Shown here: positions 1 to 64,000 of the stretch, piece after piece
Layout of the letters: each line of letters begins with the position of its first letter
Position numbering within the stretch: position 1 is the stretch's first letter
Source of the DNA: Agelas oroides
Lineage: Eukaryota; Porifera; Demospongiae; Agelasida; Agelasidae
NCBI GenBank assembly: GCA_949130485.1
Contig: OX422196.1
Span: 275,001-339,000, forward strand
Reading direction: 5' to 3'
DNA: 64,000 bases
Translations under genes and position numbers: made by a program
The notes under the pieces: model-generated
Seen by the model: only the letters and a program-made list of their open reading frames with translations
The model's database searches: none
Told to the model about the DNA's origin: nothing

Positions 1-314
1 CGTCGAGTGACGAAATATTTCGCCAAAATTTAAAACATGAATTATTTTTACCACGAAAATTTCCCGATCTACGGTACATTTTGACCCCAAGGGTGTGCAG
101 ATTCCACTGTATATGATATGTAATACATAGCTGAATACATGGTGCACCTCCCAGCAGGAATAATTTTCTTACATATTAGGCCAACTTGGTTGGACCATGA
201 GAGGTCGATCTGTAGAAAAGTTAGGATACTTTACAGAAAGTTTGAAGTGTTTTTAGAGTGTATCTAGCAAAAAGAAGCACAGACAAGGCAGTTTTGCACA
301 GTTTGAATAATGCC

Positions 315-383
315 AATGTGTTAACCTCTCATACCAATGTGTTAACCTCTCATACCAATGTGTTAACCTCTCATACCAATGTG
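315..383. repeat. 21-bp tandem repeat, three copies
   Basis: Three head-to-tail copies of a 21-base unit (core ttaacctctcataccaat) lie directly upstream of the first visible DAAM exon. The last copy merges into the splice acceptor (ccaatgtgcag). Bases 1-314 look like upstream DAAM intron; I see no exon in them. Confidence 0.9.
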
Positions 384-386
384 CAG

Positions 387-2045
387 AATACCAAGGTACA
401 GTCAGAGGCTAAAAGCACTGTACTTCATGAGGACTCGAGATGAGCGTATAGGAGACATCAAGCCACAAGCAGAGGACGTGCTGTTTGGCTGCCGAGAGGT
501 TGTGAGCAGCCAGAAGCTACGCAAAGTCTTGGAAGTTGTGCTGGCATTCGGGAACTTTATGAACCGTGGAAACAGAGGAAACGCGTTTGGATTCAAGCTA
601 GCCAGTTTGAACAGGATCTCAGACACCAAGTCTAGCACTGATAAAGACATAACACTGCTACACTACCTCATCAAAACACTCGAGTCAAAGGTGGGTGTGG
701 CAGTCACATGATAATCACATGCATGACTTGTGTGTGCGTGGCAGTCACATGATAATCACATGCATGACTTGTGTGTGCGTGGCAGTCACATGATAATCAC
801 ATGCATGACGTGTGTGCGTGGCAGTCACATGATAATCACATGCATGACGTGTGTGTGTGTGATGGTGTGGACTTTATCTCTGTTGCTACAGTTTCCAGAT
901 GTGCTGAGTCTGGAGACTGAACTGCCTCACATAAAGAGTGCAGCAAAAGTAGAGTGAGTTGGACTAGAGCTTATTCGAAAACTTGTGCAGAATATAACCC
1001 CCTCCTCTCCATCCCCCTCCTCCCCTCCCACTTCCCACACACCCACACACAACCCTCTCCAGCTGGAAGGAGCTAGAGAAAGATTTTTTGCAGTTTAAGT
1101 CAGAGCTGTGGGAGCTCCAGCAAGAGGTAGAGTACCATAAGCACCATCCCAGCAGGGAGCCAGACGATCACTTTGTGCCTGCCATGGAGGGTTTTGCAGC
1201 CAGTACGGTGACCTCCTGTGCCAAGCTGGAGGCCATAATTGGCCAGATGAAAAGTCAGGTGAGGTAGGCCATGTGATGGTCATGTGACTTAAGTGATGTG
1301 ACTGGTGGTTATATGTAGGGTGCGATTGTCGTGGAGTGCAGAAGCAAGTCTTAAGACTGTCATTTTCTCTTTGTACTGCAGTTTATGCAGACGCTGTCGT
1401 TCTTTGGGGAAGACCCCACAGAGATGTCCACTGACGAGTTCTTTGGCATATTCTCCACTTTCCTCCAGTCCTTCTCTGTAAGCTCAACACAGCTGCATGG
1501 CGCACTGCTGCTATAATGAATCATACTTTGTGTTCCAGGAAGCCCACGTGGAACTTGTTACAGCTCGCAAGAAACGTGAAGAAGAACTGAAGAGAAAAGA
1601 GGAAATGGTGGGTAACGATAATGTGGTGTTCCGCTGTGACATCATAAGCCACACCCCTTCCCTCTTCCTCCTCCCCCTCTCCTCTCTTCTCCTTCCCTCT
1701 CCCCCCCTCCTCCCTTTTCCTCCCCTTCTCCTCTCTCCTCCCTCTTCCTCCCCTCCACATGCACAGGAGAGGCAGAAAGAACTCACTCTGAAGCGAAGAA
1801 GGAGTCGGCAGCAGCTAGCCGGGACAGAACACGCAATCGGCTCAGAATATGCTGACAATGCAGAATTTGACGAGCTAATAACAGCTCTAAAGACAGGCGC
1901 CTACTTTGACACATATGCCAGGCGTAGAGGGAAGCGTAACAGCGGGGTGATGGTGAGCCCACGAAACTCAAGGCTACTGGAGTTCAGCCGAGAGCGGCCA
2001 CCCAGTGTCGCAGACTCCACTGCCCCCCTCCATGAACCCTACTGA
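387..2045 (+). CDS. DAAM: DAAM-type diaphanous formin, C-terminal part (FH2 end plus DAD)
   Basis: This is the 3' end of a formin that nucleates and elongates actin filaments and in animals acts downstream of Dishevelled and Rho. Exons read as 387-690, 892-953, 1063-1258, 1382-1477, 1539-1607 and 1767-2045, all GT-AG and in phase. Exon 1 carries the conserved FH2 core with VVLAFGNFMNRGNRGNAFGF and the DAAM-like DTKSSTDK and ITLLHYL. Later exons give SLETELPHIKSAAKV, the coiled region, DEFFGIFSTFLQ, a basic helix rich in KKREEELKRKEE, and then a DAD-like segment (FDELITALKTG followed by RRRGKR). The gene ends HEPY-stop. Order and motifs match DAAM1/2 better than DIAPH or FMNL. The GBD, FH1 and FH2 start lie off the left edge. 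The last intron is an expanded CT-rich tract running to the acceptor. Confidence 0.93.
691..858. repeat. About 40-bp tandem repeat, four copies, in a DAAM intron
   Basis: The unit (gtgtgcgtggcagtcacatg then ataatcacatgcatgact) repeats about four times with small changes and fills almost the whole intron between the first two visible DAAM exons. The first copy begins at the splice donor. Confidence 0.9.
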
Positions 2046-2941
2046 TCACACTAGAACTCCTCTCAGTGTCACAGTCATATTAATTATTTTTATCTTTTGT
2101 AAACCTGAGCCAGTGAAACTACTGGATAAACTTTTTTTATGCTTGTATATATGTACAGTGTGTATCACAACATATATCATGTGCAGTTGGTCCCAGCAAT
2201 TTTATTTCAAGGAGGTTATGTGTTATAGCTGCCTACATCTAGCCTCATTCCCATTCTCTTGTGCATGGCCTGGGAATGAGGTCACCTGCTGCTTCTCCAC
2301 AAGGTTTGGTTTTGTTCCCAGGCTCTGAGTCCCTACACCTTTACTACTAGTGATAGAAGGTAGTTGAGGCCTGGGAGCAAGACTATAGTATCCCATAATG
2401 TTGCACTCACCACCAATGCAAGGCTAGGACTATGTGATAGTGGGTGGGGCTGTACATAATCAACTTGCACCATCTTATGCCAGGGCCGTAGCCATCAGAT
2501 TTTGAGTGGTCAGGTTACTAGTGCATGTGTAAGCATAGGGAGGTCTGGGGGTATGCCCCCAGAAAATTTTGGAATTTAGATGCTCTGAGGTTGTGCTTCT
2601 GAGACCATTCTTGGGACAAAAGGATGCTTCTCAATACCAGAATGTATGCACATGCCTTGTTGGGGTGTTAATTCCGGAAATAACCCATTAGCTACACATC
2701 TATAAAGGAAATCGTAAACCACAGATCCATAGATAGTAGAGTGTTCATGTCAATGAATGTGGATCAAGTTAGCCATACATAGCTACAGGTAGTGAACACT
2801 TACAAAATGACGCACCATCAAGTATGTAGTTGTGGCTAGCAGGTAGCATTACTGTGACCCTGTTGTGAGGATTCTGATGAACACTATCAGAGTTCACGTT
2901 TTCAGCACTAAACTATATAGCTACACAGCCGTCTGATTCAT
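2046..2941. other. Intergenic region with repeat fragments
   Basis: No gene seen. Around 2240-2285 is a small inverted repeat (cctcattccca and tgggaatgagg arms), related to the larger palindrome at 62679. Around 2480-2575 is a segment beginning ccagggccgtagcca and containing gggggtatgcccccag, which resembles a degenerate MITE. The rest is AT-rich spacer before receptor copy 1. Confidence 0.5.
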
Positions 2942-4723
2942 ATGGCTCTACAAGTTGAGGGATGGGACTTTTTGCAGCTGGCATGTCTCCTTTGTGTGGC
3001 AACTGTAAGTCTGAGGCTCTCCTTCACGATGTGCACATGCTTCATGTCCTGGCACTGCTACCTCACTGTAATACTGCTAGGTGTGTGTGGAGGCAGACTA
3101 CCGACTGGAGGTTCTGTTCCTCAGACTAGCCAACCCAACTGGGATGTGTGGAGATCCTCGGTGTGCAGCCAACCAAGGATGCTGTGACAGTCCACCACCA
3201 TGTGCAGGACAGTGTGGCTACCATCCCAGGTTCTGTGTGAGACCACTCAGCACCACGTCCAACTACAACTCAGACTGCATCATGAGAATAACTTTCACAA
3301 ACTATGCTATAAATGCTGACAATCTTATCTTTGAAACTGGCAATATTACCTTTCTAGGAACACCAAACCCTGCTGTCTTTACTGGATCAAGGTGGCCAGT
3401 AAGTTCATGGTACATTAACTTAGTATTCACAGTACACACTCATACTCAAAAACAGATTGTTATGACAGTGAAGCCTAGCAGCCCTCCCTCCTCTCTCCAC
3501 CCTCCTCTCCCTTCCTCCTCTTCCTCCCTCCCTCCCTCCTCTCCCTCCTCTCCCTCCTCTCCCTCCTCTCCCTCCTCTCCCTCCTTCCTCTCCCTCCCTT
3601 TTCAACCAGGGAGACATACAGTTGTTCATGGAGGTGTATGACCTTGACAATGGCTTTGATGTGGAACTGGTGGACAAGTTTGTTGTGGATGTGAATGTTT
3701 CAGTTGGATCCAACATCACCATAAACAGCACTGGAGTCTTTGGTCTCATGGAACTGCAAGTGAACTTCCGAGTGATGTGTGCAGTGAACTATAGAGGGAG
3801 TGACTGCAGTGTAGGTATGCTATATTGTTAACATACACCTGCTAACACAGTAGGTCTACATAGAAGTGTTTCTACTGCAGACCTTGACCGCTGTGGGCAC
3901 ACCACTCCGTGTGAGAATGGTGCAACATGCAACAATACTGGACCTGATCAGTATGAGTGTCTGTGTGCAGCAGGGTTTGAGGGAGTCAACTGTGAGAGGG
4001 AGACAGATGAGTGTGACCCCAGCCCCTGCATGAATGGAGGGACTTGCACAGTGAGTAATGAGTAATCTGGTGGATGTATACCAGCAACCATGTAGCATTG
4101 TGGCATTGTGTGTGCCACTCTATGTACCAGCAACATACCTTGTCTCCTCATTTCCAGGACCTGCTTGCCGGCTACAATTGCAGCTGTCCTGGTGGCTTCA
4201 GTGGGACCAACTGTGACCAGGAGGAGGGTGGGTGAGAGTTGGGGTCTTACATTAGGCTGTATCACTCACTAGCTAGCCTATATCATCAATTGGTTGTAGG
4301 AATGTACACTTCTGGGACACAGTCTTCTGGGACACTCTTCTAGGACCGTATCTTCTGGGACCGTATCTTCTGGCACGCAGCCTTTTGAGACACTGCTGGC
4401 ACCAGTGACCGGTGGAGTGACAGGAGGAACACTGCTGTTACTTGTTATCATTGTAGTCATCGTGACTGTGGCTACGTGGATGTGTGTCAGACAGAGAAAT
4501 GCTGTTTTGAAGGGTCAGTAAGCATGCAGGCTCACCATGGCAGTATAATCTGTTCATCACCTCATCTCTCACAGGCCACTCCCCACCCCAGGAAGACATT
4601 GTCCTCCAGCCCAACCCAGTATATGGGGTAGCTGGACTGCAAGACTCCCAAGACTACTATGCATTGGACCACACCCACAAGATCAGTGGAGATATGGATG
4701 ACACCTACAATGATGTCAACTAG
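2942..4723 (+). CDS. Delta-like EGF receptor, array copy 1 (most degenerate; possible pseudogene)
   Basis: Exons by comparison with the other copies: 2942-3004 (signal peptide), 3081-3398 (MNNL-like: YRLEVLFLRLANPTGMCGD), 3610-3814, 3881-4050 and 4158-4227 (two EGF repeats), about 4300-4513 (membrane helix), 4575-4723 (tail with NPVYGV, YYAL and a terminal YNDVN). Several faults are visible. The ATG used by the other copies is out of frame here (extra T in the following T run), but an upstream ATG at 2942 gives a longer in-frame signal peptide. Exon 3 lacks about 30 residues of the DSL-like module with four of its six cysteines. Splicing at the sites used by other copies meets TAG at 4341-4343 before the membrane helix; a downstream donor (gg|gtgaga) and acceptor (cacag, exon from 4323) would restore the frame. 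The intron before exon 3 has a CT-rich expansion. Confidence 0.75.
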
Positions 4724-5159
4724 AAATGTATTTCCTTATGTTTACACGAGACACCAATGTAGCTACACACATACAATGAACTGCCAGATGTTGTAACACT
4801 TTAAAAAAACATCTGACATACCACAATAATGATGCTATTACAGAACACATGATCAAATACATGATGATGCTAACATTGAATCATGAGGAAACTGGGTCTG
4901 TCTCAAAGCCAGAACTTGATCGTGTCCATCTAGAGACGGCTATCCTCACTATATATACCATATATGGTTAACTTGTTTCATGGGATCATAGTGGAATAGC
5001 AGAGAGGGAAATTATACAAGCAGAGTATAACACAGGATGTGGTCAATCTGGTTGTCAAGTCTGTTTCATTTGCTGAGTAGAATAGTTTGAGTTTCCAGCA
5101 ATAAACTGGCTATCTAGCCACACCAGCCATCTACAAACTGAAGAGCTAGCTACTTTGAG

Positions 5160-7416
5160 ATGGGACCTTTGCAGCTGGTGTGTCTCCTTTGTGTGGCAAC
5201 TGTAAGTCTGAGGCTCTCCTTCATGATGTGCACATGCTTCATGTCCTGGCACTGCCACCATCACTGTAATACTGCTAGGTGTGTGTGTGGAGGCAGACTA
5301 CAGACTGGAGGTTCTGTTCCTCAGTTTCAACAACCCAACTGGGATGTGTGGAGATCCTCGGTGTGCAGCCAACAAAGGATGCTGTGACAGTCCACCACCA
5401 TGTGCAGGACAGTGTGCCTACCATCCCAGGTTCTGTGTGAGACCACTCAGCACCACGTCCAATTCCAGCTCAGACTGCCTCCAGAGAATAACTGGCACAA
5501 ACTTTGGTTCAAGTACGCCAAATGACTTTCTTACCTTTGATGATAACTTCTTTGGAACACCAAACGCTGCTGTCTTCACTGGACCTAGGTGGCCAGTAAG
5601 TTGATGGTAGATTAACTTAGTATTCACAATACACACTCACACTCTCCTCACATGCCACAGGGAGGCATACAGCTGTTCATGGAGGTGTATGACATTGAAC
5701 AAACTGGCTTTGATGGTGAACTGGTGGACAGGTTTGCTGTGGATGTGAATGTTTCAGTTGGATCCAACATCACCACTGACAGCACTGGAGTCTTTGGTCT
5801 CATGGAACTGCAAGTGAACTTCCGAGTGATGTGTGTGGAGGACTTCTTTGTCCTGGATTGTGCCACCTGCTCTGGGGTCAACAGGAACCCTGGTACAAAC
5901 TGCTCCACATGTCTGACAGGCTATGGAGGAAGTGACTGCACTGTGGGTAGGTTATATCTGCCAATATAGCTGGCCAACTAACATGATAGTACCTATACTA
6001 CTGCAGACCTTGACCATTGTGGGCACACCACTCCGTGTGAGAATGGTGCAACATGCAACAATACTGGACCTGATCAGTATGAGTGTCTGTGTGCAGCAGG
6101 GTTTGAGGGAGTCAACTGTGAGAGGGAGACAGATGAGTGTGATCCCAACCCCTGCATGAATGGAGGGACTTGCACAGTGAGTTGTTGTAGCTGTGACACT
6201 ATCTTCTGTGGTATACATAGCTACAGTGTTGACCTGTTAGCTACCTTCTTCCTGTTTTCCTGTATATCAGCAACCATGCAGCATTGTAGCACTGTGTGTC
6301 ACTATACATACCAGCAACATACACTGTCTCCCTCATTTCCAGGACCTTCTGGCAGACTACAACTGCAGCTGTCCTGGTGGCTTCAGTGGGACCAACTGTG
6401 ACCAGGAGCCGGGTGAGTGTGGATGGGTGAGAGTTGGAACAGACATTCTTCATGCAACTGATGTTTGCCATTCATTGACCAGCTCCAGTGCTCAACTCAA
6501 AACAAAGAAAGTACATCAAAAACGATGATACAAATACATGACGATGCTGACATTGAAGCACAAGGAAACTGGGTCTATCTCAAGCCAGAACTTAATTGCG
6601 TCATTAATGACATTATATACACCTGCTTTATAATTGCTTGTAGGTACACCATCTTCTAGGACACTGTCTTCTGGTACACTGCTGGCACCAGTGATTGGTG
6701 GAGTGGTGGGAGGGCTGCTGTTACTTGTTATCATTGTAGTCATCCTGACTGTGGCTACATGGATGTGTGTCAGACAGAGAAATGCTGTTTTGAAGGGTCA
6801 GTAAGCATGCAACCTCACCATGGTAGTATATTATCTGTTCATCACCTCATCTCATCTCTCACAGGCCATCCCTCACCCCAGGAAGACATTGACCTCAAGC
6901 CCAACCCAGTGTATGGGGTAGCTGGCAGTGGTATGTACTAACTCTCTTGCAGGTATCGGTCTCAGGTGAAGGTCATGGATATTATCTTATATTTCTCACA
7001 GACCACCCCCCACCCCAGGGAGACATTGACCTCCAGCCCAACCCAGTGTATGGGGTAGCTGGCAGTGGTATGTACTAACTCTCTTGCAGGTATCGGTCTC
7101 AGGTGAAGGTCATGGATATTTCTCACAGACCACCCCCCACCCCAGGGAGACATTGACCTCCAGCCCAACCCAGTGTATGGGGTAGCTGGCAGTGGTATGT
7201 ACTAAACGGATGCCAGCTCATGATCAGGTGAAGCTGTGAAGGTGATGGATTGTCTCATCTTCTGCAGGCCACCCCCCACCCCAGGAAGACATTGACCTCC
7301 AGCCCAACCCAGTGTATGGGGTAGCTGCACCACAACAGTCCCAAGACTACTATGCATTGGACCACATCCACAAGACTAGTGGAGACATAAATGACACTTA
7401 TGAATATGTGAACTAG
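5160..7416 (+). CDS. Delta-like EGF receptor, array copy 2 (four NPVY tail exons)
   Basis: Exons: 5160-5201 (MGPLQLVCLLCVAT signal peptide), 5279/5281-5595 (MNNL-like), 5661-5946 (DSL-like, six cysteines: C-x8-C-x2-C-x10-C-x2-C-x8-C), 6007-6176 and 6343-6412 (EGF1, EGF2), 6644-6796 (stalk, helix APVIGGVVGGLLLLVIIVVI, then CVRQRN), and tail exons 6865-6930, 7002-7067, 7129-7194 and 7268-7416. Every intron from exon 3 onward is phase-consistent. The tail is unusual: one 22-codon exon encoding a PNPVYGV motif appears three times in tandem before the terminal exon, which holds a fourth. All are flanked by phase 1 sites, so the tail could carry four NPVY motifs plus YYAL and YEYVN. The exon 2 acceptor is followed by one extra GT dinucleotide compared with the other copies, which breaks the signal peptide-MNNL frame if spliced at the equivalent site. 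Confidence 0.85.
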
Positions 7417-7784
7417 AAAATATATTTCACTATATAATTAGCTATGTTGGGACACCAATGTACACACACAATACTGAATGCAATGAACAAACATCTGACA
7501 TACCACAATAATGATGCTATTACAGAACACATGGCCAGGACAGTGGTACAAATACATGATGATGCTGACGAGGAAACTGGGTCTATCTCAAGCCAGAACT
7601 TGATTGTGTCCATATGCAAGAGACGGCTGCTACTATCTACATAGTTATACAAAACAAGTTGGTAATCAAGCTGCATTCGTATTGGACCATTTTGTGCTCC
7701 TTGCTATAATCTGTAAACACCAGCAGTATAAGTGTAAATGAGTATCCTCCATATATGGGCAACTTGATTCATGGAGATCATCAT

Positions 7785-7925
7785 AGGCGTAGGAACCGAG
7801 GGGGGGGGGGCACCGAGGGCATGTGCCCCCCCCCCCAAGTTTACATAAATTGTTATATTAATTGCTCACTACTCTATGTATAGTTTGAAACTGTGCCCCC
7901 CCAATCGAAAAGTCTTTCCTACGCC
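7785..7925. mobile_element. MITE-like element, copy A
   Basis: Short element with terminal inverted repeats aggcgtaggaa and ttcctacgcc, an internal poly-G/poly-C hairpin (gaggggggggg... cccccccccc) and no coding capacity. It sits in the 5' flank of receptor copy 3 and recurs at the same place before copies 4 and 5, but not before copy 2, so it moved with the array unit. Confidence 0.75.
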
Positions 7926-8147
7926 ACTGATCATAGTGGAGTAGCTACAATATAGAAAGAGGCAATGTACAAAAATTAGCTGTACAAGTTGTAACAAGCC
8001 GAGCATAACAGGATGTGGTCATTGTCATAACGGTTGTGTCAAGTCTGTTTCATTTGCTGAGTAGAATAGTTTGAGTTTCCAGCAATAAACTGGCTATCTA
8101 GCCACACCATGCAGCCATCTGCAAACTGAAGAGCTAGCTACTTTGAG

Positions 8148-10204
8148 ATGGGACCTTTGCAGCTGGTGTGTCTCCTTTGTGTGGCAACTGTAAGTCTGAG
8201 GCTCTCCTTGATGATGTGCACATGCTTCATGTCCTGGCACTGCCACCATCACTGTAATACTGCTAGGTGTGTGTGGAGGCAGACTACCGACTGGAGGTTC
8301 TGTTCCTCAGACTAGCCAACCCGACTGGGATGTGTGGAGATCCTCAGTGTGCAGCCAACCAAGGATGTTGTGACAGTCCACTACCATGTGCAGGACAGTG
8401 TGGCTACCATCCCAGGTTCTGTGTGAGACCACTCGGTACCACGTCCAATTCCAGCTCAGACTGCCTCCAACCAATAACTTTCACAAACTTTGGTGTAAGT
8501 AGGGATCCTGACTTTCTTGCCTTTGAGATTGGCAATGATGACTTCATTGGAACACCAAACCCTGCTGTCTTCACTGGACCTAGGTGGCCAGTAAGTTGAT
8601 GGGTACGTTAACTTAGTTATTCACAGTACACACTCATACCCTCCTCACATGCCACAGGGAGGCATACAGCTGTTCATGGAGGTGTATGACCTTGACAATG
8701 GCTTGGCTGTGGAACTGGTGGACAGGTTTGCTGTGGATGTGAATGTTTCAGTTGGATCCAACATCACCATAAACAGCACTGGAGTCTTTGGTCTCATGCA
8801 ACTGCAAGTGAACTTCCGAGTGATGTGTGTGGAGGACTTCTTTGTCCTGGACTGTGCCACCTGCTCTGGGGTCAACAGGGACCCCTCTACAAAGTGCTCC
8901 ACATGTCTGACAGGCTATGGAGGAAGTGACTGCACTGTGGGTAGGTTATACCATACCTAGTCGTGTTCCCAGGCCATTACAAAGAAATGCCAAATGGCCT
9001 AGGTACGAGGCTATACCATACTTGATCAAACCTGTCAGCAAATTAGCTAACACAACAGTCTACTGCAGACCTTGACCGCTGTGGACACACCACTCCATGT
9101 GAGAATGGTGCAACATGCAACAATACTGGACCTGATCAGTATGAGTGTCTGTGTGCAGCAGGGTTTGAGGGACTCAACTGTGAGAGGGAGACAGATGAGT
9201 GTGATCCCAACCCCTGCATGAATGGAGGGACTTGCACAGTGAGTTGTTGTAGCTGTTACACTATCTTCTGTGGTATACATAGCTACAGTGTTGACCTGTT
9301 AGATACCTTCTTCCTGTTTTCCTGTATACCAGCAACCATGTAGCATATTACTGTGTGTCACATGATGATGCTGACATTGAATCAGAAGGAAACTGGGTTT
9401 ATCTCAAGCCAGAACTTAATTGCGTCATTAATGACATTATATACACCTGCTTTATAATTGCTCCTGGTACACCATCTTCTGGGACACTGTCTTCTGGTAC
9501 ATACCGGCTTGTCTCCTTATTTCCAGGACCTGCTTGCCGGCTACAATTGTAGCTGTCCTGGTGGATTCAGTGGGACCAACTGTGACCAGGAGGGTGAGTG
9601 TGGGAGGGTGAGGGGTGTGAAGGAGTCATAAAAGAAATTCTTCATGCAATACATGAAGCTGATGTTTGCCATTCATTGACCAGCTCCAGTGCTCAACTCA
9701 AAACAAAGAAAGTACATCAAAAATGATGATACAAATACATGATGCTGCTGACATCACGAGGAAACTGGGTCTATCTCAAGCCAGAACTTAATTGCGTCAT
9801 TAATGACATTATATACACTTGCTTTATAATTGCTTGTAGGTACACCATCTTCTGGGACACAGTCTTCTGGGACAGTGCTGGCACCAGTGATTGGTGGAGT
9901 GGTGGGAGGGATGCTGTTACTTGTTATCATTGTAGTCATCCTGACTGTGGCTACATGGATGTGTGTCAGACAGAGAAATGCTGTTTTGAAGGGTCAGTAA
10001 GCATGCAACCTCACCATGGTAGTATCGTATCTGTTCATCACCTCATCTCTCACAGGCCACCCCCCACCCCAGGAAGACATTGACCTCCAACCCAACCCAG
10101 TGTATGGGGTAGCTGCACCACAACAGTCCCAAGACTACTATGCATTGGACCACATCCACAAGACTAGTGGAGATATAAATGACACTTATGAATATGTGAA
10201 CTAG
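8148..10204 (+). CDS. Delta-like EGF receptor, array copy 3
   Basis: An apparently intact copy. Exons: 8148-8189, 8267-8590, 8658-8940, 9069-9238, 9527-9593, 9840-9992, 10056-10204. Exons 1-3 are phase 0 at their joins and later ones phase 1 or 0, as expected. The protein has a signal peptide, an MNNL-like domain with GDPQCAANQGCCDSPLPCAG, a DSL-like module (VEDFFVLDCATC), EGF repeats GHTTPCENGATC and DECDPNPCMNGGTC, a TPSSGTQSSGT stalk, a membrane helix, and a tail with one NPVY, YYAL and YEYVN-stop. Intron 3 carries a small foldback insertion (about 8957-9013). Intron 4 carries a duplicated piece of intron 5 plus the start of exon 6. By family it is a DSL-type ligand or receptor at the cell surface; the tyrosine tail suggests it also signals inward. 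Confidence 0.9.
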
Positions 10205-10230
10205 AAAATATATTTCACTGTATATTTATG

Positions 10231-11178
10231 TCAGTTTTTTTTCGCTCTCGCACCAACCAAATAACAACCAGATAGTTCTCAAGTTGGGATCAAACGTTTT
10301 GGCCACTATACAGTGGCCCTCATCAGTGTAATACAGGCAGTACAACTGCATGAGAATAAATACAGCAAGGGAAAAGTGGCGGGAATAAAAGGCGGGTGAA
10401 GAAATTTTGAAAAATAACAGGTGTAACAGAACAATATGAAAAACAAGGAGAGGGAGGAGACAGTACAGGGGATACAAGGCTGGGAGACTTGAAAATGTGT
10501 AGACGGTTTTGAAGGTGGGGGGAAGGGGGGGAGAGCTATGATGAAAGATGGCTGGTCTGTGTGATCAGCTGATCGTAGACTGTTGGTAACATGCCTCTCT
10601 CTCTGTTCAAGGGTTGTGGTTGTCTGCGGATGTGCCAACTCTCCAGGGTGCATCGCTGTTGGAGGAGGGAGCTGGCATCGATGACTTGGGCATCTGACCA
10701 ATCAATGTCATGGCCAGTGTCCATAGCATGTTCAGCAAGGGCAGAGGTCATGGAGTTGGCTGTTGTCAGGGCCCGTTTGTGTTCCTTGAGGCGGTGCATC
10801 AGAGTCCTTCCTGTCTGGCCTACATAAGTGGTGGGGCAATCACCACAAGGAACCCTGTACACCACCCCTGCCTTCTCCTCTGGTGGGACAGGGTCTTTTA
10901 CTCGAGTCAGAAGATTCTTGAATGTTTTGTGTGGTTTGAAACAGGTCCTGATGCCGAGGGGAGCCAGCACTCTTCTGACCGCCTCAGACGTGCGGTTCAC
11001 ATACGGGATGACCACGGTAGCCTCCGGGAGTGTGTTGGCCTGCTGTTGGTGTATTGGGTGGGGAAGGGTGAGGATCCGGTCAGGGTATTCATTGTTTGTC
11101 AGGGCCTCTCTGACATGGAAAAACTGACATGGATATACCGACATGGATATACCCAACCACACAGGACTCTACAAACTA
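10231..11178 (-). mobile_element. 5'-truncated Penelope-like retroelement with GIY-YIG endonuclease
   Basis: A minus-strand ORF (11162 down to 10536, 208 aa) encodes the end of a Penelope-like element: a linker with PYVNRTSEAVRRVLAPLGI and TCFKPHKT, then a GIY-YIG nuclease domain with the CxxC typical of these elements (VYRVPCGDCPTTYVGQTGR, then R and H of the catalytic core in LMHRLKEHKRA). No reverse transcriptase domain remains, so it is a 5'-truncated, non-autonomous copy. A 10-base target duplication (tatatttatg) flanks it at 10221-10230 and 11179-11188. It landed in the 3' flank of copy 3; the array repeat resumes exactly after it, so it inserted after that duplication. Confidence 0.88.
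10285..10335 (-). ncRNA. Degenerate hammerhead-ribozyme-like motif in the Penelope element
   Basis: On the minus strand the 3' part of the element reads CTGATGAG, then a perfect 7-bp stem-loop (GGCCACT-GTAT-AGTGGCC), then AAAACG. This is the layout of a hammerhead core, which is known in Penelope-like elements. The canonical GAAAC after stem II is here AAAAC, so the catalytic G12 appears mutated and self-cleavage is doubtful. Confidence 0.55.
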
Positions 11179-11525
11179 TATATTTATGTTGGGACACCAA
11201 TGTACACACACAATACTGAATGCAATGAACAAACATCTGACATACCACAATAATGATGCTACTACAGAACACATGGCCAGGACAGTGGTACAATACATGA
11301 TGATGCTGACGAGGAAACTGAGTCTATCTCAAGTCAGAACTTGATTGTGTCCATATGCAAGAGACGGCTGCTACTATCTACATAGTTATACAAAACAAGT
11401 TGGTAATCAAGCTGCATTCGTATTGCACCATTTTGTGCTCCTTGCTATAATCTGTAAACACCAGCAGTATAAGTGTAAATGAGTATCCTCCATATATGGG
11501 CAACTTGATTCATGGAGATCATCAT

Positions 11526-11669
11526 AGGCGTAGGAACCGAGGGGGGGGGGGGGGCACCGAGGGCATGTGCCCCCCCCCCCAAGTTTACATAAATTGTTAT
11601 ATTAATTGCTCACTACTCTATGTATAGTTTGAAACTGTGCCCCCCCAATCGAAAAGTCTTTCCTACGCC
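11526..11669. mobile_element. MITE-like element, copy B
   Basis: Same inverted repeats and internal poly-G hairpin as 7785-7925, at the equivalent position upstream of receptor copy 4. The G run is longer than in copy A. Confidence 0.75.
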
Positions 11670-11890
11670 ACTGATCATAGTGGAGTAGCTACAATATAGA
11701 AAGAGGCAATGTACAAAAATTAGCTGTACAAGTTGTAACAAGCCGAGACATAACAGGATGTGGTCAATCTGGTTGTGTCAAGTCTGTTTCATTTGCTGAG
11801 TAGAAGAGTTTGAGTTTCCAGCAATAAACTGGCTATCTAGCCACACCATGCAGCCATCTACAAACTGAAGAGCTAGCTATATACTTTGAG

Positions 11891-14117
11891 ATGGGACCTT
11901 TACAGCTGGTGTGTCTCCTTTGTGTGGCAACTGTAAGTCTGAGGCTCTCCTTCATGATGTGCACATGCTTCATGTTCTGGCACTGCTACCATCACTGTAA
12001 TACTGCTAGGTGTGTGTGGAGGCAGACTACCGACTGGAGGTTCTGTTCCTCAGACTAGCCAACCCGACTGGGATGTGTGGAGATCCTCAGTGTGCAGCCA
12101 ACCAAGGATGCTGTGACAGTCCACCACCATGTGCAGGACAGTGTGGCTACCATCCCAGGTTCTGTGTGAGACCACTCGGCACCATGTCCAATTCCAGCTC
12201 AGACTGCCTACAGAGAATAACTATCACAAACACTGCTACAAGTGTGCGTAATGAATTTCTTACCTTTGTGACTGGAAATGATGACTTCTTTGGATCACCA
12301 AACCCTGCTGTCTTTACTGGACCTAGGTGGCCAGTAAGTTGATGGTACGTTAACTTAGTTATTCACAGTACACACTCACACTCTCCTCACATGCCACAGG
12401 GAGGCATACAGCTGTTCATGGAGGTGTATGACATTGAACAAACTGGCTTTGATGGTGAACTGGTGGACAGGTTTGCTGTAGATGTGAATGTTTCAGTTGG
12501 ATCCAACATCACCACAGACAGCACTGGAGTCTTTGGTCTCATGCAACTGCAAGTGAACTTCCGAGTGATGTGTGTGGAGGACTTCTTTGTCCTGGACTGT
12601 GCCACCTGCTCTGGGGTCAACAGGGACCCCTCTACAAACTGCTCCACATGTCTGACAGGCTATGGAGGAAGTGACTGCACTGTGGGTAGGTTATACCATA
12701 CCTAGTCGTGTTCCCAGGCCATTACAAAGAAATGCCAAATGGCCTAGGTACGAGGCTATACCATACTTGATCAAACCTGTCAGCAAATTAGCTAACACAA
12801 CAGTCTACTGCAGACCTTGACCGCTGTGGACACACCACTCCATGTGAGAATGGTGCAACATGCAACAATACTGGACCTGATCAGTATGAGTGTCTGTGTG
12901 CAGCAGGGTTTGAGGGACTCAACTGTGAGAGGGAGACAGATGAGTGTGACCCCAGCCCCTGCATGAATGGAGGGACTTGCACAGTGAGTTGTTGTAGCTG
13001 TTACACTATCTTCTGTGGTATACATAGCTACAGTGTTGACCTGTTAGATACCTTCTTCCTGTTTTCCTGTATACCAGCAACCATGTAGCATATTACTGTG
13101 TGTCACATGATGATGCTGACATTGAATCAGAAGGAAACTGGGTTTATCTCAAGCCAGAACTTAATTGCGTCATTAATGACATTATATACACCTGCTTTAT
13201 AATTGCTCCTGGTACACCATCTTCTGGGACCCTGTCTTCTGGTACATACCTTGTCTCCTTATTTCCAGGACCTGCTTGCCGGCTACAATTGTAGCTGTCC
13301 TGGTGGATTCAGTGGGACCAACTGTGACCAGGAGGGTGAGTGTGGGAGGGTGAGGGGTGTGAAGGAGTAATAAAAGAAATTCTTCATGCAATACATGAAG
13401 CTGATGTTTGCCATTCATTGACCAGCTCCAGTGCTCAACTCAAAACAAAGAAAGTACATCAAAAATGATGATACAAATACATGATGATGCTGACATTGAA
13501 TCAGAAGGAAACTGGGTCTATCTCAAGCCAGAACTTAATTGCATCATTAATGACATTATATACACCTGCTTTATAATTGCTTGTAGGTACTCCTGGTACA
13601 CCATCTTCTGGGACACTGTCTTCTGGTACACCATCTTCTGGGACACTGCTGGCACCAGTGATTGGTGGAGTGGTGGGAGGGCTGCTGTTACTTGTTATCA
13701 TTGTAGTCATCCTGACTGTGGCTACATGGATGTGTGTCAGACAGAGAAATGCTGTTTTGAATGCTGGTCAGTAAGTATGCGACCTCACCATGGTAGTATC
13801 GTATCTGTTCATCACCTCATCTCTCACAGGCCACCCCCCATCCCAGGAAGACATTGACCTCCAACCCAACCCAGTGTATGGGGTAGCTGGCAGTGGTATG
13901 TACTAAACGGATGGCAACTCATGATCAGGTGAAGCTGTGAAGGTGATGGATTATCTCATCTTCTGCGGGCCACCCCTCACCCCAGGGAGACATTGACATC
14001 AAGCCCAACCCAGTATATGGGGTAGCTGCACCACAACAGTCCCAAGACTACTATGCATTGGACCACATCCACAAGACCAGTGGAGATATAACTGACACTT
14101 ATGAATATGTGAACTAG
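11891..14117 (+). CDS. Delta-like EGF receptor, array copy 4 (terminal exon acceptor lost)
   Basis: Exons: 11891-11932, 12010-12333, 12400-12685, 12814-12983, 13269-13335, 13587-13766, 13830-13895, and a would-be terminal exon 13969-14117. The ectodomain is intact: signal peptide, MNNL-like, six-cysteine DSL-like, two EGF. Its exon 3 has the DIEQTGFDGEL version shared with copy 2, while intron 4 has the insertion shared with copy 3, so the gene is a mosaic. The membrane exon encodes an extra TPSSGT unit and ends LNAG. The NPVY exon is duplicated (two copies), but the acceptor before the last exon reads ctgcgg where copy 2 has ctgcag. Without it the message would read through the donor to GMY-stop (TAA at 13904-13906), losing YYAL and YEYVN. 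Confidence 0.82.
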
Positions 14118-14478
14118 AAAATATATTTCACTATATATTTATGTTGGGACACCAATGTATACACACAATACTGAATGCAATGAACAAAACATCTGCATGA
14201 CATACCACAATAATGATGCTATTATAGAACACATGGCCAGGACAGTGGTACAATACATGATGATGCTGACGAGGAAACTAGGTCTATCTCAAGCCAGAAC
14301 TTGATTGTGTCCATATGCAAGAGACGGCTGCTACTATCTACATAGTTATACAAAACAAGTTAGTAATCAAGCTGCATTCAAATTGGACCATTTTGTGCTC
14401 CTTGCTATAAATAAGTGTAAATGAGTATCCTCACTATAGCTACCATATATGGGCAACTTGATTCATGGAGATCATCAT

Positions 14479-14640
14479 AGGCGTAGGAACCAGGGGGGGG
14501 AGGGGGGGGAGGGGGGGGGGGGGGGGGGGCACCGAGGGCATGTGCCCCCCCAAGTTTACATAAATTGTTATATAAATTGCTCACTACTCCATGTATAGTT
14601 TGAAACTGTGCCCTCCCAATTGAAAAGTCTTTCCTACGCC
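14479..14640. mobile_element. MITE-like element, copy C
   Basis: Third copy of the same element, upstream of receptor copy 5. Its poly-G tract is much expanded (about 14495-14529, interrupted by single A bases), while the matching poly-C tract has shortened. Confidence 0.75.
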
Positions 14641-14863
14641 ACTGATCATAGTGGAGTAGCTACAATATAGAAAGAGGCAATGTACAAAAATTAGCTGTAC
14701 AAGTTGTAACAAGCCGAGACATAACAGGATGTGGTCATTGTCATAATGGCTGTGTCAAGTCTGTGTCATTTGCTGAGTAGAAGAGTTTGAGTTTCTAGCA
14801 ATAAACTGGCTATCTAGCCACACCATGCAGCCATCTGCAAACTGAAGAGCTAGCTACTTTGAG

Positions 14864-16734
14864 ATGGGACCTTTGCAGCTGGTGTGTCTCCTTTGTGTGG
14901 CAACTGTAAGTCTGAGTCTCTCCTTCATGTTGTGCACATGCTTCATGCTCTGGCACTGCCACCATCACTGTAATACTGCTAGGTGTGTGTGGAGGCAGAC
15001 TACCGACTGGAGGTTCTGTTCCTCAGACTAGCCAACCCGACTGGGATGTGTGGAGATCCTCAGTGTGTAGCCAACCAAGGATGCTGTGACGGTCCACCAC
15101 CATGTGCAGGACAGTGTGGCTACCATCCCAGGTTCTGTGTGAGACCACTCAGCACCACATCCAATTCCAGCTCTCACTGCCTCCAGACAATAACTTTAAC
15201 AAACACTGCTACAAGTGAGCCTAATGAACTTCTTACCTTTGTGACTGGCAATAATGACTTCTTTGGAACACCAAACCCTGCTGTCTTCACTGGACCTAGG
15301 TGGCCAGTAAGTTGATGGTACATTAACTTAGTTATTCACAGTACACACTCATACTCTCCTCACATGCCACAGGGAGGCATACAGTTGTTCATGGAGGTGT
15401 ATGACCTTGACAATGGCTTTGATGTGGAACTGGTGGACAGGTTTGTTGTGGATGTAAATGTTTCAGTTGGATCCAACATCACCATAAACAGCACTGGAGT
15501 CTTTGGTCTCATGCAACTGCAAGTAAACTTCCGAGTGATGTGTGTGGAGGACTTCTTTGTCCTGGACTGTGCCACCTGCTCTGGGGTCAACAGGGATCCC
15601 TCTACAAACTGTTCCACATGTCTGACAGGCTACGGAGGAAGTGACTGCACTGTGGGTACGTTACATCTGCCAACATAGCTGGCCAACTAACATGATAGTA
15701 ACTATACTATACTGCAGACCTTGACCGCTGTGGACACACCACTCCGTGTGAGAATGGTGCAACATGCAACAATACTGGACCTGATCAGTATGAGTGTCTA
15801 TGTGCAGCAGGGTTTGAGGGAGTCAACTGTGAGAGAGAGACAGATGAGTGTGACCCCAGCCCCTGCATGAATGGAGGCACTTGCACAGTGAGTTGTTGTG
15901 GCTGTGACATGATCTTCTGTGGTATACATAGCTACAGTGTTGACCTGTTAGCTACCTTCTTCCTGTTTTCCTGTATATCAGCAACCATCAGTGTAGCACT
16001 GTGTGCCACTCTATGTACCAGCAACATACACTGTCTCCTCATTTCCAGGACCTTCTGGCAGACTACAACTGCAGCTGTCCTGGTGGCTTCAATGGGACCA
16101 ACTGTCACCAGGAGCCGGGTGAGTGTGTCTCTGGGTGAGGGGGTGTGAAGGAGTCAAAAAAGAAATTCTTCATGCGATACATGAAGCTGATGTTTGCCAT
16201 TCATTGACCAGCTCCAGTGCTCAACTCAAAACAAAGAAAGTACACCAAAAACGATGATACAAATACATGATGCTGCTGACATCACGAGGAAACTGGGTCT
16301 ATCTCAAGCCAGAACTTAATTGCGTCATTAAGGACATTATACACCATTCTGCTTTATAATTGCTTGTAGGTACACCATCTTCTGGGACGCAGTCTTCTGG
16401 GACACTGCTAGCGCCAGTGATTGGTGGAGTGGTGGGAGGGATGCTGTTACTTGTTATCATTGTAGTCATCCTGACTGTGGCTACATGGATGTGTGTCAGA
16501 CAGAGAAATGCTGTTTTGAAGGGTCAGTAAGCATGCAACCTCACCATGGTAGTATATTATCTGTTCATCACCTCATGTCTCACAGGCCACCCCCCACCCC
16601 AGGAAGACATTGACCTCCAGCCCAACCCAGTATATGGGGTAGCTGCACCACAAGACTCCCAAGACTACTATGCATTGGACCACATCCACAAGACTAGTGG
16701 AGATATAAATGACACTTATGAATATGTGAACTAG
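14864..16734 (+). CDS. Delta-like EGF receptor, array copy 5
   Basis: An apparently intact copy with the simplest tail. Exons: 14864-14905, 14983-15306, 15373-15655, 15718-15887, 16049-16118, 16370-16522, 16586-16734. The product has a signal peptide, MNNL-like domain, DSL-like module, two EGF repeats, TPSSGTQSSGT stalk, membrane helix, and a single tail exon with NPVYGV, YYAL and YEYVN-stop. It has neither the intron 4 insertion of copies 3 and 4 nor the foldback in intron 3. EGF2 reads NCH rather than NCDQ near its end (one Asp to His change). This copy is the best reference for the family. Its 3' flank runs directly into the end of the opposite-strand PTB gene. Confidence 0.9.
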
Positions 16735-16889
16735 AAAATGTATTTCACTATATAATTAGCTATGTTGGGACACCAATGTACACACACAATACTGAATGCA
16801 ATGAACAAACATCATACCACAATAATGATGCTATTACAGAACACATGGCCAGGACAGTGGTACAAATACATGATGATGCTGACATTGAA

Positions 16890-19800
16890 TCACAAGGAAA
16901 CTGGGTCTATCTCAAGCCAGAACTTGATTGCGTCCAGGATCTGTTGGGTGGGTTCCTGGACTGTTCTGAACACGTGTACCTTCATGCTAGAGGGGAACCC
17001 CGGGCGCTGTGAGGCAATTGCAAAGCATTTAGAGTCACTGGGGTGGACACAGTACCCCACCAACTGCTTGCGAGGATAGTTTCTGTTCACAAACAAACGA
17101 TGCTTCTTGTCTGTGAGATTGATCCCAAGAGACGAGACCTGCATGTGTATGACATTCCCCTGGACAGCCGCCTGCCCCGCTGCCACTCCTTCCTCATTAA
17201 ATATTTTAATGGCTTCCAAAATAGACTGCGGGGTCAGTGGGAAGTCCAAGGCGGCCGAACCAACATAGTTTAGTGAGAATCTAGCGTAGTCCTCCTCTGT
17301 GAAGTCGAGGGGGGAGAGGATATGACCAGTGTGTTGCTGTGGCTGGTCTCTGGAAGGAGATGACTGATTAAGAAGAGGAGTGTGAGCGACAAAGGAAGCT
17401 GTTGGGCTGGAGGAGCGCTGGGAGATAGTGAGTGACCTCAGTCGCTTGAGGATCCCATGGCCTTCACAGCCACCAGTTGAACCCTGCAGGGGGAGAAGAC
17501 ATTGCCAGTAATAAGACTACATATAGTCAAAGGGAGCTTGAACCACGTACCTCAGCTTGGTCGTATTCTTCACTGTCATCAGCCGAGAGCTCATCGTAGA
17601 AGGACCCTCCCCGCTGGTAGAAGGTGATCTGGCAGGACTGTCGCAGGAATGAAACCAGAGACACCATCAGAGCAGCACTGTTACACCGGAGGACATGACC
17701 TATCAGGGGTTTCCCCTCCTCCTTGATGATGTAACCAATAAACCTCTTGTCCTGCGAGTACACTCCAATAGCTCGTATCCGACTGGTCTCGTGCATGGCG
17801 TAGATTATTTCCATGTCATCAGACATATCTACCAACCTCACTTGTGCGATACTGAGCCACACCCCCACCTCCTTCGCCTGACTCGGTCTACTCTCGGTGA
17901 GAACCTTCTGGATGACATCGTTGACGCTGTGTAGCTTGCCGGCTACTGCACTACCAATGTGTGTGGCCGGAAGTTTGTGCAGGAGTTCTGTGGGGGAGAA
18001 GGGGGTGTCTCTGGGGGAGGGGGTGTGGTCGCTCTCACTGCCACTGGTGGTACTGGAGAGGCTCATGTCACTGGGGGGGCGGGAGAGCATGTCCAATGCC
18101 CTTTGCGAGCTCACCTGTGTGTATGGAGAGAGGGGGGACCATATGAGATAATGGGGAAGACCAGCAACATATGTTTGTTACATCATAAACAAACCAACAC
18201 ACGCCTCATTGCAAGGTTGAAATGCTCTCGTGCACTTATTAGGAGTTACATATGGACCAATAGGAGGTGAGTGCAGAGTTCTTATATAGAAACATACCCA
18301 ACTTATTTACCAGGTACATAAGTGCCAATATGAAAATGATGCAGAGTTCTTGGAAACATACCAAGCCAATTTAGCCTTGAATGGTGTCACCAGAGTATGA
18401 GTCATAGGTTAAACATATTCATGGGTAGTGCATTTCCGTATCCTTGGAGCTGTCTGTTAGCCATGGCAATACTAGGTCAGGGTTGGCAAGAAGGAAGATG
18501 GCACAACTGATAGGCTGCCAGCCTTTAGGCCCTGAGAGATATAGTCAGCCAATCTGGCCATTAGTTGTCATAAGACTGAATCAGTCGAGACAGGTAAACA
18601 AGCCGGACGTCTAGTGCATACTTGGCAGATCAACAGCCTCCCTCCGTCAGTAGCAAACAGCTATTAGGAAACACATTGGAACTATTTCATACTGAAAGCT
18701 TATTTTGTGATGTTAATTTAGCCGTGTAACTTGAAACACTAACACACTACTGCCACAACATTGGCTATTGGTGGATGCACATTCCCACGTTGGTACATGC
18801 AGAGGTACACGCTCCAAAACAGAACACTCCTTCTATTGGGGAACAGATGATTGGACTTTGGTGTATAGGACTTGTTCAAAATCTGGGAGTGACCCGAGAG
18901 GGTGAGTATATGCGAGTGTCCTGGGTAGAAATTGAACATTATTCTGTTGTCTTTCAATCATGCTATCGTGCTTCAAAATGGTGTTGTGTAGAACTTTTGT
19001 TAAGGGTGGGGCTCATAATCACTGTGTGGACGTGTATTTACACATTAATTTTATGCAGCTCACATGAATCCTACCCTCAGCAGAAGTTTTGCACTACAGT
19101 GCTTCAAACACAGAAACACAATCAACATACTTTGATTTCTACTCAGACTGCCACATCAACATGATCTGAAGCGGTATAATTAGCTACAAACCCAGGCTTT
19201 CTGTTCTGTATTTGTCTTGCAGCTGCTAAGCCTGGGGCCGAGGGGTGGTACACATAGGGTATCGTAAACAATTGAGTATTCGCTTGAGAATACATAGTCA
19301 TCAATCCTTGTGCATCAAACTACAACGAGTTGCAACATTTTCAGTGCCAAAGGACCTGCTTCAGGCAAATACAGCACATGGTGGATTCCACCAGGAATAA
19401 GGTCCCTTGGGAAGTTGGAGGCACTCAAGAATTGATAACCATTCTCAAGCAAATACTCAGTTTAAACACAACCGCTCAGTCCTTGTCCCGAGAGATAAGT
19501 TGTCATAACTCCGATGATCACATAGGGTATGTGAGCTATTTCGCTGAGGGTGAAAGGCAATTGATGACCCATGCTTGAGCATAACCTGGCTGTGAAGGAG
19601 TGTGTCACATCGAGTCACCTGCATGCCTCTGATAACACAGCCACTAATGGTTCTCAAACTACACCCCCTCCCTCCCACACACATTTTTCTCCTAGCTACA
19701 AGCATAGATAACTATTTTGTGGGGGTGCATGTGTGTGCATGTATGTACGGTTGAAGCAAAATTTGCCTGTTTAGCACATGAGTAGGAAATGTATCGTCCT

Positions 19801-21926
19801 GCACCCAGATTTCCCAAAGCGGATAGTACAACCTTTCAAGACCTATATAGGTTATCCTCTTTTGGGAGGTCAAAGTGAAAGACCACAGGAAGCACAGCAT
19901 ACCACAGAGGTGTAATCAAAGCAGACTCAGCACCTTGAGATGAAGCCAATATGGTGCTTATCAGGAGTATCACACTTTCATCTAATAGCCAGCAGGCTTT
20001 GAAGCCCATTGTACACAAACCAGCTGAACAGGATGGTTTTCAACTTTTATGGAAGTGTACATTTCAGAGTTTGTTTACAGCAGCTGCTACACCTCAGAGG
20101 GACAGACAGTACATATACCAGGCTCAAAAACATGTGATTGATTATTAATTTAAACCAGCCAAAAATGGATGAAAGGGGGAGAAAATTTTGCAGTGGTAGC
20201 CGTTCCCAGGCCTCCTATTTTTACTCTTTTCCTGGGCAATGTGAACACAAACCAAAAAAGGGGAGACCTGGGGGACGAGGCTAAATGCAGTAGCACACAG
20301 ACAAGACGACAGAGAAGAGGAGTGGTTCCAATTTCTTACCTTGCTGAGAGTGATATCGTCCACACTCTGGGACTGAAGACGCACAGCATCATAGAGTGCA
20401 CTGGAGACGAGGTGATCCGGACATCGCAGCACGTGACAGACAGGAATACTCTTGGGTCGCCACAATACCAGCCCCACGATTCTCTTGTTCTTTGAACACT
20501 TTTGCACAGAGAGAAGCTCCTTCAGTGCAAATGACTTGAAGAGGAGGGCTGAGTTGTTAGGAGGGGCAAGGCGGATTTTCTCCGATGTCACATACACTAC
20601 AACATCCACAGTCCGAGAAACCACAAGTTCCTTAGCAGCCATGTTAACACAGTCTACATAATAGTCGATCTCCTTTGATCCCAGGTAGTCCGCTGGGTAC
20701 TGTCCACAGTCCTGCCCAACTTTGCACTGGAGGAAGGACACGGAGCGTGTTCGTCCAGTGTCAGGCAACATCTCTGGACTGGATTTGGTTGGTACCAGTT
20801 CTCTGTCGGCAGGATGTGTCCAAAATGAGTGTGAAGTCGATTTTCTTCTGGGAGGTGGGACAGGTTTGGTCTTTCTTAGCTGTGGGGAGAGAGGTGGGGA
20901 GGAGCTGTCCTGCAGCAAGGGGGAGGGTACCGAGGGGGAAATGCTGCCACCTGATTGGGCAGTGGGTGGGGGAGAGCTGGTGGGGGTCCACCTGCCAGCC
21001 AGGGGGTGGTGTGGATGGCTTGTGGAAACAAGGACAGGAGAACTGTGTTCACCCTCATCACTGTCCTCCGAACCAGAGTGTCTAGAAAATTCTTTGCACC
21101 TCACTATGACTGGGCTGTCTTCTTCTGATGCAGTCGTGTTTCTCTTATCTCCCCAGCTGTCTTGAGCAACACTTTGCACTGGGCTCGTTGTCTCGGGACT
21201 AGCAGAGTCAGAACCGTGGTTCACCATGTGGAGGGCGACATAGCCCCCATGTTCCGGAGCCACAGGCGCATCTCGTTCCACATTGGGGCTCATAGGATCT
21301 ACGGTCGGCGACGTACAGTCTTCTAGAGGGGGGAGCAGCGGAGGGGGCAGCGGGGGAGGAGAACGGGGAGGACTGACGCGTCTCTTCTTCACTCGTATCT
21401 TGTTAGGGCTGGTATTGAGCTTCGTTTCTGGAGCTATCTCGGGCTCCACGCCGTTGCAGTTCTCCTCCGGCCGCTCTTCTTCATCGTCGATCACAAAGCT
21501 GGGCGTATCTACCATATCGTTACTGTTACACGTACCTAACTCGGGCGTTTGTTTTCTTCGAACAGCAGTGCGTTTACTTTCGAATCTACTGCGAGTAAAT
21601 AAAGGGACGGCCCCGCACGTCCCAGGATCTGAGCGAGCTCTGCACTGCTCAGAACCGATCCTCAGCAGTTGTCCAACCCTAGAATGGCTTCCCCCGGGGT
21701 AGGAAACTGCAAACTCAATGTCAACATACCTTCCTTTCAAGGACCTCTCTTTACATGCCAGCTTTGTAGAATGCGAGAGCTCGTTCTCTATGTGCAGTAG
21801 GTCTTCCAGCGTATCGTGCGCCTGCAGGTAAGAATTGCTGGAGGGTCGGGTGACTCGCGACGGTGTGAAGTCGGTGAACTGGATCGGACTCAGCCGTGAA
21901 TACAGCGTGGACGAATCTGCAGCCAT
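16890..21926 (-). CDS. Adaptor-like protein with three predicted PTB domains
   Basis: Three exons (20340-21926, 17551-18114, 16890-17483), all phase 0, give about 914 residues. The ATG at 21926 (MAADSSTLYSRL) is chosen; an in-frame ATG 36 bases upstream is possible. The first 400 residues are a low-complexity Ser/Pro-rich region with SH3-type proline runs (PPRSPPPLPPPLLPPL, KPVPPPRRK). Three PTB/PH-like folds follow, each opening with a strand and a YLGS- or YVGS-type turn: about 408-529 (YPADYLGSKEIDYYVDCVN), 570-690 (HIGSAVAG... RAIGVYSQDKRFIGYI... GHVLRC), and 790-914 (FSLNYVGSAALDFPLTPQSI... FVNRNYPRKQLVGYCVHP). The third resembles tensin-type PTB domains. PTB domains bind NPxY motifs, which the neighbouring receptors carry. 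The last 14 residues and the stop come from the reverse strand of an array repeat. No SH2, WW or GAP domain is visible, so I assign no orthologue. Confidence 0.8.
18115..20339. other. Large intron of the PTB gene
   Basis: A 2.2-kb intron, long for this locus, with no convincing exon on either strand. Around 20210-20285 is a foldback remnant (ttcccaggcctcc and its complement) of the family seen at 62679. Confidence 0.6.
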
Positions 21927-23412
21927 AGCTGTGCAGCGCAGCCAGCTGAAAAGTGTAAACAAGCGTAAAATATCTCGAAAACAAATGAGCGATGGCCGGC
22001 GAATGTCATTTTATACCAGCCGGAATATTAGCGTAGCATATTAATTAACGCTAATAGGTGAGGTATTGATTCGGACCATTAGCCCTACAAACGAGGCTTG
22101 AACTGCTGCGGTGCTCATAAGTTCCTGCGTCAACAAGCACACACCACTGAAAAAGCACAGCTGAGCTAAGTAGGTCATGGAAAAATCTTGTTAAAGTTGG
22201 TGCATCAATCCTGCTGCAGAGTATATATACCTCCCACACGGAATCTAAGGCCCTTGAAGCAGTGTAATGTAACACCATCCGTTGTGGAATAGCAGATGAT
22301 ATTACATTAAGTTCTAGGAGCCTCTCCTTAAAATAATGAGTGTCATTCATTTATGAAATGCAATCTATTGGTTGTCTTATTCTCTGATAATGGGCTGCCC
22401 TGGCCTTGATTGTCATTAAATTCATCATTCTATCCATAAGGAAAGGGTTGTACATTGGTAAATCCTATCTGGGTAGTACACGTCACTTCTGTTCCCCAGG
22501 TACCACTAGCAGGTATTCTTTGGAGAGATGTCAATGTGGTGGTGCTATCTGCAAGCACCCTGAGCAACATATGATGGTGCACAGGGTTATGTTAATTGAG
22601 TACACCTTGCAACAATGTTGGTAAGAAATTTGGCTAGCCTCATTCCAGGCTGCTCCCGAGCTTCCCAATGCTTGCAGTACGGTGCAAAATGAAAAGCTGG
22701 GAGGGACTTGAGCCAAATACCCCCCCCCCAAGCTTCTTTTTACTTAGCACAGGAGAGCCTGGGAGTGAGGATACAAACAGTAGGATCTTGTTTAGCGTTG
22801 TTGGGTGGGCTGAAAACAGTGACTAATAAACTTCTAGTGTTCCCACATATCTCTTGGTTACCATGGCAATGGCTACCAAATATTACTCCATACACAACAT
22901 GGCAAAAATATGATCTGTAGCATGTCAGGTGGCGGCACTCCTATTTCAGTAGCTGTACTGGATACTTGAACTCTCCTGACACGAAAGTTTTGGAATGTTT
23001 GTAACATTACACCACTCAGAAAGGACACTGATTCACCACCTAACCACTACAGCAATTAAACTTACAGGAGCTGGAATGTTTTATACAAATGAATTAGCAT
23101 CTAGCTCTCTCATGGGAACATGAAGCAGAACAGCTGCTTGGTTTCAACCATGAGTTGGAGAATAATATAAATGCATGGAGTCGTGAGTCTAGATTCCATT
23201 CCAGGTTATAGCTCAGAACAAGCTGTGGTTTGGGATGTGTTGTAGCCTGCAGCTGGTTCCTGGCCCTGCAGTGTGGCCTTCAGCTGGTAAACTGAAGTTG
23301 CAATTTTAAAGCAGTAGAGTAGTATGCAAAGGAAACGTGTAAAAAGTGGACAACAGGCACTCCTTTCCCCCTCCCCTCAGTGCCAGGAACCAGGCCAGAA
23401 TGTAGACTCTAG
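21927..23412. other. Intergenic region, nothing coding seen
   Basis: Only short ORFs without recognisable domains. About 22634-22745 carries a degraded inverted repeat of the tagcctcattcc family followed by a short poly-C run. Confidence 0.5.
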
Positions 23413-23722
23413 CTATTTCATCATGCCAGGGAATAGTTGATTCAATGTATGTTCATCTACTGCTGCAAGTTTCTTCATTGTCGCCAAGTGTTTCCACCCA
23501 GCTGCAACTAGCTCTTCAACCTTTGCAGGATCACTTTCACTGCGGTAGATCTCAAACAGGTCACGAACATTGTACCTACAAGAAAGATCGTGCAAAATCC
23601 TAAGTATACATTAAAATAATTATATATATTAAAGGCAGATACTTTAGTTTCTCCCTCAATTTCACAGCAGGAAACTGGACAGCCATTCTCAAACTTGCTC
23701 TGTATAACCTCAATGCTGCCAT
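23413..23722 (-). CDS. Small LYR-motif (Complex1_LYR) protein
   Basis: Two exons (23643-23722 and 23413-23575, joined in phase 2) encode 80 residues, MAALRLYRASLRMAVQFPA to LFPGMMK. The LRLYRASLR start is the LYR signature, and the spaced VRDLFEIYR and helical remainder fit the three-helix LYR fold. These proteins help assemble mitochondrial complexes or Fe-S clusters with acyl carrier protein. It is shorter than most and I cannot place it in a specific LYRM orthologue group. It starts 58 bases from the divergent PET117 gene. Confidence 0.75.
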
Positions 23723-23780
23723 GATGATACTGCTCCAATTATCCGAACGACAAATATCGAAATTCATTTTTAAGGCCGAT
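23723..23780. promoter_or_regulatory. Bidirectional promoter between the LYR protein and PET117
   Basis: Only 58 bases separate the two divergent start codons, so both 5' UTRs and the core promoter must be shared or overlapping. Both products are mitochondrial assembly factors by family, which fits co-expression. No TATA box is obvious. Confidence 0.6.
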
Positions 23781-24120
23781 ATGGTCCCGAGGGCAAGCGT
23801 GGCGTTGTTGTTTGCTTCGTTGTTCGCTGGCGGGATAATCTACTTTGTTCACCGTAACCAAAAGTCTGACAGGAAGGTAAGGAGAGAAGTGGAGCCTTTG
23901 TGCTGGAGGTGGTGTCCTAGTGCAAGTATATGAACCAAAAATTGTCATGCAATTACGTGTGCTGTGTTTGCAGAGGATGCATCTTGGCGTTGAGAGAGAC
24001 GCAGATCGGCAGAGGCGAAAGGAGGAGAACAGACGATTACTGGAGGAGCAGATTGCATTGCAGAAACAATTGGAAGAAAGGGACAGACAAGAGACAGCCG
24101 AGTCTAGTCTCTCCAGATGA
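23781..24120 (+). CDS. PET117: PET117, cytochrome c oxidase assembly factor
   Basis: Exons 23781-23876 and 23974-24120 encode 80 residues. An N-terminal membrane helix (VALLFASLFAGGIIYFVH) is followed by a charged helix with the family signature: GVERDADRQRRKEENRRLL then EEQIALQKQLEERD. PET117 is a small inner mitochondrial membrane protein that works in complex IV assembly with the heme a synthase. Length and layout match animal PET117. It runs toward the PPM1 gene and ends 260 bases from it. Confidence 0.9.
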
Positions 24121-24379
24121 CAGTGAACTAGTCCAGTTGTCTTCAAAAGGAAGCTGAGTACAGAAAGTGGCTGCACCAGACTGCAACAGCTACAATACCC
24201 ATGCACTAGTCATAGTACACACATTATCAACTCCAACAATATCTCTGTACAATGCATGAAGTAAGGGTACACAACAGCAACTATAATATGCCTATTTTAA
24301 TTCACCTCTGGTAGACAGACACCATTCAATACACGTTACGGTACTAATCAAAGTGGTAAGCTACACCATGCAGCTGGCT

Positions 24380-27054
24380 TCACGTCTTTGCATCTTGTTT
24401 TGAAGTGTTCTCCTTTGCTGTTTCCATATCTTGTCCCTCCTCCATCTTTTCTTCTTTGGTGTCCATCTTTTCTTCTTTGGGCAGTTGACTTTCAGAGTTG
24501 GCCATTTCCCCCTTCTCCTCAGCAACGTTTGACCATAGTGACGGTGACTAAAAACAGAACAATATTTTATGAAGCCTCTAAAATGGTTCACATAGCAATA
24601 CTGTCGATATTCCTCAAAGTTTCAAATACAAATTACAGTTGTTTGCATAATGTTGTTCATCAGCTACTTGGTACCGAGAAGTACCTTCCTACTAGCCTCG
24701 TTCTCAGGCTCCTCCTCAGCTTCTTATCACACAAGCAATGAGGCAGGAGTCTGGGAATAACATAGCACCCCCTCATACCAGAAGAGAGGAGGACATGATG
24801 ACAAGTGACAATTAGTGTCCTCCCTCCTCTCCATACTGTGACTGGAGATAAGGTTCATTTCTCTTACGGAAAATTGGAAGTGCTGCATCTCGTCAGGGGC
24901 TTCAGAGGCATCGCTGGGGCCAATGAGATCTCCCTCTGACAACAAGCCTCCTTCTACTGCATTCCCAAATTTCTCCTTCCTCAGTTCTTGTAACCGTTCA
25001 GAAATAAACTGTCGCCTGCACAAGGATTCAATGACTAGAATAACTTCCTTTAACAGTACCATAACAATGTATACCACTCACTTGTTAGGAATATCAAATT
25101 CGTCTGGCAACTTGGTCAACTGTTGCATCACATGGGCCTCTTCTAGCTCTAAAGGATCCTGTGCTGCTTCTGCACACACTGCAGAGAGACAATAGTACAT
25201 CAGACTACTACTCCTTGAGCGTCCTCCTGTGCTACAATGTTCAACACTAGACTGTCACGGTGATTTTATTCAACCACACTCTGGTAATGAATGGAGGTTC
25301 AAGGTGGCTGTCCTTCCATTCACTTCAATACTTAAGCAACCCCTGAATAGCAGACACCCTGCTACTCTGAACACTAAGATCTTAGACTGTCATGGTGATT
25401 GGCAATTTTTTATTCAACCACACTCTGGTAATCTTTCTGGCAACAACCATCAACCACACGTGTGTCTGATGCAATACTTATCCAGAGTGTGCTATATAAA
25501 ATTTGCAACTACCATGATGGTCTAAGATCTAGTGTTCATTGAATACCCAGAGACAAGCTCCCTACTAGAACATGTAGCTAGCCTGGACTGATGAGGGGGA
25601 GGACCAATGCCAAGCACTACCTGACATGAAGCCAGGTATAGGGCCCAGGGCGGCACGGCAAGTGTGAAATGACAAGCTCTGCATGAAAGGCTACAAACCA
25701 CCCGGCCTATACCTTGATATGCTGCAATCACCATTATCAGTGTACATGTACATGCACCCATGTGTGTGTAAAATGTGACCTGGCCAGAGGCTTATAATAA
25801 GTACAAAAGGAGATAACTATCACAATAAAATAGCAAACCAACACAAGGTACTACACTATAGTAATGGTGTGTAGTAGGTGTACCTTTTAGCTCTGTTTCA
25901 ATAGCTTCTTGGGCTCTTTCTCGCAGTTTTCTATCCTAGAAAGTAAAAAAGTTCAGGAAGTTATGTGCATCCTATATAGTGGGGAGTTTTAATATCCACC
26001 TGCATATAGATGTGGTTCGATTTCAATCATCAAACAGCTAGTATGCATGCAATGTGTGTACATGCTGTTTCTGTACCTTCTCAATAGCTTCTTGTGAGAC
26101 TTTAGGTGCACTTGGGAAGGTCACAAGTACAGCGCTCATGTTGTCTCTGCTATTCTGTAGGGGCATGTAAACACAGCTAAGGTGATTCATATGGTTGGCA
26201 CTAATTGGAATAAACTGTCTGCCGCATACCTTATTGAGACAGGTATCAATCAAATCACTACAGATTTGTGAGAGGTCATCTGTCAACTCCAAGTGATGCC
26301 GGATATATGCAATCACATCGTCATTGGTCATGACATCAAAGACGCCATCACAAGCCAAGAAGAGAAACTCATCAGTTGACGGTTCTCGTTTCTGGATTGT
26401 GATTTCTGGCTCTGGTGAAACTAGCTGCTCAGTGGCTGGAAGCTCATTTGCACGCTTGTAATCAAAGTCCCCCAGTGCTCTGGATACAGCCAGAGAACCG
26501 TTAACTCGCTGCATCATAACTGTACCCCCTGCCTTCTCGATTCGGTTTCTCTCCTTCTCATTAAAAGGCTTGTGATCTTCTGTTGCAAACTCCACCTTTC
26601 CGTTGCGACAGAGAAGCCCCCTGGAGTCCCCACAGTTGCCCCAAATGATTTCCTTGGGAGAAACCATTACTACAATCGCAGTAGTACCGCTGCGGTCCTC
26701 GCCATTAGCCCACTGAGGGAGCTTCTTTATCCTCTCATCCAGGTTTAGAAAGCCTTTTTGAATGCCTTGCTTCACAGCATCAGCTGAAACTTCTTGATCC
26801 TTTTTTATATCTATGCTCTCCACGATGCAGTCTAGGAGGTGTTGGGAACAATACTGGGATACCTTTGGGCCAGCATGGCCATCAAAAACACCAAAAAAGC
26901 CCCAGTCTTTGAGGGAGAAGCTGGTATTGCAGACATGAGCGTCCTCCATCTCCATTCTCCACCCCTGCATTGCAGCCACTCCAAATCGAATACCACACCC
27001 CTCCCCCTTAGCAGTCACTTTCTCTGTCTTTGGTTTCTCTAGAAATGCTCCCAT
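24380..27054 (-). CDS. PPM1A: PPM1A/B-type metal-dependent Ser/Thr phosphatase
   Basis: Six exons, all in phase: 26230-27054, 26077-26154, 25884-25935, 25082-25178, 24868-25015 and 24380-24547 (TGA at 24380-24382). The catalytic domain is complete with PP2C motifs in order: GVAAMQGWRMEMEDAH, FFGVFDGHAG, SGTTA, NCGDSRG, LACDGVFDVM and NSRDNMSAVLV. The metal-binding aspartates (DGH, CDG, RDN) are all present, so it should be active. The C-terminal extension (PKVSQEAIEK, LRERAQEAIETEL, HVMQQLTKLPDEFDIP) follows the PPM1A/PPM1B helical tail rather than PPM1G, PPM1D or PPM1K. It then ends in an acidic Lys/Glu-rich tail (EEKMDTKEEKMEEG). MGAFLEKPK at the start suggests N-terminal myristoylation, as in PPM1A. 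Exact paralogue A versus B cannot be settled. Confidence 0.92.
25246..25528. repeat. Direct and inverted repeats in a PPM1 intron
   Basis: agactgtca[c/t]ggtgat followed by attcaaccacactctggtaat occurs at about 25246 and 25383. An inverted copy (ccagagtgtg... catgatggtctaagat) is at 25481-25528, so the segment can fold into a long hairpin. It looks like a degraded foldback transposon. Confidence 0.65.
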
Positions 27055-27492
27055 GATTCATGGACACTTTTAGTCAACAAAAGTTGGTTGATTCCAAGCT
27101 AAGGAGCAACAATAATTGTGAAGCTAAGTATAACTGTGCCCCTCGTACCAAATTATGCTTGATCAGCGCACCCGAACAGCTGAATCAACAAAGTTGCACC
27201 ACACTGTGTTATAGTTTCGCTTATTACACTTTCTGCTGAGCAGTACAACGCTGGCATACCAGTTTAATCGAAATACCGGCTTTTTTGCTGAATGAAGCAG
27301 ATCATGAAGTGGGAGACGCAGCCATTTTCAGATCAAATAATACACTCCCTGGATACCGTCCGTAATTTACCGTAAAATATATCTTACAGCGCATGCGTAA
27401 TAAACGTCATCATGACATCATATCTAAAAATAACTTGCGAATACCAATTTTACTTGCACACGTGCGCCCTGCTGCAGCATGCTATCAGAGGC

Positions 27493-27738
27493 GAGGAGGT
27501 CGGACACGGTTGAACTTTAGTAATTAAAATGGCTGAGGTCACACTAATTGATCTTGGATATTGCAAGGTAGAAAGCTTTTTAGCTTTATCTATGACTGGC
27601 ACCAGCCTTGAATCTTGATTTGAAAACTGGGGCCCCGCTCAGTAAAAGTCGAGAGAGCTAGTCTGTTGAGATACGAAAATCAATTAGTGTGACCTCGGCC
27701 ATTTTAATTAGTAAAGTTCAACCGTGTCCGACCTCCTC
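27493..27738. mobile_element. Foldback element with about 60-bp inverted arms
   Basis: Arms 27493-27552 and 27679-27738 are nearly perfect inverted repeats (gaggaggtcggacacggttg and its complement at the ends), around a 126-base loop. It has no coding content. It lies between the PPM1 start and the alpha-actinin 3' end. The remainder of 27055-28047 is AT-rich spacer with nothing coding. Confidence 0.85.
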
Positions 27739-28047
27739 CGAAATGATATATACTCCTGACGAACATGTCAGCTTCATCACTTGGATTGCGAATTTATATA
27801 AGGCATGTAGCGCATTCCCTATTTTCTACAGTCCGAGGTGCATATCATCAATTGTACACACAACAAGCAACAAGGGAATTTCAAGCAAGCAAAAAAAAAA
27901 AACTAACAGTCTAATGCAGATGACAAGCAATCTAATAATGAAGAAAACGTTCGCACAACATTTAATTCCTAGCGTAAAAATAAGTAGGCTCACATTTCAT
28001 TTATAGGGTGAATCATAAAATCTATCTACTGGTGCAGTTAGCCCAGA

Positions 28048-34501
<6,454 letters not shown>

Positions 34502-35029
34502 CTCGTCTCTCCTACGATCAATCAACTTGCAGCGACGTACGCAAAAACCTTGCTGGAGGGGGTTCACAGTTTAGACCGCTCAGATGTCCAAAGACCCTGA
34601 TCACTGCAACCGTGTGTGCAACACGCGAGCTCGGGCCTGGTGCACGTTTTAGCAACCGGAAGTACTGGAATTCTGAGAGTTGATTGGTCGACGCTTTCCA
34701 TTTATGGAAATGTTACTCATTGGATGCGCGCGCAACAGTTGAAGTAGGGGTGGCGCCTGTGGCAAATGAATGTACTCTGTAATGTTGTATAATTAGCTAG
34801 CAGTTATCACATGTCATTGTGAAATTTTAGCCAACCAACAGCACAACAGCAATACTCCAACAGAAACCATGAGTCCTGCACTCAAGACCAAAACAAGAAA
34901 CAAGTACATTCTTGTAGTGGTACCCTGTAGGCATGCACACTACATTGTGTGTTTACCGTTACCATAATACAAGGACTTGTGATTTGTGTTTCTAAACAAA
35001 AATTACAACAATCAGACAGGGAAAGTAGA
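34502..35029. promoter_or_regulatory. Alpha-actinin 5' flank / HEATR5 3' flank
   Basis: Holds the alpha-actinin 5' UTR and promoter (34502 up to about 34750; gcgcgcg near 34727) and the HEATR5 3' UTR. No further gene seen. Confidence 0.45.
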
Positions 35030-49378
<14,349 letters not shown>

Positions 49379-49599
49379 CAGACTCTTCGGAGGCAGAGGC
49401 AGCGCAGAATAGTGGGCGCTAAAAAGAACCCGCTACGAACTTGAAGGTGGGCGTGGCTGATTAACAGTTCGCCAACGGCGCTATGAAAATATATTCGTGT
49501 CCTCTTCCGCTGCCGCATCTAAGTGTATGTCCGAGTGCAGTTTGCATGTAGTAGGTGATAGCGTTGGTAAAGCACATCGCAAAAACAAAAGAAAAGAGG
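49379..49599. promoter_or_regulatory. Divergent promoter of HEATR5 and the b561-PAS-NOX gene
   Basis: The two start codons point away from each other across 221 bases, so both promoters lie here. No TATA box is clear. Confidence 0.55.
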
Positions 49600-50754
49600 A
49601 TGAGCCGTGGACGGGAGATCGGGTGGGTGCTGTTGCTCTATTGGCTGCAGTGGAGCGGTATCGTGCAGGCGCAGCCTGGATCGGGAGACCTGGAGGACGG
49701 AATCTCACCAGGTTAGCTGCGCAGCGTGTGCGCTTGCAACTGTGTGTAGGTATATGCTGCAGTAGACATAATGTGTTACTAGTGTGCAGCAAAATTCAGA
49801 ACATGCATATTTTTTTGATGGTGTTCATGCATGCTCCGGCCTGGTACTGCTTATAGAGAGACTGCAGGCCACCTCACCATCCTCACGTGTTTCTGTAATG
49901 CCAACAACTGAGAGAGAAGGCATGCATCGTATCAGGCTTCTACCATTGAACTCCATGCAAAATATCTGAACCATGCATGCAGAGTAATCAGTCAGAAATC
50001 TTAAGAATCCAGACTCTCAACCAGTTGCATAACTGTTAAACTGTATACTTCCTCTTTGCAAATATACACATAGTCTCCTGTGCATGTGTTGCCATTCTGC
50101 ACTGGCATGCAAAGTAAGTCTTAGACTCTACGCAGACATTCTATTATAGTTGTATTCTGCAGTGTACAGTTTGGTAACTTAATGTGTCCTTCCTATTACA
50201 CATAGTCTCCTGTGCAAGGAGCCGTTATGTGTTGCGTGGCACTCCATTCAACTGGGAGCTGTCAAATGGCAATGCAGCACAAGGAACCTGTGAATACACT
50301 ATGACCAATAACACTGATGTCCCTTCAGAGTCGTGGACACACACAGGTAAGGTTAAGGCAGTATAGTTGTTATCTGCTATTGTACTGAGCCTGCTACTTG
50401 CTGCAAAATAGAGGAAATGAGGTAGTTCATTTCTTTTCAACCCTTCTCTTCTGTTTCCTGCGTGGGTTGAAATCAGCTCTGTAATTTGATTTGCAAGGCC
50501 TCTCTTTCTGAAGCCAATGGGCCAATATACTACAGTTGCTATGGAGACTGAGCTTTCTAAAATCATTTGACCAGCTCAGATTTGATCAGGTGTGTCCTGC
50601 ATAATGAAATAGAAACCATATATTTCATAACATGTACATGTATTTACAGCAAGAATAGCTGCTAAAAGGAAATATTTATACAACAAGGATTACCTCACTC
50701 AATAATTAACTCAACACCTGGATCAATCATGCAACATTGTTGTTATGACTTTGC

Positions 50755-50800
<46 letters not shown>

Positions 50801-53800
50801 GGCTCTCAGCACATCTTCTATTTGACTGGAGATTTTAAGTACAACTGTCCGGGCTTTAGCAGTGAAAACTTGTCGGTGGTGGAAGCACAGTACAGCATAG
50901 CTCTGTGTCGAGGATGTGAAGGACAGTACACACTGAACGTCGGAGAGGTGCTAAGCTGGTCCCTGGCCGAGAGGGACAGTGGGGACATATGCAACATTAG
51001 CATCAAGAACACCAATACTAACCAGCTGCTGCAAAGTGAGGAAAATAGCCAGGAAGGTGCTCAAGTTTTTATTTTTCTGCTAACTAGCATCTGGCTCCCC
51101 GCATTTGGGTGAACCTTAGCACTTTTTAGCAAGGTAGCACTAAGGTAAAACAGCACTAAGGTAAAACAGCACTAACCTCTAGGTTCTGGAAGCGTCTAGT
51201 TTAGACAGGGGTCAAGTTAAAGTTTTTCCTGCTAGACTCCAAATTAATTGTTGCTTCTCCATGGCTTTTGTTTACTACACTCAGTGGCTTGTGTGTGACA
51301 GGTGGTCAGACAATCCATTTACATCTTGTCTCTTGTTACGTACAGCTACAACCTCCTTCTTCCAATTCACCGAGCCTGGCTCCTATGAGGTGTACTGTAC
51401 AGAAGACACTAGCCTCAATGCCTCCGTCCAGGTTGTCACGATGCAGGCTGAGGGGCCATACAAGCCTCTACTGTACATCCATGCTGCACTCATGGGGATC
51501 ACGTTTGGCATACTACTTCCCCTGGGGGCATTTCTTGCCCACCACCAGAAGTTCACCATCCACAAGATTACCCAACCAACTGGCATATTGTTTGCCCTGG
51601 TGGGATTTATAATGGTGCTGGTATACGTCGGTCTGTCTCATGGACGCCACTTTCGGTTTCTGATCCATGGGGTGGTCGGACTGGCACTGCTGTTACTCAC
51701 GTTCCTCCTGATGCCTGCTCTGCTCTTGCGCAAGCCATGGCACAAGTGGCACAAGCGATGTGGTCATATTATTGCCTTTTTTGGCATGGCGAATGTACTT
51801 TTGGTAAGCTCACTTCCTAATATGGCACTACCTTGCTGATAATATAATTATTGTGTAGTAAAATATTTTTGACACTTTATCATGGACACCCATCTCACCA
51901 CCATGTACTGATGCACTTTCAGCAGAAGTAACCTGCAGCCTTTGAAATTCTACTCCCACTTTCTTTCCCCTTCCCAGGGACTGGGTGTTCTTCAAGTGTC
52001 CCGACCTGTAGCCCTCACACTCTGTGCCCTGTATGGCATCTGGCTGGTGATTGCCATTTTTGTGTACATCCTCCTCTCCCCAAAGAAAGGAAGCTACAAT
52101 CTGGAGAAGACAGAAGAGGTGAGGTATGGTGAGGGTAGCTTCCAGACAAAGATGATAGAACTAGGAAGCAAGAAGGATTCATCTCTCAGCAACCGATCAC
52201 AGAACACTGGGAAAGGGCTCCAACCGCTTTCTAAAAATGTCATCAGTGATGAAAAGATGGTGCAGCTCCGAAAGAAGAGCATTGACCCTGCTGAAGCACA
52301 GAGACAGCGTGCTCAGCTGGACAGCGAGCTTGGACTTCAGCATCATGACTCCTTCAAGTCAGACATCGATGATAAAGTACACAATGCTAAACTAAACCGG
52401 CTTGAGAAACTCCAGGAGTGTGAGGAGCTGGAGTCACCGGACGAACCTGACAACTCTCGGACAGCGCTCCTGGTGCCTGAGCACCTTCAGCAGAGCTCCC
52501 CGGAGCCATACATCCCTTCCTCAAGCCCACCCCAGGATTCAACCTTGAAACCAAAGTTCAGGATAACTACCTCATCCGACTCCAGTGAAGACGAGCAAAA
52601 GGACACCATAGACAACCAGAGAACCTCATCTCCTGTTGCAGGCATTTCATCACTTTCCAGAGCTCATACATTCACCTGTCCCATGACCTCAGCAATGGAT
52701 GAGGACTCAGACAGTAATTCTCTTTCAGGATCACTGCGACTTACCAGACACTCCAAGAGGGCAAGGAAATCAATGGATGGATTGTTTAGCAAGTCTGCGA
52801 GTGCCGAGCCTTTGTCAGTCCCAGCTGACAATGCGACCAGTCCGGTACAGGTACAACCAACAAGGATGCGTGAGAGACACCGGAAGCCAGCGCTTGTCCC
52901 TCCCATCATCACCACCACACCTGCCGTACCCTCTCCCCTAGTGCAGACACCACCATACACACAACCAGACGGCGGCCTCCTGGGGCACAAAATCTCTTCC
53001 ATTCGCCGGGGGGTCTCCCCTACCCCCTCCACAGAGGATAGCGTTTTCGATGACTCGTCTCCAAAACCACGCAAGAAGAAGGTCAGCGTGGCCCAGATTG
53101 AGGCAACCATTTTCCCCCCGACCCCCCTCACCCTTGAGCCACCCGTACGTCTGGGCATCTCTCGCTCGGCCAGTTTCAGCACCAATCAGAACACTTTTGC
53201 TGACAATGCATTTCGCTCAGTTATGAAGATGTCTCACGATGCAATTGTGTGTGCCAACAGTGTCGGGGAGATTGTGTACTGGAGCTCTGGTGCTGTGAAA
53301 ATGTTTGGGTACACTCCTGGAGAGGCCATCGGTAGCTCCCTAGAGGTAAGCAAGTGATCGTAAAGCTTAAATGGACCTTTTTAAGCTCATTCCCTCCCCA
53401 CCACATTCCTCCTCTTCTCTCAACTCCTCTCCCTCCCTCTCATTCCCTCCTTCTCTTCTCCCTCCCTCCCTCCCTCCCTCCCTCCCTCCCTCCCTCCCTC
53501 CCTCCCTCCCTCCCTCCCTCCCTCCCTCCCTCCCTCCCTCCCTCCCTCCCTCCCTCCCTCCCTCCCTCCTCTCTCTCCCTCCTCCTTTCCTCTCCCCCTC
53601 CTTCAGATGATCATTCCCCAGAACTATAAAGAAAAGCATCGTAACGGTATTAGCAACCGAACCTCCGACACTCAAAAGTACATTCGGTACGTACAAAGAA
53701 TTACTCGACAAAGCCAGTGATTGTGAGTCAGGCTTCACCTACTGCACTTTTCATCTCACAGGAAACACTCCTATACTCCTGAAGAGCAGAAGCATGCACG

Positions 53801-56800
53801 TCTTTATGCAGTAAGCTTTTCAACCACAATCTCACACACATATTGCTTCATAATTTTTAGCTAAATTAATACTTTACCTTTCCCTTCTCCCTTCCTTTCT
53901 TTCCTCTCCCCCCCTCTCTCTCTCCCCTCCCCTCTCCTTCCCTTCTCCATTCCCCTCTCCTCTCCCTCTCCCCCCCCCTCTCTCTCCCCTCCCCTCTCCT
54001 TCCCTTCGCCCTTCCTCTCTCCTCTCCCTCCCCCTTTCCTTCCCCCCTTCCTCCTCTCTCCTCTCCCTTTTCCTCTCCACCCCGTAGGTACATGGTGTTG
54101 CCAAAAATGGCCATGAGTTTCCAGCGGAGGTAAATGTCACGAGTTTTGTCATCGATGATGAAATCTTCTACACTGGCATCATCTCAGAAATTGCTCGCCT
54201 ACGACCTACCAGAGCAAACTCAGTGTCCAGCGCCAGTGAAAACCATGAGGCCACCCTCAAGCAGAGAGTAAGACCCTCTTGATTATCTGTGATCATGTAG
54301 TCTTGGTCCCAAGCTTCTAGTGTAGAGAGAGATTTCTTGGAAAAAATTCCACGTTGGCAACTGCAATATTTTATCCACTTGTGTGTACCCCAGGCGATGG
54401 CCGTCGGAGCACAGATGAAGATTGCGCATAATCTTCGCAGTGCAGAGCACATCTCAAGGAAAGAGCTACAGCGTGTGCTAGCCGGGAGCTTTGATTCCGC
54501 CGGTTTCAAGGTGGAGCCCTACCAGATGGAACAAATGATTGAAGGCATCATGAAGGTGACGTAATGGTGAAATCATATAATGACAATGTCTATGAATATC
54601 ATTAACTAGCATGCTTGAACACAGCCTTGGTGTGTTTTGTCTATGAATATCATTAACTGGCATGCTTGGTGTGTACTTTTTGTCTTGTATGCAGGCAGGG
54701 GACCCGGATGGGGATGGTGTGATCTCCTACGTCAGCCTCATCCAGCTGCTCTCCAAACACCGTCTCTACATCAGTGAGAGTGGCCTTATTGCCCGCTATG
54801 GCAAGACCAAGGGAACAGAGGGAGACAGGCTGAACCATCGACAGGGCCTGCTGCACCACGTCCTTCAGTTTTGTTTCACCTGTGCTCCTTCCCTGGTATG
54901 GTTCACGATCTACGTCATCCTCAACCTCCTCCTCTTGCTCATCGGCATACTGGTAACGGACAGACAGGGGTGGAAACAGTGGGCATACGGCTCCGGGCCG
55001 GTGCTGAGCATGAACTGTGTCCTGGTCCTCCTGCCAACGCTCTCCTCTCTCCTCCAAAACATGAAGAACAGCCCACTCATGAACACAGTAATAATCTATA
55101 ATAGTAGCTCTTAACATTACCCACGTAACATGATTTGGGTAACATTCTATGGCTTTCTTTTTTAAACAAATTTGTGAACTTTAAAGTAAATGGCGAAAAT
55201 AGGCACTGTTTCACTATCTGTCAGCACTCCTTGCTTTGTAAATTATAGACAAAATTAATTCACCATTCCTTATAAGGTAGTTCGCTACATCACAAATGAT
55301 TGTCTGCCAAAAAGCTATTCAGCATTGTTTCAGTGCCTATCATGCACTCCATCACTGCACTCAACAGCACTCCTACTGCATAATCTGGTTATGTTGAACT
55401 TGGCAGCTGCTCTATCACTACATCTGTGTACCACATGTCTCCTGCAGGTCTTCCCACTGCCACATGCCCTGGCCTTCCACATCATTGTAGCCATGGGTAT
55501 CTTCGTGTGGACCGGAGTCCACCTCCTCACCCACTTTGCCTCCTTTGCCCTCGACGACCGAAACGCCTCCACCTCAACCTCCGCCCACTTCAACGCCAGC
55601 CTGTACACCAACCTCTTCCCCACGATCACTGGAGCCATTATTCTGGTTGCCATAGTAACCATGGCCATCTCGAGCATCACGCCCCTCCGCAAGCAATTCC
55701 GGTTCATCCCATTCTACGTGATCCACTGGGCCGGAGCTGCCCTGGTGTACCTCCTCCTTATCCTCCATGGCATCCATTACTACAATCCTGCTTTCTGGAA
55801 GTGGTTTCTCCCAGCTGCCATCATATTCGCACTGGAGAGGATCTACCGCCATGTGGTGGTGCACAGACATAAGGTCTTGCTCAAGTGTGCAGGGGCGTAT
55901 GATGACGTGTCACGTGTCGCGGTCGTGGAGATGGAGAAACCCAAGGGGTTCCGTTACGAGCCCGGACAGCATGTGATGCTCAACCTTCCGTGGATTGGTA
56001 AGATATGTTTGCATGCATACACAAGTTTTGGTTGCTAAGCAACAGACTAACAAACTTATGTACACTAAGCTTCAAATTGGCTATACACGTATAAGCTATG
56101 CTATGTTACCCCCCCCCCCCCTCCCCCCCTCCCCACCTGGGCCCCCTTTTCTTTTCCCCAGGTCACTTCAACTGGCATCCATGCAACATTGCTTCAGGGC
56201 CCAAGGAAGATGTAAGGCATAGCTAAACCTCCAAGCTACCTGTGGGATACTTCTGACCTCCTGCCAGCTAGCTCTTTCAGCAATCTGACCTCCTGCCAGC
56301 TAGCTCTTTCAGCATTGTGCCAATTCACAACCTAGCTATTTCAGCATTGTGCCAATCTGACCACCTAGCTGCCAGCCATTGCTGCACTTGCTATTATTGA
56401 GGGAGCTATTTCAGCATTGTGCCAATCTGACCACCTAGCTGCCAGCCATTGCTGCACTTGCTATTATTGAGGGAGCTAATTTGCCAATTCACAACTTAGC
56501 TAGCAATTTGCCAATTCACAACCTAGCTCTTTCAGCATTGTGCCAATCTGACCACCTAGCTGCCAGCCATTGCTACACTTGCTATTATTGAGGGAGCTAA
56601 TTTGCCAATTCACAACTTAGCCAGCAATTTGCCAATTCACAACTTAATTAACTCTTATGTGCCAATCGCCCAGTTATACACTATAACTTGCTGCTATTCT
56701 GTTCCACAGAAATTGACCGTTTACGTTCCCAAGTTGAGTGACGCGTGGTGTACTCAGGCCTTCACTCACATGAAGCTCCACCCCATCAACATGCCCCGCC

Positions 56801-59123
56801 CCACCCACCACCAGGCCAACGGGAAGCTACCAGTTGAGGAAACACCACGTCACGTTTCTGTACAGTTCACAGGACCGTAAGTCGGTGCAGCTAGGCCCAG
56901 AATCTGTGCATACACACAGCAGATTGCATGTGGGTCAAATAATCAGATTGCTAAAATTTCACTGCACCCACCACCCCACACCCACAACACATGTGCACAC
57001 ATCACACCCTACATCCCATCACAACTTGCACCACCCCCCCAGGTATGGTCCTGGCTGCAACATCCTGTTCGACTACAAGATCTCAGTACTGGTGTGCGGA
57101 GGCAATGGACCCGACGGCTCCAAATCCATCATCAAAAAGTTCCTAGAGTACAGGAAGGGGGCAGCCTGCGCCTGTGGGTGAGTTCCTCCGTACAAGTTCT
57201 CTTCCAGCCTTGTTCTCCGAAACATGTTGGACTAGAATCCTTATACTCTTAGTGTTTGTGGTGGACTTTCTTGTTAGTGGCAGTGACAGCTTAATGACGG
57301 CCACAAGTGTCTACCCAATTGGCTTCTTTATCCTTCTAACCATATGCCAGTGTAACGTGATAGCGTGTTGGTACTAGGTACCTTTATGCTCCTTATCTAC
57401 CCAATCTCTTGTTCGTTCTCCTGTTGCCAGCTGCCACCCAACTCTGACCAAACTCTACTTCATCTGGGTCATCCCAAGTGGAAATGACTTTGAGGTGAGC
57501 CAACCTTCAGCTCGTTTCCTGGGGCTTTGTGGTTTGTGAACCTGTGTTCCCATTTTTGGGACAGGTGCATGCTGTCCCATTTCTGCATGCGCTCAACTCA
57601 AGCACGACTACCTATATCAAAGTTACCAGCTTGCTCCCTCTCCCTCCCTCCCTCCCTCCCTCCCTCACAGTGGTTCACAGACTATCTCTCTGACCTGTGT
57701 GAAGACGACCACTTGCAACGCTACCTAGACATCCGTATCTTCCTCACCAACATTGACAGCCCCCCGGACGAGCTCGCCTCTGCTCTCCTCCAACTAGGAC
57801 TCAAGACTGCTGGGGAGTCATGTAATGTCCGCCGACCCTCTCAACCCCAGCTTAATAACCTCTACCACATGACGTCCTATGGTGTGCCCGACTTTGACTC
57901 TCTCATTGACTGTAAGTGTGTGCTACACATACGTCACATGATGTCACATGATGTCACATGACCTGTCTGCACTGTACCGGGACTGAGTCCTGGGGTTGTA
58001 GGTCAATCTCTATACACTTGGAATATGCCGTGGATGGTGCTATATAGGAGAAAGCATACATGCTTAGGTGGTCGTGGCTTCTAGCTTTGCCTTGTTGACA
58101 TAGGTGGCGTGATACTGAGAATAAGTGGGTGTGGGATGGTGAGTGTAGGATGTGATGTGTACAAAGATGTGTTGTGGGATGCAGTGAAATTATAGCTGAC
58201 CCACACGTGATCTGCCGTCCGTCAATTTGGTATGATGGTGGTACGTTGGTACCAGGTATATATCAGTAAAATAATCTCACAGTGAGGATAGAATGTACAA
58301 GGTGCTTGTTGAGGGTCTGTAGAGGAAGTCGGGTCAAGGAGGTCAAGATTTGTCACCTAGGTCATTCTTTGGTTGAATGGCTCATGCACACACAGTGTTC
58401 CATGTTCCTTCCTCGTCCTCAGGATATTGCACGAGATGTTGCACCATTGCACAGATGTTGCATGAGATAAGGGCTCACCACAGTGATTCACCAAAATTGG
58501 GATTTGCTTGCAAGTCATTTCAAAAGACGGTGAACCCCCATCTCCAAGTTTGTGTGGTGATATCGCACAATGTGCTTGGGAAATAATGATAGGTTCTGTA
58601 CTAGCAGAAATGGTGGGACAGGGAGAGGTGGGTAAGTGACATATGGCGGCACATTGTGGTCGGCTTTAGAAAGGCTTTGGTCAACACTGGGTGGGCCATT
58701 TCTCTTCTATGCACAAAATGGCTTATTCAATGCTCCTCTGTGGAGGCTTGTTTCTGGCTCGTTTTCAGTCTTGATGGGTTGACAGTCTAGGTGGGTATTT
58801 GCTGGTTGAGAGCCCTGACTTTTTCTGCTAATGAGTGTGTGCAGTTAGAGTCACAGATTGGCACAGAATGGCCCACTAGAGTACCTTTGGATCGAGTTTC
58901 AAGGGCTACATCTGAGCAGTCAACAAAAGATGGCATGTCGAGAACAATGTTTAGAGGGTCTTCTTGGATGTGAAAGGTCACAAAACTACCTGTTGTGTTT
59001 TCAGGTAGAACGTTTACCTAACGTTTGAGGTATATATGTTTACCCAGCACTTTTAGGGATACAGGCACTTTGAACAGATGTTGTTTTTGAGTCCTTCAAA
59101 ATGTGTTTTAAGCAAGTTGCTCG

Positions 59124-59166
<43 letters not shown>

Positions 59167-59337
59167 GTTGCTGTCCAGCACTCCAACCTGTGGTGTGACA
59201 TTCAGGAGGAGGTGGAGTTTGGGGTGTACACCATCGGAGACCTGCTTCACACCAGCAGGAGGGAACTGATAGCTGCTTGCAAGACTCACTCCAAACCAGC
59301 CCAGCTAGCCTTCCGACACCACCACATCATCACATAG
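49600..59337 (+). CDS. Cytochrome b561 - PAS - EF-hand - NADPH oxidase fusion protein
   Basis: Seventeen exons, 49600-49711, 50206-50346, 50802-51056, 51346-51803, 51978-53345, 53607-53686, 53762-53810, 54088-54267, 54394-54555, 54695-55087, 55448-55997, 56162-56211, 56710-56876, 57043-57177, 57431-57494, 57671-57911 and 59165-59337, join in phase into exactly 1,526 codons including the stop. Domains: signal peptide 1-25 (WVLLLYWLQWSGIVQA); Cys-containing ectodomain to about 205; b561 core 207-355 with five helices and candidate heme histidines H215, H242, H277, H305; Ser/Pro-rich linker; PAS 733-860 (VYWSSGAVKMFGYTPGEAIG); EF-hand loop 938-949 (DPDGDGVISYVS, last ligand Ser); NOX5-like oxidase with H1077/H1091 and H1159/H1173, FAD-site HPCNIAS, altered NADPH motif VLVCGGNGPDGS, and YGVPDF. 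Inferred role: calcium- and PAS-regulated transmembrane electron transfer, possibly ROS production or metal reduction. The ATG at 49600 is chosen because it starts the signal peptide. Confidence 0.9.
53456..53568. repeat. (CCCT)n microsatellite before a NOX-fusion exon
   Basis: About 28 CCCT units in intron 5, followed by more CT-rich sequence up to the acceptor (ctccttcag) of exon 53607-53686. A second CT-rich block (53877-54080) precedes exon 54088-54267. Confidence 0.95.
56240..56650. repeat. Tandem repeats of about 110 bp in NOX-fusion intron 12
   Basis: Three to four imperfect copies built from gctctttcagcattgtgcca, tctgaccacctagctgccag and ttgctattattgagggagct segments fill the intron between exons 56162-56211 and 56710-56876. 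Confidence 0.85.
57912..59164. other. Long last intron of the NOX fusion gene
   Basis: 1.25 kb, the longest intron of this gene. It ends in a (CA)n run from which the acceptor (acacacag) is formed. On the minus strand 58981-58787 stays open (64 codons) without a recognised domain. I see no convincing exon. Confidence 0.55.
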
Positions 59338-59918
59338 CCACCACATCATCACATAGCCACCACATCTTCTGAGTTTGCTAACGTTTGCACCACTACAGGT
59401 TTACTAAACACCCTTTCCACCACTGCTAGTCTCTTCAAATCACTCTATACTCTGTGTGAGAAGACCATCTATTAATTGTATCTTTGTTAATCTTTTTTCA
59501 AATCACTTGAATTGTATTAAAAAATGGCAGCTGTCGTTTGTTTATTACGTTTTTATAGTGTTTGTATAGTGGAAATGAACGAGTAAATCTTCCAAGTTTG
59601 ATAATATGATCGTCTTGATGTGTTTCTGGCTGGGTAGATATGTGGCTACCTCATTGGATTGTGTTCTTTGTGGGAAGACCCCATCCCAAGGAGGGTTACG
59701 TGAACCTGCATGGGTGGGAAACAATGGTAAGCACAGAGAGGTGAAAATGTGACCTTGTTCCCAGGCTCTTGGTTCTAGCCACACTACCAATGTTGTGTGT
59801 ATGTGTTTGTTAGATGTTGCTTAGCAACCAAAACTTTGTACTGAATAACACGGAGTAGAATGGGTGGAGGTGATTATGGGTGTGGCAGTGGGTTGCTAGG
59901 GGTAACATCTAACAAATA

Positions 59919-59987
59919 AGTTACATTCCCCAGACAGAACAGCATTCGCCCTTCGGGCTCATGCTGCTCCGTCTGGGGAATGTAACT
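59919..59987. repeat. Small inverted repeat
   Basis: Arms agttacattccccagac (59919-59935) and gtctggggaatgtaact (59971-59987) with an inner stem cgcccttcgggc. Placed after the NOX-fusion 3' end, it may be a foldback element. The region 59338-60164 otherwise holds 3' UTR-like AT-rich sequence. Confidence 0.8.
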
Positions 59988-59989
59988 AT

Positions 59990-60029
59990 TATGTGTGTGT
60001 GTGTGTGTGTGTATGTGCGTGTGTGTGTG

Positions 60030-60068
<39 letters not shown>

Positions 60069-60131
60069 ATGTGTTTGTGTGTGTGTGGATGTGTTTGTGT
60101 GTGTGTGGATGTGTTTGTGTGTGTGTGTGTA
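59990..60131. repeat. (GT)n with a gtggatgtgttt higher-order repeat
   Basis: GT repeats followed by three copies of gtgtgtgtggatgtgttt. Confidence 0.9.
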
Positions 60132-60164
60132 GATGAGTTAGCTAGTCCAGCTACAACAATGCAC

Positions 60165-62052
60165 TCACCAGCCACTTCTCTTCTTCTTTGGCTGAGGTTC
60201 TGCATCTGCATGCACATAGTCACAATGTATGTTCAAGGTTTCCCTATCTTTGTAAACATTTTCAACCCTATGGTACATCCAAGCAAGGAAATCCTGCCAC
60301 ATGCTGTTCCCTAGTCTTGTCCCCAGACCCCACCCTCTCACGAGGAGAAACGGTCTGGTGAACCAAGTCGAATTTCTTGGGCTAGCACACGCTTTTGCGA
60401 CAACGTAACCTAGACATTTTGTGGCCAACCCGCTCAAAAAAGGTACGGATACTCGAACGGAGACGAACAAATTTTACTGTTGTAAGGGAAGTGCTACGTA
60501 ATAATTACCGATCTCGCAATCTCATTGGTCCTTACCATTTTTGGGTAATAAGCCCAAGAAATTTGACTTCGTTCACCAGACCGTTTCTTGCCGGGAGGTG
60601 CGCGCGGGCTGGGCACGAGACTAACTGTTCCCTGCAACCTACCATCCAGGGGGTCAGGTTGACTGAGTGCATGCAGCCTCTGTTTGGATGCCCTTGCCTC
60701 CTGCAGAACCACTGAATGGCTCGGAGGCTGTCTCTCCCCTCCATCCACAGAGCCACTGGGCATCGCTGCACCATCACCAGGAACCTGTCCATAACACACA
60801 CACACCTTAGTACTGATCAATGAGCTATGAGCACCAGACAACAACCACCAGCCCTCACAATCCTCTATATGTACAGCACTGAGTGCTTCTGTCACAGGCA
60901 GCCTCTCTGCAGGTGCCATCAGAACTCTATTGGGGGGGGGGGGGGGTGACTGGAAACATCTCTCAATCAGACGAGGTGTTTCCAGTAGCATTCAATGCCA
61001 TCTGCGCAGTATAGATGATTGTAAGGGCTGGTAGTTTTGTAATCTACCTCACCTGAGGATTCTCCAAGGGGTTGCCCCCATTTTCTTCACCATTCTGTTT
61101 CAGCCTCTTGCGTGCTAGCACATTGGCCGAGGGAACCCCTGTCATTAGAGGCAGCTGCTCGTCCTCTGGACTACCAGCTGTATGCTTACCGACACAGCTG
61201 CTAGTGTCTGTGGAGTGTTTAGTACATTATATTGCTGTGTCTGATTATCACTCAATCAGTCGTCCACACTCTATGGGAGGTCATACAACTGGTATGTTGT
61301 AGAGCATAACTTGTACCTTCTGAAGGTTTCTGAGGGAGGGAGGGGATGAGGTGAACCAGCAACAATAACACATCAGGGTGTGGGTGCAGCTCCTGGCCGT
61401 TATAGGTGAACATTAGGGTGTCAGCAACCGTCCATGGGTGAGACCCTGCAAATTAACCAGGGGTAAAACGGAGCGTTATATGTCTATCTACCCTGGGCTC
61501 TTGTACCTGGAAAGAGGACAACTTTGTCAGTCTTGATGGGGATAAGGTGTTTGGTTGTGGTGAAGCGGTGGAGGACGGCAGCTGTCAGCTTCTGTGAAGA
61601 GATGGAAGTCATTGTACTTAGTAAACGGAGCCACGCCCATGACTCTCACTAGATCCTCCTCTGCTACAAATCACCACACCACAGCAAGGTTAACTTTATT
61701 TCTAGAGTATAGTCGTAGTTGACCTTGAGGGTGGTTTGATTAACGAACCTTGACACTCTCCTGGAACTGAGGGCTTTTGCAAAGCAACTTTTCAGCACCA
61801 GTCGGTTCTCCACTGAAGATGCAGAGAGAAAAGTGAGCAAACAGTCTGTCTGTAGCTGTCCTCAGCTTGGCCTAAGGGTCTGATAACATCCAACACGTCG
61901 TCTGACCTCATTTTGTATTTGAGTTTGAAGACTGCGTCTCCAAAGATGACCAGTCTTGTGTCTGGGTTGGGGAGTTTGAAGTCTACCAAGTTGATATTCT
62001 CTTCTGGATGCAGCATCTTGCAACAGCTGCGTAGTTCTAACACGCCATTCAC
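60165..62052 (-). CDS. Unrecognised protein with nuclear-type C-terminus (5' end unresolved)
   Basis: A phase-consistent chain of exons can be read: from 62052 down to about 61839 (start VNGVLELRSCC, then FKLPNPDTRLVIFGDAVFKL), a short exon near 61753-61790 (LLCKSPQFQESVK), 61507-61591 (KLTAAVLHRFTTTKHLIPI), 61317-61445 (HPWTVADTLMFTYNGQELHP), 61053-61207 (ANVLARKRLKQNGEENGG), about 60648-60784, and a last exon ending at 60165 (DAEPQPKKKRSGW-stop). The KKKR run looks like a nuclear localisation signal. I do not recognise the family. No in-frame ATG is visible upstream of the first exon, where a palindromic insertion sits, so the N-terminus is uncertain. Confidence 0.55.
60312..60622. mobile_element. 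Foldback element with about 72-bp arms
   Basis: Arms 60312-60384 and 60551-60622 are imperfect inverted repeats (gaaacggtctggtgaacc and its complement; gaatttcttgggct and agcccaagaaattt), around a 166-base loop. It lies in the last intron of the gene on the minus strand. Confidence 0.8.
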
Positions 62053-62105
62053 CTAGTCTCGGAACCAGACCCTCGAGGGTCTGGTTCCGAGACTACCATT
62101 CACCT
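62045..62105. mobile_element. Perfect palindrome with 10-bp target duplication (introner-like)
   Basis: Bases 62054-62095 form a perfect palindrome (tagtctcggaaccagaccct and its complement around tcga). The 10-base sequence ccattcacct flanks it on both sides (62045-62054 and 62096-62105), which is a target-site duplication. On the minus strand the duplication reads AGGTGAATGG, so a GT-AG pair brackets the insert. Confidence 0.85.
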
Positions 62106-62203
62106 GCTTGAGGTACAAAGTTTGAAGTTCAGGTGCGCATGCGCATGCGAGCTAACTGTCTCCATAGCAGCGGGGAGGGGCTGAAGTGCTAGTGAGACAC
62201 GAC

Positions 62204-62502
62204 ATGAACGTCGAGTCGTGGTGTCAGGTGGAAGGGAACTCCAACCAGCAATGGACCCGGGCTACACGGCGACACGACCCCAGTGCCTTCACTAGCACAG
62301 CCTTTGAGCAGGAGCAGGGGGATGTCTCCAAGGGCAGAGTAGACTGGTCAATGGCCAACAAACCAGCCCAGCAAAAACTGGCAAAGAGAAGACATTTTCC
62401 ACAAAAATGTAAGAACACTTCTTCCCTTCACGGATGAGAATTATTGCTATTGACAGATTGTGCTATTTTTACTTTTTTACAGATGAGACAACTCTCAAAT
62501 AA
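62204..62502 (+). CDS. Small unrecognised protein (about 73 aa)
   Basis: Exons 62204-62408 and 62483-62502, joined in phase 1, encode MNVESWCQVEGNSNQQW to KYETTLK-stop, and a polyadenylation signal (aataaa) overlaps the stop codon. It is polar and basic, with no signal peptide or membrane helix. An in-frame ATG 18 bases upstream is possible. I do not recognise the family. It starts close to the 5' end of the opposite-strand gene at 60165-62052. Confidence 0.55.
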
Positions 62503-62572
62503 AGAGGATTATAGGAACTGGCATCATGTACACACTGAGATAAATAATGATTATATGTGTGTGCCATGAAAC

Positions 62573-63786
<1,214 letters not shown>

Positions 63787-63880
63787 AACAAAATTAACCC
63801 CTTTCCGCCCTAATTACATCACATGACAAACGACTAATTACACATGACTTTCATCTGATTGACACGCAACATTTGAAAAA
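63787..63880. promoter_or_regulatory. Divergent promoter of GPATCH11 and the right-edge gene
   Basis: Ninety-four bases separate the two divergent start codons, so one compact bidirectional promoter must serve both. No TATA box is seen. Confidence 0.5.
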
Positions 63881-64000
63881 ATGGCGGATAAACACGGGGA
63901 AAGCGAAAGCTTCAAACTGCGGACCGAAATTGGCAGTTTAGCTTCCAAGCGGCTGGAGGCCATTTCCAGCAAATCCAGGAGAGAGGAAATCTTCAAAGTG
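63881..64000 (+). CDS. Start of an unrecognised gene, cut by the window edge
   Basis: ATG in a favourable context (aaaaaatggcg) opens a 40-codon frame, MADKHGESESFKLRTEIG onward, with charged helical composition (SSKSRREEIFKV) running off the right end. Too short to assign. Confidence 0.6.
   Translation, partial: MADKHGESESFKLRTEIGSLASKRLEAISSKSRREEIFKV

Follow-up and report, generated by a model that had tools for sequence, protein, structure and literature searches.

A DspNOX-like gene of the sponge Agelas oroides whose NOX half probably does not run on NADPH as other NOX proteins do

The window, that is, the whole 64,000-nucleotide stretch of Agelas oroides DNA that was analyzed, contains a gene that, judging from its encoded sequence, looks like a sponge DspNOX, a fusion that is already known. 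We consider it probable that the NOX half of this DspNOX no longer draws on NADPH as an ordinary NOX does. The signature residues of its FAD and NADPH sites are replaced while the tail is strongly constrained, and the NOX half may thus bypass the usual NADPH supply. Beside the published fusion, this apparent loss of the NADPH and FAD motifs despite high conservation of the lobe is what stands out.

The sequence-only reading of this DNA knew of no described protein with such an order of domains. This was wrong, as DspNOX has been in print since 2022, when Hewitt and Degnan described it from four demosponges with the same domain order (PMC9524095). The parts of that article available to us list extra TM helices (b561 or DUF2427), a disordered linker, PAS or PAS_9, an EF-hand region (three of these species), and a NOX5-like core with four His. 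The window protein shares the N-terminal TM helices, the PAS, the four haem histidines of NOX (HHHH), and the FAD and NAD domains. The same parts present red-algal NOXD as the sister of DspNOX; its four additional helices are placed between the NADPH sub-regions, whereas those of DspNOX are N-terminal. In the literature searched, we found no experiment on the DspNOX fusion.

Gene structure and domain order

A scripted rebuild of the gene on the plus strand (49600-59337) yielded 17 exons encoding 1,525 residues plus a stop codon, with GT...AG borders in 16/16 introns and no in-frame stop in the reading frame. The features are as follows.

49600..49711, + strand, exon 1: initiation codon and probable signal peptide (by eye), residues 1-37; N-terminus resembles P0001
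50206..50346, + strand, exon 2: ectodomain
50802..51056, + strand, exon 3: ectodomain with C100, C120, and C123
51346..51803, + strand, exon 4: last part of ectodomain, then TM1-TM3 and most of TM4, b561-like/DUF2427; H215, H242, H277, H305
51978..53345, + strand, exon 5: end of TM4, TM5, linker, start of PAS; one open exon
53193..54195, + strand, PAS domain: residues 728-857, exons 5-8 including introns; PF13426, PF00989; best PDB match FixL
53607..53686, + strand, exon 6: PAS
53762..53810, + strand, exon 7: PAS
54088..54267, + strand, exon 8: end of PAS
54394..54555, + strand, exon 9: EF-hand-like region, first half
54695..55087, + strand, exon 10: EF-hand-like loop (residues 938-949), first NOX helices
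55448..55997, + strand, exon 11: NOX haem helices (H1077/H1091, H1159/H1173) and first part of FAD lobe
56162..56211, + strand, exon 12: FAD-motif region, reading WHPCNIASGP instead of (W/Y)HPFT
56710..56876, + strand, exon 13: FAD lobe; PF08022, 44.5 bits
57043..57177, + strand, exon 14: GPYG; CGGNGPDG (57095-57118) at the G-x-G-x-x-P site; Cys 1-2 of CxCGC
57431..57494, + strand, exon 15: Cys 3 of CxCGC; Pro after Trp (Arg in four canonical NOX chains)
57671..57911, + strand, exon 16: core of the NADPH lobe, inside the best-conserved stretch among those compared
59165..59337, + strand, exon 17: last part of NADPH lobe with TIG in the place of CGP (by eye); stop codon

The claim of a single unbroken gene is borne out by this model, and the order b561, PAS, EF-hand region, NOX holds in the rebuilt gene. 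The rival view would be two genes wrongly joined. However, the b561-PAS junction lies inside the open exon 51978-53345, so that no splice is required to connect both parts, and P0001 and P0002 carry b561, PAS, and NOX within one ORF (contigs of 4,965 and 5,048 bases, respectively). A false junction is therefore extremely improbable.

Relatives

The protein search found five relatives with 43-55% identity, 78-98% query coverage, and E = 0, so the observation is beyond chance. The closest one (55% identity over 98% of the query, among the 7,987 candidates scored) lies on a contig of 4,965 bases as one ORF without interruption. The whole-protein search, which scored those candidates with the most shared words, returned 15 proteins, and two further protein searches returned 6 and 9. 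Beyond the DspNOX-like set, the searches gave PAS proteins (P0006-P0015) and one NOX (P0016).

Among the closest matches are Em0019g755a and Em0019g766a, which we take to be Ephydatia muelleri gene names. The six sequences compared for motifs are not independent, as P0003 and P0005 are, by name, two gene models from one scaffold; P0004 is 86-87% identical to both. The PAS stretch is present in P0004 and missing from P0003 and P0005, and TM4 is present in P0005 and missing from P0003. Given these gaps, a faulty gene model may account for the three helices published for E. muelleri. When NCBIfam was applied to P0001 and P0004, the PAS model alone scored above the cut-off.

Ectodomain and b561-like module

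The ectodomain is 24-35% identical to that of four relatives, and no Pfam family above the cut-off was found in it; C100, C120, and C123 are kept in 3/3 relatives covering them. By eye, a cupredoxin-like reading of the ectodomain is conceivable.

Five hydropathy segments (210-235, 243-270, 271-300, 308-330, and 331-358) agree with the five helices that had been proposed on the b561 side. The module is 38-66% identical to that of the relatives, and its candidate haem ligands are H215, H242, H277, and H305. The sequence-only reading had counted four such histidines; all are present in the window protein, and the outer pair H215/H277 is kept in 11/11 sequences, but the inner-side H242 is replaced by Tyr or Asn in 2/11. 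Six of these 11 rows are short ORF pieces (P0018-P0023) in which the NOX part is not visible; their matches centre on exon 4 or 5 and mostly run into the intron (by eye). Excluded from the count were the window's own ORF (P0017), P0024, whose frame leaves b561 midway, P0025, which begins after TM4, and P0004, which is without that region.

By Pfam score, the b561-like part appears to fit DUF2427 better than Cytochrom_B561. DUF2427 is barely above its cut-off on exon 4 alone (24.0 vs. 23.8 bits) and below it on the whole protein (17 vs. 23.8 bits). Cytochrom_B561 (PF03188) falls below its cut-off on the N-terminal piece (18.2 vs. 23 bits) and is not listed for the whole protein at E up to 1. 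In this, the window protein differs from the CYBDOM and cytochrome b561 proteins HYP1 and AtCytb561 (4o6y); no DOMON family above the Pfam cut-off was found in its N-terminal piece. The AlphaFold2 model of exon 4 has four helices (pLDDT 73), and Foldseek with this model gave nothing below E 0.2. The VIA-align matches for the same model were not relied on, since designed four-helix bundles lead the list. Profile A4, which spanned whole proteins, matched NOX and FixL in the PDB and not b561; the sole PDB-sequence match of profile A5, a serotonin receptor (E 0.048), was judged to be chance.

As a single chain holds two candidate di-haem bundles, these could work in series, with cytosolic ascorbate feeding the b561-like haems and these passing electrons to the NOX haems or to a shared outside acceptor, so that the NOX half would run without NADPH. 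The fully kept outer pair is consistent with such a route, and there is a precedent: according to the part of the study available, the plant CYBDOM protein HYP1 moves ascorbate electrons outward and requires the equivalent outer His pair (PMC10784544). However, H242 is not invariant, the position of HYP1 N311, an ascorbate residue suggested there by docking, is His, Arg, or Ile here (by eye), and the packing of the two bundles is only presumed. We regard the serial arrangement as very unlikely.

Linker and PAS domain

The linker of 368 residues is less conserved (34-45% identity to the relatives). The PAS that follows it scores above the Pfam cut-offs (PF13426, 34.5 bits; PF00989, 29.8 bits). 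Its similarity to FixL, the top PDB match, raises the possibility that the domain senses oxygen through a FixL-type haem and gates the oxidase. Indeed, H789 falls on the proximal His of FixL (His194 of SmFixL) in the alignment and is kept in 4/4 rows with residues there. However, this claim is weakened by the fact that His is common at this position: it occurs in 11/18 other PAS domains (six have other residues and one a gap) in a control set from ten prokaryote-type proteins retrieved by similarity. Moreover, the position of the distal Arg of FixL is occupied by Tyr (by eye), and there follows a loop insertion that FixL does not have. On balance, such a sensor is improbable.

EF-hand-like region and NOX half

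The leading alternative to our preferred reading is an ordinary NADPH oxidase under calcium control that has acquired extra domains, as the available parts of PMC9524095 propose. Electrons would then pass from NADPH through FAD and two haems to oxygen outside, with b561 reducing iron or the ascorbate radical alongside. The claimed EF-hand region is present, and the window loop (residues 938-949) has Asp at positions 1, 3, and 5, as such an oxidase would have. However, position 12 is Ser in the window and Ser, Asn, or Gly across 6/6 sequences, so that the last acidic ligand is gone and a calcium role is weak; the EF-hand Pfam models also stay below the cut-off (12.9 and 14.2 bits). These loops do not support the description of the EF-hand as calcium-binding in PMC9524095.

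The haem core agrees with an ordinary oxidase. The 14-residue spacing of H1077/H1091 is confirmed, and the second pair, H1159/H1173, has the same spacing. H1077 and H1091 are kept in 5/5 and H1159 and H1173 in 6/6 rows with residues. The best PDB match of the NOX half is NOX5: the membrane domain of csNOX5 (5o0t) aligns over 1002-1200 (E 8e-12), and the haem helices and FAD and NADPH lobes of human (6sz5) and Cylindrospermum (5o0x/8cak) NOX5 align with the window protein. NOX5 is not known to carry b561 or PAS. Ferric_reduct (PF01794), which served as a filter in the DspNOX study (PMC9524095), is not listed for the whole protein at E up to 1. NAD_binding_6 and FAD_binding_8 are above the cut-off in the window protein, P0001, P0003, and P0005 (PF08022 and PF08030 in the window protein). 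Thus, of the Pfam domains expected from the sequence-only reading, PAS and NAD_binding_6 were recovered, but Cytochrom_B561 and EF-hand remained below their cut-offs and Ferric_reduct went unlisted.

The lobes themselves argue against ordinary NADPH oxidation. The published NOX motifs HPF[TS] for FAD and G-x-G-x-x-P for NADPH each occur in 0/6 sequences, and both match 4/4 canonical fragments used as a control. The Arg that follows Trp in 4/4 canonical NOX chains is Pro in 6/6 sequences. NOX5, in contrast, has its HPFT, GIGxTP, and Arg motifs intact. Canonical NOX proteins also have CGP near the C-terminal end; CGP/CGS occurs within the last 200 residues in 0/6 sequences, a pattern that was run without a control. 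In human NOX2, the Pro415His change within the NADPH motif prevents both NADPH binding and superoxide production, as stated in the part available (PMC9674757). The assumption that NOX moves NADPH electrons is therefore doubtful for this protein. The accessible parts of PMC9524095 contain no mention of lost NADPH or FAD motifs, and those of PMC11088703 and PMC7794343 gave no usable residue-level NADPH contacts.

The altered tail is nevertheless highly conserved. The NADPH-lobe core (residues 1370-1475) has 84-86% identity in 5/5 relatives, compared with 45-50% for the FAD lobe, and CxCGC is invariant in the NADPH lobe of the DspNOX-like sequences. Two observations moderate the conclusion: (i) P0016, the only other NOX-type match of one of the further protein searches, also fails every strict motif pattern, so that failing these patterns does not prove that NADPH use is lost; and (ii) GPYG is present in 5/6 sequences, which, together with the Pfam scores of both lobes, makes a shifted NAD(P)H site possible. 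The AlphaFold2 model of P0004 (PAS-EF-NOX) has a mean pLDDT of 36.5, and its tail structure is unusable. Weighing these points, we find the ordinary oxidase somewhat unlikely.

Proposed function and implications

We propose that the protein comprises an ectodomain that would face outward, a b561-like (DUF2427) module of five helices, a long linker in the cytosol, a PAS, a degenerate EF-hand-like region, a NOX5-like di-haem core, and a dehydrogenase-like tail. Most probably, it is a redox protein of the membrane whose two putative haem bundles can carry electrons outward, with PAS, linker, and tail sensing or docking a cytosolic signal. The tail itself is probably mainly regulatory or serves a donor other than NADPH. 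A bolder version, which we hold to be unlikely, is that DspNOX is not an NADPH oxidase at all. The invariant CxCGC and replaced motifs would then mark the lobe as a different redox or metal-binding regulator, and the NOX haems would receive their electrons via the b561-like half or from a PAS-controlled partner, so that a NOX core would have been rewired to a new source of electrons.

If the NADPH site is truly lost under strong constraint, domain names and haem histidines would have been the sole grounds for counting a whole clade of animal NOX proteins as ROS generators, and the use of a different donor by a NOX core would become directly testable.

Gene Structure and Family Assignment

A scripted rebuild of the gene at 49600–59337 (+) gave 17 exons separated by GT...AG introns throughout; once joined, they stay open for 1,525 residues up to a stop codon. 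Splice options within six bases of each boundary were scanned, leaving two complete paths, and the path nearest to the boundaries drawn by eye was chosen. Protein search returned five relatives (P0001–P0005) at E = 0, with identity of 43–55% and query coverage of 78–98%; thus, the open frame is not a chance product. The single fused gene proposed in the sequence-only reading is borne out. One open exon (51978–53345) links the b561-like module to the PAS domain, and the b561, PAS, and NOX parts share one ORF in both P0001 (1,528 aa; contig of 4,965 bases) and P0002 (1,388 aa; contig of 5,048 bases). Given the 16 introns of the window gene, these contigs look like spliced transcripts. Two separate genes are therefore unlikely. 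Upstream of the gene, at 46671–47868, a 21-base unit is repeated 57 times with 98% matches.

Other ORFs of the window
3081–16145, +, five similar tandem ORFs, MNNL/EGF-like gene (Delta/Jagged-like), by eye; two ORFs within this stretch have no Pfam match at 1e-3
26041–27057, -, protein phosphatase 2C ORF, 339 aa, one exon (PF00481, E 3e-76)
28051–32375, -, alpha-actinin-like exon ORFs, by eye; in the one ORF scanned, 28253–28522, EF-hand matches are below the cut-off
35651–37081, -, HEATR5A-like HEAT repeats (PF25468, E 3e-38)
63361–63813, -, G-patch ORF (PF01585, E 1e-8)

The domain order had been thought new, wrongly: Hewitt and Degnan (2022; PMC9524095) describe it as DspNOX in Amphimedon queenslandica, Xestospongia bergquistia, Tethya wilhelma, and Ephydatia muelleri. 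Besides a NOX core with HHHH, the published proteins carry additional helices, assigned to Cytochrom_B561 or DUF2427 and five in number except in E. muelleri, which has three. They also have a long disordered stretch and a PAS or PAS_9 domain, and all but the E. muelleri protein have an EF-hand region. Incomplete gene models may account for the lower helix count in E. muelleri. Among the titles listed by text searches of a literature collection with few subscription journals, no further paper on this fusion was found. Tree-based grouping with the published proteins aside, the gene and its placement in DspNOX are close to certain. A comparison of P0003, P0005, and P0004 shows that the models Em0019g755a and Em0019g766a both lack pieces that relatives keep (TM4, a PAS stretch, NOX helices).

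PAS and EF-Hand-Like Regions

The PAS domain is 76–81% identical among relatives. Its likeness to the haem-PAS of FixL consists of the best PDB match (E 1e-9) and of H789, which aligns with the proximal His of FixL (SmFixL His194; PMC10765370). Among 18 other PAS domains, from ten prokaryote-type proteins included for their similarity, His occupies this position in 11 (another residue in six, a gap in one); being so common there, it does not mark this domain out as a haem PAS.

The proposed EF-hand is an EF-hand-like region. The window loop keeps Asp at positions 1, 3, and 5, but the protein scores below the cut-off of the Pfam EF-hand models, and position 12, judged by the EF-hand loop rule, is Ser, Asn, or Gly in all six sequences. 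P0001 has lost nearly all loop ligands. Since its three Asp residues are kept, the window loop could still bind calcium weakly in this species.

The NOX Half

In the PDB, the NOX half comes closest to the NOX5 chain 6sz5; the membrane domain of csNOX5 (5o0t) aligns with residues 1002–1200. Pfam Ferric_reduct is absent from the matches of the window protein at E up to 1, and a hydropathy scan gives five above-threshold regions (992–1175); six helices are predicted by homology. The H1077/H1091 pair noticed earlier recurs in all five rows with residues there, and H1159/H1173 in 6/6.

The expected transfer of NADPH electrons is less secure. FAD and NADPH patterns derived from 101 NOX sequences (PMC5676040) match 4/4 canonical NOX fragments and none of the six DspNOX sequences, which probably represent about four lineages, because P0003 and P0005 are, by name, two models on one scaffold and P0004 is 86–87% identical to them. 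The FAD motif reads HPCN, EPCY, QPCP, or HRCY, and the G(A/G)GIG(V/I)TP stretch CGGNGPDG, CGGNSPHT, CGGEGPPM, CAGDGPHA, or CGGNGPHA. Arg after Trp, present in 4/4 canonical chains, is Pro in 6/6. The position that we take, by eye, to be the canonical CGP site holds TIG, TVG, or TLG. In human NOX2, Pro415His in an NADPH motif reportedly blocks NADPH binding and superoxide formation with normal FAD incorporation (PMC9674757), and NADPH1 and NADPH4 are termed universally conserved in such dehydrogenases (PMC11031084). On the other side, Pfam still assigns both dehydrogenase domains, and the strict patterns miss some proteins, since P0016, a NOX of another group, fails them though it retains HPF and GIGIT.

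Core 1370–1475 is 84–86% identical in all five relatives, the highest of nine stretches compared (FAD lobe, 45–50%), and C-x-C-G-C, C1340, and C1398 of the NADPH lobe are invariant in 6/6. This conservation argues for a tail with a changed job rather than a dying domain. Loss of the ordinary NADPH route is likely; its place may be taken by a tail with a regulatory role, by a different donor, or by supply through the b561-like half. With the fusion itself already in print, the interest of the family lies in this tail.
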